DNA from: Gilvimarinus sp. DA14
GTDB lineage: Bacteria > Pseudomonadota > Gammaproteobacteria > Pseudomonadales > Cellvibrionaceae
Assembly: GCF_024204685.1 (NCBI RefSeq)
Contig: NZ_CP100350.1
Location: forward strand, 930,001-994,000
Reading direction: 5' to 3'
Length of the DNA: 64,000 bases
The first letter of the stretch is position 1. Each line of letters starts with the position of its first letter. Both the position numbers and the translations under genes were made by a program. Positions 1-64,000 of this stretch are shown here, in pieces. The notes below the pieces were generated by a model. It was given only the letters and a program-made list of their open reading frames with translations, was not told the origin of the DNA and did not search any database.

Positions 1-1891
1 TCAAGTGATCGAAGTCCTCGGCCAAGTCTGGGTGCGCCTGGGCCACTCTGCGGGCAAAACTGTGCGGGCCTTCACCCGCGCCTCTTGGCAAACCTAAGCC
101 GGCGAGCGTGCGGCACAAACGCTGGTAAATGCGAACTTCGGTGGCGACCGGCGCTCTTCGCTGCCAAAACAATGCGATCGCAAGCAATAAAATAATCACT
201 GCCACCGCCGCTATAATTGCAAGGGTGCTACGCCAGGCAGCGTTACCGCCAAGTAAAGCACTCAAAAACTGCTGCTGAGCCTGAGCGTCATAGCCCATCA
301 CCCAGCGGTGCCAACGATAGTTGAAAGCATCCCAATGCAACTGCCAATTGGCCAAGAGCGCAAAACGTCTGCCCAAGGCATTACCGAGTAACTGTGAATC
401 CGTGTCATCCAGGGAAAACTCAACCCCCCGGTCGATTCGCTCGGGCGCCACAGCGGCGGTGGGGTCCACCCGCATCCAACCGCGCCCCGCAAGCCAAACC
501 TCGGCCCAGGCGTGAGCGTCTAGTTGGCGTACGGTTAAATAGCCCTCGTGCGGGTTGACCTTGCCGCCCTGGTAACCTGTCACAACTCGCGCCGGCACCC
601 CCGCCGCGCGCATAAAAAATACAAAGCTGCCGGCAAAATGTTCGCAAAATCCCGTCTGGCTTTGCAGCAAAAACTCGTCTACAGAATCTTCTCCCAGCAG
701 CGGAGGCTGCAAGGTGTAATGGAAACGGCTTTGCACATAGCGTAAAAAACGGTCGACCAGGTCTTGGGGCGAGGCTGCTTGGGCAGACCACTGGCGGGCC
801 AACTGCCGCGTTTGCAGATTGCCTGTATCTGGTAACTGCAGGGCGCTGCGCCTCTCCCAATCGCTTAAGCCATCGGCCTGGGCACGAAAATCCAATGCCG
901 ATACCAAAGAGTACTGTTTGCGCTGGCTGACCGGGCGGCGCTGAAACAGGGTAAACCCTCGACTCAGGTGGATATCGGACGCGGAAGGCTGCGCCAGCGC
1001 CAGGCTATACAACCAGTTATGGCTGCTGGGTTCGAGCATAACCTGGTATTCAACCCGTTCGCCGAGGGGCTCTAGCTCCTGCGCAGCGTCCTGCCAAATA
1101 CTGCCGCGCCCGGCTTTCACGTCCTGTAACCGCCCCTGGCTCCAGCGCCGACCGTCAAAGTGGTCAAGCACCAGGGCACGCCAATAGCGCTGCTGTGGTG
1201 CAGGGATAGCACCGGCAAAACTCGCCCTGAAAGCTACCTCGTCGGACTGCATTAAGTTCGCCATATCGCCGGGCGACATGCTATCGCTCAAACCGGTAAT
1301 ACCCGAGCCATTATTTAAAGGCACTGTCCACAGCGAACCTATACGCGGCACCGCGAGAAACAATACCAGCATAATAGGCACCGCTTGTAGCAGCATCCCG
1401 GTCAGCCGGCGCCAGGGTTTAAAACCGCCCTGCTCGCCCCTGGCGGCCTGGTTTACCAATAAGGTCGCCGTAACAGCGGCAAAACAGCTGAGGCTATAGA
1501 GCATTCCCAACAACTGATTGTAAAAAAGCAGCTGGGTACCGATAACAAAATAAGCGAGGAAACACAAAAGATAAACGTGCGAGCGACTGCGGGCTTCGGT
1601 GAGCTTGAGCACAAACCCCGCAACCAACAAAGAGACCATGGTCTCCATACCAAAGCGACCGTTAAAGCTGGCGAACAGTAAGGCGCTGACGGCAATAGCC
1701 AGAAGCGCGCGGGAAATCTTACCCGGATAAAAACCGCGGCCTTGGTGTAACAACCAGCGCCAAACCATTATCACTAGCGCCAGGGCGCTCAGCCAATAGG
1801 GAATCTGCAGTACGAGCGGGGCCAACACCAGCGCCTGGGTCAACAGTAAGTATTTGAGTGTCTGCCCGGCAATGACGCTACTGTTATCCAC
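1..1891 (-). CDS. tgpA: TgpA-type transglutaminase-like membrane protein (partial, C-terminus beyond left edge)
   Basis: I translated this frame from the sequence. It begins at a GTG that overlaps the stop of the DUF58 gene by 8 bases (GTGGATAA). The N-terminal ~200 residues form several hydrophobic segments, as in the DUF3488 membrane part of TgpA. A periplasmic transglutaminase-like domain follows with all three catalytic elements visible: Cys in GFCEHFAGSF, His in DAHAWAEVW and Asp in WMRVDPTAA. A further membrane helix (IIAAVAVIILLLAIALF) lies near the left edge. In Pseudomonas TgpA is an essential protein with a periplasmic transglutaminase domain, always next to MoxR and DUF58 genes, as here. 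The substrate is unknown. The family assignment is secure and the role is inferred. Confidence 0.88.
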   Translation of the reverse strand, partial: MDNSSVIAGQTLKYLLLTQALVLAPLVLQIPYWLSALALVIMVWRWLLHQGRGFYPGKISRALLAIAVSALLFASFNGRFGMETMVSLLVAGFVLKLTEARSRSHVYLLCFLAYFVIGTQLLFYNQLLGMLYSLSCFAAVTATLLVNQAARGEQGGFKPWRRLTGMLLQAVPIMLVLFLAVPRIGSLWTVPLNNGSGITGLSDSMSPGDMANLMQSDEVAFRASFAGAIPAPQQRYWRALVLDHFDGRRWSQGRLQDVKAGRGSIWQDAAQELEPLGERVEYQVMLEPSSHNWLYSLALAQPSASDIHLSRGFTLFQRRPVSQRKQYSLVSALDFRAQADGLSDWERRSALQLPDTGNLQTRQLARQWSAQAASPQDLVDRFLRYVQSRFHYTLQPPLLGEDSVDEFLLQSQTGFCEHFAGSFVFFMRAAGVPARVVTGYQGGKVNPHEGYLTVRQLDAHAWAEVWLAGRGWMRVDPTAAVAPERIDRGVEFSLDDTDSQLLGNALGRRFALLANWQLHWDAFNYRWHRWVMGYDAQAQQQFLSALLGGNAAWRSTLAIIAAVAVIILLLAIALFWQRRAPVATEVRIYQRLCRTLAGLGLPRGAGEGPHSFARRVAQAHPDLAEDFDHL

Positions 1892-2849
1892 CAGCGTGCT
1901 CCCCGCCTTTATACAGGGCTAACTCTTTCAACACTTGGTGCAAATGCCGCTCGCCGCTCGCGAGCTCTATACGTACGCCGGGAAGCAGCAAGCCAAATTC
2001 CCGCTCTTCGCAGTGCCACTGCAAGGCAAGATAGCAAAGTCCGGAAAGTCTATCTTCCGTTGTTCCCTCCAGCGCGGCAAAGTCGAGCCAAACCCCCTGG
2101 CGCTGCCCAGCGGCAAACTCTTTAAGCTGCAGACCCGCTCCGCGGGCGTATAATTTCCAAGCCACCTGCGACAAAGGCGCCCCCGCCTGATAGCGCGAAA
2201 ACCCCATAAAATCGTCGTCCGCTTTTACTCTGTCACCCAGGTCACCTTCTTCGCCGCCCGGATAGTTCAAGTTCAGCACGGCAGGCTTAGGTTGGGGATA
2301 CACCAGTATTTCGCTCTTGAGAAACACCCAGGACCAAACCCGGGTAATTCCCAAAGGATAATAACTTTTCAGCAATAAGCGCCCTGGGGAAAGCCAACCG
2401 CGACGCTCTGCCAGGAGCGGGACTCTTAGGGTATGCGGGCGATTTTTCTCGAGATCGCAACGTATCGCTGCAGTCCCTGGATACTGCAACTGTAAATGCA
2501 CACTGCCTCTAGGCGCTGACATCTCCACCGGCAATTCGATGCGCTCACCGGCAAAACCCGGATTGGCGGAGAGCACCTGCAATTGCACCCCCGCCAAATT
2601 ACGATAGGCGTGTAAGACAGACACGATAAATAGAGCGAAAAGTAAAAAGCTACTGGCAAGAATTAAATTATTTTCGTAGTTAGTGCCAAGCAACCACAAC
2701 AACACCGCTACTAGCGCATAGCCTAGGCCCGCTTTACTGGGGAGCACGTAAATTGAGCGATGCGCCAGAGTCACCTTTTGCGCACGCGGCGCACGCTTTT
2801 CGGTAACGCGCCAAAAGAAGCTTTTTACAGAATTAAACTTGGCAAGCAC
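1884..2849 (-). CDS. DUF58 domain protein
   Basis: The protein has 321 residues from a GTG start. Two hydrophobic helices sit near residues 35-75, followed by a beta-rich region and a C-terminal DUF58 part with the typical stretch around DDFMGFSRYQAGAPLSQVAWK. DUF58 proteins resemble von Willebrand A domains and are nearly always encoded between a MoxR ATPase and a TgpA-type transglutaminase. They are thought to be MoxR partners in assembling or remodelling a membrane or periplasmic complex. The stop overlaps the tgpA start, which implies translational coupling. The DUF58 call is firm; the cellular function is not known. Confidence 0.88.
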   Translation of the reverse strand: MLAKFNSVKSFFWRVTEKRAPRAQKVTLAHRSIYVLPSKAGLGYALVAVLLWLLGTNYENNLILASSFLLFALFIVSVLHAYRNLAGVQLQVLSANPGFAGERIELPVEMSAPRGSVHLQLQYPGTAAIRCDLEKNRPHTLRVPLLAERRGWLSPGRLLLKSYYPLGITRVWSWVFLKSEILVYPQPKPAVLNLNYPGGEEGDLGDRVKADDDFMGFSRYQAGAPLSQVAWKLYARGAGLQLKEFAAGQRQGVWLDFAALEGTTEDRLSGLCYLALQWHCEEREFGLLLPGVRIELASGERHLHQVLKELALYKGGEHAGG

Positions 2850-2911
2850 AACCCAGTTCCGGCAACGAATTTAATCACAACAAACGCCGCCCAGCCTACC
2901 ATAAACTCGGT

Positions 2912-3787
2912 TCAGGCCGCGCAAAAATACACTTGCAACGGGTTGCCCTCTACCGAATATCCCACACAAAGACTCTCTTGAGCGGGGCCGCTTATCGTAT
3001 CGTGCTTGAGGTTGTCTGCGCTCTGCAGCACTTCGCGAAATGCGCTGCCCACCTCGGCGCTGAGCTCCTGCACCAAACGGTCAAAAAAGTCTTCGGCAAC
3101 CCGTTCAGCTTGCTGGTCATCAAACACCTTACCCGGCAGAGCACTGGCCAAGGTGTGCAAACTTTGTTGACGCTCCGCGACCGCCTGCATAAAGGCCGGT
3201 GTGGGCAACACCGCCAGCAAAGACTTGTACCTCCTCCCTTCAAGCCGCCAAGCCCAGTCAGGCATAGCATCCGGTCTGTCGTGGCGAACATATTCTGTAT
3301 GGGCACATAAACCGAAAACTCGCTTTAGCTGGCGCTCCAATAAATCGGTAAAACCATCAATTTGCAATGCAAAACTGCTCTCTGCAACCCGCTTATTGCA
3401 TTCGCGTTGATTCCGCCGGTACCAGTAGTGGTAATCTGCCAGAAGGGTATGAAGCTTGTTGTCATCAAAACCGGCGGTCACTGTCAGCGCTCGCCCCAAA
3501 GTCATATGGCTGCGCCTTTGCTGTTCCAGCAACTGGTCCACCTGGGCCTTGCTTAGCCATCCCAGATAGATCGCTAACTCACCGAACAGCATATCGCTGG
3601 AACGCTGATGCAGGTTGATCTGCGCTCCCTGTGTATCATTCAACCATCCCTGCTCCAGCGCTAGTTGCCCCAGGGAGTGATTGTGAGCTGCCTGGAATTC
3701 GAGGGCGCGCGCCAACTGATCGGACGATACCAGACCTTTTATCTGTAGATATTGACCAAAAAAAGTTGCCGTCATAAGCCACACCAT
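2912..3787 (-). CDS. Uncharacterised protein: two GspE-N/MshEN-like repeats plus CheX-like domain
   Basis: The protein has 291 residues with no signal peptide or membrane segment. Two related ~40-residue helical repeats are visible. One runs near residues 9-50 (FGQYLQIKGLVSSDQLARAL ... LGQLALEQGWL). The other is near residues 67-105 (FGELAIYLGWLSKAQVDQLL ... LGRAL). This pattern resembles the N-terminal c-di-GMP-binding repeats of MshE/GspE ATPases. Residues ~145-291 resemble the CheX/chemotaxis-phosphatase fold, judged by pattern only. The listed ATG has no visible ribosome-binding site; the Met four codons downstream (3775) is an alternative start. The gene sits between moxR and DUF58, interrupting a pair that is usually adjacent. 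Its function is unknown. Confidence 0.7.
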   Translation of the reverse strand: MVWLMTATFFGQYLQIKGLVSSDQLARALEFQAAHNHSLGQLALEQGWLNDTQGAQINLHQRSSDMLFGELAIYLGWLSKAQVDQLLEQQRRSHMTLGRALTVTAGFDDNKLHTLLADYHYWYRRNQRECNKRVAESSFALQIDGFTDLLERQLKRVFGLCAHTEYVRHDRPDAMPDWAWRLEGRRYKSLLAVLPTPAFMQAVAERQQSLHTLASALPGKVFDDQQAERVAEDFFDRLVQELSAEVGSAFREVLQSADNLKHDTISGPAQESLCVGYSVEGNPLQVYFCAA

Positions 3788-3888
3788 TGAACGAATAAGC
3801 AGGCCGTCGATTAACTTCTGTTGCCGCTCTTAATGGTTATAGTTGGCTCAGACTAAAATGTCGAGAAATACGCCGCGGAACCGACCAT

Positions 3889-4809
3889 CTAAGAGGTGGC
3901 CAACACATCAACTGTCTGCAGTAGCTCGTCAATCAAGCTGTCCGCAGCACTACCGATGCCCGGACTTAGCACTCGATGTGAAACTACTGAGGGCAGTACA
4001 GCCTGAATGTCCTCGGGCGCCACATAAGCCCTGCTGTGCATATAAGCCCAGGCTTTGGCGGCATGCAAGAGCGCCAGGGCTCCGCGAGGGGATAAACCGA
4101 AACTAAAACGTGTGTCGTGACGGGTAGCGTGTACCAGCCTTTGCAGGTAGCTGATCAGATGGTCTGAGGTGGCTATTTGCTCTATCTCGGTCTTTATTTG
4201 TGCCAGCGACTCGGGCGACAATAGTATCTTCAAATCACCAATATGACGCCGCGAATCTCCGCCTTTAAACAGCTCACGCTCAGCTGCCGCATCCGGATAA
4301 CCCAGGCTCAAACGCATTAAAAAACGGTCCAGTTGCGATTCTGGTAACGGAAAAGTACCCATTTGCGATTGCGGGTTCTGGGTGGCAATCACAAAAAACG
4401 GCTCGGGCAACTGGCGGGTTTCGCCGTCAATGGTGACCTGCTGCTCCTCCATCGCCTCCAGCAGAGCGCTTTGGGTTTTAGGCGTGGTGCGGTTGATTTC
4501 ATCGGCCAATAGCACCTGGGTGAACACAGGCCCCGGATGAAAGCTAAAACCATTGGCAGCAGCATCAAAGATAGAGACCCCGACAATGTCGGCCGGCAGC
4601 ATGTCACTGGTAAACTGGACACGCTGATAACGCAAACCCGCCACCTGCGCCAACGCATGAGCCAGTGTGGTCTTCCCCATCCCGGGCAAATCTTCAATCA
4701 GCAAATGCCCATCGGCCAATAAACAGGCCAGCGCCAACTTGATCTGCTCCTCTTTACCCAGTAAAACCCGGGCTACTTCATCGACTGCTTCGCGAATACT
4801 CGTGCGCAT
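3889..4809 (-). CDS. MoxR-family AAA+ ATPase
   Basis: This 306-residue AAA+ protein has Walker A near residues 41-49 (LPGMGKTTL), Walker B around 100-107 (LLADEINR) and sensor 1 in FFVIATQNP. A C-terminal lid domain follows. MoxR ATPases act as chaperones that help mature or insert metal cofactors or assemble membrane complexes, usually together with DUF58/vWA proteins encoded next door. It is the first gene of the moxR-orf-DUF58-tgpA group and is separated from metZ by only 12 bases, although it is more likely functionally linked to the genes downstream of it. An AAGG-type ribosome-binding site lies upstream of the ATG. Confidence 0.93.
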   Translation of the reverse strand: MRTSIREAVDEVARVLLGKEEQIKLALACLLADGHLLIEDLPGMGKTTLAHALAQVAGLRYQRVQFTSDMLPADIVGVSIFDAAANGFSFHPGPVFTQVLLADEINRTTPKTQSALLEAMEEQQVTIDGETRQLPEPFFVIATQNPQSQMGTFPLPESQLDRFLMRLSLGYPDAAAERELFKGGDSRRHIGDLKILLSPESLAQIKTEIEQIATSDHLISYLQRLVHATRHDTRFSFGLSPRGALALLHAAKAWAYMHSRAYVAPEDIQAVLPSVVSHRVLSPGIGSAADSLIDELLQTVDVLATS

Positions 4810-4821
4810 ATCAAGCCTTAG

Positions 4822-6024
4822 CTAAAGAGCATCCAGACCGCGGGACAAATCGGCTTTAATGTCTTCGACATCTTCCAGCCCCACAGCAATACGAATCAGA
4901 TTCTCACCGATGCCTGCATCGCGTCTTTGCTCGTCGCTCAAACGACCATGGGTGGTGGTAGCAGGATGCACGATCGTGGTTTTCGCATCCCCCAGGTTCG
5001 CCGTCAGAGACAATATTCTCGTAGCATCAATCACCTTCCAGGCGCTATCGCGGCCACCGCGTACGGCAAACGACAGCACGCCACCAAAGCCTCGCTGCTG
5101 GCGCGCGGCAAGCTCGTGCCCCGGGTGATCTTTGAGCCCGGCATAATACACTTGCTCCACAGCCGGATGCTGCTGCAGCCACTCAGCCAGAGCTTGAGCA
5201 TTGGCGCTGTGAGCGTCCATTCGCAAGCGCAGAGTTTCCAAGCCTTTTAAAAACACCCAGGCGTTAAAAGCGCTCATGGTTGGCCCAGCGCTGCGGATAA
5301 AGCCGAGCACTTCGTCGACCAGATGCCTTGGCCCTGCCACCAACCCGCCCAGGCAGCGCCCCTGCCCGTCTATGTATTTAGTGGCTGAATGAATGATTAA
5401 GTCAGCTCCGAAGTCCGCAGGCTTTTGCAATGCCGGCGTACAGAAACAATTATCGACAACGAACAGAGCATCGCGACTGTGTGTTAGATCGGCAAGGCGT
5501 TGCAAGTCCACCACATCACACAGTGGATTTGAGGGTGTTTCCACAAACACCAACTTAGTGTTGTCGGTAAATGCGCCTTCCCAGGCAGCGAAATCTGTCG
5601 GGTTTACAAAGCTGGTGTTAACACCAAAGCGGGCCAGATATTTGGTAAACAAAACCGTGGTAGTACCAAACACACTGCGCGAACAAACGATATGATCACC
5701 AGCGCTTAACAAGGCAACGCAAGTCGACAAAATAGCGGCCATGCCCGAGGCTGTTGCCACAGCACTTTCTACCCCCTCCATCGCCGCGATGCGCTCCTCC
5801 AGGGTACGCACTGTCGGATTGGTATAACGCGAGTAGACATTGCCCGGCTGATCACCGCTAAAACGCGCAGCGGCCTCGGCGGCGCTGGCGAATACATAGC
5901 TTGAAGTTAAAAACAATGCTTCGCTGTGCTCGCCCTCGGCGCTGCGACTTTGCCCGGCGCGCACGGCCAAGGTGTCAATACCGGCGCCGGCAAGGGGATT
6001 GTCGTGTTCTGTCGAGTCACTCAT
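4822..6024 (-). CDS. metZ: O-succinylhomoserine sulfhydrylase
   Basis: The protein is a 400-residue PLP enzyme of the Cys/Met metabolism family. The PLP lysine is in SATKYIDGQGRCLGG, and the SRYTNPTVRTLEERIAAMEG segment is typical of the family. MetZ condenses O-succinylhomoserine with sulfide to give homocysteine in methionine synthesis. The order cvpA-purF-metZ matches Pseudomonas and relatives, where this gene is metZ, so I prefer that name to metB or metC. It starts 12 bases downstream of purF and is probably co-transcribed with it. Confidence 0.92.
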   Translation of the reverse strand: MSDSTEHDNPLAGAGIDTLAVRAGQSRSAEGEHSEALFLTSSYVFASAAEAAARFSGDQPGNVYSRYTNPTVRTLEERIAAMEGVESAVATASGMAAILSTCVALLSAGDHIVCSRSVFGTTTVLFTKYLARFGVNTSFVNPTDFAAWEGAFTDNTKLVFVETPSNPLCDVVDLQRLADLTHSRDALFVVDNCFCTPALQKPADFGADLIIHSATKYIDGQGRCLGGLVAGPRHLVDEVLGFIRSAGPTMSAFNAWVFLKGLETLRLRMDAHSANAQALAEWLQQHPAVEQVYYAGLKDHPGHELAARQQRGFGGVLSFAVRGGRDSAWKVIDATRILSLTANLGDAKTTIVHPATTTHGRLSDEQRRDAGIGENLIRIAVGLEDVEDIKADLSRGLDAL

Positions 6025-6035
6025 ATTCGTGTCCG

Positions 6036-7577
6036 TTAATGAATGTGCAGGTCTTCACCGTCGTTGTGCAAACCTATGGGGCTCTCTTCCTCTTTCGCCC
6101 GTTGCTCTTTTTTCTTTTTCGCCTTGCCAGCGTGCCGGTTTGCTTCCAGCGCGTCCAGATATTCCTGGTCCACATCGCCGGTAATATATTTACCGTCAAA
6201 CACCGCGCAATCGAATTCGGTAACGCCGCTGCCACCTTCTGCAGACGCCGCCACCAAGTCTTGCAGATCCTGATAAATTAGCCAATCGGCGCCAATTTCT
6301 TCGCACACTTCATCGTGGCTACGGCCATGGGCAATCAACTCTTTGGTGGTAGGCATATCAATGCCGTACACATTGGGATAGACCACCGCAGGTGCGGCCG
6401 AGGCGAAATACACTTTCGCAGCGCCGGCCTCGCGTGCCATTTGAATAATCTGCTGGCAAGTGGTGCCTCGCACAATGGAGTCATCCACTAAGAGTACGTT
6501 TTTGCCACGAAACTCCAAGTCGATAGGGTTCAGCTTCTGCCGCACAGATTTTTTGCGCATTTGCTGACCTGGCATAATAAAAGTGCGGCCAATATAGCGA
6601 TTCTTAATCAGCCCCTCGCGAAATTTAACCCCGATTTTGTATGCCAGGGCCTGTCCCGCCACCCGCGAACTGTCGGGAATCGGGATGACTACATCGATAT
6701 CGTGATCGGGACGCTCGCGCAGAATCTGCTCCGCCAGCTTTTCCCCCTGGCGCAGGCGCGCTTTGTATACTGACACGCCGTCCATGATGGAATCAGGACG
6801 GGCGAAATACACATGCTCGAAAATACAGGGCGTTAACCGCGTGTTTTGCGCACACTGTTTGCGATGCAACTGTCCATCGAACGTAATGTACACCGCCTCG
6901 CCCGGGGCGACATCGCCAATCAACTCAAAACCCAACACATTGAGCGCTACACTTTCAGAGGCCACCATATATTCGTCGCCATCTTCGGTGGTGCGTTTGC
7001 CGTAAACCAGAGGACGAATACCATTGGGGTCACGGAAGGCAACAATGCCATATCGGGCGATCAATGCCACTACCGCATAGCCACCGCTGACACGTTTATG
7101 CACCCCTTCCACCGCCGCAAAAATATCCTCTTCGGTGGGAACAAGCTTGCCTTGCAGCTGTAACTCGTGAGCAAATACGTTCAGCAGCACTTCTGAGTCT
7201 GAGTCCGTATTGACATGCCGCAAATCGGTTTTAAACAGCTCTTCGCTGAGTTTGTCGGCATTCACCAAGTTGCCGTTGTGCGCCAAGGCGATACCGTAAG
7301 GTGAGTTCACGTAAAATGGCTGTGCCAACGCTGGCCCCGAGCTGCCAGCGGTGGGGTAGCGCACATGACCAATACCCACGTTGCCAAGCAAACGCTGCAT
7401 ATGCCGCGTGCGAAAAACATCTTTCACTAAACCATTGGCTTTTTGCTGCGCCATTTTGCCGCCCTGACAGGTGACAATACCTGCGGCATCCTGTCCGCGA
7501 TGCTGGAGGATGGTTAGTGCATCATAGAGCTGGGTATTTACGTCACGTTTACCCACTATGCCAACGATACCGCACAT
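6036..7577 (-). CDS. purF: Amidophosphoribosyltransferase
   Basis: The protein has 513 residues. The N-terminal Ntn-type glutaminase begins MCGIVGIVG, where Cys2 becomes the nucleophile after Met removal. The C-terminal phosphoribosyltransferase domain has the PRPP loop [13 protein letters not shown]. PurF transfers amide nitrogen from glutamine to PRPP, the committed step of purine synthesis. The C-terminus is rich in lysine and glutamate. It lies directly behind cvpA, the classical arrangement that gave cvpA its link with purF. Confidence 0.97.
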
Positions 7578-7612
7578 AATTGTCTTACCTTTGTTAACGC
7601 CAAAAAGAAAAA

Positions 7613-8113
7613 TCAGTCACCAAACAGAGACATCACCCAGGTGCTTATCTCAGTGGTGGTATCACGAGCCCAACTTTCAAACACTAAAAAGCGGGGAATA
7701 ATTTTCGACTCAGCCCACCACTGATCCTTATCCACAGGGATCATTGAGGGCAGTAGAATGACCAGCGCCATGACTAAAATAGCACCGCGCACCAAGCCAA
7801 AAACCATACCGAACAAACGATCGGTACCGGAGAGCCCCGTCATTCGCACTAACTCGCCTATCAAGTAATTCACCATCGCCCCCACCACCAAGGTGGCGGC
7901 AAACAGTATGGTAAAAGCGGCGATAGCTCGCAATGATGGGGTTTCAATCAGATTCGTCAATAGTGTTGCCATGCGATCGCCAAACACCATGGCGATGATA
8001 AAAGCGGCAATCCAGACCACTAGTGAGAGCGCTTCCTTGATAAAACCGCGCTTGATACTGATCAAGCAGGATACAGACAGTATGCCGACAATAGTCCAGT
8101 CTGCCCAATTCAT
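7613..8113 (-). CDS. cvpA: CvpA family membrane protein
   Basis: The protein has 166 residues and four to five hydrophobic segments, starting [20 protein letters not shown]. This is the usual size and opening of CvpA (colicin V production) proteins. CvpA is an inner-membrane protein tied to envelope homeostasis; its biochemical activity is unclear. It sits between the SPOR-domain gene and purF with short gaps, as in many gammaproteobacteria, and is probably in one transcript with purF and metZ. Confidence 0.93.
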
Positions 8114-8200
8114 GCGCGGATGGCTCCGAAAGCGTGTGCAAAAGAAGGCGCAAATTTTACCAGAGCGAAACCGCCGGGCATACCCTAAGTTTTCCCGCGC

Positions 8201-8839
8201 TTAGGGCTTGAACTTAAGCACAAGAGAATTAACCTTAAAGGCCGGATCTACTTCCGCCTTGACCGTCTCGGCCAGAGCTTTATCCACTTTGGGGCCGATA
8301 AACACTCGACTCACCTCGCCCTGCGAGGTTTGCGCGAGCCTCACATAGGCCTTATAGCCCTTATCTTGCAGTTTTTTGCGCAGCGTCTGGGCCGATTCGG
8401 CCGAACGCAGACTGGCCACCTGTACCACCCAGGCATCGAGATCGGCCAATGCCTCTGACGCTTCCGAGCTATGCGATGAGCTACTTACGCTGGCAACCGC
8501 TTCGACTGAACTGACATTCTCGGCATTCTCGCTCGCCATAGGTTGGGGCTCGCTTTCGATATCGGCGGCGGCAGCACTTTGCGCTTCGGCTGGCTCGTCG
8601 GTAATGGGTTGGTTGTTCTCGGGAATAAACAGAGTATCGGGGTCCGGAATCGACTCGGGGTTGGTGATCGGTTGCGGCGCACTGATCACAACCGGATCTA
8701 TCTCTGGGCGTGGAGGGATTTGACTGCGGGTATCAACTTGGTGCATTTGCTGCTCTTTAAAAAAGCCGGGTAGAAATATCACCGCCAACCCCGCCAGCAC
8801 CAACGCGCCTATTAACCGCTGTTTTAAACCGTCGTTCAC
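8201..8839 (-). CDS. SPOR-domain cell-division protein (DedD-like)
   Basis: The protein has 212 residues from a GTG start with a strong GGGGGAAGA ribosome-binding site. One transmembrane helix lies near residues 8-25 (RLIGALVLAGLAVIFLPGFF). It is followed by a Pro/Ser/Glu-rich linker and a C-terminal SPOR domain from about residue 138 (DAWVVQVASLRSAESAQTLR). SPOR domains bind denuded septal peptidoglycan, so this is a single-pass inner-membrane protein acting at the division site. The position between folC and cvpA matches dedD. Confidence 0.9.
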   Translation of the reverse strand: MNDGLKQRLIGALVLAGLAVIFLPGFFKEQQMHQVDTRSQIPPRPEIDPVVISAPQPITNPESIPDPDTLFIPENNQPITDEPAEAQSAAAADIESEPQPMASENAENVSSVEAVASVSSSSHSSEASEALADLDAWVVQVASLRSAESAQTLRKKLQDKGYKAYVRLAQTSQGEVSRVFIGPKVDKALAETVKAEVDPAFKVNSLVLKFKP

Positions 8840-8847
8840 TCTTCCCC

Positions 8848-10104
8848 CTAAGTGACTTTATCCGCCTGTGGCTGCAATATATCCAGTGCAGCGGCCACGG
8901 TAAAGAAAGAGCCCAAAATAACCACTAAATCGTCCTCTTCTGCCTGGCTTACGGCAGCCGCAAGACAGTGAGCGAACTCGCCCTGCTCCCGGACTTGCGC
9001 GCCAGCCTGAGCAAGGGTTTGCGCCACTACTTGCGGCGCGGCCGCGCGTTCCACTCCCGGCAACTTGGGCAGATACCAACAGCCGGGCAACTTCAGCAAC
9101 GGCTCGACGGTAGCGGCTATGTCCTTATCAGCCATGATCGCAAAAACCCAGTGCACTTTCGCCGCTTTTGGCAAAGACAGGTTATCCAGCAAATGGGTCG
9201 TCGCGGCCGGATTGTGCGCCACATCCAACACAACACGCCGCCCCTGATACTCCAGGGTTTGCATCCGGCCGGTGAGATTAACGCGAGCCACGCACTGTGC
9301 AATTTGTGTCGGCGCAAGCGCCACACCCAAGTGTGCAACCGCCATTACAGCGGCGGCTACGCTGTTAGCGGGAAGTTTGATAGCAGGAAAAGAGATTGTT
9401 AACTCTGGGCTGGAAAACTGCCAGCAATCGGCAACCTTTTGCATGTGAAAATGCTCCCCCAACCACAGAGCTTTTGCGCCAATAGCCTCGGCGTACCGTT
9501 GCACCGACAAGGGAGGGTTGGGATCGGCACAGACCAATGGCTGCCCCGCCCTGGCGACACCGGCTTTTTCGCGGCCAATGGTTTCACGATCGTTGCCGAG
9601 CCAAGCTTCGTGGTCCAGGGCAACACTGGTAATTACCGCGACATCGGCATCAATAATATTGACCGCATCCAGACGACCGCCCAAGCCCACTTCGAGCACA
9701 GCCACATCCACAGCCTTATCAGCAAATAACCACAGCGCCGCCAGGGTGCCAAACTCAAAATAAGTGAGAGAAATGTCACCCCGGGCACGCTCAATCGCCT
9801 GAAAAGCGAGGCACATATCCGCGTCACTGACCGATGCGCCATTAATCTGCACACGCTCGCAGTAGTGATGCAAATGCGGCGAGGTGTAAGCGCCAACCTT
9901 TAAGCCGGCCGTCTGCAACAGCGCACTGGCAAGTGCAACGCACGAACCTTTGCCGTTGGTACCGGCAACGGTTAGCACTTTAGGCGGCCGAGGTAAATTC
10001 AGGGTTTTATAGACCTGCTGCGTGCGCTCAAGCCCCAAGTCTATTTCGGTGGGATGGGCCCGCTCGATACGAGCGAGCCACTGGGCAAGGGAAAGCTCCG
10101 TCAC
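8848..10104 (-). CDS. folC: Bifunctional folylpolyglutamate synthase / dihydrofolate synthase
   Basis: The protein has 418 residues from a GTG start. It has the ATP-binding P-loop VAGTNGKGS near residues 45-53 and the Mur-ligase fold, including TSPHLHHYCERVQING and DVAHNPAA. FolC adds glutamate to dihydropteroate to make dihydrofolate and then lengthens the polyglutamate tail. Its start is 7 bases after the accD stop, in the conserved order accD-folC-dedD-cvpA-purF. Confidence 0.95.
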   Translation of the reverse strand: MTELSLAQWLARIERAHPTEIDLGLERTQQVYKTLNLPRPPKVLTVAGTNGKGSCVALASALLQTAGLKVGAYTSPHLHHYCERVQINGASVSDADMCLAFQAIERARGDISLTYFEFGTLAALWLFADKAVDVAVLEVGLGGRLDAVNIIDADVAVITSVALDHEAWLGNDRETIGREKAGVARAGQPLVCADPNPPLSVQRYAEAIGAKALWLGEHFHMQKVADCWQFSSPELTISFPAIKLPANSVAAAVMAVAHLGVALAPTQIAQCVARVNLTGRMQTLEYQGRRVVLDVAHNPAATTHLLDNLSLPKAAKVHWVFAIMADKDIAATVEPLLKLPGCWYLPKLPGVERAAAPQVVAQTLAQAGAQVREQGEFAHCLAAAVSQAEEDDLVVILGSFFTVAAALDILQPQADKVT

Positions 10105-10110
10105 AAGGGC

Positions 10111-10977
10111 TTAAGCCAATTCCGGACGACGGGTAAACTTGGCGATTAAGCGCGCAACGGTATCGCGCATATCATTGCGATGAATAATCATGTCAATGGC
10201 GCCATGATCCAGCAAAAACTCGGCGCGCTGAAAGCCTTTGGGCAGCTTCTGGCGGATGGTTTGCTCGATAATCGCGGGGCCTGCGAAGCCGGCACGGGCG
10301 CCCGGCTCAGCGGCATTGATATCACCCAACAATGCCAGCGAGGCGGAAACGCCACCATAAACCGGATCGGTCATAATGGAAAAGTAAGGAGTGCCCTGGC
10401 CTTTTAATTTTTCTATGACCGCTGAGGTTTTAGCCATTTGCATCAGCGAAATCAAAGCCTCTTGCATACGCGCGCCGCCAGTGGCTGGGAAACAGACCAG
10501 GGGAATATTTTCTTCTAGTGCAACTTGGGCCGCGCGGGTGAAGCGCTCGCCCACAACATAGCCCATTGAACCGCCGTGAAAGGCAAACTCAAAAGCGATC
10601 GCCACCACGGGCATGCCCTTAAGCTCACCTTTCATGGCTACCAGGGCGTCTTTCTCACCCGTGGCTTTTTGCGCGGTGGAAAGACGATCTTTGTATTTTT
10701 TTACGTCTTTAAACTTCAGACGATCGATAGGCTCTACATCAGCGGCAATTTCCTGGCGACCATTTTCATCCAAGAAAATATCCAAGCGCCGACGCGCACC
10801 AATGCGCATGTGATGGTCGCACTTGGGACAGACATCCAGGTTGCGCTCCAGCTCTGGACGATAAAGCACCGCTGAGCACTTAACGCACTTTTTCCACAGC
10901 CCTTCAGGTACTTTGCTAGTGCCTTTACGGCCCTCTGCACGCACAACACTGGGAACCAGTTTTTCAAGCCAACTCAT
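10111..10977 (-). CDS. accD: Acetyl-CoA carboxylase carboxyltransferase subunit beta
   Basis: The protein has 288 residues. An N-terminal zinc ribbon has two CxxC pairs (CVKC and CPKC, about residues 32-54). The carboxyltransferase core contains [22 protein letters not shown] and [13 protein letters not shown]. AccD pairs with AccA to carboxylate acetyl-CoA to malonyl-CoA, the first step of fatty-acid synthesis. It lies between trpA and folC, the usual gammaproteobacterial setting. Confidence 0.97.
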
Positions 10978-11024
10978 TACATTACTCTCTTGCTGACCCC
11001 GAAGGGTGTAAATTATCGAATGGG

Positions 11025-11831
11025 TTACAGGGCGTCTAATGCCTGGCGAATGTCGCGAACAATATTGCCCACGCTCTCGGCCACTTGAGCTTTATCCTCG
11101 CCAGCTTTGCTCATGGCATCCACCAGAACACTGCCAATGACTACGCCATCAGCAAGGCGAGCAACTTTAACGGCGCTTTCGGCATCTTTGATACCAAATC
11201 CCACGCACACGGGCAGATCCGTCAAAGCGCCAAACTCATCCAGCTTGGCTTTTACTGAATCCACATCCAGATGACCTGCGCCTGTCACACCTTTTAATGA
11301 AACATAGTATAAAAAGCCGCTGGCATGACGGGCAATATCCTTTGCCCGCTCACTGCGGGTAGTGGGGGCCAGCAAAAAGATATTGTCCAAATCGCGGCTC
11401 GCGAGTTCGGTTTTCAAGTTCTCCACTTCTTCTGGCGGCAGATCAACAGTCAACAGACCGTCAACGCCAGCAGCAGCGGCTTTTTCCGCAAAGGTTGCAT
11501 AACCCATACGCTCCACCGGATTGGCATAACCCATTAGCAACACTGGTGTAGTTTGGTCGGTTTTACGGAATTCGGCGACCACTGCCAGTGTATCGGTCAG
11601 ACTTACACCATGGGCCAGCGCCCGTTCATGGCCCTTTTGGATAACCGGGCCTTCCGCCATAGGGTCGGAGAAAGGCACGCCTAATTCGATTACATCCACC
11701 CCCTCTTCCACCATTTTGTGCATGGTGGGCAAGGTGGCTTCACGCACGGGATCGCCATTAACGATATAGGCCACCAGAGCCTTGCGGCCATCGGCTTTTA
11801 ACTGTGCAAATTGTTGACTAATTCGACTCAT
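11025..11831 (-). CDS. trpA: Tryptophan synthase alpha subunit
   Basis: The protein has 268 residues and is a TIM barrel with the catalytic region [19 protein letters not shown], which holds the key Glu and Asp, and [10 protein letters not shown] near the phosphate site. It cleaves indole-3-glycerol phosphate to indole, which is channelled to TrpB. The gene starts 20 bases after trpB; trpF, trpB and trpA form one cluster with accD. Confidence 0.97.
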
Positions 11832-11851
11832 TCGGTGCTTCCATTTATCTC

Positions 11852-13075
11852 TTATACGGTGATGCCATCGATATCGGCGACCGTGAGAATATCTTTGTCC
11901 CCTCTACCTGAGAGGTTGACGATAATTATCTGATCTTTGTTCATTGTCGGAGCCAGTTTTTCGGCGTAGGCCAAAGCGTGACTACTTTCCAACGCCGGCA
12001 TAATACCCTCGGTGCGAGTAGATTTACGAAACGCTGCCAATGCCTCGTTGTCGTTGATAGCCACATAGTTCACCCGACCGAGGTCTTTCAGCCAGGAGTG
12101 TTCAGGCCCCACACCGGGATAGTCTAGGCCCGCAGACACCGAGTGAGTTTCTATAATCTGGCCATTCTCGTCTTCCATCAGGTAGGTACGATTGCCGTGC
12201 AAAACGCCGGGGATACCATCGTTTAACGGCGCGGCATGGCGGCCGGTTTCTACGCCGTCACCACCGGCTTCAACGCCGTACATAGCAACAGACTCGTCAT
12301 CCAAAAACGGATGGAACAGGCCAATCGCGTTGGAGCCTCCACCGACACAGGCCACCAAAGCATCTGGCAGTTTGCCGGTCATGTCCAAACACTGAGCACG
12401 CGCTTCACGTCCGATTACGGCCTGGAAGTCACGCACTAGCTGAGGATAAGGGTGAGGACCGGCAACCGTACCGATGATATAAAACGTATCATCGACATTA
12501 GTGGACCAGTCACGCAGCGCCTCATTCATCGCGTCTTTCAGGGTCTTAGAGCCAGACTCTACCGGAATAACCTCGGCGCCCAGCAATTTCATGCGATATA
12601 CGTTAAGCGCCTGACGACGCACGTCTTCAGCGCCCATATAGACCTGGCATTTAAGTCCCAAGCGCGCCGCCACTGTGGCCGTTGCTACACCGTGCTGGCC
12701 GGCGCCCGTTTCGGCAATAACTCGGGACTTACCCGTCATTTTTGCCAAAAGCGCCTGGCCGATGGTGTTGTTTACCTTGTGTGCGCCTGTGTGGTTCAAG
12801 TCCTCTCGCTTGAGGTAAATCTGCGCTCCACCCAGCTCGCGGCTCCAGCGCTCGGCGTGGTACAAAGGCGATGGCCGCCCTACATAATGGGCTAGATCTC
12901 TATCAAACTCTGCCTGAAATTCAGCGTTATCCTTGAGCTTGCTGTAAATTTCTTGCAGCTCGTCAAGTGCGTAAATCAGAGTTTCTGAGACAAACCGGCC
13001 ACCAAAAATACCAAAGTGGCCTCGCTCATCAGGAAAGGCACTGTAATCAACTTTTTGCTTACTTGAATCGCTCAC
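11852..13075 (-). CDS. trpB: Tryptophan synthase beta subunit
   Basis: The protein has 407 residues. The PLP lysine lies in [10 protein letters not shown], and the glycine-rich phosphate clamp is in [10 protein letters not shown]. It joins indole and serine to make tryptophan. The start is GTG and overlaps the trpF stop by four bases (GTGA), so translation is probably coupled to trpF. A GAAAGGTGAG ribosome-binding site lies inside the end of trpF. Confidence 0.97.
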
Positions 13076-13713
13076 TCTCTCTCACCTTTCGCATATGCCT
13101 GCTTGGCATTTTCAATAAACTGTTGGACGAGTTCCGGACTCTTTTGTCCGGGGGCAGACTCGACTCCGCCACTGACATCTACGCCATAGCAGCCTGTTCG
13201 GATGACCGCCTGAGCAACATTGGCCGGTTGCAGACCGCCGGCTAACACCAGCGGGGTCGTACTCTTTTGCGGAAACCGGGCCCAATCAAAGGTATCGCCT
13301 GTACCACCGGGAACGCCCGGGCGGTAGGCATCCAGCAACACACCACAGGCGCCGCTGTAGGCGTCAATAGCGGCTGATACATCCAGCTCTGGCCGCATCC
13401 GTAGCGCCTTAATATACGGTCGATCAAACTGCTCGCAGAACTCGCGAGTCTCGTCGCCGTGAAACTGCAGTAATTGCAACGGCACTCGGTTAAGCACGGT
13501 CTCGATTTGTTCCACCGAGGCGTTAACAAAAAGCCCCACCGTGGTCACAAATGGACCGCAAGCTAGCGCTATCTGCCGTGCCGACTCAATGTCCACCGCC
13601 CGCGGGCTTTTGGGGTAGAAAACCAGGCCGATCGCATCTGCGCCCGCAGTGACTACCGCGCGGGCCTGAGCTACCTCGGTAACACCGCATATTTTAACCC
13701 GTGGGGTGAACAC
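13072..13713 (-). CDS. trpF: Phosphoribosylanthranilate isomerase
   Basis: This is a TIM-barrel protein with the N-terminal VKICGVT motif and C-terminal [17 protein letters not shown], both diagnostic for TrpF. I place the start at the GTG at 13713 ([10 protein letters not shown]), giving 213 residues, the usual size. The longer open frame up to 13785 would add 24 atypical residues and run into truA. TrpF converts phosphoribosylanthranilate to CdRP. Catalytic Cys and Asp are in KICG and VDVSGG. Confidence 0.93.
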
Positions 13714-13750
13714 TAAAATTTCCAGCTCGAATTCATTTGGAGGGCGAATC

Positions 13751-14587
13751 TTAGCAGAAATTCGACAGCGAGTCAGAATTGGCAAGCGATCCCACCGGCG
13801 CTGTCAGAAACAGCGGCCCTGGCAACGCCACTGGTAAATTGAAGTGCTGCTCATACTCGACCTGAACCAGGTATAAGCCAAAAGGTGGCGCGGTAACCCC
13901 ACCGACGCGCCTGTCGCGGGCTTCGAGCACCTCTCGGGCCCAGGCTACGGGTTTTTCACCTGCGCCTATGGCCATTAAGACACCCACCATATTACGTACC
14001 ATATGATGCAAGAAAGCGTTTGCTCGTACCTCCAGAAGGATAAGCTCGCCACTGCGCACAATATGAAGATGCTCGATCGTACGCACCGGTGAATGGGCCT
14101 GGCACTGCACCGCGCGATAGGAAGTAAAGTCGTGCTCGCCCACCAGCGCCTGCGCCGCGAGTCGCATTTTCTCTGTATCCAGCGGGTTTCTCGACCAGGT
14201 AACCTGATCGTGCAACAGTGCCGGCTTGGTGGGCGCATCGCTAATCAGATAGCGATAAGCACGAGAACGGGCACTAAATCTTGCGTGAAATTGGGGCGCC
14301 ATCGGGCGCGCCCAGCGTATTCCTACCCCGTCGGGCAGGTGAGCCCGAAGACCGCGTGTCCACGCTTTTTCCGGCCGCGTCGCGAGGGTATCGAAGTGCA
14401 CTATTTGATTAGTCGCGTGTACACCGGCATCGGTTCGACCGGCGCAGATTAGGGTTACCGGCTCGTCAGCCACAACAGAGAGAGCCTCTTGCAGCGCCTG
14501 CTGAACCGTAGGCACCCCCCCTGGCTGAATCTGAAAACCGCGAAAAGCAGCGCCCTGGTACTCCACCGCCATAGCGATACGATTCAT
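13751..14587 (-). CDS. truA: tRNA pseudouridine(38-40) synthase
   Basis: The protein has 278 residues from the ATG at 14587 (MNRIAMAVEYQGAAF). An upstream in-frame ATG at 14659 would add 24 unlikely residues. The catalytic aspartate is in CAGRTDAGVHA, and the HFDT and ARFSARSRAYRY segments are typical of TruA. It makes pseudouridine at positions 38-40 of the anticodon arm. The C-terminus extends about 20 residues past the usual EYEQHF-like end. It lies between fimV and trpF as in Pseudomonas. Confidence 0.94.
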   Translation of the reverse strand: MNRIAMAVEYQGAAFRGFQIQPGGVPTVQQALQEALSVVADEPVTLICAGRTDAGVHATNQIVHFDTLATRPEKAWTRGLRAHLPDGVGIRWARPMAPQFHARFSARSRAYRYLISDAPTKPALLHDQVTWSRNPLDTEKMRLAAQALVGEHDFTSYRAVQCQAHSPVRTIEHLHIVRSGELILLEVRANAFLHHMVRNMVGVLMAIGAGEKPVAWAREVLEARDRRVGGVTAPPFGLYLVQVEYEQHFNLPVALPGPLFLTAPVGSLANSDSLSNFC

Positions 14588-14690
14588 GGACTCGGGCCAG
14601 GGAGTATCAGGGAACACCTCGCAATTACGTGAATAATACCGTTCCACCGCACCCGCCATTTAATCTACTGTGTATATCAAAAACAAAAAA

Positions 14691-14726
14691 AGCCCTGCAT
14701 ACCTAGCGCATGCAGGGCTTTTTTAT
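14691..14726. terminator. Bidirectional rho-independent terminator after fimV
   Basis: A perfect 10-bp stem, AGCCCTGCAT (14691-14700) with ATGCAGGGCT (14710-14719), has a 9-base loop. An A-run precedes it and a T-run follows, so it can stop transcripts on either strand. It lies 10 bases past the fimV stop and before truA. That suggests truA and the trp genes have their own promoter or depend on readthrough. Confidence 0.9.
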
Positions 14727-14735
14727 TCGCCCAAA

Positions 14736-17700
14736 TTAACTGTCTACTTTATCCATTAACGATTGCGCTTCACTCTGCTGGGCCTCGTTACCTTCACTGA
14801 CCACTTCTGCCAGAATATCGCGAGCACCGTCCATGTCTCCCATATCAATATAGGCGCGGGCTAAATCGAGTTTGGTTGCAACCTCGTCGGCGTCCGCCAA
14901 AAAGTCCAGATCGTCATCCTCGTCGGCCACTTCGTTGACCGACTCGGGCGTGGGTAGCTCATCGATATCCAGCGAATCCTCTTCGCCTTCATTAACGTCG
15001 GCCTCTGGTTCACTTACATCACCTAGTGCCTGCTCAAACGCGTCATCATCTTCAACATCGAAGCTCAGGGACTCATCAGCTTCGAACACACTGGCGTCAT
15101 CTGCTGAGGAGTCATCCGCCGCGTTTTCTGTTTCTTCGGTCGCAAGAGGCTCGGGAGCGTCAAGATCCGACATTTCACGATCCAGCGCCTCCAGATCGAG
15201 ATCCTCCATGGGCTGCTCGAGATCAAAATCATCCTCGTCGTCAGCCAACTCCAGGGTTGGAACCTCTTCGTCATCCAGCTGTGGCGCACGACTTTCTGAG
15301 GCAGGATCATAGGCCTCAACTTCAGAATATTCAGGTGCCGGCTCATCCTCTTCCGGCAGCGACTCATCCAAAGAGAAGTCAAAATCTTCGTCCAGCAGAG
15401 GCTTCTCATCTGCGAGAGACACTTCCGCGCTGTCATCCTCTTGCGCCCCGGAGTCGTCGATATCTATATCATCGAGCTCAAGCTCAAAAGTTTCCTCAAC
15501 CGATTCCGACGAAGCAGCTACGTCAGCATCGTCATCTGACTCCGGTGCGACAGCATCAGGGGCGGAGGACAAGTCCTGCTGGCCGTCATCCAGCTCAAAG
15601 TCAAAATCGCTCAAATCTGAATCGGCGGTGGTCTCTTCCCGGTCATCAAAAGATAAATCGTAACTCGTTTGAGAACCTTGAAGCTCTAGCTCTTCGGTAG
15701 CCGGTTTATCCTGCTCATCATCGCTATCCAGATCAAAGTCAAAATCATCATCCAAGACTAACTCGTCAGACTCATCAGTAGACTCGCGACTCTCAACCTC
15801 TGAATCGATGTCCAAATCGTCCAGCGTCAATTCATCAGAGCTGTCCAGGTCAAAACTAAACTCTTCATCCTCTGGAGTCTCTGCGGCAATTTCAAGCTCA
15901 TCTTCAGACGCAGCGTCTGGCTCGTCCTGCGAGTCGGACAACAATTCGCTGCCGGCCTCAGCCATAACCGCACCCGCTGCAGCCACACTGCCTGCGGCGA
16001 CATAGTCCGGCGCACCTACAAACTGTGCTCGTAAATCCTGCGCACGGTCGATTTCAGCAGCGTCGCCCGAGGCAAGTACCTGACCGTAATAATGATCGAA
16101 ATCTTCAAGGTTCTCGCTCTCGGCATACACCTCAAGCAATTTCAACTTAATCGCATTGGATTCTGGCTCTTTCGCCAGACCTTTTTTCAGCATCTCCTCG
16201 GCTTGGTCATATTTGCCGTAGGCGATGTATATATCCGCTTCGCTCACCACATCGCCAGTTTCGGGCTCTGCGGTCTCTTCCGACTCCAGGGCAAACTCTT
16301 CGTCGCCGTCAATATCTGTCGTCGGCTCTTCATCAACCTGTTCAGTCTCTTGCTCGGTGAAAACGCTATCGTCCACCTCAGAGGTAAACTCTTCTACCTC
16401 TTCCTCGCTGCCCGAGCGCTTACGCAGAGCAACAAACAGCGCAACGATCAGCGCGATAAGAGCCAGGCCAATCCAGAGGATATTGGCCATTATTTTATCC
16501 ATCAGACTCGGCTCTGGCGCGCGTCGAACCACCGTGTTTGCCTGACGGGCGGGCGGCTCTTCAACAGCTGGCTCTGGCTCAGCTTCGGCCACAGCCTCAT
16601 TTTCACCAACATCTGGTTCGGTTGCGGTTCCAGTTTCACTGTCGGCAGGTGTCTCGGTATCGGACACCATAGTATCGGTAGCACTTTGCTCAGCTTCTGA
16701 CTCTGTTGCAGAATTACTTTGCGCGGCCAACTCCAGCGCGCGCAGCTGCTCATTGCTAACTTCCAGCAACCGCTCCATAGTTTCGATCTGCTCTTCCAGA
16801 TCGCCTACGCGCGAACGCAGCTCACTGTTTTCACCTTGAGTGCGCTCTAATTCCTCTTCGGCGGCCGCCAATTCCGCAGCCAGCGCACCACTGTCGCTCT
16901 CACCGTATCCGCCACCTTGTGCAGAGCCTGAATCGGCCGTGGTGCCCGGCGCGGCGAGCTTGACCCGCCCGGTCACCGAGCCGGAGTCGCGCTCATTATC
17001 AGCGCTGCGTCCTGACGCATCCAGCGGAGCACCCATAGCTTCGCCGGACCAATCGCGGTTTTGCTGCGCGACCTGGCTAATCGCCTGACGGTTGGATAAT
17101 GAACGAATTTCATCCGTGCCGGGAATACGCAAAACCTGCCCTTGGCGCAGCAGGTTGATGTTGTTGTTGATAAAGGCCTCTGGGTTGGCCCTTTGGATAC
17201 CAAGCATTGCTTGCTGAATGGAAACACCGCCGGGGCGATTGTCCCGCGCTATTTCCCACAGAGTATCGTTGGGTTTTACGGAATATTGACTCTCTCCACC
17301 GCCTGAGCGCTGCGCCGATACGGCGGCCGAGTCCTGCGTTTGCCGTACCGGCTCACTCTTTAGTTCGGTGGTTTGCGAGCTAATGGGAGTAACTGTGGCC
17401 TGCACCGGAGCTGAGGGGTCATCCGAGAAGGTGGGCAAATCCAGCAGCAACGTATATTCGCGTAGCACTCTGCCCGAGGTCCAGCGCACATCGACAATAA
17501 AACTAAGGAAAGGCTCACGCACTGGATCACGACTGCTCACCGCGATAAAGGCATCATCACCCTGATCGGTAATAACATTGAAGCGCAACTGCGAGTAGAA
17601 GAAAGAGCGCTCGATGCCGGCGCGATCAAAATCTTCCTGAGAGCCGAGCTGCACGATAATTTGGTCCGGCCCCAACTCACCCAGATCATCCAGAGCGATA

Positions 17701-17825
17701 TGAGCGTCCAGCGGCTGGTTTAATGATGAATTGAGAGTGATATCCCCCAATCCAAGACCAAATGCCGCCCGCGAAATAACCAGCGACAAAACCCCAAGCA
17801 GTAATACCAGCTTACGAAAATGCAT
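14736..17825 (-). CDS. fimV: FimV/HubP-type polar landmark protein
   Basis: The protein has 1029 residues. In order it shows a signal peptide (1-23), the FimV N-terminal domain (about 24-135, LGLGDITLNSSLNQPLDAHI), a LysM peptidoglycan-binding domain (181-235) and a coiled coil (313-370). A transmembrane helix follows (about 447-467). The cytoplasmic part has a TPR-like segment near 535-600, a very long Asp/Glu-rich region, and the C-terminal FimV domain (about 985-1029, LDLARAYIDMGDMDGARDIL). FimV/HubP proteins organise the cell pole, type IV pili, chemotaxis and flagellar placement. The acidic region gives antisense strands long spurious open frames. Gene order asd-fimV-truA agrees with Pseudomonas. 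Confidence 0.95.
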   Translation of the reverse strand: MHFRKLVLLLGVLSLVISRAAFGLGLGDITLNSSLNQPLDAHIALDDLGELGPDQIIVQLGSQEDFDRAGIERSFFYSQLRFNVITDQGDDAFIAVSSRDPVREPFLSFIVDVRWTSGRVLREYTLLLDLPTFSDDPSAPVQATVTPISSQTTELKSEPVRQTQDSAAVSAQRSGGGESQYSVKPNDTLWEIARDNRPGGVSIQQAMLGIQRANPEAFINNNINLLRQGQVLRIPGTDEIRSLSNRQAISQVAQQNRDWSGEAMGAPLDASGRSADNERDSGSVTGRVKLAAPGTTADSGSAQGGGYGESDSGALAAELAAAEEELERTQGENSELRSRVGDLEEQIETMERLLEVSNEQLRALELAAQSNSATESEAEQSATDTMVSDTETPADSETGTATEPDVGENEAVAEAEPEPAVEEPPARQANTVVRRAPEPSLMDKIMANILWIGLALIALIVALFVALRKRSGSEEEVEEFTSEVDDSVFTEQETEQVDEEPTTDIDGDEEFALESEETAEPETGDVVSEADIYIAYGKYDQAEEMLKKGLAKEPESNAIKLKLLEVYAESENLEDFDHYYGQVLASGDAAEIDRAQDLRAQFVGAPDYVAAGSVAAAGAVMAEAGSELLSDSQDEPDAASEDELEIAAETPEDEEFSFDLDSSDELTLDDLDIDSEVESRESTDESDELVLDDDFDFDLDSDDEQDKPATEELELQGSQTSYDLSFDDREETTADSDLSDFDFELDDGQQDLSSAPDAVAPESDDDADVAASSESVEETFELELDDIDIDDSGAQEDDSAEVSLADEKPLLDEDFDFSLDESLPEEDEPAPEYSEVEAYDPASESRAPQLDDEEVPTLELADDEDDFDLEQPMEDLDLEALDREMSDLDAPEPLATEETENAADDSSADDASVFEADESLSFDVEDDDAFEQALGDVSEPEADVNEGEEDSLDIDELPTPESVNEVADEDDDLDFLADADEVATKLDLARAYIDMGDMDGARDILAEVVSEGNEAQQSEAQSLMDKVDS

Positions 17826-18164
17826 AGTACTTTCCTTTATTGTCTCCCCAGCCTTCCGACGGCCCGGCCATGCGACGTCCTGTCAGCCACAACAAGTGGC
17901 CAGCCATTTTTTGTCAACGAGGCCCCAAAACCTCGAATAAATATTCACTATCGACCGTAAGTATTCATTATAAATAGCTTTTTATCAACACTTCCCACAA
18001 TTGCCTTCCACCATTAAGCCGTTTTTTGGCTAAAACGGGCACCTCGACACATAAACAAGGATTCATGCGCCTTAGATGCTCGCGGCAAAGTGGAGAATAA
18101 AGAACAGGAAATATAAAAAGCCCCGGCACGCCAATGCGTACCGGGGCTCATCAGAACACCTTTA
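17826..18164. other. Intergenic region between asd and fimV
   Basis: This is 339 bases without a convincing gene. It holds the asd terminator at its right end and must contain the fimV promoter on the minus strand; I could not single out a clear -35/-10 pair. A short antisense frame crossing the end of asd has no coding character. Confidence 0.6.
18112..18148 (-). terminator. Rho-independent terminator of asd
   Basis: The outer stem AGCCCCGG (18119-18126) pairs with CCGGGGCT (18141-18148), and an inner stem ACGC/GCGT closes a CAAT loop. On the minus strand it is followed by CTTTTATAT. It sits 17 bases past the asd stop. Confidence 0.88.
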
Positions 18165-19274
18165 TTAGGCGTCGCGCAGCACCTGTAGCATGCGGCGCAG
18201 AGGCTCTGCTGCCCCCCAAAGCAGTTGGTCACCTACGGTGAATGCGTTGAGGTACTCCCCTCCCATGCTCAGCTTACGCAGCCGTCCTACCGGCACTGTT
18301 AAGGTGCCGGTTACCGCCGTGGGTGTCAAATCGCGCAGAGTGGACTCTTTATCGTTGGGAACTACTTTGGCCCACTCGTTATGGCCGGCAATCATTTGTT
18401 CGATTTCATCAAGAGGCACATCTTTTTTCAATTTCAGCGTTAACGCCTGAGCGTGACAGCGCATGGCGCCAATACGCACGCAGGTGCCATCCAGCGGGAT
18501 CGGATTCCCCTCATTACCGAGGATTTTGTTGGTTTCCGCCTGGGCCTTCCACTCTTCGCGGCTTTGACCATTTTCCAGCTGACTGTCGATAAACGGCAGC
18601 ACACTGCCCGCCAGGGGCGCGCCAAAGTTATCAGTAGGAAAATCGCCCGAGCGCATAGTGGCAGCAACTTTACTGTCGATGTCCAAAATGGCTGAGGCCG
18701 GGTCAGCCAACTCACTGGCCACGCCATCGCGAATCGCACCCATCTGCTCGATCAGCTCACGCATGTTGCGCGCACCGGCACCTGATGCCGCCTGGTAAGT
18801 CATGGAGCTGGCCCACTCCACCAGGTTATTGGCAAACAAGCCGCCAAGGCCCATCAGCATTAGACTCACGGTGCAGTTACCGCCGATGTAGTTTTTCACA
18901 CCGCGCGCCAAGCCGTCTTTAATAACGTTTAAGTTCACCGGGTCGAGAACAATAATCGAGTCTTTGTCCATGCGCAGACTTGAGGCCGCGTCTATCCAGT
19001 AGCCGTCCCAGCCGGCGCCACGCAGATCGGAGAACACCGCCTTGGTGTAGTCACCGCCCTGGCAAGAGATAATCGCATCAAGCTTTTTGAGCTCGTCAAT
19101 CGCGTAGGCATCTTTTAATGGCGGCAGCCCTTCGGCCACCTTGGGCGCTTCGCCACCGACGTTAGAGGTGGTGAAAAATACCGGTTCAATACCGTCGAAA
19201 TCCTTCTCCGCCTGCATACGCTCCATCAGTACGGAGCCGACCATACCGCGCCAACCTACAAAACCTACTTTCAT
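18165..19274 (-). CDS. asd: Aspartate-semialdehyde dehydrogenase
   Basis: The protein has 369 residues from the ATG at 19274 ([20 protein letters not shown]). The upstream in-frame extension is rejected because the NADP-binding GWRGMVGS must lie at the N-terminus. The catalytic cysteine is in [10 protein letters not shown], and [18 protein letters not shown] completes the substrate site. It reduces aspartyl phosphate to aspartate semialdehyde for lysine, threonine, methionine and peptidoglycan. The motif pattern is that of the gammaproteobacterial Asd type. Confidence 0.95.
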
Positions 19275-19387
19275 TTTATAACTCTCTGGTTTGAATGAAT
19301 TAACGCTCTCCCCGGGCCTTGTGAGCACCGCTTTGAGCGCTATATATCTTGCCGTAAACAGCCGCTGGCTGCAAATTGACCACGCAG

Positions 19388-20461
19388 TTACAGCGCGGCC
19401 AAGACCGCATCACCCATGGCTGAAGTAGAGACCTTACTGGTACCCTCGGTGTAAATATCCGCCGTGCGCAGCCCCTGATCCAGCACCTTACCTACCGCTG
19501 TTTCAATCGCGTCGGCCGCTTCAGTGAGACCCAGCGAGTACCGCAACATCATGGAAGCAGACAAAATGGTCGCCAGCGGATTGGCTATGCCCTTGCCGGC
19601 GATATCCGGGGCGCTGCCGTGACAGGGCTCATACATACCCTGTCCACTTTCGTTCAATGATGCCGAGGGCAACATACCGATAGAACCGGTAAGCATCGCC
19701 GCGGCGTCCGACAAGATATCGCCAAACATATTGCCGGTAACTAACACATCAAACTGCTTGGGTGCACGCACCAGCTGCATGGCCGCATTATCAACGTACA
19801 TGTGGGACAGTTCGACATCCGGATACTCCGGTGCCAAGCGGTCCATCACCTCGCGCCACAAAATAGTGGCCTCAAGCACATTGGCCTTATCTACCGAGCA
19901 GACTTTTTTGCCGCGCTTGCGCGCCATTTCAAAGGCGGTGCGACCGATACGTTCGATTTCGCTTTCGCTGTATTTGTAGGTGTTGTAGCCTTCGCGCTCG
20001 CCGTTTTCCAGGGTGCGAATGCCGCGCGGCTCCCCAAAGTAGATACCGCCGGTTAACTCCCGCACGATCAGAATGTCCAATCCAGACACCACCTCGGGCT
20101 TAAGGCTTGAGGCCTCCACCAATTGCGGATACAGCAGCGCCGGGCGCAAGTTGGCGTACAGGCCCAGTTGCGAGCGAATTTTTAGCAGGCCGCGCTCGGG
20201 GCGAATGGCACGGTCGATGGTATCCCATTTGGGGCCGCCCACGGCACCCAACAAAATCGCGTCGCAACTGCGAGCGTTTTCCACCGCAGCATCGGTTAAC
20301 GGCTCGCCGTGTTTATCAATAGAGGCGCCACCAATCAGCTCCTCCACAAACGACAAATTCAAAGAAAACTTTTCGTTAACTGCATCCAGCACACGCTGGG
20401 CCTCGGTGACAATTTCCGGGCCAATGCCATCGCCCGGTAAGATCATAATTTTTTTAGACAC
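19388..20461 (-). CDS. leuB: 3-isopropylmalate dehydrogenase
   Basis: The protein has 357 residues from the GTG at 20461 ([17 protein letters not shown]), which has AGGAG five bases upstream. A TTG six codons earlier is possible but overlaps that ribosome-binding site. The substrate and NAD motifs are clear: [38 protein letters not shown] and [14 protein letters not shown]. LeuB oxidises and decarboxylates 3-isopropylmalate. It follows leuD by 21 bases. Confidence 0.95.
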
Positions 20462-20482
20462 ACTTGCTCCTAATCGCAAAAA

Positions 20483-21133
20483 TTAATTTTTTACCGCGTC
20501 AAATAACCAAGGGGCTGTCTCGCGGCGCTTAGCTTCATACGCCTTAATCGCATCGGCTTGTTCCAGCGTCAAACCGATATCATCCAGCCCGTTTAACAGA
20601 CAGTGCTTGCGAAATTCATCGATTTCAAAATCGAAAGCCTGCCCCTCAGGGGTAATTACCTGCTGCTTTTGCAAGTCAACGGTCAGCTGGTAACCCTCGG
20701 TTTGATACATCTGCTGAAACAATTGCTCTACAGTCTCTTCACTTAACACCAGCGGCAACAAACCATTTTTAAAACAGTTGTTGTAAAAAATATCCGCAAA
20801 GCTCGGGGCGATAATGCAGCGAAAGCCATAGTCATCCAACGCCCAGGGAGCGTGCTCACGGGATGAGCCACAGCCGAAATTTTTGCGGGTCAGCAAAATT
20901 TCCGCACCTTGGTAGCGCGCCTGATTAAGCGGAAAATCTTTATTCAATGGGCGACCCGAACAATCCTGATCCGGCTGGCCTACATCCAAGTAGCGCAGCT
21001 CGTCAAACAGGTTTTTACCAAACCCGGTGCGCTTAATGGATTTCAAAAACTGCTTGGGGATAATCATATCCGTGTCGACATTGGCGCGATCCATAGGGGC
21101 GACAATGCCGGTTACTTGAGTAAAAGGCTTCAT
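20483..21133 (-). CDS. leuD: 3-isopropylmalate dehydratase small subunit
   Basis: The protein has 216 residues with the aconitase swivel-domain signatures [15 protein letters not shown] and [19 protein letters not shown]. It pairs with LeuC to isomerise 2- to 3-isopropylmalate. It starts 12 bases after leuC and is part of the leuCDB operon. Confidence 0.97.
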
Positions 21134-21145
21134 AATGGCTCCCGT

Positions 21146-22573
21146 TTAACTGCGCACAAATTCACGAACATCGACAAAATGACCGGCAACCCCGGCGGCG
21201 GCGGCCATGGCCGGGCTCACCAAGTGAGTGCGGCCCCCATACCCCTGACGCCCCTCAAAGTTGCGGTTTGAAGTAGAGGCGCAGTGCTCACCGGCACCCA
21301 ACTTGTCGGCGTTCATGGCGAGGCACATAGAACAGCCAGGTTCGCGCCATTCAAATCCAGCCTCGACAAAGATTTTATCCAGCCCTTCGGCCTCGGCCTG
21401 AGCTTTCACCAAGCCGGAGCCCGGCACCACCATCGCCTGCTTCACGCTATCGGCTTTCTTCCTGCCTTTTACTACCTCGGCGGCGGCACGAATATCTTCG
21501 ATACGCGAGTTGGTGCACGAACCGATAAACACACGATCGAGCTTGATATCGGCAATGCGCTGACCGGCACTCAGCCCCATGTACTCCAACGCGCGCTTCA
21601 TTCCCTCGCGCTTAACCGCATCGGTTTCTGCGGCCGGATCGGGCACATTGTCGTGCACACCTACAACCATTTCAGGCGAGGTACCCCAGCTAACCTGAGG
21701 CATAATGTCCGCGCCATTCAACACCACCACTTCATCAAAATGGGCGCCTTCGTCGGACTTCAAATCCCGCCAAGCTTGCACGGCACGCTCCCATATCTCG
21801 CCTTTGGGGGCATAAGCGCGATCTTTTACATAGTCGATGGTAATGTCATCTACGGCCACCATGCCCGCGCGGGCACCGGCTTCAATCGCCATATTGCAGA
21901 CCGTCATGCGCCCTTCCATACTCATCGCACGAAACACATCGCCGCCGAATTCAACCGCGTAACCCGTGCCACCTGCGGTACCAATTTTGGCAATAATCGC
22001 CAAGACAACGTCTTTAGGAGTAACACCCTCGCCCAATTCGCCATCGACACGAATCAGCATGTTTTTCATTTTTTTCGCCACCAGGGTTTGGGTAGCCAAC
22101 ACATGCTCTACTTCACTGGTGCCGATACCGTGCGCCAAAGCGCCCAAAGCGCCGTTAGTCGCGGTATGCGAGTCGCCACACACAATGGTCATGCCGGGCA
22201 AACAAGCGCCCGACTCAGGGCCGATCACATGCACAATACCCTGGCGCTGATCGTTGATTTTGTACTCGACAATGCCAAACTCGTCGCAGTTGTCATCCAG
22301 AGTTTTTACCTGAATTAACGAGACGGGATCTTCAATACCACTGATTCCAGAGGCACGCTCTTTAACCGTAGTGGGCACATTGTGATCTGGCGTGGCCAGT
22401 ACCGAATCCACTCGCCAGGGTTTGCGACCTGCCATACGCAAGCCCTCAAAGGCCTGAGGCGAAGTCACTTCGTGAACAATGTGACGGTCAATGTAAATAA
22501 GCGCTGAGCCATCGTCGCGCTGCTGCACAAGGTGGGCATCCCACAACTTGTCATAAAGAGTTCTTGCGGCCAT
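21146..22573 (-). CDS. leuC: 3-isopropylmalate dehydratase large subunit
   Basis: The protein has 475 residues from the ATG at 22573 ([16 protein letters not shown]), with GAGGAAAC just upstream. The open frame runs 100 codons further and overlaps the divergent LysR gene, but that part is not coding. The iron-sulfur cysteines are in [13 protein letters not shown] and [13 protein letters not shown], and the region [20 protein letters not shown] is typical of the aconitase family. It is the first gene of leuCDB. Confidence 0.97.
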
Positions 22574-22677
22574 AGTTTCCTCGGCTTTGACTAATCGGTG
22601 TTGCCCGCTATAGCGGTTTCTGCCATCCATGGTAAGCCCACCCCAACAATAAAACAAATTTATATTTTTTATATTTT

Positions 22678-22696
22678 CCATTCCCAAAAGGAATGG
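22678..22696. promoter_or_regulatory. Inverted repeat in the leuC-lysR intergenic region (candidate LysR operator)
   Basis: CCATTCC (22678-22684) and GGAATGG (22690-22696) are a perfect 7-bp inverted repeat with a 5-base spacer. It lies 13 bases before the LysR start and about 105 bases before leuC, in an AT-rich divergent promoter region. LysR-type regulators commonly bind such dyads and control the divergent gene. Binding is inferred, not shown. Confidence 0.5.
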
Positions 22697-22709
22697 ATAC
22701 AATAGGTAC

Positions 22710-23573
22710 ATGGACACCCAACAGCTAGCCACATTTATTGCTGTCGCCGAACACGGCTCTTTCTCAGCGGCCGCTGAACGCCTGCACCTAACCCAGCCGG
22801 CGGTGAGCAAACGCATCGCCCTACTGGAACAGTATTTAAACACCGGCCTGTTCGACCGCGTGGGCAAACACATTCACCTCAACCGAGCCGGTGAACTGCT
22901 GCTGCCCCACGCCCGCAACATAACCCAAAGCCTGCACAATGCAGAGCGCGCCATTGCCGAGCTCACAGGCAGCGTCAGTGGTAAATTGAGCATTGCCACC
23001 AGCCACCACATCGGTCTGCACCGACTACCCCCGGTTCTCAGCCGCTTTACCCAACAGCACCCTGAAGTGATGCTGGATTTGAATTTTATGGATTCAGAGA
23101 AAGCGATGCAGGCGGTACTGCAGGGCAACTTTGATTTAGGCGTAATCACCCTGCCCGACACCTTGCCGCCAGCAATCACCGCCAGCAAGATATGGCGAGA
23201 CGACCTATGCTTTGCGGTCGCCGCGTCGCACCCACTGGCCAACCAAGCGGTTAACCTGAGCAACCTCGCCAAGTTTCAAGCGATACTGCCGGACAGCAGC
23301 ACCTACACCACGGCATTAGTGCAAAAGTTGTTTGATAAAAGAGAACTGCCTCTGACCATCAATATGGTGACCAACCATTTGGACACCATCAAAATGATGG
23401 TGTCCATCGGCTTGGGTTGGGGTGTACTGCCGCGTTTGCTGCTGGACGATTCACTGGCCGCGGTTGATGTTAAACTCAAACCGATGCACCGCGAGCTGGG
23501 CGCTATCGTCCATCGCGACCGCAGTCAGAGCAACGCCTGCCAAATGTTTTTACAATGCCTGAAAGACGAATAG
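22710..23573 (+). CDS. LysR-family transcriptional regulator
   Basis: The protein has 287 residues. The N-terminal winged helix-turn-helix (residues 1-60) has the typical [20 protein letters not shown] and [17 protein letters not shown] periplasmic-binding-like effector domain follows (about 90-285). It is divergent from leuC, a position held by a LysR regulator in many gammaproteobacteria, so control of leuCDB is likely but unproven. It ends 47 bases before a beta-barrel gene on the same strand. Confidence 0.93.
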
Positions 23574-23620
23574 ATAATGCTATTATCTTGCCCGCTACAA
23601 CATCTGCTATAGGATTTGCC

Positions 23621-24310
23621 ATGAAGAAGTTCGCAACCCTTGTTGCCCTCACCGCACTAACCCCTTTTAGCTTTGCCGATGTACTCGCCATTAAGGCAGA
23701 CGCCGGCCTATGGCGCACCGACTATGACGGTGAACTGGGCGGTATACCCACCTCAGATTTGGGTTATAGCGACGAAAACAGTCGCTTTTTCCACATCGCC
23801 TTCGAACACCCTATTCCTCTTGTACCCAATGCACGACTGGCGTACACGGACATCAATGCCGGGCGCTCAATCTATTGGGAAGATGCGCAATTGATTGACT
23901 CAAAAATTGACCTAAGCCATATAGACGCCACCGCTTATTACGAGATTCTGGATAACTGGGTCAATATCGACTTGGGCATTTCACTGCGCAAATTTGACGG
24001 TAAAATCAGCGCCAACATCCTCGATTCGGATAACCGTATATCGGTCGACGACGTGATTCCCATGGGTTATGCGCTGTTTGAAGCGGAGCTGCCCTTTACC
24101 GGTTGGAGCGCCGGCGCCGAGCTTAACCTGACGGACTTTGACGATTATAAAATCAGTGACTACACCCTGAAATTAAAGTATCTGTTTGATGCGGTAGTAG
24201 ATTTAGGTTTTGAGGCTGGCTATCGCAACTTCAGCTTAACCTTGGATAAAAGCTACGGCGCCGATCTGGATTTAACTGGCCCCTATGCCTCTTTGGTAAT
24301 GGAGTTTTAA
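23621..24310 (+). CDS. Outer-membrane beta-barrel protein (TIGR04219-like)
   Basis: The protein has 229 residues from the ATG at 23621, preceded by AGGA. A signal peptide (MKKFATLVALTALTPFSFA) ends at residue 19. The rest alternates polar and aromatic residues in short strands and ends in Phe (YASLVMEF), as outer-membrane barrels do. It resembles small TIGR04219/OmpW-type proteins, mostly Asp- and Tyr-rich. The longer frame upstream from 23555 is not the real start. No specific function can be assigned. Confidence 0.8.
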   Translation: MKKFATLVALTALTPFSFADVLAIKADAGLWRTDYDGELGGIPTSDLGYSDENSRFFHIAFEHPIPLVPNARLAYTDINAGRSIYWEDAQLIDSKIDLSHIDATAYYEILDNWVNIDLGISLRKFDGKISANILDSDNRISVDDVIPMGYALFEAELPFTGWSAGAELNLTDFDDYKISDYTLKLKYLFDAVVDLGFEAGYRNFSLTLDKSYGADLDLTGPYASLVMEF

Positions 24311-24329
24311 TCGGTTATTTTATATGCGG

Positions 24330-25649
24330 CTAAGGATCACTTAGCCGCCCCCCCCCCTGCCTCTCGCTTAATGGCCAGCGACACTCGAATCTGGCACCTT
24401 TTAGCCGCTGCGGGTCTGTTGCTACTACCTCTCCGCCATGCCAGTTCATTACTCTTTTAACGATCGCCAAACCCAAACCAAAACCCTTAGTGTCTTTTTC
24501 CGGCACCTGTTTTAAACGGGTAAAAGTCGCGAATACCCGGGCTCGATCTTCTGGCGCCACGCCTGGCCCGTCATCCTCTACCGCCACGGTATAATATGCG
24601 TCCGAAAAATAGAGCTCGACGTTGATTTTTTTGTCCGCATAACGCGCCGCGTTGCTTAACAGATTCTGCAGCACCCGCTCCATTAAAGGCCATTCACACA
24701 CCACTTCTGTCGCGGCCAATTTATTATCCACGGCAAACTCAAGCCTCGGGTGGCTCTGGCCGATGCGCGCACACAAATCCTGAATTAAATCCACCAGAGC
24801 CGTAGCAGGCTCAGGATGCATTACCAGCTGCTGCGTCTGAGCCTCAAAACCCGCGTACCCCAGCAGTTGGTTAATCAGCGAATCCATATCATTCACATCG
24901 CAGCGCAAGCTGGCCAGCTGCCGGGCAACGACTTCTTCGTCCTCGCTTGCCTGGGCGAGCTCAAGCGCGAACTTCATTCGCGCCAGAGGCGTGCGCAATT
25001 CGTGCGATACCGCATAGGTCATCTCTTTGTAACTGGCCAGCAACTCGTCGATGCGCGACTGCATCCGGTTAAACTCCAGTGACACTTGATACACCTGCGA
25101 GCGCGCACCCAACGCCATCCGGCGGCCAGTGGCGCCGGCGCGGCCAAAAGCGCGCGCCTGCTCTTCCAGCGAACGCAAATCCCGCACCAGCGGCCACACC
25201 CATAAAAAAATCACCAGCGCCAACAGCAGGTAAAACAACGCCAAATAAATACCGTACCAACGGCTGTCATTAGGCTGAGGTAAAAACACTCGCACGACCC
25301 AATCGGTATCAGGCAAGAGTGCATACAGTTGCCGCCCGCCTTCAGCAGTTAATAACAGCGCCTCGCCGGCAAACAACTCTTCGGCCAGCGCACTCTCTGC
25401 TAAATCATCACGCCGATAAACACGCCCTTGCAAAGACAGGCGCTGTAACTTTTGCTGCAGAAAGGTTGCTTGCTGCGCGACGGGAATCGCGGGCACTTGC
25501 CGAGCCAACTCCAGTATTAAGGCACGCTCCAGTTCCGATACTGAATGGCTGTTAGCCTCTTTTTGGTACAGACGATCCAGACCCCAACCGGCTAGTAAAA
25601 TAACCAGTACCACAACTACATACAGGGTAAAAAACGCCCGCTTTAGCAT
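24330..25649 (-). CDS. Sensor histidine kinase (RstB-like)
   Basis: The protein has 439 residues from the ATG at 25649 (MLKRAFFTLYVVVVLV); a TTG at 25676 inside the regulator gene is an alternative. Two membrane helices (about 5-24 and 133-155) flank a periplasmic sensor of ~105 residues. HAMP-like, HisKA (AVSHELRTPLARMKF, phospho-His in SHE) and HATPase (N box NLLSNAARYA, G1 DDGPGVAPED, G2 GFGLGLAIVKR) parts follow. It pairs with the regulator 10 bases upstream. A run of 10 G bases lies near the 3' end (24348-24357 on the plus strand). Confidence 0.93.
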   Translation of the reverse strand: MLKRAFFTLYVVVVLVILLAGWGLDRLYQKEANSHSVSELERALILELARQVPAIPVAQQATFLQQKLQRLSLQGRVYRRDDLAESALAEELFAGEALLLTAEGGRQLYALLPDTDWVVRVFLPQPNDSRWYGIYLALFYLLLALVIFLWVWPLVRDLRSLEEQARAFGRAGATGRRMALGARSQVYQVSLEFNRMQSRIDELLASYKEMTYAVSHELRTPLARMKFALELAQASEDEEVVARQLASLRCDVNDMDSLINQLLGYAGFEAQTQQLVMHPEPATALVDLIQDLCARIGQSHPRLEFAVDNKLAATEVVCEWPLMERVLQNLLSNAARYADKKINVELYFSDAYYTVAVEDDGPGVAPEDRARVFATFTRLKQVPEKDTKGFGLGLAIVKRVMNWHGGEVVATDPQRLKGARFECRWPLSERQGGGRLSDP

Positions 25650-25659
25650 GTAATTAGCA

Positions 25660-26346
25660 CTACCAGGCTTCTTCAACCAGCATATAGCCTTTACCCCAAA
25701 CCGTTTTTATTCGCGCAGGGTTATCGCTGTTATCGCCCAGCTTTTTGCGCAGGTGCGAAACCCGTACATCGACTGTACGATCAAGGCCATCATAGGGGCG
25801 ATTGCAAATGGTGGTGAATAAGTACTCGCGGCTCAAGACTTTGCCCGGCTGCTTTGCGAGGGTGAGTAATAAATCAAATTCGTGACTGGAAAGGGCCACT
25901 GGCTCATTGCGCAATGACACCTCGCGGGCACTGGTGCGAATGGCCAGGCCGCCGATATTAATGTCTTCCACCTCGGCGGGGGCGCGATTGGTGCGCCGCA
26001 ACAGCGCGTGAATTCTCGCCAACAGAATACGCGGCTCGGCCGGTTTCACCACATAGTCATCAGCGCCGACCTCAAAGCCCAATACCTGATCGGCATCAGC
26101 ATCGCGTGCGGTGAGCATTAAAACTGGCCCTTCGTAAGCACTGCGCACTTCTTTGCAGATGGTTATGCCATCTTTGCCCGGCAGGTTTAAGTCCAATATC
26201 AGGATATCTGGCTGTAAGCTCTGCACCTGACGCGGAACATTCAAACCGTAGGATTCAACCACCACGGTCAATCCGTTGGCCTGCAAATAGTCTTTCACCA
26301 GAGCGGCCAGACGCTCGTCATCCTCGGCTAGCAGCACTACACTCAT
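25660..26346 (-). CDS. OmpR-family response regulator (RstA-like)
   Basis: The protein has 228 residues. The receiver domain has the acidic pair EDD, phospho-Asp in DILILDLNLPGKDG and Lys in YVVKPAEPR. A winged-helix DNA-binding domain has VDVRVSHLRKKLGD and the terminal IKTVWGKGYMLVEEAW. The ATG overlaps the stop of the DUF3019 gene by one base (TGATG), so translation is coupled. The cluster mipA-DUF3019-regulator-kinase is known from Shewanella and related bacteria; the signal is unknown. Confidence 0.95.
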   Translation of the reverse strand: MSVVLLAEDDERLAALVKDYLQANGLTVVVESYGLNVPRQVQSLQPDILILDLNLPGKDGITICKEVRSAYEGPVLMLTARDADADQVLGFEVGADDYVVKPAEPRILLARIHALLRRTNRAPAEVEDINIGGLAIRTSAREVSLRNEPVALSSHEFDLLLTLAKQPGKVLSREYLFTTICNRPYDGLDRTVDVRVSHLRKKLGDNSDNPARIKTVWGKGYMLVEEAW

Positions 26347-26723
26347 CAAAAAAAGCTCCAGGGGTTACGGCGGCGACGGCGATATTTTTGCGCATCCGCC
26401 ACCACTTCAAAAGCAGCAGAAGCCAGTACTTTTTTCTGCGCCGCTACGGTTTCAATCAACTGAAAGTGTATATCATCTTGCGCCTCAAGCACCGATGTAT
26501 AGCTACCGGCGCGACTTCGCTCCCAACAGCGCATAGGTTCTTGCGAGCCACGGGTATAAAGGCAGGCAGAGAACAACCGTTCGGCACTCCAGCTTATTTG
26601 CACCTGGTCATCACAAACTTGTTCGCCGCGTTCAAGAATACAAAGACTGGGGCGGATTTCTAAATTGACTGTGTCCGTTTCTTCCCCATGCGTCTTAGCC
26701 GTTATTAGTAGCGACGCGATCAA
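26346..26723 (-). CDS. DUF3019 domain protein (periplasmic)
   Basis: The protein has at least 125 residues and the DUF3019 pattern (LEIRPSLCILERGEQVCDDQ), with four cysteines that could form two disulfides. The listed start is TTG. In-frame hydrophobic residues continue upstream (KWILIASLLITA), so the true start of the signal peptide may lie 5-10 codons earlier, within 20 bases of the mipA stop. DUF3019 proteins accompany MipA and an OmpR/EnvZ-like pair and may sense envelope conditions. The Arg-rich tail ends in NPWSFF. Confidence 0.75.
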   Translation of the reverse strand: MIASLLITAKTHGEETDTVNLEIRPSLCILERGEQVCDDQVQISWSAERLFSACLYTRGSQEPMRCWERSRAGSYTSVLEAQDDIHFQLIETVAAQKKVLASAAFEVVADAQKYRRRRRNPWSFF

Positions 26724-26739
26724 TATCCATTTGCCAGCG

Positions 26740-27753
26740 TTAGAAATGATACACCCCTCCGACGAAGACCGTGGTCGAGGTACTTTTTTCTACCAGAGGG
26801 CTATCTTTTATTCCCTCGCCAAACCATTTGTTGTGCAAGGTGGCCTGAAACGTCCAACTGGGTGAAATGGGCTTTATCCAATCGATACGCACGAAAGGCG
26901 TGAGTGTATCTTCGCCTTGGTAGTAAAGCTCACTGATCTCGCCCACATCCGATTGGTCCAAACCAAAGTAGTAATCCACCACTTTGTCGGACTGCCAGAC
27001 AAAACCGCCGGCAAAGGTAAACAGGTTTTTTTCCCCTTGCAGACGATAGTCCAGTCCCGCGCGCACCTCCTGCCCTTCGTGCACCCGCGATACATCCTGT
27101 AGCGCCTGCAAGCTGAATACCGCCGGCCCCGCGTAATAGGCGTACTCCAAACCAGCCAAGGCGGCCATACGGCGCTTGCCAATATCGTCCAGAGTAATGG
27201 GGCCTGATTCTTCCTCACGCGGCGCGGCGTTGACTTTATGAAAAAACTCATTAGGGCCATCGCGGTCTGTGGTAGTGGGAGTGGTGGTTTCATCCACCGG
27301 TGGCGCCAGTTCAATGGGGTCTGATTGCGTCCCCAGGCCTCCCGAATTCACCGCGCCGCCAAAGCTAAATCCGCCCCCGGTTCCCTCTATGACAAAGTTA
27401 CCCAGGCTCAAATCGTTAAAATACATTTGGTCCAGCCCCAGGGTGGCGACCGCGTTTAGCATATGCCGGGGCTGTTCAATCAGGGTAAAGCCAGCAGAGG
27501 TGGTGTCGAGAAAAAAGCGCTCGCCGTAGTAACTCACTTCCGGCAAGAGCACCAGGGGAATATCGTCGCCATCTACCAGTGGGTTGGTGCGCAGCCCCAG
27601 GCCTACCCCCAGCGAAAACTGCCAGCTTCCCACCGCCATGCAGTCATCGGGGTTGGCCTGGCAGTACTCATCATCTGCCCAGGTCAACGGCGCGAAAAGC
27701 AGGCCAATCAGGCAAAGTAACAGCTGTGGAGAGAATTTAATCAAGAGCGACAC
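26740..27753 (-). CDS. MipA/OmpV family outer-membrane protein
   Basis: The protein has 337 residues from a GTG at 27753, chosen because a signal peptide (FSPQLLLCLIGLLFAPLTWA) follows; an in-frame TTG 11 bases later would also fit. The sequence has repeated amphipathic strands and ends GGVYHF. MipA in E. coli is a scaffold for peptidoglycan enzymes, and OmpV-like proteins are outer-membrane barrels. A low-complexity loop of ~60 residues, rich in Gly, Pro and Thr and holding a TTTPTTTDRD stretch, interrupts the middle. It is the first gene of the cluster with DUF3019 and the two-component system. Confidence 0.85.
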   Translation of the reverse strand: MSLLIKFSPQLLLCLIGLLFAPLTWADDEYCQANPDDCMAVGSWQFSLGVGLGLRTNPLVDGDDIPLVLLPEVSYYGERFFLDTTSAGFTLIEQPRHMLNAVATLGLDQMYFNDLSLGNFVIEGTGGGFSFGGAVNSGGLGTQSDPIELAPPVDETTTPTTTDRDGPNEFFHKVNAAPREEESGPITLDDIGKRRMAALAGLEYAYYAGPAVFSLQALQDVSRVHEGQEVRAGLDYRLQGEKNLFTFAGGFVWQSDKVVDYYFGLDQSDVGEISELYYQGEDTLTPFVRIDWIKPISPSWTFQATLHNKWFGEGIKDSPLVEKSTSTTVFVGGVYHF

Positions 27754-27834
27754 CCAGTATTTACTAATCCTCTCACTATAAAAAGTTGCGCGCGCTAACA
27801 CCATGGCTAACGGCGCACTTTTTGTAACAGATTG

Positions 27835-28608
27835 TTACTTGAGATGCTTAGGATCGGGAACCCGCAGGCGCTGCGCCAAGGGGTGCTGCCGGGCTTTTAG
27901 CTGAGTCAGCACCAGCTGGGCTACTTCGCGAGCGCCCAAGTGATTAAAGTGGGTATTGTCGGTAACACCTACGGGGTAGTTTGGATGTAAGTCGGGCGCG
28001 ATGTGCATAAAGCGCAGCTTGGAAAGCTCGTCACCCATCTCGGTGAAGTAGCGGCGGGTCACAGCTTCCATGTCCACAAAAAACACATCGGTTTGCTCTG
28101 CCACTTCGCGCGCTAGGTCATCGTAACCGTTATGGGTGGGCTCAATAACACCCGCCTCGTTAAAGTAACGCCGCGTCACCGGGGTCATCAAGATTGGCGA
28201 GGCCTTGGCTTTTTTCACCTCTGTGATAAAGCGCTTTAAGTTAGCTTGGTAGTCTGCAGGAGCGGTATAGCGATCCGTTTTATGCTCGGACTGATCATTG
28301 TGCCCAAACTGAATAATCACATAGTCACCGGGTCTTAAGTCATCCATGATGGCTTGCCAGCGCCCCTCTTCAATAAAGGTCCGGGTACTGCGGCCATTTT
28401 TTGCACGGTTATCAACCACGACCGTCTCATCAAAAAAATAGGCAAAAGGTACCCCCCAACCGGTTTCAGGGTAATCTTTCACTTCTTTTATCGACATGGT
28501 GGAATCACCGGCCATGTAGACATGGGTGGGGCGCTCGGCGGCTTGGGTGTTAGCAGAAGCGACCAGAGAGGCAACAACAGCCAGAGGGGCAAACAGCTTG
28601 CGAATCAT
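27835..28608 (-). CDS. SGNH-hydrolase acetylesterase, rhamnogalacturonan acetylesterase-like (CE12)
   Basis: The protein has 257 residues from the ATG at 28608, which has AAAGG nine bases upstream. It has a signal peptide (about 1-24). The SGNH blocks are visible in order: nucleophile Ser in MAGDSTM, Gly/Asn in NGRST, Asn in QFGHNDQ, and the Asp/His pair in DNTHFNHLGA. This order matches family CE12 esterases, which remove acetyl groups from pectin or xylan. No other pectin gene is nearby. The longer frame to 28686 overlaps the nitrilase gene and is rejected. Confidence 0.85.
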   Translation of the reverse strand: MIRKLFAPLAVVASLVASANTQAAERPTHVYMAGDSTMSIKEVKDYPETGWGVPFAYFFDETVVVDNRAKNGRSTRTFIEEGRWQAIMDDLRPGDYVIIQFGHNDQSEHKTDRYTAPADYQANLKRFITEVKKAKASPILMTPVTRRYFNEAGVIEPTHNGYDDLAREVAEQTDVFFVDMEAVTRRYFTEMGDELSKLRFMHIAPDLHPNYPVGVTDNTHFNHLGAREVAQLVLTQLKARQHPLAQRLRVPDPKHLK

Positions 28609-28654
28609 AGGCATATACCTTTTGTTATCGTGTTCGAGATTCTGATGTAGCGGG

Positions 28655-29428
28655 CTAATCTTGCAGGGAAAAATCATCCGCATCAAGGTGGGCGGGAAAG
28701 GCCTCGCGATACTCGCACAGACGGCTCGCGCTCAACGGCGCGCTGACACAGACAGCATCTCTGCCGGCATCGAGAATAAGCTCGCCATCCGGTGCCACAA
28801 TCACACTACCCCCGGCATAACTCTGGCCGTAAGCGTCGACGCCTGCGCGATTGACACCTATGACATAGCTCAAATTCTCGATCGCACGGGCCTGCAGCAA
28901 GCTGCGCCAGTGTTGGTGGCGAGCCTCGGGCCAATTGGCAACATAGATGACGGCATCGTAATCGCCGCGATTGCGACTGAACACAGGAAAGCGCAAGTCG
29001 TAGCAAACCTGTAGTAAAAAACGCCAGCCCCGATAAGGTATAACCACGCGGCGCTGCCCCATAAGGTAGCGTTCGTGCTCACCGGCCATACGAAACAAGT
29101 GACGCTTATCGTAAAAGCTGAGCGGCGCATCGTCAGGCGCCCACAACATACGGTTGTAGAAACCCTCAGCTGTTTTCATTACCACCGAACCGGTAATAGC
29201 CGCCTGACGCTGTCGCGCCTGCTCACCCAGCCAGGCACAGACTCTGCCGTCCATCACCTCAGCATGTTGGCGCGCCCTGGGGTGAAAGCCGGTGGTAAAC
29301 ACTTCGGGCAAAACAGCAAGATCAAAGGGCTCGGCCGAATCCAGATAACCTTCCAGCAACCTCAGATTGGCATCCGGGTCGTCACTGACAATATCGCTTT
29401 GCAGCAGACAAACTGTCAGATCATCCAT
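28655..29428 (-). CDS. Carbon-nitrogen hydrolase, YafV-type omega-amidase
   Basis: The protein has 257 residues of the nitrilase superfamily. The Glu-Lys-Cys triad is visible in LPEVFTTGF, FYDKRHLF and LLQVCYDLRFPVF. The YDKRHLF and CYDLRFP forms match YafV-like omega-amidases, which hydrolyse alpha-ketoglutaramate and alpha-ketosuccinamate and so repair by-products of glutamine transamination. It begins 12 bases downstream of aroC. The substrate is inferred from family. Confidence 0.88.
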   Translation of the reverse strand: MDDLTVCLLQSDIVSDDPDANLRLLEGYLDSAEPFDLAVLPEVFTTGFHPRARQHAEVMDGRVCAWLGEQARQRQAAITGSVVMKTAEGFYNRMLWAPDDAPLSFYDKRHLFRMAGEHERYLMGQRRVVIPYRGWRFLLQVCYDLRFPVFSRNRGDYDAVIYVANWPEARHQHWRSLLQARAIENLSYVIGVNRAGVDAYGQSYAGGSVIVAPDGELILDAGRDAVCVSAPLSASRLCEYREAFPAHLDADDFSLQD

Positions 29429-29439
29429 AGTAAATACGT

Positions 29440-30540
29440 CTATTCTTTACCGGCTGGAATACGTGCAATACCGTGCTCTACCCCGCCATTTTGACCCCGA
29501 TGACGCAGCAGGTGATCCATCAACACCAGCGCCAGCATAGATTCAGCAATGGGGGTTGCGCGAATCCCTACACAGGGATCGTGACGCCCCTTGGTCACAA
29601 CTTCTACTTCGTTGCCATGCACATCCAGGCTACGCCCGGGAATACGCAGGCTCGAGGTAGGCTTGAGGGCGATATGGGCGACGATATCCTGCCCTGTAGA
29701 AATACCACCCAAGACCCCACCGGCGTTATTGGAAGCAAAGCCCTCGGGTAAAATCTCATCGCGGTGCTCGGTGCCCTTTTGCGCAACACTGGCAAAGCCC
29801 GCACCGATCTCCACCCCTTTAACCGCGTTGATGCTCATCAGGGCGTGTGCGATATCCGCGTCCAGGCGATCAAATACCGGCTCACCCAAGCCCGGCGCCA
29901 CCCCCGAGGCTACCACGGTAATCTTAGCGCCCACCGAGTTGCCCTCTTTGTTGAGCTCCTGCATATAGGTTTCCATCTCAGGAACTTTGCTGGCATCCGG
30001 GCAAAAGAAGGGGTTGTTAGCAATTTCGTTCCAATCGACGCTGTCGATAGCGATGGGGCCCAGCTGCGACAGATAGCCGCGCACCTGCACACCGAAAAAA
30101 TCATGTAAGTATTTTTTCGCAATCGCGCCCGCAGCCACACGCATAGCAGTTTCACGGGCCGAGGAGCGGCCGCCGCCGCGGTAGTCGCGCACGCCGTACT
30201 TTTGCATATACGTGTAATCGGCGTGGGCGGGGCGAAACTGATCTTTGATATTGGAATAATCTTTAGAGCGCTGATCCGTGTTCTCGATAATCAGCCCAAT
30301 GGGTGTGCCCGTGGTTTTGCCCTCAAAAACACCCGAGAGAATCTTTACCTGATCGGCCTCACGGCGCTGAGTGGTATAGCGAGACTGCCCGGGTTTGCGC
30401 CGGTCCAGATCCAGCTGAATATCCTCTTCGCTGAGCGTCAGCCCCGGCGGGCAGCCATCGACGATGCAGCCGAGAGCCAGGCCGTGGCTCTCGCCGAAGG
30501 TGGTAACGGTAAAAAGTTTGCCAAAACTGTTGCCGGACAT
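29440..30540 (-). CDS. aroC: Chorismate synthase
   Basis: The protein has 366 residues with the chorismate synthase signatures [36 protein letters not shown] and the C-terminal [17 protein letters not shown]. It converts EPSP to chorismate using reduced FMN, which may be supplied by a flavin reductase. It follows prmB by 63 bases, the usual prmB-aroC neighbourhood. Confidence 0.97.
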
Positions 30541-30603
30541 ACGCGCTTGCCTTATAGATACGTGCGAAAAAGGTGGCGATTATACGCCGTTTTTGCTCAG
30601 GCC

Positions 30604-31506
30604 TCACCCCGCCACAAGCTGTTCGCGGGTAAGGACAAAAACTCCATGGCCGCCGCGCGCAAACTCCACCCAGGTAAAGGGCAGCAGCGGAAAGGCGTCC
30701 GCCAGTGCCGCCGCGCTATTGCCCACCTCGACCACCAGCAGGCCCCCATCGTTTAAGTAATCCGGTGCTTCGGCCAATAAACGTCGGGTGAAATCCAGGC
30801 CGTCTAAGCCAGAACCCAGGCCAATTTCCGGCTCCGCCTGATACTCGGCGGGCATATCAGCCAGGTCTTCATCGTCCACATAAGGTGGGTTAGAGACGAT
30901 CAAATCAAAGCACTGACCATCGAGCCCGGCAAATAAATCCGACTGTACCGCTTGCACCCGGTGCGCCAGATCATGCTCGTCGATGTTGCGCTCGGCCACC
31001 GCCAGAGCATCGGCACTGATATCGCTTAAGGCCACTAAAGCATCTGGAAACTGGTAGGCGCAGGCAATACCGATACACCCACTGCCAGTGCATAAATCCA
31101 GCACATAATCTGGCTGCTCGGTAAGCCAGGGAGCAAATCCCTGCTCGATAAGCTCGGCAATGGGCGAGCGCGGTACCAGCACCCTTTCGTCCACATAAAA
31201 GTCCAAGCCGCAGAAACGCGCATGGCGTGTAATGTAAGCGGCGGGCAAGCGCTGTTGCACGCGACGGGCAAAATAATCCAGAACCGCTAGCTTTTCGCTG
31301 TGGGTCAAGCGCGCATCGAGAATAGCCGGGTTATCAAACCCGGTAAGAGAGATGGCCGCACACACCAGTTGCACCGCCTCATCCCAGGCATTGTCGGTAC
31401 CATGGCCAAAATACAGCCCGGCGCGGTTAAACTCGCTGGCGCCGTAGCGAATAAAATCGCGCACACTAACCAGTTCGGTGCACAGTTCGGCTTGCTGATC
31501 GACCAT
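30604..31506 (-). CDS. prmB: 50S ribosomal protein L3 glutamine methyltransferase
   Basis: The protein has 300 residues from the ATG at 31506 (MVDQQAELC), with AAGGA eight bases upstream. It has a Rossmann SAM site (VLDLCTGSGCIGIACAYQ) and the glutamine-methyltransferase motif SNPPY. The setting next to aroC identifies PrmB (YfcB) rather than PrmC, which is usually next to prfA. Confidence 0.93.
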   Translation of the reverse strand: MVDQQAELCTELVSVRDFIRYGASEFNRAGLYFGHGTDNAWDEAVQLVCAAISLTGFDNPAILDARLTHSEKLAVLDYFARRVQQRLPAAYITRHARFCGLDFYVDERVLVPRSPIAELIEQGFAPWLTEQPDYVLDLCTGSGCIGIACAYQFPDALVALSDISADALAVAERNIDEHDLAHRVQAVQSDLFAGLDGQCFDLIVSNPPYVDDEDLADMPAEYQAEPEIGLGSGLDGLDFTRRLLAEAPDYLNDGGLLVVEVGNSAAALADAFPLLPFTWVEFARGGHGVFVLTREQLVAG

Positions 31507-31662
31507 AGAGGCTATCCTTGATATCACGAGCGTAAGGTTTATAAGGCGGCAATTGTAGCGCAAAACTCGATTAAACCTTTACCTGAACAGCCAGTTGACG
31601 TAATGTTGCCGCCCTTTCACAAAAGGTTAATAATCGACCATCTATTGAACAGGATTAGCCTG

Positions 31663-32205
31663 ATGCAAGAGCATTTTGCCAAAATTATTGAAGGGATCGG
31701 TGAAGATTTAGAGCGCCCCGGCCTGATCGACACCCCTAAACGTGCCGCCAAAGCCTTCCAATTTTTAACCAAAGGCTATCATCAGTCGCTGGAAGAGGTG
31801 GTTAACGGCGCACTATTCCCGTCGGACTCCAGTGAAATGATCATGGTCAAAGACATTGAGCTGTACTCCATGTGTGAGCACCATATGCTGCCATTTATCG
31901 GCAAAGCTCACGTGGCTTACATTCCCACCGGCCATGTTCTGGGCTTATCCAAGATCGCGCGCATTGTGGATATGTACGCCCGTCGCCTGCAGATCCAAGA
32001 ACAGCTTACCCTGCAAATTGCGGAGTCGATTCAAAGTATTACCGGCGCTTCGGGTGTGGGCGTGATTATCGAAGCAAAGCACATGTGCATGATGATGCGC
32101 GGCGTGGAGAAGCAAAACTCTTCCATGAAAACTTCAGCCATGTTGGGCTCCTTTCGCTCCAATCAGGCCACCCGCACTGAGTTTCTGTCCCTGCTACGCC
32201 AGTAG
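31663..32205 (+). CDS. folE: GTP cyclohydrolase I
   Basis: The protein has 180 residues from the ATG at 31663 ([15 protein letters not shown]), with AGGA nine bases before. The zinc ligands are in MCEHHMLPF and KHMCMMMRG, and the GTP-binding region is GKAHVAYIP. It makes dihydroneopterin triphosphate for folate synthesis. The size fits the short, single-domain FolE form. It stops directly against the convergent DUF4892 gene with no spacer. Confidence 0.96.
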
Positions 32206-33108
32206 CTAGCGCAGTAAAACCACATCCACACGGGCCTCGGCATCACCTCTGCCTGCCGGGGCCAAGCCACCCATGCCGTACACCTCAAGCCTTTTCTCAT
32301 CTACGCCCTGCGCCACCAGAGCGCGCTTTAGCTGCTCGGCATAACCCAGCGATTGCTCACGCTGTTTTTCCAATGGCTGAGGCGCGTAATTGTGCCCCAC
32401 CAGCGCAAGGCGTAACTGTGGCTGGGCCACCAAAGCTTGCGCCAAGGCTTTTACATGGGCCGGCACCAGGCTTAATGACTCACCGGCGCCGTAGCGCAAA
32501 CCAGCAAATACCGTAAAGCCATCACGCTGCAACTGTTTCACTAAAGTCGCTGGGTTGCTGACCGCCTGAAAACGGTTGGACTCATCGCTGCTGAGCACTT
32601 CGAGCTGCACATACACTCGTTTATTGCCGCGCAGCACACTGTACACAGTGACGTAAACTCCAGCGTACTCTGGAGCGGTTATTTCAAACACACCGTAATA
32701 CTGATGCTGATCCAGACCGTACAGTTGCAGCACACCGAAATGAATATTGGCCCAGGTGTTGGACTCACCACACTCCCGAGACTGGCAGGTAAAAAGCTCT
32801 CGCAGGGGATATTTTTGCAGTTGCTGGTAGAAAAAATTGTAGCCGTCGCGCGCCGAGTGGTTATCGGGCAACTCGTAGGTTTTGCGCTCAAGCTCGCCAC
32901 TCAACCGCTGCTCGTCAACCCGCCATAATCCGCGCACCTTTTTGTAACTACCCAACGCCAGCACATAATCACTAACATTCTTTTGCGACGCGAACACCAC
33001 GCGTGCCTGCGGGTAATCGCTGATGACTAAAGGGCTGGAGGCTGCGGCTGTGAACGCACAGCAAAAAAGCAATACAACAGCGCTGATACCACTAGGCAAA
33101 AAACGCAT
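32206..33108 (-). CDS. DUF4892 protein with OmpA-like C-terminal domain
   Basis: The protein has 300 residues from the ATG at 33108, overlapping the end of the alpha/beta hydrolase gene by 17 bases. It has a signal peptide (about 1-25, LPSGISAVVLLFCCAFTAAA), an N-terminal DUF4892 domain and a C-terminal OmpA/MotB-like fold (about 210-300, ending YGMGGLAPAGRGDAEARVDV). OmpA-like domains bind peptidoglycan; the Asn and Asp/Arg pattern here is partly divergent. It probably acts in the periplasm. Homologues occupy the same place beside gpsA-sixA genes in pseudomonads. Confidence 0.82.
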   Translation of the reverse strand: MRFLPSGISAVVLLFCCAFTAAASSPLVISDYPQARVVFASQKNVSDYVLALGSYKKVRGLWRVDEQRLSGELERKTYELPDNHSARDGYNFFYQQLQKYPLRELFTCQSRECGESNTWANIHFGVLQLYGLDQHQYYGVFEITAPEYAGVYVTVYSVLRGNKRVYVQLEVLSSDESNRFQAVSNPATLVKQLQRDGFTVFAGLRYGAGESLSLVPAHVKALAQALVAQPQLRLALVGHNYAPQPLEKQREQSLGYAEQLKRALVAQGVDEKRLEVYGMGGLAPAGRGDAEARVDVVLLR

Positions 33109-33940
33109 TAACCTGATCTGCAACCTGACCCACCTGCTCTTCCATATGTAAATGATGGCCGCCCTCGAGCATTTGCAACTGCAAATGCGGATAAGCCCTG
33201 ACCGCCTGATCAAACCCGGGAAACAGCTTGGGCATGCCATCGCGCGCCAAAATAATATTACAAGGCGCCTTAATGGCGGCGACAAAGGCACCAATTTGTT
33301 CGCGGGTAAATTTGAACGATGAAGGCGCCAGTAAGCGCTGGTCAGTGCTCCACTGGAAGCCTCCGCTCACCTTGCGCACGCCCCTCTCGGTAAGCAGCCT
33401 GGCGGCCTCGGGACCAAGGGGGAACATGCCGTTAATTCGCGCTTTTACGGCGGCGTCAATGCTAGGAAATAAACGCAAAGGCTTAGCCGCCAGCTCGCGG
33501 GTTTTGACAATAGATTCAGCCAATTGCTGCGGCGCTTTTTCAGGTGGCAGAGGCTCGGGAAATAAACCCTCAATGAGCGCCAAACGGTCGATTTTTTCAC
33601 CGAAGGCGCCGGCAATTAAGCCCGCCACTATAGCGCCGCGCGAGTGACCCAGAATGGAAAACTTTTGCCATTGCAATTGCTCCGCAATAGCCAACACCTC
33701 GGCAACGTCTTCCCAGATATTGTAGGGTGCACTGCCCGGACGATGACAACTCTGGCCGTGACCCGCCATGTCGAGAGCGATGATATTCAGTCCCTTCAGC
33801 CGCGGCGCAAGAAGCGCAAAACTGGCGCTGTTATCCAGCCAGCCGTGTAACGCCAGCACCGGCCTGCCAGCTGGATCGCCCCACTGTTGCGCGGCAAAAT
33901 GTAAACCATCGATATCAAATTGACGCTCTCGCACCTGCAT
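33092..33940 (-). CDS. Alpha/beta hydrolase
   Basis: The protein has 282 residues from the ATG at 33940, with GGAGAG five bases upstream. The oxyanion turn LALHGWLDNSASF and the nucleophile elbow GHSRGAIVAG (Ser) are visible. The catalytic His is in LEGGHHLHMEEQ and the fold covers the full length. It has no signal peptide and is probably cytoplasmic. Substrate specificity cannot be predicted; esterase or lipase annotations would be guesses. Confidence 0.88.
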   Translation of the reverse strand: MQVRERQFDIDGLHFAAQQWGDPAGRPVLALHGWLDNSASFALLAPRLKGLNIIALDMAGHGQSCHRPGSAPYNIWEDVAEVLAIAEQLQWQKFSILGHSRGAIVAGLIAGAFGEKIDRLALIEGLFPEPLPPEKAPQQLAESIVKTRELAAKPLRLFPSIDAAVKARINGMFPLGPEAARLLTERGVRKVSGGFQWSTDQRLLAPSSFKFTREQIGAFVAAIKAPCNIILARDGMPKLFPGFDQAVRAYPHLQLQMLEGGHHLHMEEQVGQVADQVNAFFA

Positions 33941-33999
33941 TAAAACTCTCCGCACAGCTTTTTTAACATTGTAGCCGTCACAATAGACGGTAGTGTGCT

Positions 34000-34455
34000 T
34001 TACGGGTGCACTAACCACTCGAGCCGCCCCATATCAGCGGCCATAACATCGCAGTCGACACAGGCAAGCGAGGCTGTGTTCATGCCGTGCTGCTCAGAAG
34101 GGCCGCATAATGTATCGAGCAGATGACTTACCAAAGGCTGGTGACTGACAATAAGGAGCGTCTCCAGCCCGGATTGATACAGCTCCTCGATCAGCGCCGC
34201 AGGCGAAGCGTCTGGAGTCAGCTGCGCCAATGTATGCGACACCCCCTGCGGCACCCCGAGAATCTCACTGGCGATCACTGCTGTTTGCTGAGCGCGAATA
34301 TAAGGGCTGCCCCAGACAGCTGGGCACCCCATTAAATGGGCCTGGCGACTGATGACGGCCTTGACTTCGCCACGTCCTGCATCCACCAACTCTCGAGATT
34401 CGTCATCCCGGCGATAGGGCTCGGCCTGACCGTGGCGTAGAATAAAAAGTCGCAC
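34000..34455 (-). CDS. sixA: Phosphohistidine phosphatase SixA
   Basis: The protein has 151 residues from a GTG at 34455, placed directly before the histidine-phosphatase motif (LFILRHGQAEP). The longer frame adds 46 residues overlapping the DUF4389 gene and is rejected. The second catalytic His is in LIVSHQPLVSHLL. SixA removes phosphate from phosphohistidine on signalling or PTS proteins such as NPr. Confidence 0.92.
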   Translation of the reverse strand: MRLFILRHGQAEPYRRDDESRELVDAGRGEVKAVISRQAHLMGCPAVWGSPYIRAQQTAVIASEILGVPQGVSHTLAQLTPDASPAALIEELYQSGLETLLIVSHQPLVSHLLDTLCGPSEQHGMNTASLACVDCDVMAADMGRLEWLVHP

Positions 34456-34474
34456 AATAGATCCGCAAGTAAGT

Positions 34475-34891
34475 TTATTTTGCAGGTTTCGGGTCGGTCG
34501 GGTCAGACTCTTCCGACACCGGAGGCTCAGCTGGCTCTTCGCTGTGAGGTGCAGGGGTATCACCGACAGGCGCCGGTGAAGGTTCAACGACAACTTCTGC
34601 CTCGGCCACCGGTGCCGGCTCGGGCCAGTCGGCGAAAGGGAAAGGTTTTTCTTCGCTGTTGTAGGTTAAAAACCGCAAGGCCGCATAAATATACTGCGAA
34701 AGAGAGTCGCCCAGCTGGCGCAAGTTGCTATTGTCGCTACCGGTAATCAATGCAAACACAAACTGTATGAGCACCACTATGCCCATAACAATGCCTGCTA
34801 TGTATAGAATCACCGCAAACAGGATCATATACACGAAGCGCATCCAGTGGTCTGCACTCAATAAGTTCGATTTCAGTTGATCGTTATCCAT
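34475..34891 (-). CDS. DUF4389 membrane protein
   Basis: The protein has 138 residues. One long or two short hydrophobic helices span about residues 17-50 (MRFVYMILFAVILYIAGIVM). The DUF4389 signature LSQYIYAALRFLTYNSEEKPFPF follows, and the tail is Pro/Glu-rich. It is found between gpsA and sixA in many gammaproteobacteria. Its role is unknown and the protein is likely an inner-membrane one. Confidence 0.85.
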   Translation of the reverse strand: MDNDQLKSNLLSADHWMRFVYMILFAVILYIAGIVMGIVVLIQFVFALITGSDNSNLRQLGDSLSQYIYAALRFLTYNSEEKPFPFADWPEPAPVAEAEVVVEPSPAPVGDTPAPHSEEPAEPPVSEESDPTDPKPAK

Positions 34892-34989
34892 TTTCTCATC
34901 CTATATATTCGCCAGAGCGACTCGTGTTAAGCGGTTATTATGAAAGTTAAAGCCAGACCGATAATAGGTAATCGCCCGATGGTGGTCAA

Positions 34990-36012
34990 TTAGCGGCACT
35001 GACCATATTCGACATCATAACTCTGCTCGCCCGTCATCAATTCACGCACGACGTCGGTAATCTGGCGTTTTTCAAACAACACACTGTACAGCCCGGTGAC
35101 CAGCGGCATATAGACTTGCATTTCGTCCGCTTTGCGCTTTACCTCGCGCAAAGTGTTGACCCCTTCGGCCACCTGGCCCAGCCCGGCGACCACCTCATCA
35201 AGCGGTTGCCCCTGACCCAGGGCGTACCCCACTCGGTAGTTGCGGCTCAAATCCGATGAACAGGTGAGGATCAAATCCCCCACTCCAGCCAAGCCCAAAA
35301 AAGTCATAGGGTTGGCCCCCATCTCCGAGGCAAAGCGGCCCATCTCGGCGAGTGATCGGGTCAGCAGCATCGCTTGAGTATTATTCCCACCACCCATGGC
35401 CGCCGCCATACCGCAAATAATGGCGTAAATGTTTTTCAAAGCGCCGCCAAGCTCCACCCCACCGCGATCGTGGTTGGCGTAAACCCTAAAAGTCTCGGAG
35501 CGTAAAGTGCGCTGCACCAAGGCAATAGCCCTGTCACTCTCGCTGGCGATCACCGAGGCGGTGTGCTGCCCGGCGACGATTTCTTTGGCGAAGTTTGGGC
35601 CGCTCAACACCCCGATGTCGTGGCCTGGCAGCTCCTCACAAAGAATCTCGCTCATTAGAGTAAAGCCGCCGCCCGGCTCGATACCCTTAGCCGTACTCAC
35701 CACCACAGCGTCGCTTTTAAGCAGCGGCCGCAGCTGCCGGGACACACTGCGAAACGAGTGACTGGGGATAGACACAAACACCAAGTCCGCCTGAGCTACA
35801 GCAAGGTTAAGCTCAGAGGTAATATGTAACGCCCCACAAAGCGGGTAACCGGGTAAATATTTGCTGTTTTCACGCTCACTAGCGCAGGCGGCTGCATTGT
35901 GCGCATCGCGCATCCACAGATAGGTCGTATGGCCATTAACCGCAATAATATTGGCGATCGCGGTGCCAAAGCTGCCACCCCCCAAAACCGCGACTTGCAG
36001 CGTTTCACTCAT
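34990..36012 (-). CDS. gpsA: Glycerol-3-phosphate dehydrogenase [NAD(P)+]
   Basis: The protein has 340 residues from the ATG at 36012 ([20 protein letters not shown]), with AAGGAG upstream. The nucleotide-binding [14 protein letters not shown] and catalytic Lys in [12 protein letters not shown] are visible. It makes sn-glycerol 3-phosphate for phospholipid synthesis. Its neighbours DUF4389 and sixA match pseudomonad order. Confidence 0.97.
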
Positions 36013-36598
36013 CGTTCTTTTCTCCTTGAAGAGGTCTAATTGGCACTCGCACAAACTCGCCCAGTGGCAAAACATTCTATATTCAAAATAAGCATTTAAC
36101 CGTTACGTGCTTATTTCATTCAAATTGATCAGTTATCTACCCAATTGATTGTTACACAACCAGCGAAACTGTAACTTTTTTGCACAATCCCAGAAGTCTT
36201 CATTTTTTCCACACTTTCTGTGGATAACTTAGTGGATTGTTTTTGGGAAAAGTATCCCGAGCCCCGTAATCACTGGCCACCCTACAGATTGAACAATATT
36301 TAACCTTAAAGATAAATCCCTTTATTTTCAGCAACTTACGCTCATTAACAAGTGTTTTATCAGTATTAAACAGCGCAGTGCCTCAAATAGGCTCCGAACG
36401 CTCCACCTGTGTGCATAAAAAGTTAGTGACTCTTAACCGCATACTCGCGGTAGACACAAAACTTTCACAAATCAAGCATAAAAATGACAAGAAACTGTCA
36501 TCAAAAGCATATGGTTCCTGGCGCAAGAAGACACCCGTCGTTATGTGTTTTTGGCCGCGCCGTGAGCCAAGACCCTGTCGCCAGGATCATCATTAAAG
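36013..36598. other. Long intergenic region upstream of gpsA
   Basis: This is 586 AT-rich bases without a convincing gene. It holds an 8-bp inverted repeat AAATAAGC/GCTTATTT (36086-36093 and 36109-36116), a pair of DnaA-box-like sequences facing each other (36205-36227), a short hairpin ACCGC/GCGGT near 36437 and a weak minus-strand terminator at 36480-36501. Small frames here lack coding character. The gpsA promoter should lie within it. Confidence 0.55.
36480..36501 (-). terminator. Weak terminator candidate after the flavin reductase gene
   Basis: A 6-bp stem ATGACA/TGTCAT (36484-36489 and 36496-36501) is followed on the minus strand by TTTTTATG. It lies about 100 bases past the flavin reductase stop. 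The stem is short and AT-rich, so termination is uncertain. Confidence 0.35.
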
Positions 36599-37099
36599 TT
36601 ACTCTTGCTGCAGTGAGGCGTAACCACCATTGTGGTAAATCAACGGGCTGGTGTGGTGCTCACTGACCAATACATCTTCTATACGGCCAATGACAATATG
36701 ATGGGTACCATAAGTAACCACTTTGTCGGTGCGGCAAAAGAACACCGCCTCAGAGTCCATCAAATAAGGAACCTTGTCCGGCCCCTCAAGCCAGTTACCC
36801 ACGCTAAACCTATCGTGCACAGGTTCAAAGCCGGCACAGACATTGGATACCTGTTGCTGCGCACTGGCGAGCAGATTGACCGCAAAAAGGCAGCCCTCAT
36901 GCTCCAAGTGGCCCTGCAACGAAATACTTTTATTGATACAGACCAATAGTGACGGCGGCGTGTCTGACACCGAAGTGACCGAGGAGACGGTCATCGCGAA
37001 CCGCTCTTTCTCATCTACCCGGGTAGAGAGTACGCTAACCCCGGAGGCGAGACGCCTCATTCCCTGTTTCATGGCCAGGGCCAAATCTGAATTGTGCAT
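36599..37099 (-). CDS. Flavin reductase family protein
   Basis: The protein has 166 residues from the ATG at 37099, which has an excellent GGAGGTGAT ribosome-binding site. The flavin-reductase-like FMN-binding domain covers the whole protein, with MRRLASGVSVLST, TVSSVTSVSDTPPSLLVCIN and the C-terminal THHIVIGRIEDV. Such small enzymes reduce FMN or FAD with NAD(P)H for two-component monooxygenases or other flavin users. No monooxygenase is nearby, so the partner is unknown. Confidence 0.88.
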   Translation of the reverse strand: MHNSDLALAMKQGMRRLASGVSVLSTRVDEKERFAMTVSSVTSVSDTPPSLLVCINKSISLQGHLEHEGCLFAVNLLASAQQQVSNVCAGFEPVHDRFSVGNWLEGPDKVPYLMDSEAVFFCRTDKVVTYGTHHIVIGRIEDVLVSEHHTSPLIYHNGGYASLQQE

Positions 37100-37271
37100 A
37101 TCACCTCCAAAATACAAGGGCGCTATTTTGAACACCCCGCTGTATGGACACAACCCCAGCTTGCCAGTAAAGCTAAAGGGCGATAAAACACTCAGTTCGG
37201 CCTCGTGTTGATCACATTGCACAGAGTTAAAGCAACGATAAAAGAAAGTTGCACAAGGTTAAGTTTTTTCG

Positions 37272-37300
37272 TTGACGAACCCCGGGGGCATGGGTATCAT
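37272..37300 (+). promoter_or_regulatory. Promoter of the tRNA-Pro-Arg-His group
   Basis: TTGACG (37272-37277) and TATCAT (37295-37300) are separated by 17 bases and followed by GCGCACC, a GC-rich discriminator typical of stringently controlled stable-RNA promoters. The first tRNA starts 35 bases downstream. Confidence 0.8.
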
Positions 37301-37334
37301 GCGCACCTCCTGAAACGTGGTCACCACGAAACGG

Positions 37335-37411
37335 CGGAGTGTAGCGCAGCCTGGTAGCGCGTCTGCTTTGGGAGCAGAATGTCGGGGGTTCGAATCCCTC
37401 CACTCCGACCA
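37335..37411 (+). tRNA. tRNA-Pro (anticodon TGG)
   Basis: A 77-base cloverleaf. Acceptor CGGAGTG pairs with CACTCCG, the D arm is GTAGCGCAGCCTGG, the anticodon loop TTTGGGA has anticodon TGG at 37369-37371, the T arm contains GGTTCGAATCC and CCA is encoded. Confidence 0.96.
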
Positions 37412-37451
37412 TTTTTATTACCGAACCTGCCGGGTTCAGTATTCCAGCCAT

Positions 37452-37528
37452 GCGCCCGTAGCTCAGCTGGATAGAGCATCCGCCTTCTAAGCGGATGGTC
37501 GCAGGTTCGAGTCCTGCCGGGCGTGCCA
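37452..37528 (+). tRNA. tRNA-Arg (anticodon TCT)
   Basis: A 77-base cloverleaf. Acceptor GCGCCCG pairs with CGGGCGT (one G-U), the anticodon loop CTTCTAA has anticodon TCT, the T loop contains GGTTCGAGTCC and CCA is encoded. It lies 40 bases after tRNA-Pro. Confidence 0.96.
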
Positions 37529-37633
37529 TCCTGGCTCACCCCGGGATCGACCAACCTCAGGAAAACACAACGCTTTTGCGTAATAAGCTTTTGCTTGATA
37601 AAAGGTCCCGCCCGACAGGGACTATGCCAAGAT

Positions 37634-37710
37634 GGTGGCTGTAGCTCAGTTGGTAGAGCCCTGGATTGTGATTCCAGTCGTCGGGGGTTCGAGTCCCCTC
37701 AGCCACCCCA
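37634..37710 (+). tRNA. tRNA-His (anticodon GTG)
   Basis: Acceptor GTGGCTG (37635-37641) pairs with CAGCCAC, the anticodon loop TTGTGAT has GTG at 37668-37670, and the T arm contains GGTTCGAGTCC. The base before the acceptor is G and faces a C discriminator, giving the G-1:C73 pair that HisRS needs. CCA is encoded. Confidence 0.96.
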
Positions 37711-37822
37711 TTTTCCCGCACTAATTTTAGCGTTTTCAGCCTTGGCGTTGTCGCCCCGCTATGGGAAAATGCCGCTCTCGATTCACCCTCTCTTTTTGAC
37801 ACTTAAAAGGTATTTGCCCTTC

Positions 37823-38674
37823 ATGTCTGCACTGATACTCGATGGCAAGGCCCTGGCCGCCAAAACCGAACAGGAACTGTCCTCCCGCGTTGAAGCTATT
37901 AAAGCCGGCAGCGGTGGCCAGACTCCAATCCTTGCAACGATTTTGGTGGGCGATGATCCCGCCTCTGCCACCTACGTAAAAATGAAAGGTAACGCCTGCG
38001 AGCGTATCGGCATGCAATCGGTAAAGGTGGAAATGCCCCGCACCACCACCACCGAGGAGTTGCTGGCAAAAATTGATGAGCTGAACAATGATGCCAACGT
38101 ACACGGCATTTTGTTGCAGCACCCCGTGCCCGAGCAAATTGACGAGCGCGCCTGCTTCGATGCCATCGCGCTGGACAAAGACGTGGACGGGGTGACCTGC
38201 CTTGGTTTTGGCCGCATGAGCATGGGCGAGCAAGCCTACGGCTGTGCGACTCCCAAAGGCATTATGCGCCTGCTCGAGGCCTACGAAATTGAGCTGTCAG
38301 GCAAACACGCCGTTGTGGTGGGCCGCAGCCCAATTCTGGGCAAGCCCATGGCTATGATGCTACTGGGCGCCAATGCCACAGTGACAATTTGCCACTCGCG
38401 CACCGAGAATCTGGAAGCGCACATTAAACAGGCCGACATCGTGGTTGGCGCGGTGGGACGCCCGGAATTTATCAAAGCCGACTGGATTAAAGACGGCGCC
38501 GTTGTGGTCGATGCCGGTTATCATCCCGGCGGCGTGGGCGACATTGAACTGGCCCCCTTGACTGAGCGGGTTGCCGCTTACACTCCGGTCCCCGGAGGCG
38601 TTGGCCCCATGACTATTAACACATTGATTTACCAGACCGTAGACTCAGGCGAAAAGGCAATCGCCGGTCGTTAA
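37823..38674 (+). CDS. folD: Methylenetetrahydrofolate dehydrogenase / cyclohydrolase
   Basis: The protein has 283 residues from the ATG at 37823 ([17 protein letters not shown]). An open frame continues upstream through the tRNA genes but is not coding. The catalytic [14 protein letters not shown] (Lys), [13 protein letters not shown] and C-terminal [15 protein letters not shown] are all present. It interconverts methylene-, methenyl- and 10-formyl-tetrahydrofolate. It stands 112 bases downstream of tRNA-His. Confidence 0.97.
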
Positions 38675-38698
38675 TTAAACATCGCGCAAGGTTAGATT

Positions 38699-39016
38699 AT
38701 GGAACGTCACCTGTTATGGATCGCCCTTGCGCTGGCAGTAAACGCCAGCGCCGATCACAACTATCAGTACTCCTGCCAGCTGGACGGCGAAACCCGCTTG
38801 ATTGAAGTCGCTTATTTGCTCCCCGACCAGGCCGTACCCTGCGAAGTTCGCTATCAAAAAAGCGATGACGAGGTAGAGGTACTTTGGCGCGCCGATAACC
38901 AAGAGGGGTTTTGCGAGAGCAAAGCCAAGCAGATGGTAAAAGAGCATAGCCAATGGGGCTTTACCTGCGACACCAGCCAAGAGCCCGAAGGCTCTGTATC
39001 CATGTCACTGTATTAA
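38699..39016 (+). CDS. Small secreted cysteine-containing protein of unknown function
   Basis: The protein has 105 residues with a short signal peptide (MERHLLWIALALAVNASA). The mature part has four cysteines (SCQL, PCEV, FCES, TCDT), possibly two disulfides, and is acidic. It follows folD by 24 bases and precedes truC by 7, so it is probably co-transcribed with both. I do not recognise the family. Periplasmic location is inferred from the signal peptide. Confidence 0.7.
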   Translation: MERHLLWIALALAVNASADHNYQYSCQLDGETRLIEVAYLLPDQAVPCEVRYQKSDDEVEVLWRADNQEGFCESKAKQMVKEHSQWGFTCDTSQEPEGSVSMSLY

Positions 39017-39023
39017 GATTGAT

Positions 39024-39800
39024 GTGATCACCGCAAATCCGCCCCACACCAAACCGCTGACTGTTATATACCGCGACGATTTTTTAGTCGCCATTAATAA
39101 ACCCAGCGGTTTGCTGGTTCACCGTAGTCCCATCGACAAGCACGAAACCCGGTTTGCGATTCAGCTACTGCGCGACCAAATAGGCCAGCGGGTTTACCCC
39201 TTACACAGACTCGACAAACCCACTTCCGGCGTACTGCTGTTTGCCCTATCGCCAGACATTGCGCGGCTAATGCGCGAGCACTGGGAAGACGGCCGAGTAA
39301 AAAAGGATTACCTCGCTGTGGTACGCGGTTATGGCCCGGAGCAATTACATCTAAATTACCCGTTAAAATACCAGCGCGACGACTTGGGCGATGCGAGTAA
39401 AACCGATAGCCCCCTACAAGAAGCCGTCACCGATTTTACTCGCCTGGCCTGCATCGAAATACCCGAGCGCGTCGATCGCTACCCGCAAAGCCGTTACAGC
39501 CTGATGCACTGCCGGCCGCTAACCGGGCGCAAGCACCAGCTGCGCCGACACCTTAAACATTTAAGTCACCCCATCATTGGCGATCCCAAGCACGGCAAGA
39601 GCGTGCACAACCATTTTTTTGCCCGCCGTTTTGGCGCAGACCGGTTGCTGTTGGCCGCCACTGAGCTCACCCTCTGCCACCCCGAAACCGGCGCAACGCT
39701 GCGCATTAGCGCACCTTTAGAAGGCCGGTTTGCAAACTTAGTGCGCAGATTTAATTGGCACGACAAAATCCCCCCACGCTGGTGCGATCAAGCAATATGA
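39024..39800 (+). CDS. truC: tRNA pseudouridine(65) synthase
   Basis: The protein has 258 residues from a GTG start. It is a RluA-family fold without an S4 domain. The catalytic Asp is in PLHRLDKPTSGVLLFAL, and CRPLTGRKHQLRRHLKHLSHPIIGD and the opening VIYRDDFLVAINKPSGLLVH match TruC. It forms pseudouridine 65 in tRNAs such as tRNA-Ile and tRNA-Asp. The stop overlaps the rsuA start by four bases. Confidence 0.9.
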   Translation: MITANPPHTKPLTVIYRDDFLVAINKPSGLLVHRSPIDKHETRFAIQLLRDQIGQRVYPLHRLDKPTSGVLLFALSPDIARLMREHWEDGRVKKDYLAVVRGYGPEQLHLNYPLKYQRDDLGDASKTDSPLQEAVTDFTRLACIEIPERVDRYPQSRYSLMHCRPLTGRKHQLRRHLKHLSHPIIGDPKHGKSVHNHFFARRFGADRLLLAATELTLCHPETGATLRISAPLEGRFANLVRRFNWHDKIPPRWCDQAI

Positions 39801-40501
39801 GACTGGATAAATTTATCGCCCACGCCACCTTCCTGCCCCGCTCAGAAGTTAAAAAGCTTCTCAAGCGCGGCGAGATAAGCGTTGATGGCAAAACCACAAC
39901 TCAGGGGTCACATCAATTAAGCGGAAAAGAGGAAATTAAACGTTTAGGCGAGCGGCTGCATTTGCCAAAAGCGCGCTATTTTATGCTCCACAAACCTAAA
40001 GGCGTGGTCTGTGCCAACCAAGACCCAGAGCACCCAACCGCATTAGACTGCTTGCAAGAGCCCAACAAAGAAAGCCTACAAATAGCCGGGCGCCTGGATA
40101 AAGACACCACCGGCATGCTCCTGCTTACCGATGACGGCCAGTGGAACCACCGCGTTACCTCACCCGCACAACATAAAACGAAAACCTACTGGCTGCGTAC
40201 CGCAGACCCTTTAGACGAGAATTTAATTCAGCACTTCGCTTCAGGGATACAGTTAAAAGACGAACCCCGCCCCTGCCGGCCCGCGCAATTAACTTTATTA
40301 GATGTGCATACGGCTCGGCTGAAAATCAGCGAAGGCAAGTACCACCAGGTAAAGCGCATGTTCGCCGCTTGCGGCAACCACGTGCTTGAGCTTCACCGCG
40401 AAGCCATAGGTTCAGTAGCTCTGGATAAAAATTTGCAACCGGGACACTACCGGCCACTGAGTGAATGGGAAGTAAAACAATTGGGTGATACAAATGCATG
40501 A
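39797..40501 (+). CDS. rsuA: 16S rRNA pseudouridine(516) synthase
   Basis: The protein has 234 residues from the ATG at 39797 in an ATGA overlap with truC. It has an N-terminal S4 RNA-binding domain (MRLDKFIAHATFLPRSEVKK) and a catalytic domain with Asp in AGRLDKDTTGMLLLTDDG and SEGKYHQVKRMFAACGN. This matches RsuA rather than RluB/E/F by size and motif. It modifies U516 of 16S rRNA during small-subunit assembly. Confidence 0.9.
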   Translation: MRLDKFIAHATFLPRSEVKKLLKRGEISVDGKTTTQGSHQLSGKEEIKRLGERLHLPKARYFMLHKPKGVVCANQDPEHPTALDCLQEPNKESLQIAGRLDKDTTGMLLLTDDGQWNHRVTSPAQHKTKTYWLRTADPLDENLIQHFASGIQLKDEPRPCRPAQLTLLDVHTARLKISEGKYHQVKRMFAACGNHVLELHREAIGSVALDKNLQPGHYRPLSEWEVKQLGDTNA

Positions 40502-41540
40502 TCCCGCCCTTCCTTGGCTAAGCCAACAAACTGGTACGGGCCAGTGCGTCTGGTTGTGCGATGAACACTTTTACGGTTTTGAAAATCAGTTACCGGGCGG
40601 AGCGCAACACATCTACATCTGCAACCGATACGACATTGTCCAGCGCATGCAAGCGCTGCAGCTGCAAGCCGTGTTCAGTGATTTTGCCGAAGCTGACTTA
40701 CCTGGCGCCATCAATACCCTGTTCTATCGGGTATCCAAAGAAAAGCCGGTGGTTCACCGCGCGCTGAATATCGCCGCTGCAAAGCTTGCCGCAGGCGGCC
40801 AACTGCACATGTGCGGACTTAAAAGCGAAGGGGCCAAAAACTATTTAGACAAAGCCGCACAACTGCTCGGCTGCGCTAAAGCAACACGAAAACACGGCCT
40901 GGCTTACTGCGCGAGCTTAACTCGACACACCAGCGTAGAAAGCACACTGGATGACAGCCACTACCCCGAGTTGCGCGCCCTTGCCAAAGCGCCACAGTTT
41001 GCTAGCAAACCCGGGCAGTTTGGCTGGCAGAAAATCGACCAAGGCAGTGAGTTTTTGTTACAGACCCTCGCTCAGCAAAAGCTGCTCAAGCAAACCGACT
41101 CACTACTGGATTTAGGCTGTGGCTATGGTTATCTGGCACTGGAAGCCTGTCGGAGCCTGTTGACCGATCTACCCCAGCGACTAGTGCTAACGGACAACAA
41201 TGCCGCCGCCCTTATCAGTGCTGAATACAACAGCAAACAATTACATATAGCGGCCGAGATTGTCCCCGGCGACTGCGGCGATAGTGTGAGCGGCCAATTT
41301 CAAACCCTACTCTGCAATCCGCCTTTTCATCAGGGTTTTGCGCTCAGCCAGGACTTAACCGAACGCTTCTTGCACAGTGCTGCGAGGCATCTGGAGAACG
41401 ACGGCAGCGCCTTTTTTGTGGTAAACAGTTTTATTGCTGTCGAACAAAAAGCCAAACCCTATTTTGCCCAGCAAGAGACGCTAGCAAATAACAAACAATT
41501 TAAAGTAATACGCCTGAGCAGACCGCGAGCGCGGGCTTAG
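40494..41540 (+). CDS. rsmC: 16S rRNA (guanine1207-N2)-methyltransferase (RsmC-like)
   Basis: The protein has 348 residues from the ATG at 40494, overlapping rsuA by 8 bases; a GTG at 40485 is an alternative. It has a divergent N-terminal methyltransferase-like half and a C-terminal SAM domain with LLDLGCGYGYLALEA and the NPPFHQGF motif for N2-guanine methylation. RlmG (23S G1835) has a similar layout, so RsmC is preferred but not certain. It forms a coupled set with truC and rsuA. Confidence 0.82.
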   Translation: MHDPALPWLSQQTGTGQCVWLCDEHFYGFENQLPGGAQHIYICNRYDIVQRMQALQLQAVFSDFAEADLPGAINTLFYRVSKEKPVVHRALNIAAAKLAAGGQLHMCGLKSEGAKNYLDKAAQLLGCAKATRKHGLAYCASLTRHTSVESTLDDSHYPELRALAKAPQFASKPGQFGWQKIDQGSEFLLQTLAQQKLLKQTDSLLDLGCGYGYLALEACRSLLTDLPQRLVLTDNNAAALISAEYNSKQLHIAAEIVPGDCGDSVSGQFQTLLCNPPFHQGFALSQDLTERFLHSAARHLENDGSAFFVVNSFIAVEQKAKPYFAQQETLANNKQFKVIRLSRPRARA

Positions 41541-41544
41541 CACT

Positions 41545-42273
41545 TTAAAAAACGGCTTTTATGTTGACGCAATCGCCAAGCTTGACGCCGTAATTTGCCA
41601 AGCGCGTCGCCATCAAAGCGGCGCCATTGCGCACCTCACTTAAGTAACAGGCCGCAAAGATATTTTCATACTGCGGCATCTGCAAGGTGTACCCACTGTG
41701 AAAGCCCTCAGCGGTCGATGCCATGGCGCTTTGCTTGTACTCCTCGTGCGAGCCAAAGTTTGCCACCAGCAGACCATTGGGCTGCAAATGTTGTGTTAAT
41801 ACCCTGCACCAGGCGCGATCCATTGGCAGAACCCGCTCTGGCTCACCAGCGCTGCCGGAGAACAAATCATCGATAATCAAATCAAACCCGGGGCCACGGT
41901 AGTATTTCATAAACGCCACAGCGTCGGCGCAGTACAGAGGCATATGACCGCCTCGCACCCCAAAGTAGCGCCGCGCCAGTGCCAAATGCACTTGGCTCAA
42001 ATCCACTCCAACAATCAATGCCCAGGGGTAAAGCCGGTTGAGTTTACGCACCACCGCACCGCCGCCGACACCTAACACCAACACGCGCTTAATGCTCTGC
42101 TGCGGCTGCAGCAGACTGGGTAACCAGAGCAAATCCCACAAGTTTCCCTCAAGCAGCCTGTGAGGGTGATACTGACTGTGAAAAATACCATCGGTGTATA
42201 AGCGTAAACTGGCGCCGGCGCTACGCACCTGACACACCTGCCCCCACTCATCAGTCTTTTGCGCGATTATCAT
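41545..42273 (-). CDS. Spermidine synthase-like SAM-binding protein
   Basis: The protein has 242 residues. It has a glycine-rich VLVLGVGGGAVVRKLNRLYP and a following acidic loop (VGVDLSQVHLALARRYFG), as in spermidine synthases. The catalytic Asp is plausible in DLIIDDLFSG. It has no membrane part, unlike fused MFS/synthase proteins, and polyamine activity is not assured. It converges on rsmC with a 4-base gap and sits 6 bases after the J-domain gene. Confidence 0.75.
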   Translation of the reverse strand: MIIAQKTDEWGQVCQVRSAGASLRLYTDGIFHSQYHPHRLLEGNLWDLLWLPSLLQPQQSIKRVLVLGVGGGAVVRKLNRLYPWALIVGVDLSQVHLALARRYFGVRGGHMPLYCADAVAFMKYYRGPGFDLIIDDLFSGSAGEPERVLPMDRAWCRVLTQHLQPNGLLVANFGSHEEYKQSAMASTAEGFHSGYTLQMPQYENIFAACYLSEVRNGAALMATRLANYGVKLGDCVNIKAVF

Positions 42274-42279
42274 GCATGG

Positions 42280-42879
42280 TCACCGTTTGGCTTGCAGCAC
42301 CGACATAGCCCAATTGATGCGCTGCAGCTGCTGGGTATCGCCGCCGCGATCCGGGTGCGCGCGCATCGCCAAACGGCGGTACTGTTGTTTTATCTGGGTA
42401 TAGTCCGCTGAATCGCAAAGCCCCAGAATATCCAACGCTTCTTGCCGGTCACCCGGCGACACCTGGTGTTTTGCAAGCTGGCGCCAAAAACCATCTAAAA
42501 GCTCGGTGACGGACTCATCGGTCGCGGCGCGAAAATGCTCCCAATTAAGATAGTACTCACTTAAGCGGGCCTCACGAGCACCACCCAGAGCAGCCCCCTG
42601 CCCCGACGAACTGTCCATGGCATAAACCCGAACCTCCACCAAGCCTATATCCAGCCCGATAGAATTCTCAGCCAGTTCAGCTTTCAACAGGTAAAGCCCG
42701 TTGAATAATAAGAAATGCGTTTGGAACAACCGTTGAGGAGCGGCATTGTAATCCTCTGGCAGCAAACCTCTGGCCACCAAGATCTTAATCAAGCCGTGCT
42801 CGGTATAGCCGTCGCCGGGCTCGCAGAGCAGCTCCCGCAAGACACCAAGCAGAGGATTATCGCTGTTGTCGGTGCGCAT
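42280..42879 (-). CDS. DnaJ-related protein with C-terminal J domain
   Basis: The protein has 199 residues from the ATG at 42879 (MRTDNSDNPLLGVLRELL), with GGAG upstream. A longer frame adds 49 atypical residues. The N-terminal DNAJ-related region (about 1-130) is followed by a J domain at the C-terminus with the essential HPD in RAHPDRGGDTQQLQRINWAM. J domains stimulate DnaK. The reversed order, with J at the end, is typical of this gammaproteobacterial family. Confidence 0.87.
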   Translation of the reverse strand: MRTDNSDNPLLGVLRELLCEPGDGYTEHGLIKILVARGLLPEDYNAAPQRLFQTHFLLFNGLYLLKAELAENSIGLDIGLVEVRVYAMDSSSGQGAALGGAREARLSEYYLNWEHFRAATDESVTELLDGFWRQLAKHQVSPGDRQEALDILGLCDSADYTQIKQQYRRLAMRAHPDRGGDTQQLQRINWAMSVLQAKR

Positions 42880-43044
42880 AAAGCGGACTCCAAAACGGTT
42901 GGCACAAAGCGCCCAGTATAGCCATAAGGGCGCTCGGGACTCCAACAAGCAACCCGCTATCTCTTTGAATTGTATAGGGTTAATACAATTTGTAGGGTTT
43001 TTAGGCACACCTCTATATTTATTCAACTTTTTCCCAATCAGGGG

Positions 43045-43071
43045 TTGACCAAATCGGGATCGCTCTATAAT
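43045..43071 (+). promoter_or_regulatory. Promoter of tRNA-Asn
   Basis: TTGACC (43045-43050) and a perfect TATAAT (43066-43071) are 15 bases apart, a little short. They are followed by ATGCGCACC, the same GCGCACC discriminator as at the tRNA-Pro promoter. The tRNA starts about 30 bases downstream. Confidence 0.75.
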
Positions 43072-43103
43072 ATGCGCACCACTTCCACAGAGGAAGTCAC
43101 CGT

Positions 43104-43179
43104 TCCGCCTTAGCTCAGTCGGTAGAGCAAATGACTGTTAATCATTGGGTCGCTGGTTCGAGCCCAGCAGGCGGAGCCA
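43104..43179 (+). tRNA. tRNA-Asn (anticodon GTT)
   Basis: A 76-base cloverleaf. Acceptor TCCGCCT pairs with AGGCGGA, the D arm is TAGCTCAGTCGGTAGAGCA, the anticodon loop CTGTTAA has GTT, the T loop contains GGTTCGAGCCC and CCA is encoded. Confidence 0.97.
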
Positions 43180-43190
43180 AATAAAGATGA

Positions 43191-43223
43191 AAGGGCTACT
43201 CAGAGATGGGTAGCCCTTTTTTC
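43191..43223 (+). terminator. Rho-independent terminator of tRNA-Asn
   Basis: A 9-bp stem AAGGGCTAC (43191-43199) pairs with GTAGCCCTT (43210-43218) and is followed by a T-run. It lies 11 bases after the tRNA. Confidence 0.93.
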
Positions 43224-43292
43224 GTTGCACAAAGAAAAACTGCAGACAACCTCTGCGCTTAGACATCATTAACGAAGCATAAGGGTCACAGC

Positions 43293-43574
43293 ATGTTCAA
43301 CGTAAACAACTATTTCGAAGGCAAAGTCGCCTCCATCGCCTTTGCGGGCGAAAAACTACCCGCCACCGTTGGCGTGATGGCGCCCGGCGATTATGAGTTT
43401 GGCACCAGCCAGCGCGAGTATATGAAAGTAATCAGCGGCGCCCTAACCGTTAAACTGCCAGGCTCCGACGATTGGGTCACCTATGGTGCTGGGGAAGAAT
43501 TTATTGTCGAAGCGCAGCAGAAATTCGGCGTTAAGGTAGAATCCGATACCGCGTATCTGTGCCTGTACGAATAA
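43293..43574 (+). CDS. ppnP: Pyrimidine/purine nucleoside phosphorylase
   Basis: The protein has 93 residues and is a small cupin (former DUF1255, YaiE) with [21 protein letters not shown] and the typical end [15 protein letters not shown]. PpnP splits several nucleosides to base and ribose 1-phosphate. It has an AAGGG ribosome-binding site and its own transcript, bounded by the tRNA-Asn terminator and a long gap. Confidence 0.93.
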
Positions 43575-44076
43575 GTTTAAACGCCGGGAGTGAGGCGCAA
43601 AGCCAGCTCCCGCCCTCGGCCAACTTTATAATGATAAAAACATCGCACCGCGACCTGTGTACACTAATTAAACGCAGTCTATTGCTACCTAGAGTTCGTC
43701 AATCAAGACTTTAGGGGCTAAAGCTTAAGTGGCCGAACGAGAGGTTTGATCACTGCCCATGGACGACACGCAACACTTAATGCCTCTCGCGCCTGCGCCC
43801 CCTTTAAATAGGGCTTAGGGCAGCTCCTGCCGCAACCCGCCGAGCTAAAACCAAGTCTATCGCCAAAAGCCAAAGCCCAGAGCACGCTCGCAGGGCCGGC
43901 TTTGGCTGTGTTAAATAACCTCACCTGCTCACTGCGCCTAACTAGCAATAAGTCTTGCTTGCAAAACAGGGGCTTCCTTGCGGCGTATTTATTAGCATCA
44001 ATAGGCTCTTGCAGCAATGATCAGAAAACCCTTGCCTAAATTAGCCCTGCTATGCCCTGCCCCCAACCTCGAAATC

Positions 44077-44102
44077 AAACCAATATGACGTCAAACTGGT
44101 TT
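44077..44102. promoter_or_regulatory. Inverted repeat upstream of the PL7/CBM32 lyase gene
   Basis: AAACCA (44077-44082) and TGGTTT (44097-44102) are inverted with a 14-base spacer. The right arm extends to TGGTTTAC, shared with the palindrome before the TonB receptor. It may be an operator. Confidence 0.35.
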
Positions 44103-44190
44103 ACATTTTTGTAAGAACAAGTATAAAATTTTCATCAGAGCCACGATGATATCTGACTGAGTACAGAAACTATCCCTCGAAGCAGAAGCG

Positions 44191-44248
44191 GCGAACGACA
44201 CCAAAAAAGGTGAGATACGGCCACCGAACGGCAAGCCGTATTACTCGC
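44191..44248 (+). ncRNA. Candidate structured 5' leader of the PL7/CBM32 gene
   Basis: Two adjacent hairpins are visible: CACC-AAAAAA-GGTG (44199-44212) and ATACGGC with GCCGTAT (44215-44221 and 44235-44241). Both are enclosed by GCGA (44191-44194) and TCGC (44245-44248). This has the shape of a three-way junction about 110 bases before the start codon. I recognise no known riboswitch class; the fold is inferred by eye. Confidence 0.3.
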
Positions 44249-44360
44249 TAAAGATAAAAATAATATGCAAAAAGCTCAGCGTTAACCAACAGCAAATATA
44301 TCTTTTACTTTTAATAACAACAGTACTTTCAATACCGGCAAGATTTCTCAGGAGCCATAG

Positions 44361-45797
44361 ATGCTTTCATCCCGTCGCCTTTTTCTATTATTTTCATTAA
44401 CCGTCACGAGCCTCGCTGGATGCTCCGGCTCTTCCAGTCAAGATAATACTACGACCAGCTCATCCAACTCGAGCGCATCCAGCCTGCCATCAACACCACA
44501 AAGCTGTAGCTCAAGCACAGCGCTTATTATCGACTCAATTACCGAAAACGACAGCGACGAGAACAATGGCGCTGCAAAGGCTATTGACTACAACCTTTCC
44601 CCGGAATCACGCTGGTCATCGCTCGGCGACGGCAAAAGCATTACATTGGATATGGGCACTCAGGCAACGATAACAGAAGTAAAAACCGCCTGGCACAAGC
44701 ACGATGAACGAACAAGCTTTTACGAGCTGGAAGCGTCAACCGATGAAACTGACTGGGTGAACCTAGTAGCCAACGGGCAGTCCGAAAATACTCAGCTTTT
44801 CACCTCAGCCACGTTTGACGAAGTTACTGCTCGCTATATCCGCTTAATAGGTCACGGAAACTCCAACGATTTATGGAACGATTTAATTGAAGTAGAAGTT
44901 TACGGCTGCGACGGGCTGGAGGTGGCCTCCGCGCAACCCAGCGGAGCACTTGAGCCTACCGACTTATCCCCGCTCAGCCCCCCTTCGGATAATTTTGATT
45001 TATCTCGCTGGTATCTAAGCGTTCCAAGCGATAACGACAATAATGGCAATGCCGATAGCATAAAAGAAAAGCAGCTTAACAACGGCTACGAAAACCCCGA
45101 CTACTTCTTCACTGGTGACGACGGCGGCATGGTGTTTCGGGTTTACCCCACTGGCTTCAAAACATCAGCAAATACCAGCTATACACGAACCGAACTGCGC
45201 GAGATGCTCCGTGCCGGCGACACCAGCATTGACACAAAGGGCGTGAATGCCAACAACTGGGTATTTGGTAGCGCCCCTGCTTCAGACAGAGCAAAAGCCG
45301 GTGGCATAGACGGAAATATGCGCGCTACACTAGCCGTTAACAGAGTCTCGACCACTGGCGAGAACTATCAGGTGGGGCGCGTCATCATCGGCCAAATACA
45401 CGCTAACGATGATGAACCCATTCGGCTTTACTACAGAAAACTCCCCGACAACAGCAAAGGAGCTCTCTATTTCGCACACGAAATTAAAGACGGAGACGAC
45501 CAGTGGCACTCTCTGATTGGAAGCAGAAGTGACCAGGCAGCAGATCCTAGCGATGGAATAGCCTTAAACGAAATTTTCAGCTACGAAATTGACGTTCGCG
45601 GTAACACCTTAAGCGTGCATATTTATCGCGAAGGTCAACCCACCATCTCTAAAAGCATTAGCATGCGCGACAGCGGCTATGATCAGGGCGGCCAGTATAT
45701 GTACTTTAAAGCGGGCGCTTACAACCAAAACAACAGCGGCGAGGACACTGACTACACCCAAGTAACCTTCTACGCACTAGAGCAGCGACACAACTGA
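44361..45797 (+). CDS. Surface lipoprotein alginate lyase, CBM32-like domain plus PL7
   Basis: The protein has 478 residues with AGGAG upstream of the ATG. A lipoprotein signal ends at LAGC (Cys21), followed by a Ser-rich linker. A discoidin/CBM32-like domain (about 52-188) comes next, with WSSLGDGKSITLDMG and ARYIRLIGHGNSNDLWNDLIEVEVYG. The PL7 lyase domain (about 205-476) has the conserved blocks YTRTELREM, IIGQIHAND and YFKAGAYNQN, which carry the Arg/Glu, Gln/His and Tyr of the active site. It cleaves alginate by beta-elimination, probably at the outer membrane. It is the first gene of the alginate region, separate from the main operon. Confidence 0.92.
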   Translation: MLSSRRLFLLFSLTVTSLAGCSGSSSQDNTTTSSSNSSASSLPSTPQSCSSSTALIIDSITENDSDENNGAAKAIDYNLSPESRWSSLGDGKSITLDMGTQATITEVKTAWHKHDERTSFYELEASTDETDWVNLVANGQSENTQLFTSATFDEVTARYIRLIGHGNSNDLWNDLIEVEVYGCDGLEVASAQPSGALEPTDLSPLSPPSDNFDLSRWYLSVPSDNDNNGNADSIKEKQLNNGYENPDYFFTGDDGGMVFRVYPTGFKTSANTSYTRTELREMLRAGDTSIDTKGVNANNWVFGSAPASDRAKAGGIDGNMRATLAVNRVSTTGENYQVGRVIIGQIHANDDEPIRLYYRKLPDNSKGALYFAHEIKDGDDQWHSLIGSRSDQAADPSDGIALNEIFSYEIDVRGNTLSVHIYREGQPTISKSISMRDSGYDQGGQYMYFKAGAYNQNNSGEDTDYTQVTFYALEQRHN

Positions 45798-45941
45798 TGT
45801 AAATAGCAGCGTCTCTTATTAAATTTCGTTAGTCTGACTTGCTCCGGCAAACATTAGCCGGAGCAGTCATGCTGCCCAAACTTCAACCCGCCGCCCCCGC
45901 AGCCCTAGATTCACGATTCCTCAACCACCTATCATTTGGGA

Positions 45942-45953
45942 TTGGTTTACCAA
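45942..45953. promoter_or_regulatory. Palindrome TTGGTTTACCAA, candidate GntR-type operator
   Basis: TTGGT-TT-ACCAA is a perfect dyad about 190 bases before the receptor promoter candidate. It resembles the TTGGTnnACCAA-type sites bound by UxuR/ExuR-like FadR-subfamily regulators of hexuronate catabolism. A GntR/FadR-type gene lies at the right edge of this locus. The match is by pattern only. Confidence 0.45.
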
Positions 45954-46137
45954 CTGAGCTTATCCTTGTCACCACCTTAAGCATTTCAGCTAACCCTTTG
46001 TTTTCATTATTTTTTAATGTTACTGCAGCGCAGCTTAGCGGCTTTTATCATGGCAAAACTTGGAACAACACCTAAAGTTCAATCGTTTGGTATAGCAACT
46101 TTTTGCTTCATCCCCTTGCACTTCAATGGCATTTTGG

Positions 46138-46166
46138 TTGACAATATTATCTGCCAAATGAATACA
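46138..46166 (+). promoter_or_regulatory. Promoter candidate of the TonB receptor gene
   Basis: TTGACA (46138-46143) is followed after 17 bases by AATACA (46161-46166). The -35 lies in TTTTGGTTGACA, sharing GGTTGACA with the region before the alginate lyase operon. The -10 is weak. Confidence 0.4.
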
Positions 46167-46225
46167 AATTGGGCGCCAAGAGGCGTTTACCCAAATATCA
46201 ACAATAACGGGCCCTGGAGGATATA

Positions 46226-49200
46226 ATGCGAAATAACAATAAGTTCGCTCAAAAGTCATCACGCAAGCATAGTTTCAACCGCTCAATGCTGGTTAGTGCT
46301 ATAGCCGCTATTTCATACACCGGCATGGCGCAAGCTCAAGATTCATCGGACGAAATGCTTGCACTTGAGGAAGTTGTGGTACAAGGCACACGCGCCACGA
46401 TTCAAACCACCATCGACATTAAACGAAACTCCACCACGATCGTAGACGGTATGTCCGCCAACGATATTGGTGACATGCCTGCCCTTTCCATTGGTGAAGC
46501 ACTAGAATCTATTACTGGCGCGTCTTCACACAGGGAAAATGGCGGCGCTACTGAAATTTCGATCCGCGGGCTCGGCCCGTACCTGAGCGCCACCACTTTC
46601 AACGGCCGCAACGCCACAAACGGCAGTGGCGACCGCTCAGTAAACTTCTCTCAGTTCCCATCCGAGCTAATCAACAAACTGGCCATCTATAAAACTCAAG
46701 ATGCCAGCTTGATCGAAGGTGGTGTAGCAGGTCTAATCGCCCTGGAAACCGTTAGACCTTTGGATTTCAACAAGCGACGCCTGCAAGTCGAAGCAAAAGC
46801 CGGCTTCCAACCAAATCAACAAAACATTGAAGACTCAATGTCAGGAGATGTGGGCTTTCGCGGCAGTGCCAGCTATGTAGACCAATTTGAGTTTGACAAT
46901 GGCTCTGCACTGGGGATCTCTTTGGGATATGAGCAAAGCGATATTGCTCAGCCTGAATCTGAAATGCGTGCATCCAGTCCCAGCGGTACCTCGCTGTTTG
47001 CCTGTATCAATGATCCGAGTGTGACTGATCGAGGTTACTACCTGGAATCAGCCGGTGACTGTGAAGACCCCACCACCGGGCCTTCTAACTCTGGCGATTA
47101 CAACACTGAGATCAACCCAGAAACTGGGGAAGCCTATGACGCAGGCAAAGACTATGCGTTTGCCCCCAGCTCCAACAGCTATCGTCAGAACGACACATCT
47201 GACGAGCGTGAGGCTTTCTTTGCTGCACTTCAGTTCCAGCCTAATGATCGCACGGATATTAATATCGATTACCAAACCTCCGAGCGTATTCAGGCAGAGA
47301 AACGTCACGACTTAAACTTTGCCAACCAAAAGCGCACTACCCCAGGGGTTACACCAGAAAACCTGGTGGTATCTGAAAACGGCGCTATTCACAATTGGGT
47401 GGGCGAAACCGCCATCGAATCAAACAGTGAGCTCTATCGTCGTGACGAGAATTATGAGGGTTACGGGATAAACATCGCCTATGATATCACCCAAGACTTC
47501 ACCGTTTCGGCCGACTACTCATTCTCCGAAACTACACGTGTAGAAAACCAAATCTTACTGCGTACACAGTCTGACGATCGCAACGTATACGCTGAAGATA
47601 TCTCTCAATATCGCCCCATGGTTCAATGGGATACCGATTCGGGCATCCGCCAATACGAGATCACCGGGTTTGATGTGACCGACCATTCACTGTTCTCGGA
47701 TCGCTACCGTGCTCGTATTGACAGTGACGTGGATCGTACCAACACCATCGAAGCTTTCCGTGCAGACTTCGAATGGCGCTTAGACGGCATGATTACAGCC
47801 GTTAAAGGCGGTGTCCGTCACTCCGAGCTCGAATATCTGGACATGGGCCCCACTGTACGCAATGAGTTTGAAGTGACCATTGGGGAGTACGAGTTCCTGT
47901 CTCAAGTAAACGAAACCTGTGCGATCGATTTCCCTGAAAGTGACTTTATGGGAGCAGAACGCGACGGCGCACTGTTTACTATCTTGGACGATCAGGGAAA
48001 TATTGTTAAGGAAACCAACAGCTGGGCTACATTCGATACCGCCTGTGCTGTTTCCATGCTCGCCGAGCATACCGGTAACAGCATGGATTTCCCAGAAATG
48101 CCGGAATCCCTGGCCAGCACGACTGATGTGACCGAAACCACAGACGCCGCCTACATCATGGCTGACTTTGACAGCGAGATGTTTAATAAAACCGTTCGCG
48201 GTAACTTTGGTGTGCGTGTTATTCAAACCGACGTTGAGTCCATCGGTTATCGCACCCCCTATACCATTGAAACCTCAGACGAGGGCATCCTCTCACTGGT
48301 CCCTGTAGAGAGTGCAGATCTTGAGCGCGTAGAAGCAGGCGGTGACTACACCGAAGTACTGCCAAGTGTTAACGTCATTATGGATCTCAGCGAAGAGCTG
48401 ATGCTCCGCGGTGCGGTATATCGTGGCTTATCACGCCCAGAGCCTGCAGATCTCAGTTATCAACGCGGCTTTACCGTAAGCAGCGAAGAAGACATTACCG
48501 AGCTGGATGAGCTGATTCAAAACGTTAGTGGCGATGGTAATCCCAACCTGCAACCACTGACCTCTTGGAGCTTTGACGCAGCCATCGAGTGGTACCCGAA
48601 TCAAGATACCATGCTGGCTTTCGGCCTCTATCACAAAAAATTCCAAGGCGGTTTTGATACTACCCGGACTACCGAAGAGTTTTTAATTGATGGCCAGATG
48701 GTCCCTGCCGATTTTGATTTGACTGAAACCAACGACGACACCAGCAATCTCACCGGTATCGAGATCACGGCCACTCATAACTTCTCCTATCTGCCGGGGC
48801 TGCTTAGCGGATTTGGTTTCAAAGCGAGCTACAACTACGCCGATTCTGACTTTGAATTTGAAGACAGCAACTATGGCGACATTACCGTGCGCGATGACGA
48901 GGGCAATGTCGTTTATCAAACAGATGGTATTGTCGAACCGGGCAACGTTCCCGGCTTCTCAGATCACGTTTTCTCTGGACAGTTGTACTTCTCTGAAGGC
49001 GATTTTGACGCTAGCTTGATCTACAAATATCGCAGCGAGTACTTTCAGCCCTACACTAGCAATGGCACACGTTTGCGCTTTGTTGGAGATACAGGTGTAT
49101 GGGAAACACGTATGTCTTACTACATTACCGACGACGTCCGTGTAAGCCTGGAAGCAATTAATCTGTTTGACGAGCCGAAAAAACAATATCACTACACCCG

Positions 49201-49270
49201 GGATTACCTTGGCGAGCTGAACAGCTTTGGTCCCCGTGTATTTATGGGTGTAAAAGCTAAGTTCTTCTAG
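46226..49270 (+). CDS. TonB-dependent receptor (TIGR01782-like), probable alginate-oligosaccharide importer
   Basis: The protein has 1014 residues with a strong GGAGG ribosome-binding site. A signal peptide ends near residue 38 (SYTGMAQAQ), and a TonB-box-like ALEEVVVQGTR follows. The plug domain (about 55-190) contains ISIRGLGPYLSATTFNGR and GVAGLIALETVRPLDF, typical of the large proteobacterial sugar receptors. The 22-strand barrel ends in the outer-membrane signature GVKAKFF. It lies between two alginate-lyase units, so uptake of alginate fragments across the outer membrane is likely. There is no SusD partner, as expected outside Bacteroidota. Confidence 0.92.
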   Translation: MRNNNKFAQKSSRKHSFNRSMLVSAIAAISYTGMAQAQDSSDEMLALEEVVVQGTRATIQTTIDIKRNSTTIVDGMSANDIGDMPALSIGEALESITGASSHRENGGATEISIRGLGPYLSATTFNGRNATNGSGDRSVNFSQFPSELINKLAIYKTQDASLIEGGVAGLIALETVRPLDFNKRRLQVEAKAGFQPNQQNIEDSMSGDVGFRGSASYVDQFEFDNGSALGISLGYEQSDIAQPESEMRASSPSGTSLFACINDPSVTDRGYYLESAGDCEDPTTGPSNSGDYNTEINPETGEAYDAGKDYAFAPSSNSYRQNDTSDEREAFFAALQFQPNDRTDINIDYQTSERIQAEKRHDLNFANQKRTTPGVTPENLVVSENGAIHNWVGETAIESNSELYRRDENYEGYGINIAYDITQDFTVSADYSFSETTRVENQILLRTQSDDRNVYAEDISQYRPMVQWDTDSGIRQYEITGFDVTDHSLFSDRYRARIDSDVDRTNTIEAFRADFEWRLDGMITAVKGGVRHSELEYLDMGPTVRNEFEVTIGEYEFLSQVNETCAIDFPESDFMGAERDGALFTILDDQGNIVKETNSWATFDTACAVSMLAEHTGNSMDFPEMPESLASTTDVTETTDAAYIMADFDSEMFNKTVRGNFGVRVIQTDVESIGYRTPYTIETSDEGILSLVPVESADLERVEAGGDYTEVLPSVNVIMDLSEELMLRGAVYRGLSRPEPADLSYQRGFTVSSEEDITELDELIQNVSGDGNPNLQPLTSWSFDAAIEWYPNQDTMLAFGLYHKKFQGGFDTTRTTEEFLIDGQMVPADFDLTETNDDTSNLTGIEITATHNFSYLPGLLSGFGFKASYNYADSDFEFEDSNYGDITVRDDEGNVVYQTDGIVEPGNVPGFSDHVFSGQLYFSEGDFDASLIYKYRSEYFQPYTSNGTRLRFVGDTGVWETRMSYYITDDVRVSLEAINLFDEPKKQYHYTRDYLGELNSFGPRVFMGVKAKFF

Positions 49271-49312
49271 CCCTACCCCTTCCGGCGGCCCACTCCGCCG
49301 GAAACCACTCGT

Positions 49313-49336
49313 GCCCGCGCTTGCGCGGGCTTTTTT
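49313..49336 (+). terminator. Rho-independent terminator of the TonB receptor gene
   Basis: GCCCGCG (49313-49319) pairs with CGCGGGC (49324-49330), followed by TTTTTT. It sits 43 bases past the stop codon. Confidence 0.92.
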
Positions 49337-49387
49337 ATGTCAGTTAACAACAACTCTATTACCACTAATATCTATCTCGCGCGCCTT

Positions 49388-49429
49388 CTACTCCACCCTA
49401 TAGCCGATTGCCCAGACGGTCCTCACAAA
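49388..49429 (-). pseudogene. C-terminal remnant of an OmpR-type response regulator
   Basis: Read on the minus strand, this encodes FVRTVWAIGYRVE and a stop. That matches the very end of winged-helix response regulators (usually I-R-T-V-x-G-x-G-Y-R). The frame remains open upstream to about 49546, but that part shows no regulator features. A KNL-like stretch in another frame near 49553-49602 could be a second relic. No intact start or receiver domain exists. A chance match cannot be excluded. Confidence 0.4.
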
Positions 49430-49717
49430 GCCCATTCTATTAGCTACACACATACCCGCTAGCAAATAGATCACAAATACTGAACCCGTGAAAAACGCCA
49501 CCCTGATCGACCTGAAGCCGAAAGCGACAGTACAGGTGCACGGGCGTTAGTCGATTCAGCCAAATTTTTAGTATGCACGTCAGCGTCCACCAGCTTATAG
49601 GCGTGTTATTTTGATGTATCACCCGCTTCTTTAGTAAACCATCAGGTAAAATTTTTTGAGCCGTACTAGCTATGCCAACAGCATGGTTTATAAAAAGCGA
49701 AAGACAAAAGGCGGGAC

Positions 49718-49742
49718 AAAAAAAGCCCCCAAGAATGGGGGC
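49718..49742 (-). terminator. Rho-independent terminator of the repeat lipoprotein gene
   Basis: On the minus strand GCCCCC-ATTCTT-GGGGGC is followed by a run of seven T. It lies about 40 bases past the stop at 49781. Confidence 0.92.
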
Positions 49743-49780
49743 AAAAGAGAACAGCTATGGAACTAAAAAAACATTCGAAA

Positions 49781-51580
49781 TCACTCGGAAATCACAATAA
49801 CTTCCGCTGAATTCGAATGGTAGACAGAGTTTGGATTAACATCTGGGTCAAGAGAGTCGCCAAATACGTAATCCTCAAAGTCATCTTCAAACACCAAGGA
49901 AGTGCCTTCTAAATCCTCAAATATTTTAACCTCATCGATATGATAAGCGGCATCAGGAATCGTTGAGCCATTATCACCAAGCTTGAAGATGGCATATTCA
50001 ACACCATTCATTACCTCTGAGGGCGAGCCTGAAGCCGAACTAAAAGGCTCAGTGGTAACACTTGTACCATTGATGGTGATAGTCATCAGGGGCGTTGTAT
50101 CCGCGCTGGCAGCCGACGCATCCCACGTCATCTCCACTTCGGTCCACTCGCCTGGGGTAAAAGGAATATCGACGGTGATATCGTCACGGTCACGAATGGC
50201 AAACTTATCTTCCTGAATGCGCAAATCGACAAGAGCATTGCTGGTGCTGGTAGAGGAACCAAACAAACCGATGTAAGCGTCTTTAGCCGATCCGTCTTCA
50301 GTTACTGCATTGTCGTCTTTAAGAAACGAAACCGATAACTTACCCAAGGCAACAGCTGATTCAAGCTTATATCGCAGCTCACCGGCGTCATCAATCATAT
50401 TATCGGTAATCTGCGCAATTTTATTGCCAGGTGTACCAGGACCTGATTCATCACCAGAGCCGCCGCCTGTTCCTTCCCCGCCAGCAGTTACATTTGCCAC
50501 CACGGTTTCTGCAGTATTGCTGTGATAAACAGAATCACTGTTTTCTTCAGGATCCAAAGATACGCCAACCTCATAGCCTTCAAAGTCATCTTCGAAGGCT
50601 ATGCTATTACCTTCAATATCGGAATATACCTTTACGTTATCAACATAATAGGCGCCGTCAGGAATGATCGAGCCGTTGTCACCCACTTTGAAGATTACCG
50701 CTTCTACACCATCCATTACCGTTGTCGGAATTGAAGAGGCCGAAGAGAACGGCTCAGTGGTTACGCTTACGCCATTAATGGTGACAGTAACTAAAGGCGT
50801 CGCGTCTGCGCTCGCCGCGGAGGCGTCCCAGGTCATTTCGACGTCTGTCCACTCACCGGGAACGAAAGGAATCTCTACTTCGATGTCATCTCTGTCACGG
50901 ATAACGTACTTATCAGCCTGAATACGTAAGTCGACCATAGCCTGACTGGTACTTGTAGATGAGCCGTAAATACCAATATAAGCGTCTTTATCTGCTCCAT
51001 CTTCATCGACCACGTTCTCGTCTTTCAAGAAAGATACGGTAAGCTTTCCTTTCTCGATCGCTTCATCAAATTTATAGCGAAGCTCACCGGCATCATCGAG
51101 CATATTGTCGGTGATTCGAGCGGCCTTAGTGGTAGTAAGGACGGTATCCGCTCCGGTAATCGTGATTTCGAGGCTCGCCGATGTTCCATCTACTGATTGA
51201 ACCTCCACCACATCTACGATCGAGTCATCCGGTCCCGCCAAAGAGGCAACGGTGCTATTCTCAGTGTCGAGAGTGTACACCCAGTTACCATCCTCGATAA
51301 TTGAGAAAGTGCCGTACATAGTACTTTCATCGGATAGCGGCTGAACTGCGTCTTCGTCTGAGTCAGGATCAGTGACCACGATGGTGCCGGCCAAATCTTG
51401 AGTGCTGTTATTGGTGTTTGCTTCCAGGCCGCTAAAGGTCGCGGGAGTATTCTCTACCGGACCCGCGCTTGAGCTTGACCCCCCTGAGGTATCAGGCACG
51501 TCAAACACATCGTCCCCGTCGCCGCCGCACCCTGCCAAGCTGGCAGCCAGAATGGAAGCTGTTAACAGTTTCATTTTCAT
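49781..51580 (-). CDS. Surface lipoprotein with VCBS-like domain and two tandem 206-residue beta-sandwich repeats
   Basis: The protein has 599 residues with AAGGA upstream of the ATG. The lipoprotein signal ends in LAGC (Cys18). A VCBS-like domain (about 45-143) with VVTDPDSDEDAVQPL and IIEDGNWVYTLD follows. Two tandem copies of one domain come next, residues 156-361 and 391-596. Each begins ITDNM-DDAGELRYK, contains PGEWT-VEMTWDASAASAD and ends SVYHSN. They are joined by a Gly/Ser-rich linker. The repeats look like LamG/concanavalin-type sugar-binding folds. No catalytic motif is seen. Its place in the alginate locus suggests a surface alginate-binding role, which is inferred only. Confidence 0.85.
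   Translation of the reverse strand: MKMKLLTASILAASLAGCGGDGDDVFDVPDTSGGSSSSAGPVENTPATFSGLEANTNNSTQDLAGTIVVTDPDSDEDAVQPLSDESTMYGTFSIIEDGNWVYTLDTENSTVASLAGPDDSIVDVVEVQSVDGTSASLEITITGADTVLTTTKAARITDNMLDDAGELRYKFDEAIEKGKLTVSFLKDENVVDEDGADKDAYIGIYGSSTSTSQAMVDLRIQADKYVIRDRDDIEVEIPFVPGEWTDVEMTWDASAASADATPLVTVTINGVSVTTEPFSSASSIPTTVMDGVEAVIFKVGDNGSIIPDGAYYVDNVKVYSDIEGNSIAFEDDFEGYEVGVSLDPEENSDSVYHSNTAETVVANVTAGGEGTGGGSGDESGPGTPGNKIAQITDNMIDDAGELRYKLESAVALGKLSVSFLKDDNAVTEDGSAKDAYIGLFGSSTSTSNALVDLRIQEDKFAIRDRDDITVDIPFTPGEWTEVEMTWDASAASADTTPLMTITINGTSVTTEPFSSASGSPSEVMNGVEYAIFKLGDNGSTIPDAAYHIDEVKIFEDLEGTSLVFEDDFEDYVFGDSLDPDVNPNSVYHSNSAEVIVISE
49793..50410 (-). repeat. Repeat unit 2 of the lipoprotein gene
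   Basis: This 618-base unit (residues 391-596) is homologous to the unit at 50498-51115 along its whole length without a gap in the translations. It implies an internal duplication within the gene. Confidence 0.85.
50498..51115 (-). repeat. Repeat unit 1 of the lipoprotein gene
   Basis: This 618-base unit (residues 156-361) matches the unit at 49793-50410. Blocks such as YIG-(I/L)-(Y/F)-GSSTSTS and DLRIQ-DK are shared. The two units are separated by a low-complexity Gly/Ser linker. Confidence 0.85.
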
Positions 51581-52125
51581 AAGTGTGTATCCTTATTGTT
51601 AATTGATGACTTGATACGAATTTCTTACAGATTTAATTATTGTTGATTCACGTTAGTTTATTTACCAAGACACAGCATATTCAGAGCGTGACTTCTTTTA
51701 ACAAAAAGCCGTTTAACTTCAAGTTAAGTCTCATTTTGAACTCACCGAACAGTTAAACCTTTAGTCTCAATCCCTTAGTTTCCAAACCAAAAGTGCACTT
51801 TTCTGTCGCAGAGCCTGCCTACTTATCACAGTGAACCAAACCGCGTTCTTATCCCAGCATATGTTGTCTAGCGTGGAAAAAGGCGGGCTTCTGCCGAAGC
51901 CCGTTAAGCGGGTAACCACTCTCGTTAACCCATCGGAGAGGACCACAGACACTGTGGTAAAAACATGGCCTTGACGCCAATACATACTGGCGCTGTTGAG
52001 TTAACACCTACAGCGCCAAACAAACTTGCTGAATCAAAAGTTTCAATCATTTACTCCCTAATTATCATTATTTATAGGAAAGCATAATCGCCAGATAGGA
52101 AGACCTTACCGAATTGACTGCACTT

Positions 52126-52144
52126 TTGTCAACCGATTTGACAA
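52126..52144. promoter_or_regulatory. Dyad TTGTCAA-CCGAT-TTGACAA with back-to-back -35-like boxes
   Basis: A perfect 7-bp inverted repeat with a 5-base spacer. Each arm contains TTGACA reading outward, and the minus strand reads CGGTTGACAA, sharing GGTTGACA with other alginate-unit upstream regions. It is about 550 bases before the repeat-lipoprotein gene on the minus strand. Confidence 0.4.
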
Positions 52145-52341
52145 TAACAGCTTCAACCAATTTATAGACTCTAGAAATTAATTAATAAAGGCTTATATTT
52201 CAGCAACTTATGAGACAGAATCGGAAATGCAGAACGGAAACACAAAACTGAGAGGTAAGAGCTGCAAACGATGCGAGATCACCGTTTGCTCTACCCCTCA
52301 CCAAGTTACGGCCAACAAAGGAGGGGTGGTGATAACACCGA

Positions 52342-52379
52342 AGCAGCGCCACTTAGAAAATAGGCTAGGTGGCGCTGCT
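52342..52379. terminator. Strong stem-loop after the PL7 gene (operon end)
   Basis: An 11-bp perfect stem AGCAGCGCCAC (52342-52352) pairs with GTGGCGCTGCT (52369-52379) around a 16-base loop, starting 16 bases past the PL7 stop. No T-run follows on the minus strand. It may stabilise the mRNA end or act as a non-canonical terminator. Confidence 0.5.
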
Positions 52380-52394
52380 AAGTAAGGCTATAGG

Positions 52395-53492
52395 CTATTT
52401 AACTGTCAAGGACGAAAAGGTCGCCTGCACATAGTGACCGTTTTGATAGTCTTCCTCCCAAACACCACTGCCCGCACAGCCCGCATACCACATGCCCTCC
52501 TGGTCTTTACTGCTGCATTGGTTGTAGGCGCCTGCTTTAAAGTAGAACCAGTCACCGCTATAACCGCGGGGGTTATCGAGTTCGTCCACCACGCCATTAG
52601 GATCGACATTATTCGATAAATCTACCGAGTATTCGACCGTCGGTTTACCCTCTGCAGAGAAGGTCAGATTCATAATATTGCCGTCAACATCAACGGTGTA
52701 ACTGAACGTTTCATTAAGCTTGAGCCCAGCTTCTCCTGGATCCTCAGACGAATCCCATAGATTGCCCCAGACAGGGTAAGCAATGTCGGTGCGATTGGGG
52801 TCATCACGCTCTAAGTTCCGTTCGTACGTCCAAAACACCGAACCGTGTTCGTGATTAGGCCATTTCTTGAAATAAATTTTTAAAGGTTCATTACCATAAC
52901 CAAAACCGCGAGCCATTGAATCATCCTTGCCCGCATGAATTTGACCTACCACTACGGAGAAGGCCGGTTTCTTGTCGGGATTTTTAGCGTCGACGGCCAC
53001 ATGATTAACGGCCAAAGTAGCCGATAGTTGCCCGCCAATCGCCCCATATTTACTGGCTTTAGAGTGAGCTGCCAGGGCAAAATTATTGCCGGGTGCTTTG
53101 GTTTTAGAGCCCTCGGGATCAACCATTTGTCGCAGCTCGCTGCGGGTATTGGTAGAGTTGGCAGTGGTTATCGCTTTATTGGGTGCCGCAAAAACCACGC
53201 CGCCCTCTTCATTTGCGTAGAAAAAACGCGGTTCCAGCAAGCGGCTGATGTTGGGCGGGCCTACTTCGTCTATCTTTCCGTCGCGATTACTATCCATCGG
53301 CAGCGTTATCTTCCAATGCGAGAAATCCATAACAGAGCCGGGAATCCTTTTACCGATCATCGCATCGGCGTTATAAGTTTCTTTCTTGGTTTGTGTTTGA
53401 CCCTGACAGGCAGTCAGAACAGCAACTGAAGAAACGATTGCCATAGCAGCAACTGGGATGCGTCGCATCGACTTTTGAAGGTTTATTATCAT
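52395..53492 (-). CDS. PL7 alginate lyase, lipoprotein
   Basis: The protein has 365 residues with GGGAGA six bases before the ATG. The lipoprotein signal ends in LTAC (Cys29). The PL7 domain (about 55-364) has the three family blocks: NTRSELRQM, VVVGQIHAGKDD and YFKAGAYNQCS. Three cysteines sit near the C-terminus (NQCSS, YAGCAG region). Unlike the PL7 protein at 44361 it lacks a carbohydrate-binding domain. It is the last gene of the eight-gene operon, 38 bases after the FBPase gene. Lipidation suggests outer-membrane attachment, where it would act on polymer or long oligomers. Confidence 0.92.
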   Translation of the reverse strand: MIINLQKSMRRIPVAAMAIVSSVAVLTACQGQTQTKKETYNADAMIGKRIPGSVMDFSHWKITLPMDSNRDGKIDEVGPPNISRLLEPRFFYANEEGGVVFAAPNKAITTANSTNTRSELRQMVDPEGSKTKAPGNNFALAAHSKASKYGAIGGQLSATLAVNHVAVDAKNPDKKPAFSVVVGQIHAGKDDSMARGFGYGNEPLKIYFKKWPNHEHGSVFWTYERNLERDDPNRTDIAYPVWGNLWDSSEDPGEAGLKLNETFSYTVDVDGNIMNLTFSAEGKPTVEYSVDLSNNVDPNGVVDELDNPRGYSGDWFYFKAGAYNQCSSKDQEGMWYAGCAGSGVWEEDYQNGHYVQATFSSLTVK

Positions 53493-53530
53493 CTTATTTC
53501 TCCCGCTAACTTTATGAGTTGGATATAGGA

Positions 53531-55183
53531 TTAAATTAACTGAAATTTCAAATTAGAGCTTCGCTCATGAATAGAAAATAAATAGGTATTATCAGCATCG
53601 GCGATAAAAACCATACCGGCAACGCCCGTTAAATCTCGATATGCACCGGAAAATCCACCGTCTACGCAAACCAAATGTCCATTGGCAAACCGTGGTGACT
53701 CACCGTCCTTGAGTTTTACCGGCAGATGACCATTGACGATAACACTACTGCCATCGCCGCCAAGTTCTTTAGCAACTGAAGCAATAAACGTCTGATTATC
53801 CCTTGTATTAAAGTAAGGATTCTTGCCTTCATCGTGAAAGCGTTTGTCGGCGACGAAGTAACGCTCGAACGTTGTCATCTTATTACGTCCAAACAAAGGC
53901 GATAAAGGCCCGCACCACAGATACCAAGCGATATCAGATAAGTACAGACAATTTTTACTTCCGCGCCGAGAATAGGCCTTGCGCAATTGCAGCTCGAAAG
54001 CATCGAACAAGGCTCTACCGCTGAGTTCTCTCTGGTTCACCTGAAAGGGTGCAGGCTTGAGATCCTCGTTCACTGGGAGACAGCCGTGAAACATGACAAA
54101 CCGACCGTCCGATGCTAACAAACTACCGTTGGCAAACAAAAAATTGATGTGTTTCTGCAGCCGTTCAGACTCGACAAACTGCGCTTTCAAATCCTCTATA
54201 ACCGACCACTCTTGGTCAGTTAAAGCAGAAGTGGAATTTGAGTTTACCGTGGGGAAATATGTGTCGGATAGGCCAACTGATTCGCCCTCTAAGATGATGA
54301 AGCCATTAGAAAAATCTACTTTTTTCAGCATGGCTCTATCGGCGAGAGCAAAGTTCGGATTGCGCTCTATGATCTGCTCTTCAAGTTTAAACTGCAACAC
54401 CGCTATGGCTTTATGCATAGCCTCCCAAGGCTGATTGGGGTCCGTCGTGGTCGAGCCTACAGAAAACTGTTCAGCTGGTTCGCACGCATAAGAATCACGA
54501 GCAAGCTGCGCCAAATTATTAAGATTTATACCATAGTCTCTGGTAAGGGTTTCGATATGCCCATACTTGAGACAAAGTCGCACTACCGTGGCGATGCACT
54601 CTAGCGACCCGGAGGCCGCCCCCATCCAAAGGACATCGTGATTACCCCATTGAATGGTGACGTCAGGCATGCCTTGCAAACGATCCAGAATTTTCGCCGC
54701 ATCTGGGCCACGATCAAAAATATCGCCAACCACATGCAAGCGATAACACGCCAATGCCAGCACCGCTTTGGCAATATATCGACACAGTTGCTCCCTATCT
54801 TGATAATCTAGCAAAGCGATAGCATCACGGCGCTGATCGTCAAGCACACCGTTAATGGCGTATTCATCCAGAATATTTAAAAACCAGCTGCAGCTGGCGA
54901 ATGTCTCTACCCCGACGGGCCAAAAACGGCGATCCTGCTTAAATCTAAGCAGAATTTCCATCATGGCCGTAAGTTCCGCAAAGTGGTCCGAGAGCCCCGG
55001 AGAAGTCGCCTCTTCACCGAGTAGGTAATGACGCAAAGCGCTTAAGGGAGCGCCAGGACTCTGCCTCGCGTAATCTTCCAATAGCGCCTCTAATATGCCG
55101 AATCGTCTTTCCGTTAACGCGTCGAACATATCCCCCTGTGCATGTAAATCCGATATAAAGACTTTGTAGGGCTGTGCAGGCAT
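53531..55183 (-). CDS. Fructose-1,6-bisphosphatase class III
   Basis: The protein has 550 residues. It has a metallophosphatase core with FISDLHAQGD (residues 10-18), VVGDIFDRGPDAAKILDRL, QWGNHDVLWMG and VNGHLPVKLKDG, the pattern of class III (Bacillus Fbp-type) FBPases. That class is usually about 640-670 residues, so this one is on the short side. It hydrolyses fructose 1,6-bisphosphate to fructose 6-phosphate. It lies between fba and PL7 with gaps of 33 and 38 bases, so it belongs to the alginate operon. Gammaproteobacteria normally rely on class I or II enzymes, so transfer is possible. Confidence 0.9.
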   Translation of the reverse strand: MPAQPYKVFISDLHAQGDMFDALTERRFGILEALLEDYARQSPGAPLSALRHYLLGEEATSPGLSDHFAELTAMMEILLRFKQDRRFWPVGVETFASCSWFLNILDEYAINGVLDDQRRDAIALLDYQDREQLCRYIAKAVLALACYRLHVVGDIFDRGPDAAKILDRLQGMPDVTIQWGNHDVLWMGAASGSLECIATVVRLCLKYGHIETLTRDYGINLNNLAQLARDSYACEPAEQFSVGSTTTDPNQPWEAMHKAIAVLQFKLEEQIIERNPNFALADRAMLKKVDFSNGFIILEGESVGLSDTYFPTVNSNSTSALTDQEWSVIEDLKAQFVESERLQKHINFLFANGSLLASDGRFVMFHGCLPVNEDLKPAPFQVNQRELSGRALFDAFELQLRKAYSRRGSKNCLYLSDIAWYLWCGPLSPLFGRNKMTTFERYFVADKRFHDEGKNPYFNTRDNQTFIASVAKELGGDGSSVIVNGHLPVKLKDGESPRFANGHLVCVDGGFSGAYRDLTGVAGMVFIADADNTYLFSIHERSSNLKFQLI

Positions 55184-55216
55184 CTAAAGGGTACTCACCA
55201 AATATACGCGTCGGCG

Positions 55217-56296
55217 CTAAAACACACTTTCGCAATTTAATTGGCGGCAGATGTCCGTCAATTTAGAAGAAAAGCCCTCTTCGGCTTTGCGCAACCAGAC
55301 CCTTGGATCATAAAACTTCTTGTTTGGTGCATCCGGACCCTCAGGATTGCCAATTTGAGCCTGAAGGTAATCTTTACGATCTTCATAAAACTCGCGCACA
55401 CCATTCCAGTAAGCCCACTGCAAATCGGTATCCACATTGACTTTCACTACACCGTACTCGATACCTAAAGCGATATCTTCGGCCGACGATCCCGAGCCAC
55501 CGTGAAACACGAAGTCCACTGGGTTATGACCCAAGTTGAAGGTTTGCTTCAAATGATCTTGAGAGTTACGCAGGATTTCTGGCCGCAAGGTTACATTGCC
55601 CGGCGAATACACACCATGAACATTACCAAAGGCCGCTGCGATAGTGAATTTATCGCTGATCTGGCTGAGCTTCTCATAGGCATATTCAACTTCTGAGGGC
55701 TGCGTGTACAAGCGGGATGAGTCTATTCCCGTATTATCGACACCGTCTTCTTCACCACCGGTAACACCCAGCTCGATTTCAAGCGTCATACCCATTGCAC
55801 TCATGCGCTTAAGATACTCGCAGCAAGTTTCAATATTCTCTTCCAAAGGCTCTTCGGACAAATCAATCATGTGTGAAGAAAACAACGGCTTACCGTGTTG
55901 ACGGTAATACTCTTCTCCGGCGTCCAGCAAACCATCGATCCAAGGCAAAAGTTTTCGAGCGGCGTGATCGGTGTGCAACATCACGTTGGCGCCGTAAACT
56001 GGCGCCATCGCATGGACGTGTAAGGCAGCAGAGACAGCGCCGTTTATAGAGCCTTGGTGGTTAGAGTTCGCTACAGATTTACCACCGTAAAACGCAGCCC
56101 CACCGTGTGATAGCTGAATAATGATTGGCGCACTAATCTCAGCAGCAACCGCCATTACGCTGTTAGCCGTGCTAGAGCTAGTAATATTGACCGCAGGCAA
56201 AGCCATGTGCTGTGCCTTGGCGTAGGCGAAGGTCTTCGAAACCGCATCACCTAGAATAACGTTTTCAGGTAAGGTTAGCTTATTAATCATGGGCAA
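55217..56296 (-). CDS. fba: Class II fructose-bisphosphate aldolase
   Basis: The protein has 359 residues. Zinc and substrate motifs are clear: MLHTDHAARKLLPWIDG, LEIELGVTGGEEDGVDN, GNVHGVYSPGNV and FHGGSGSSAEDI. It is the E. coli FbaA-like (class IIA) form. It joins dihydroxyacetone phosphate and glyceraldehyde 3-phosphate or splits the product. It lies between kdgK and the FBPase gene with gaps of 36 and 33 bases. In this setting it most likely runs in the gluconeogenic direction, using triose phosphate from KDPG cleavage. Confidence 0.94.
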   Translation of the reverse strand: MPMINKLTLPENVILGDAVSKTFAYAKAQHMALPAVNITSSSTANSVMAVAAEISAPIIIQLSHGGAAFYGGKSVANSNHQGSINGAVSAALHVHAMAPVYGANVMLHTDHAARKLLPWIDGLLDAGEEYYRQHGKPLFSSHMIDLSEEPLEENIETCCEYLKRMSAMGMTLEIELGVTGGEEDGVDNTGIDSSRLYTQPSEVEYAYEKLSQISDKFTIAAAFGNVHGVYSPGNVTLRPEILRNSQDHLKQTFNLGHNPVDFVFHGGSGSSAEDIALGIEYGVVKVNVDTDLQWAYWNGVREFYEDRKDYLQAQIGNPEGPDAPNKKFYDPRVWLRKAEEGFSSKLTDICRQLNCESVF

Positions 56297-56332
56297 CTCT
56301 CTTGTGGATTGTTTGCTACATGCAGATCTACA

Positions 56333-57262
56333 TTACTGAAAGTTAGGCATATCACTTTCAGCAATAATCGCACCTTTATGTTGTATCACCGTTGAGGCCA
56401 AGATATGCCCCATTTTGGCAGCCAATTCATAACTCTCGCCTTGTGAGCGATAGTGCAGGTAGGCAGCGTTGAAGGAGTCCCCTGCAGAAGTCGTATCAAC
56501 CACCTCTACCCGACGGCCGCTCACGACTTCGCGACTGGATCCGTCGTCGACACAACAACCTTCGGCACCCATTTTCAACACAATTTCACGGGCGCCACAT
56601 TTACGAATTCGATCAATGATCGCGTCTTTATCTGTCTCACCAAAAAGCTGAGCTTCATCATCAATGGTGGGGAGGGCTATATCGCTGATAGCGTAAGCCC
56701 GACTGAACGCCTTTTGAGCTAGATCAGTGCTTTCCCATAAAACCGGACGGTAATTTCCGTCAAAAACTATTTTTTTTCCGTCATCTTGCAATTCAGATAA
56801 TAATCTGAATAAACGGTTCCGAGACGGCTCATCAATAATCGCTAGGCTAATGCCGGAAAAGTAAATAAAATCAAAGTGTGATAGTTGCTGACGAAGCAGT
56901 TGCGCTTTGCCATCGCTATCGAGGATGTACTTTGCAGCTGAATCGTTACGCCAATATATAAAGTGACGCTCGCCTGTTTTATCGTTACTAATGTGGTAAA
57001 TCCCGGGACGTTTGCTGGAATCCTTTCGCACTACCGATGTATCAACACCAGATTTTTGCCATTGAGATATCATCCACTGGCTGGCCTGATCGTCACCCAT
57101 TGCCGTAACAAAACTGGACTGAGAACCGAGTCTCGCCAAATACACCGCCGTATTCAAAGTATCTCCACCGTAACCAATCACGGCAGGAACCTTGGCCAAT
57201 TCATCCGATAAGCTACCGCTGGACATCTCCAGCATACATTCCCCAATAGCTGCAATCTTCAC
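56333..57262 (-). CDS. kdgK: 2-keto-3-deoxygluconate kinase (PfkB family)
   Basis: The protein has 309 residues. It opens MKIAAIGECMLEMS, has the sugar-binding YGGDTLNTAVYLARLG and the C-terminal PfkB signature VDTTSAGDSFNAAYL with the catalytic Asp. KdgK phosphorylates KDG to KDPG, the step before cleavage by KDPG aldolase. It lies between the SDR reductase and the aldolase gene (gaps 58 and 36 bases). The KDG specificity is inferred from context and family; no KDPG aldolase gene is in the window. Confidence 0.9.
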   Translation of the reverse strand: MKIAAIGECMLEMSSGSLSDELAKVPAVIGYGGDTLNTAVYLARLGSQSSFVTAMGDDQASQWMISQWQKSGVDTSVVRKDSSKRPGIYHISNDKTGERHFIYWRNDSAAKYILDSDGKAQLLRQQLSHFDFIYFSGISLAIIDEPSRNRLFRLLSELQDDGKKIVFDGNYRPVLWESTDLAQKAFSRAYAISDIALPTIDDEAQLFGETDKDAIIDRIRKCGAREIVLKMGAEGCCVDDGSSREVVSGRRVEVVDTTSAGDSFNAAYLHYRSQGESYELAAKMGHILASTVIQHKGAIIAESDMPNFQ

Positions 57263-57320
57263 ATTCTACCTCTTAGTTAACACAGAGACCCTTGGCCCCA
57301 CCGACTCTAAAGATTTGCCC

Positions 57321-58073
57321 TTAGGAGAAGATCAGACCGCCGTTCACGTCCATATTTAGACCCGTTAAGAAGGTGGCCTCATCGCTAGCGAGATAAGCAA
57401 CGACATCCGCAACTTCATCCGGCGAGCCTTCACGACGCAGAGGTGTTGCTCCAGCAACATTCTTGCGCGCTTCGTCTTTGGTAAATGTATCGTGGAAGGT
57501 GGTGCTAATCATGCCCGGACACAGTGAGTTAACACGAATACCGCAGGGGCCCAACTCTTTAGCCATGGCGCGGGTAAAGGTCATCACTGCACCCTTGGCA
57601 GTAGCGTACGCCGAAGCACCAGGACCTCCCCCGTCGCGGCCGGCCTGGGAGGAGAAGTTAATCACCACGCCACCCTGCTCCATATGGGGAGTAACATATT
57701 TGGTCAGCAAAAAGGTACTGGTAAGGTTCAAACGCACTACAAAGTCAAAAAAGTCCGGGTCCATTTCGTCAATGGTTTTCCGCGCTACAAGACCACCAGC
57801 CACATTGACCAAAATATCAATTTTATCGCCGAATGCCTCTTGGGTTTTAGCAACCAGATTTCGCACCTCATCGGGCTGCCCCATATCGCCACGAACCAGA
57901 ATGGCCTCGGCTCCCAGGCTTTTCACATCGGCAAGTGTTTTTTCAGCAGCTTCCTGATTACCGAAGTAATTGATTACCAGTTTCGCCCCCTCCTGAGCCA
58001 ATTTTAGCGAGATCGAGCGACCTATATCACGCCCACCACCGGTTATTACGCAAACACGATTTTTAAGTTTCAT
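57321..58073 (-). CDS. SDR-family oxidoreductase, probable DEH reductase
   Basis: The protein has 250 residues of the classical short-chain dehydrogenase type. The cofactor loop is VITGGGRDIGRSIS, the active-site Ser is in INFSSQAGRDGGG and Tyr-xxx-Lys in AYATAKGAVM. Between kdgF and kdgK, the expected job is reduction of 4-deoxy-L-erythro-5-hexoseulose uronate (DEH) to 2-keto-3-deoxygluconate. Similar SDR enzymes do this in other alginate degraders. Cofactor choice (NADH or NADPH) cannot be told by eye. Confidence 0.85.
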   Translation of the reverse strand: MKLKNRVCVITGGGRDIGRSISLKLAQEGAKLVINYFGNQEAAEKTLADVKSLGAEAILVRGDMGQPDEVRNLVAKTQEAFGDKIDILVNVAGGLVARKTIDEMDPDFFDFVVRLNLTSTFLLTKYVTPHMEQGGVVINFSSQAGRDGGGPGASAYATAKGAVMTFTRAMAKELGPCGIRVNSLCPGMISTTFHDTFTKDEARKNVAGATPLRREGSPDEVADVVAYLASDEATFLTGLNMDVNGGLIFS

Positions 58074-58183
58074 AGAAAGCTCACCTGATGATTAAATATG
58101 TATATGCAAGAATCCGTATAGCGCCGCTACCTTGAGCGATACATGGATGAGAATGTAGCCGCTACGCTACTCTGCGCAAAGAC

Positions 58184-58531
58184 CTACTTACCACCGACCA
58201 TATCGGCGCGAATCGGACTGAAAATATCAATCAAGATGCCGGCCTCAAGACACACAGCCCCATGCTCCTCATTCGGCGGAACATAAAAGCAATCGCCACC
58301 TTTTAAAATTTTCTTCTCGCCATCAATCATTACTTCGAATTTACCACGCTCTACATAGGCCACTTGAGAGTGGAAATGGCTGTGAACATAGCCTTCACTG
58401 CCCTCTTCAAACGTAACCCGCACTACCATAATCTGTTCGTTGTAACCCATGATGCGCCGTTTTACACCGGGGGCTACATCCTCTTCTTCAATGGTGTCCA
58501 ACTCAATAAACTTACTTGACTCAATCAGCAT
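58184..58531 (-). CDS. kdgF: KdgF-type cupin, unsaturated uronate linearising enzyme
   Basis: The protein has 115 residues from the ATG at 58531, with AGGTGA five bases before; a GTG nine bases earlier is less likely. It is a single cupin with the metal ligands HSHFHSQVAYVERGKFEV and VPPNEEHGAVC. KdgF converts the cyclic 4,5-unsaturated monouronate from alginate or pectin into the open-chain keto sugar DEH, speeding a slow spontaneous step. It lies between PL17 and the SDR gene (gaps 69 and 110 bases), which fits this role. Confidence 0.9.
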   Translation of the reverse strand: MLIESSKFIELDTIEEEDVAPGVKRRIMGYNEQIMVVRVTFEEGSEGYVHSHFHSQVAYVERGKFEVMIDGEKKILKGGDCFYVPPNEEHGAVCLEAGILIDIFSPIRADMVGGK

Positions 58532-58600
58532 AATCGTCACCTGTTCAATCGAGAATCAAATTAAAGCCCACTCACAGTACTCGCTAAGAGGGCATAAATA

Positions 58601-60760
58601 TTAGTTATCACTAATTTTTGAAACCTTGGCATTAACCGGCACCAATCCCTTGCCATCACTGGAAACAACAAGTTCGTAGGTTCCCGCATCACCCATATTT
58701 ACAGTAAGCGTAGCACCGGTGTCCGTCGTGGTATAACGTAAACTTTTTATTCGGCTGTAAGCATCTTGAACATATTCGGCGGTACCGTTGTACTCACCAT
58801 GAGGCTCAATTACTGCGTACATCACGGCATCGCGTGCGTCTAGCCGGCGAACAATTCCCTGATCACGACGAAGATTGTGATTCGGATCATTCGCTCCCAG
58901 CTGAAAAAATAACGTCTGCGCATTTTCACCAGCTTCTGCTTGATAACCGTAGGTGTAAGAATAGAAACGATTATCCAGCAACCAGGTCAAGCGATTACTG
59001 TGGTCAGCGTTGCTCCCCTGAGCGCGTAACAGCATATGCTGATAACCGTTGTCATCGCCCATGGCTCCCCATGCATTAAATGTTTCAGCGTCGCTCAGGT
59101 TATGATCAATAATCTGCCCGTTGAAATGCAGTGGCAGATCATAGCTGTGCTTAGCATCCGCCCGCACGCTGAATAGGTCAATCACAAAGGGCTCTATGGA
59201 GTCAGGTTTTACCAAAGCTTGCACGCGGCTCATCTGCACGCCTTTGTAAGCGGTATCAATACGGCCAATGCTAATGTCGGCCAAATCGTCTCGTACAAAA
59301 GCAACTTGCTCAGCGGCATGTTGATTCGCCTTATCCAAGTCAGCACCAAACTGGCTCTTTTGATCCACAACAAGGGTGTTGTGGGCTACCGTTTGCTTCG
59401 CCCAGCTGTCATTTTCTGGAAGGTAGTGACCGCCATACTTTGCCTCAACATTGAGGTAACGAGCAGCGCCATAATCAGTTACCACTTCCTGGCCGTTGTC
59501 ATACAGCTGCCAGCTTAAGCGGTCAAAGTGGCCATGCCCCATGCCCTGACTGGTATTTTTTGCTACCACCAGAGTCCCTGTTTCATTGTCGCCGGATCGC
59601 ATCAGGGTCAATGCACCTTGATCGCCTTTTGCGCCATCGCGATAAGTTTTAGACTCATAGTCATATGGCGCTACTTCATTGTTCGCAATAATCTCAGAAA
59701 GAGCCACTCCACCTGCACTCAGACTGACCTTCTCCTGTTGCCGAGCAATATCGCTCAAGGTCTTATCTGAGGTGATTTCAAATGCAATCGCTAGAGCTTG
59801 AACTAACTCCTCTGTTTTTATGCCTTTGTCTTTAATAGCGTCGTTAATCGGTAAAAAAAGACCGTTATAACTTAGCTCAATGGTGGTATAAATCGCCTTA
59901 AGCAAAATGCCGTCGCGATACTCAAAAATTGCTTTTTGAGGTTCGTTGGTTTCAATAGCTTTAGCAAACCACACAAATGGCATCAGGGCATAGCGCTGAT
60001 AGTATGGCCCCTCTGTGTAATAGCCATCGGGAGAGAAAAGCTCATCCAACTGTTTATAGAACCCAGATTCGCCGCTTTTGTCCAACCCCTTTAAGGCCTG
60101 TTCAACATAGTCATGCCGACCCGTAGCATAGCCAACCATACCCACTGCAGCGACGGCCCATGTGCCATGGTTATGTATCTTATCAAAGGTCTGCGGCTGT
60201 CCCTTAGATAAGTAATCCGCCACTGGATAGAACAATTCACGCTGGAATCTATCGTTCTGTTCATCCGTAAATGTTTGAGCCACCATATCGTAGGCCTGAA
60301 TGGCGTACACCAGCCACACGGCCTCATTCAGACTCTGCCAAAATAGCTTACCAGGCGTTTGCTCTTTCTTTTCAGGATGCAGACCTAACTGTGGATACAT
60401 GTCCGCGTAAGCAGATAGCATTGCACCCACATAATCACTATAAAGACTATCGCCACTTAACTGATACTGCATGGCGGCTGCGTACATCGCTTTATAGTTG
60501 CGTTTGTGCTGCTCGTGGGTATAGCCACCACCTGCATCTTTGGGCCAGGGAACCACTACACCTGCGGCAAGAGCTTCATCAGCGACTCGTTTATTATCCT
60601 TCTTGGACTGCTCCAACAGCCCAGCGGACGCTTCTCGCAAAGCAGCAATGTCTGTTTCGCTAATAACCAATGAAGGCGACTCGGCGACGGCCGTTTGATA
60701 ACAACCTAATAGAAGGCAACCAATGGCTCCCGCTCGAACAAAAAAAGAAGGTAATCGCAT
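58601..60760 (-). CDS. PL17 oligoalginate lyase
   Basis: The protein has 719 residues. The signal peptide ends either in a lipobox-like LLGC (Cys20) or at AVA-E (residue 26). An alpha/alpha-barrel alginate-lyase domain (about 60-380) contains KIHNHGTWAVAAVGM (Asn197, His198) and DGYYTEGPYYQRYALMPF (Tyr254). As I recall, the Asn/Tyr pair reported for Saccharophagus Alg17C (201/258) has the same spacing. A heparinase II/III-like beta domain follows (about 390-570). PL17 enzymes release monouronate exolytically from oligoalginate. The start is 6 bases after the PL6 stop. Confidence 0.93.
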   Translation of the reverse strand: MRLPSFFVRAGAIGCLLLGCYQTAVAESPSLVISETDIAALREASAGLLEQSKKDNKRVADEALAAGVVVPWPKDAGGGYTHEQHKRNYKAMYAAAMQYQLSGDSLYSDYVGAMLSAYADMYPQLGLHPEKKEQTPGKLFWQSLNEAVWLVYAIQAYDMVAQTFTDEQNDRFQRELFYPVADYLSKGQPQTFDKIHNHGTWAVAAVGMVGYATGRHDYVEQALKGLDKSGESGFYKQLDELFSPDGYYTEGPYYQRYALMPFVWFAKAIETNEPQKAIFEYRDGILLKAIYTTIELSYNGLFLPINDAIKDKGIKTEELVQALAIAFEITSDKTLSDIARQQEKVSLSAGGVALSEIIANNEVAPYDYESKTYRDGAKGDQGALTLMRSGDNETGTLVVAKNTSQGMGHGHFDRLSWQLYDNGQEVVTDYGAARYLNVEAKYGGHYLPENDSWAKQTVAHNTLVVDQKSQFGADLDKANQHAAEQVAFVRDDLADISIGRIDTAYKGVQMSRVQALVKPDSIEPFVIDLFSVRADAKHSYDLPLHFNGQIIDHNLSDAETFNAWGAMGDDNGYQHMLLRAQGSNADHSNRLTWLLDNRFYSYTYGYQAEAGENAQTLFFQLGANDPNHNLRRDQGIVRRLDARDAVMYAVIEPHGEYNGTAEYVQDAYSRIKSLRYTTTDTGATLTVNMGDAGTYELVVSSDGKGLVPVNAKVSKISDN

Positions 60761-60766
60761 AAATAA

Positions 60767-62977
60767 TTACTCAGAAAAACTATTATTATCGGCAGTAAAG
60801 GTCGATTCCATACCTGGAACAACATCCTCCACTTGGTACAGCGGCTTGTGGTTGTAGGTATTACCCTCAATACGAATAACCGGTCCACCTACAGTATGCT
60901 GCACTAGAATAGGAGCACTGTTATCAAAATGGCTGTTTTCAATCAGGCCACGCTGAACACCGTGCAATAGAATACTATTACCTTGAGAATCGGCTCTCGG
61001 TGAGGAGCTCACGGTAACCTCATCGACATGAACATGAGGGCCAAAAGTACTCTCATCGGTGCCGCCACGATACACGGTCATCAAACTGCCTGTAGCATTA
61101 TTTACCGAGGAGTTCTTGACCGTAATGTATTCGGCGTTATACATGCCGTAATCGTCTTTTTCAGAATCCAGTTTTAAGACTGAACCCTTGATGTTGGCGA
61201 AGCTGGAATCCTGAACCAGAACTTCATCGGCAAAGGTGCTCTTGCGCAGCTTAATTACGTCAAAATCCTTATTAATATCCAGATCGATGACTTCCACACC
61301 TACCAGCTCCAAGGAAAAGTTCTTATTCATTGGCTTACTGTCACTGCGAATCACCGCATTTGCTTTATCATCCGGAGCACGCACACCACTGATAGATACA
61401 TCCTGTAAACGCAGAGCGCTGCCGTTCAACAAGTCAACCAGGGACTTTCTGGCGAAAGTCAGTCGGGTTTTACCCTTACCGGCACCACGAATCACCAGAG
61501 GCTTATCCAGCAGCAAGGTTTTGGAGAAGTGATACTCACCTTCACTCAACACCAACTCGGCGGCACCGGAAATCTTGGCATAAGCATCCAGCACTGTATC
61601 CGTTCCCGGTTTTACTCGAACACTCTCATTAATGGTGAATCGATCAGACTTTTCATACTTGGGGTACCATGACACCCCAACCTCTTCTTTTTTTACCGGA
61701 AGGTCAGGCTGAGGCGACGCTAATCCTTTGACTTTTTCGAAACCATCGCTCAGCTCATCACCAACGATAAAATTGGCTTTGTTTCCGCTAAACTCGATAC
61801 CTTTAACACTGTCATGCAGCTCGAACGGTGACTCACCCGAATCATTCACGACAACGTTATTGGTGAAGCGGCTGTTGGACGGTATGGCGCTACGCTCTTC
61901 GTCAGACCCTGCACCAAAAATAATACGCTCTACATTGACCAATGTATTGCCGGAAATCACAGAGTTCTTCACCTGGTGATAACGGTTAATCGGGGAGTCG
62001 GGCACCCCATTCATAACCACCAGAGCGCCACCAAAACGAGAGCCAGTCAAACCCGACATATAGTTGTTCTTAACTACTTGGTCGGCATTAATCACCCGAA
62101 TACCGCCGGTATGATCGACGCCATTGCCGATAAAAGCATTTCCTTCCACCAGGTTCCCATTACCGTGACGTAATGTCAGGGTGCCGCGCGACTCGAAAAA
62201 TACATTATCCCGGAAGACATTCTTACCGGACTTGTTAGAAATGATTTCCACTTCACCGTCGCAATGCTCAAAGTAGTTATTGGCAACAGTCGTTAGAGAA
62301 TCACTCAGAGAGTAGTGGCTAGTACCAATGCGCAAGGTCTCACCACCATTCGAGCCCAATACAGGCCGGGGGCCAAAGTAGTTGTACTCAATTACATGAT
62401 TGTTCTCGCGGCTGTGCTCTGTATCCAGACGCACCGCCATGGTTACACCTTTATTGCGCTTAAAACTGAAGTGATTGTGATCAATACGGTTATTCTTTCC
62501 GTAGATGCTGACCCAGTAATCAGTTTCATAGCGATCTGGATTACTGAAATCATCAATAACCACTTCAGTTAGACGACTATTAACCGCGACCGTAGAATAA
62601 TCACTATCAGACTCAGGCTTAGCGGTACGAAATGAGATAACCGTATCCGAAGGGGTGTAGCCGTTTTTGAACACCAAGCCACGCACTACCAGATGTTCAC
62701 CTGCCAGCTTTAAATTTGAACGCCCGCTGATCACTGCCTTGCCGGGGTTTTCCGCGGCCAAAGTGATAGGAGCTTGCTCGGTGCCTACCGCAGCAAACAC
62801 AAGCTCAACATCGCGCCACACGCCGTCTTGCAACAGAACTCGATCTCCAGGCTGCAATTTTTCAACGGCCTGCTGATATTCTGAGTAATCTGAAACGGAA
62901 TAATCTTTGGCCGCGCTCAGCGCAGAAGCGATGGATAGAAGGAAGAATCCCGAGAAGATAAAAAATTTATTATTCAT
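60767..62977 (-). CDS. PL6 alginate lyase (chondroitinase-B-like)
   Basis: The protein has 736 residues from the ATG at 62977 (MNNKFFIFSGFFLLSIAS). The in-frame extension upstream crosses a terminator-like hairpin and is rejected. A signal peptide ends near residue 22. The parallel beta-helix PL6 domain (about 25-400) has the catalytic Lys and Arg region EIISNKSGKNVF and GTLTLRHGNGNLVEGN, and a second beta-helix (about 440-730) follows. This two-helix layout is typical of PL6_1 enzymes. It degrades alginate, often poly-MG or poly-G. It is the first gene of the main operon. The ribosome-binding site (GGTG) is weak. Confidence 0.93.
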   Translation of the reverse strand: MNNKFFIFSGFFLLSIASALSAAKDYSVSDYSEYQQAVEKLQPGDRVLLQDGVWRDVELVFAAVGTEQAPITLAAENPGKAVISGRSNLKLAGEHLVVRGLVFKNGYTPSDTVISFRTAKPESDSDYSTVAVNSRLTEVVIDDFSNPDRYETDYWVSIYGKNNRIDHNHFSFKRNKGVTMAVRLDTEHSRENNHVIEYNYFGPRPVLGSNGGETLRIGTSHYSLSDSLTTVANNYFEHCDGEVEIISNKSGKNVFRDNVFFESRGTLTLRHGNGNLVEGNAFIGNGVDHTGGIRVINADQVVKNNYMSGLTGSRFGGALVVMNGVPDSPINRYHQVKNSVISGNTLVNVERIIFGAGSDEERSAIPSNSRFTNNVVVNDSGESPFELHDSVKGIEFSGNKANFIVGDELSDGFEKVKGLASPQPDLPVKKEEVGVSWYPKYEKSDRFTINESVRVKPGTDTVLDAYAKISGAAELVLSEGEYHFSKTLLLDKPLVIRGAGKGKTRLTFARKSLVDLLNGSALRLQDVSISGVRAPDDKANAVIRSDSKPMNKNFSLELVGVEVIDLDINKDFDVIKLRKSTFADEVLVQDSSFANIKGSVLKLDSEKDDYGMYNAEYITVKNSSVNNATGSLMTVYRGGTDESTFGPHVHVDEVTVSSSPRADSQGNSILLHGVQRGLIENSHFDNSAPILVQHTVGGPVIRIEGNTYNHKPLYQVEDVVPGMESTFTADNNSFSE

Positions 62978-63001
62978 ATTAACTACACCACACTTTTGCC
63001 C

Positions 63002-63036
63002 AAAAAAGCGGCCGGACCTCCATAGGAAGTCCGGCC
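63002..63036 (-). terminator. Terminator-like hairpin in the leader of the PL6 operon
   Basis: An 8-bp stem GGCCGGAC/GTCCGGCC (63010-63017 and 63029-63036) is followed on the minus strand by GC and six T. It ends only 24 bases before the PL6 start codon, so it would stop transcripts before the operon unless relieved. It could be an attenuator, the end of a small RNA, or the terminator of a lost gene. Confidence 0.65.
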
Positions 63037-63161
63037 CAAGGAGAGCCACACACTAGAACCAGCGCTATCGCTTGCTTCTAGCCTGGGACCAGTGCTCGTA
63101 TTCGCAAACTCAATGCACAACCCTGAACCTAAAACTCGCCTGCATTGATCACTTGCAAACT

Positions 63162-63191
63162 AGACTACCAATCAGAATACAATTGTGTCAA
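63162..63191 (-). promoter_or_regulatory. Promoter candidate of the PL6-PL7 operon
   Basis: On the minus strand TTGACA (63191-63186) is followed after 18 bases by TAGTCT (63167-63162). The -35 lies within ATTGGTTGACA. Transcription from here would give a leader of about 180 bases containing the hairpin at 63002-63036. Confidence 0.45.
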
Positions 63192-63425
63192 CCAATCTTT
63201 ATTACAGAATAGCCAATGACAGCTCCCAGAAAGGCCCGGGCAGCGGCATCACACCAGCCGATAGCCCCCGACCCGCATAGGAACTTGAAAACCTGCCAAA
63301 AAGTAAAAGCCCATAAATAACCCATAAGACACTGATTTTATTATCAAAAATTTGCTTTGGGAGATATAAATGTTAGAAATCGCTAGACCCAACGTCACTT
63401 TTGCACCGATTCGTCTACCACAATG

Positions 63426-63443
63426 TATTACCAATTGATAATA
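63426..63443. promoter_or_regulatory. Near-palindrome upstream of the GntR gene (candidate operator)
   Basis: TATTACCAATTGATAATA is palindromic at 16 of 18 positions, centred on CAATTG, 62 bases before the GntR start. FadR-type regulators often control their own gene through such dyads. It includes an ATTGGT half-site on the minus strand. Confidence 0.45.
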
Positions 63444-63505
63444 TTCATGTTAGGATCAGCGGAAATCTTTAGACGTCTTGATAAAAATTCGTGGACCACA
63501 GACTA

Positions 63506-64000
63506 ATGAATAAGCCAAGCGGCACCAAAACCCAAAGAACCTACCGCAAAGTGGCAGAAAAAATGCTGAAAGCCTTAGATTCAGGAGAATTTCCTGCTGG
63601 CGCTCGACTGCCGCCAGAAAGAGAGCTCTCAGAAAGATATGGCGTTAGCCGCCCTACTGTTAGGGAGGCCATCATCGCCCTGGAGGTAATGGGACGAGTT
63701 GAAGTGCGGACAGGTTCAGGGGTCTACGCCGTTAAGTCCTTCAAGGCAAAAAGCGACAACCCTCGCGAGTACAGTCCCTTTGAAATAACCGAAGCCCGAG
63801 TTCTGATTGAGTCAGAAACCGCCGCCCTGGCCGCATCCACAATGAGCGAAGAGGACCTGCAAGAACTGGCCGAAGCGCTGGAAGAGATGATTCTGGAGAA
63901 CAAGAGCGGCGACCTCACCTCCGAGGTCGCTGATAAAAAGTTTCATACAATCATTGCTCAGTCCACACGCAACCGCCCTCTAATGAGCATCATTGAGCAT
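63506..64000 (+). CDS. GntR-family (FadR subfamily) transcriptional regulator, partial
   Basis: I read 165 residues from the ATG at 63506 to the right edge. The winged helix-turn-helix (about 14-75) has LPPERELSERYGVSRPTVRE and ALEVMGRVEVRTGSGVYA. The start of an all-helical FCD ligand domain follows (FEITEARVLIESETAALAA), with DKKFHTIIAQSTRN carrying likely metal or ligand residues. It is divergent from the PL6-PL7 operon and is the obvious candidate regulator of the alginate genes. The ligand is probably a degradation intermediate such as DEH, KDG or KDPG, which is inferred. Confidence 0.92.
   Translation, partial: MNKPSGTKTQRTYRKVAEKMLKALDSGEFPAGARLPPERELSERYGVSRPTVREAIIALEVMGRVEVRTGSGVYAVKSFKAKSDNPREYSPFEITEARVLIESETAALAASTMSEEDLQELAEALEEMILENKSGDLTSEVADKKFHTIIAQSTRNRPLMSIIEH

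Follow-up and report, generated by a model that had tools for sequence, protein, structure and literature searches.

A probable gluconeogenic module within an alginate-utilisation operon of Gilvimarinus sp. DA14

Introduction

Why should an operon for the breakdown of alginate carry genes for an aldolase and a fructose-1,6-bisphosphatase (FBPase)? Polysaccharide-utilisation loci are usually described as stopping at the monomer or at KDPG, and marine alginate-utilisation operons, such as those of Zobellia, comprise PL6, PL7 and PL17 lyases, KdgF, a DEH reductase, KdgK and a GntR regulator. The window analysed here, a stretch of 64,000 nucleotides from Gilvimarinus sp. DA14 (family Cellvibrionaceae; NZ_CP100350.1, positions 930,001 to 994,000), contains at 52395-62977 on the minus strand an alginate gene run in the order PL6, PL17, kdgF, SDR, kdgK, class II fba, class III FBPase and PL7. 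The gene content, its conservation and its counterparts in other genomes make it quite likely that the run is an alginate-utilisation operon into which a gluconeogenic module has been built.

Gene Content and Predicted Route

The genes of the run, in order of transcription, are as follows.

60767..62977, minus strand: PL6 alginate lyase (chondroitinase-B family), first gene of the operon (PF14592, E 1.4e-110; ATG at 62977)
58601..60760, minus strand: PL17 oligoalginate lyase (PF07940 and PF05426)
58184..58540, minus strand: KdgF-type cupin (PF07883; slot identical in seven genus members)
57321..58073, minus strand: SDR, probable DEH reductase (PF13561/PF00106)
56333..57262, minus strand: kdgK, PfkB-family KDG kinase (PF00294)
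55217..56296, minus strand: class II fructose-bisphosphate aldolase, fba (PF01116, E 6e-77; start TTG 56296 or ATG 56290)
53531..55183, minus strand: short-form class III FBPase (PF06874, E 8e-143, 477 bits; short-form clade 100/100)
52395..53492, minus strand: PL7 alginate lyase, final gene of the operon (PF08787, E 1e-57)

Successive genes are separated by 6, 60, 110, 58, 36, 33 and 38 nt, and coordinates, Pfam and NCBIfam agree with the eight co-oriented genes and gaps of 6-110 bases described in the first-pass annotation. The run holds PL6, PL7 and PL17 lyases, both endo and exo, together with KdgF, the DEH reductase and the KDG kinase, whose substrate use is predicted from family membership. 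The best NCBIfam match of PL17 is oligoalginate lyase NF042990 (802 bits, below the cut-off of 1400) and that of kdgK is KDG kinase NF052444 (356 bits, below the cut-off of 400), while the name kdgF is one that we presume from position and general knowledge of such operons. The gene for KDPG aldolase (eda) lies elsewhere in the genome, and its presence within the run was not counted as a requirement because 26 of the 27 module-free loci in the family also lack it.

These gene identities favour the five-gene route from alginate to KDPG proposed in the first-pass annotation, with substrate use as predicted. PL6, PL7 and PL17 would degrade alginate to the unsaturated monouronate, which KdgF and the SDR would convert to KDG and KdgK to KDPG. 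According to the available text of PMC8778563, cleavage of KDPG yields glyceraldehyde-3-phosphate. DHAP would then be supplied by triose-phosphate isomerase, whose gene (tpiA) is part of the operon in Catenovulum and two other genera but lies elsewhere in this genome. The class II aldolase of the operon would condense the trioses to fructose-1,6-bisphosphate, and the class III FBPase would hydrolyse this irreversibly to fructose-6-phosphate. Isomerase, aldolase and FBPase constitute the steps from glyceraldehyde-3-phosphate to fructose-6-phosphate, which supports the reading as a gluconeogenic module, the enzyme activities and direction of flux being those that the gene families predict. Greater alginate flux would thereby bring more hexose phosphate to the cell wall, LPS and the oxidative branch, under the control of one promoter and a divergent GntR regulator.

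Conservation of the Arrangement

All eight genes occur in the same order in seven of the eight genomes of the genus (the window's included), with protein identities to the window of 54-98%. As all seven FBPase-bearing members keep the order across this range of identity, the arrangement is not due to chance. The eighth genome (G334) has neither PL17 nor class III FBPase. Identity to the window within the genus is 89-98% for KdgF, 88-93% for the aldolase, 80-92% for the SDR and 69-79% for PL17, whereas the class III FBPase (54-69%) falls below its operon neighbours (69-98%); identities were used rather than dN/dS, as dS was saturated or not computable for most pairs.

Beyond the genus the class III FBPase is scarce. 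PF06874 scores above its cut-off in nine of 144 family genomes, namely the seven of the genus, G394 and G404, the first of these two carrying a long form on a contig other than that of its PL17. In the order sample it does so in 4 of 293 genomes (strong matches in G000, G057 and G226, and one 32-bit fragment), and in the class sample in 1 of 369, the window's own. Throughout, L060 and G336 were counted once, as they are probably one genome.

The Module in Other Genera and on Plasmids

PL17 was present in 38 of the 144 family genomes by E-value, and stretches of 11-20 kb around it were surveyed in the 37 with a strong match (G342, at 2e-4, was excluded) for class I and class III FBPase and both kinds of aldolase. 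An fba and an FBPase lie inside the alginate run in 10 of the 37: seven genomes of the window's genus, G404, G311 and G313. In the remaining 27 the run lacks fba, tpiA and FBPase I/III, and in the class-wide sample, where 17-20 kb around PL17 were surveyed for the same genes, none of the eight genomes other than the window's own had any of them. The module is thus a minority form among alginate operons, and its absence from 27 of 37 family and 8 of 8 class genomes with PL17 indicates that it is dispensable for alginate use, a point against the gluconeogenic reading.

The linkage also occurs outside the genus. G404, the one genome of genus g138, has kdgK-fba-FBPase III-tpiA in its alginate operon, while G311 and G313, the two genomes of genus g126, have kdgK-tpiA-fba-class I FBPase, with a broken tpiA reading frame in G313. 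In G295, eda lies in the alginate run and a class I fbp directly upstream on the opposite strand, which was not counted. A member of another order, Catenovulum adriaticum, carries kdgK-eda-tpiA-fbaA-class 1 FBPase on its plasmid pCadTS8_2 (NZ_CP109967.1). The linkage is therefore not unique to the window's genus; other genomes keep fba and FBPase together, contrary to the outcome that the first-pass annotation had named as fatal to its proposal, and its description of the two genes as a gluconeogenic add-on gains from another genus and Catenovulum having a class I FBPase in that slot and tpiA in addition.

Among plasmids, PL17 was found in 18 records, seven of them with coverage of at least 80%. 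One of these seven (Catenovulum adriaticum) has the full cassette, and one (Vibrio penaeicida) an SDR-fbp pair in its alginate island; the other five have neither within 10 kb. Also in favour of the gluconeogenic reading, three Alteromonadales plasmids carry fba and/or fbp next to a GH88 gene or among genes for rhamnose or glycerol, the gene orders being GH88-hypothetical-fbaA-fbp, rhamnose genes with fbaA, and fbp-aldolase adjoining glycerol genes.

In the aldolase tree, which leaves out fam_L020 and fam_L024 and in which the deep forks among clades and housekeeping aldolases lack resolution, the window's genus and G404 form one clade (100/100), and G311, G313, Catenovulum pCadTS8_2 and a Pseudoalteromonas rhamnose operon a second (90/92). 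Because each module type has its aldolase in a separate clade, it is probable that the module function was put together on two occasions or that parts of it were exchanged. The stand-alone genes of the window's genome are 61-62% (tpiA) and 57-63% (class I fbp) identical to their counterparts in the G311 and Catenovulum cassettes. The FBPase slot of alginate operons is filled by two Pfam families, class III and class I, whose folds are unrelated. This recurrence of the same function, from different genes, in the same place of the operon is the most persuasive evidence that selection acts on FBPase activity, and an add-on that recurs from partly unrelated genes suggests a selected function rather than an accident.

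The Short Class III FBPase

The FBPase of the operon scores 477 bits against PF06874 (curated cut-off 27), in a partial match that spans positions 162-583 of the 639 in the profile. Its N-terminal part is present, diverged and about 30 residues shorter than in long forms. It belongs to the same family as the class III FBPases of Bacillota and others and shares their catalytic motifs: DxH, GDxxDRG, GNHD and GHxPVK, which we take to be metal-site motifs by analogy with calcineurin-type phosphatases, are invariant across 14 class III sequences. It differs from long forms in length (548-582 against 648-684 aa) and in the tree, where the window's genus and G404, the latter flagged as a long branch, form a clade (100/100) separate from 22 long-form sequences. 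At least eight short forms exist, and the eight found all lie in alginate operons; further ones may fall outside the best 80 matches of the genome scan.

Activity as a fructose-1,6-bisphosphatase is a prediction from family and motifs, and the short protein might instead act as a phosphatase on some other compound, such as a dead-end phosphate of a uronate or of KDG. Its departures from long forms would suit such a role: in the alignment it is shorter by about 30 residues at the N-terminus and about 55 at the C-terminus, it has a clade of its own, it evolves quickly, and no relative with a solved structure was found by sequence at E up to 1, except one spurious match. Against this, the metallophosphatase motifs are invariant, and in G311, G313 and Catenovulum the position after fba in the alginate operon belongs to a class I FBPase, so that a different substrate appears improbable.

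Central Metabolism Elsewhere in the Genome

The operon fba is the only class II aldolase gene (PF01116) found in the genome; it passes FruBisAldo_II_A TIGR01520 (518 bits, cut-off 348) and has the E. coli-type active-site blocks in an alignment to 3qm3, placing it in class II type A. That it is the sole FBP aldolase of the genome was ruled out. The search for further fba and fbp copies suggested in the first-pass annotation returned two class I FbaB aldolases (NF006707), one adjoining a PPi-dependent PFK and the other followed by kduI and an SDR gene (best NCBIfam match gluconate 5-dehydrogenase), and a single class I FBPase adjoining tpiA. No PF00274 aldolase and no GlpX were found in the genome; the FBPase search covered classes I, II and III. 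Given these class I enzymes and the PPi-PFK, hexose phosphate could be made without the alginate operon. Of the earlier interpretation, the KDPG route and the gluconeogenic add-on are supported. Its proposal that gluconeogenesis would be switched on solely during growth on uronates is unsupported as worded.

The same additional genes, along with the fast divergence of the class III FBPase, count against the gluconeogenic reading. They also weigh against the idea that the operon is simply the current address of a housekeeping aldolase and FBPase expressed on any carbon source. The genome's one class II aldolase does sit in the operon, as that idea would expect; with the same steps covered elsewhere, and with the class III FBPase missing from precisely the one genus member without PL17, it is improbable.

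A rival of greater weight, albeit still unlikely, is that the module serves chiefly to close a redox cycle, and less to make biomass, supplying NADPH for the DEH reductase. The EDEMP cycle of Pseudomonas returns trioses to 6-phosphogluconate and KDPG in this way, and here the trioses would pass through FBA, FBPase, Pgi and G6PDH to the same two compounds. By arithmetic, each GAP that runs the whole way back (FBA, FBPase, Pgi, G6PDH, Edd, Eda) yields one NADPH plus one pyruvate, and DEH is isomeric with two pyruvic acids (C6H8O6). With an NADPH-dependent SDR, the one NADPH gained would equal the one spent per DEH, and the conversion of DEH to two pyruvates would close exactly. The genome has the complete EDEMP-type gene set (pgi, zwf, pgl, edd, eda, fba, fbp), pgl by sight only; zwf, edd, eda and pgi, identified by Pfam, form one cluster that also holds genes assigned by sight to pgl, gap and pyk.

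The SDR itself has a TGGGR loop that would fit the predicted use of NADPH. According to the available text of PMC8778563, the corresponding loop residue is Gln in the NADPH-type A1-R and Glu in the NADH-type A1-R'; the operon SDR has Arg at this position. In addition, the Vibrio penaeicida alginate island has fbp after an SDR gene, and Pseudoalteromonas KG3 has genes for a sugar kinase, kduI and an NAD(P) transhydrogenase within about 9 kb of its fbp. The cofactor of the SDR is, however, a prediction, and the V. penaeicida SDR is just 37% identical and without the Arg. Moreover, both module-free operons compared (L215 and L240) share the Arg, so the SDR loop cannot account for the distribution of the module. 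The stricter form of the proposal, a closed redox cycle encoded by the alginate operon of some marine bacteria that runs through a short, alginate-dedicated class III FBPase and takes the alginate monomer to two pyruvates with one NADPH per DEH and no net redox change, is slightly more doubtful again. If it were true, the recurrent tpiA-fba-FBPase cassette, with its two FBPase families, would be the transferable part of the cycle.

Relation to Known Systems

Like typical marine and family alginate operons, the window's operon has lyases, kdgF, SDR and kdgK in a similar order, a GntR gene nearby and, as in most operons of the family, no eda; it differs in adding a class II aldolase and an FBPase and in having its MFS gene outside the run. 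The Catenovulum adriaticum operon likewise continues into fba and FBPase, but with a class I FBPase, with eda and tpiA, and with a TonB receptor in the run. The operon is thus a variant of a known alginate type with an unusual, recurrent extension. Its FBA and FBPase, like those of the Pseudomonas EDEMP cycle, would feed triose phosphate back into the ED pathway; unlike in Pseudomonas, the two genes stand inside a catabolic operon.

In the portions available of PMC5892879, the glpFKX operon of M. tuberculosis co-encodes the class II FBPase GlpX with glycerol genes; it too pairs an FBPase with genes for a substrate entering as triose phosphate, while differing in its substrate (glycerol), in its FBPase class and in having no aldolase. 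The available text of PMC5613140, PMC8967155, PMC7953866 and PMC13390454 mentions no FBPase in an alginate cluster, and a search of mainly open-access literature, by titles, abstracts and selected passages, found no paper that places an aldolase or FBPase gene within such an operon.

The locus extends into central metabolism, and an extension of this kind turns up in three genera of its family as well as in a second order. If the proposed gluconeogenic function holds, such loci tie a new carbon source into biosynthesis or into redox balance, a matter of relevance to the plasmid spread of alginate use and to the engineering of alginate-fed strains. The short FBPase subfamily now has a clear physiological setting.

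Promoter, Leader and Regulator

Upstream of the run lie three further features.

63162..63191, minus strand: promoter-like TTGACA-18-TAGTCT upstream of PL6 (alignment of seven genus members)
62998..63105, minus strand: structured 5' leader with a terminator-like hairpin at its end (similar in five of seven genus members)
63491..64000, plus strand: divergent FadR/GntR-family regulator (extends past the window; complete in L040:492-1286)

A promoter-like TTGACA-18-TARYCT site precedes PL6 in all seven genomes, seen in their alignment and then by a search with the motif derived from that same alignment. Within the operon, promoter-like matches are scattered and weak, occurring in at most two of the seven genomes for any single gap, and the promoter scan gave 5 observed against 16.4 expected in shuffles. 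This pattern is consistent with co-transcription of the operon, which would be induced by alginate. One weak match, at the end of fba ahead of the class III FBPase in the window and G057, also counts against the gluconeogenic reading.

The start of PL6 is best placed at ATG 62977, as in the first-pass annotation, since the alternative GTG 63049 sits inside the structured leader. The leader hairpin (stem 63036-63010 followed by a T run) resembles an intrinsic terminator and is a possible attenuator. A covariance model of the leader retrieves by construction the five leaders from which it was built, and Rfam gave no match across 52000-64000 at E up to 1. The best NCBIfam match of the divergent regulator is ExuR NF008571 (137 bits, below the cut-off of 396), and the MFS carrier gene lies in the same divergent GntR unit, just beyond the operon.

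The alginate locus and its PL6 leader

Past the last gene of the operon (PL7) lie two further genes, which likely form a second part of the alginate locus.

44361-45797, plus strand: PL7-related gene, with approximately 30% protein identity to the operon PL7 and its orthologue
46226-49270, plus strand: TonB-dependent receptor gene, adjoining the PL7-related gene

The opposite end of the operon carries a structured leader, in which a stem is followed by a 12-pair, terminator-like hairpin directly before the PL6 start codon.

62998-63105, minus strand: PL6 leader

Similar hairpins are present in 5 of the 7 Gilvimarinus genomes keeping all eight operon genes in order, and the PL6 hairpin may act as an attenuator. 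Of 33 base pairs in the leader, 5 have changed on both sides, with just 5 sequences compared. A model made from these five leaders was run against 25 sources and found no convincing place beyond its own five, the next matches having E-values of 0.009 and 0.24.

Aldolase and FBPase genes elsewhere

Of the two class I FBP aldolase genes in the window genome, the second has kduI and an SDR gene downstream of it in the same orientation, making it a second uronate-linked aldolase in the genome housing the operon. On plasmids, genes for substrates entering as triose phosphate repeatedly have an fba/fbp pair close by.

L140:15847-18640 (G000:C1:271846-274639): aldolase, kduI and SDR genes, window genome
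L265:12915-14954: GH88, hypothetical, fbaA and fbp, Catenovulum pCadTS8_1
L267:12004-13980: fbp and aldolase adjoining glycerol genes, Pseudoalteromonas HL-AS2

In six genomes of the family Cellvibrionaceae (G015, G144, G168, G189, G229 and G269), no class I (PF00316), GlpX (class II, PF03320) or class III (PF06874) FBPase was found. Each contains one PFK-family gene, as if gluconeogenesis proceeded via a reversible PFK. Among PL17-bearing members of the family, tpiA of G313 (L217:13780-14593) and PL17 of G295 (L240:8536-10703) are each split into two frames, either a genuine break or a sequencing error.
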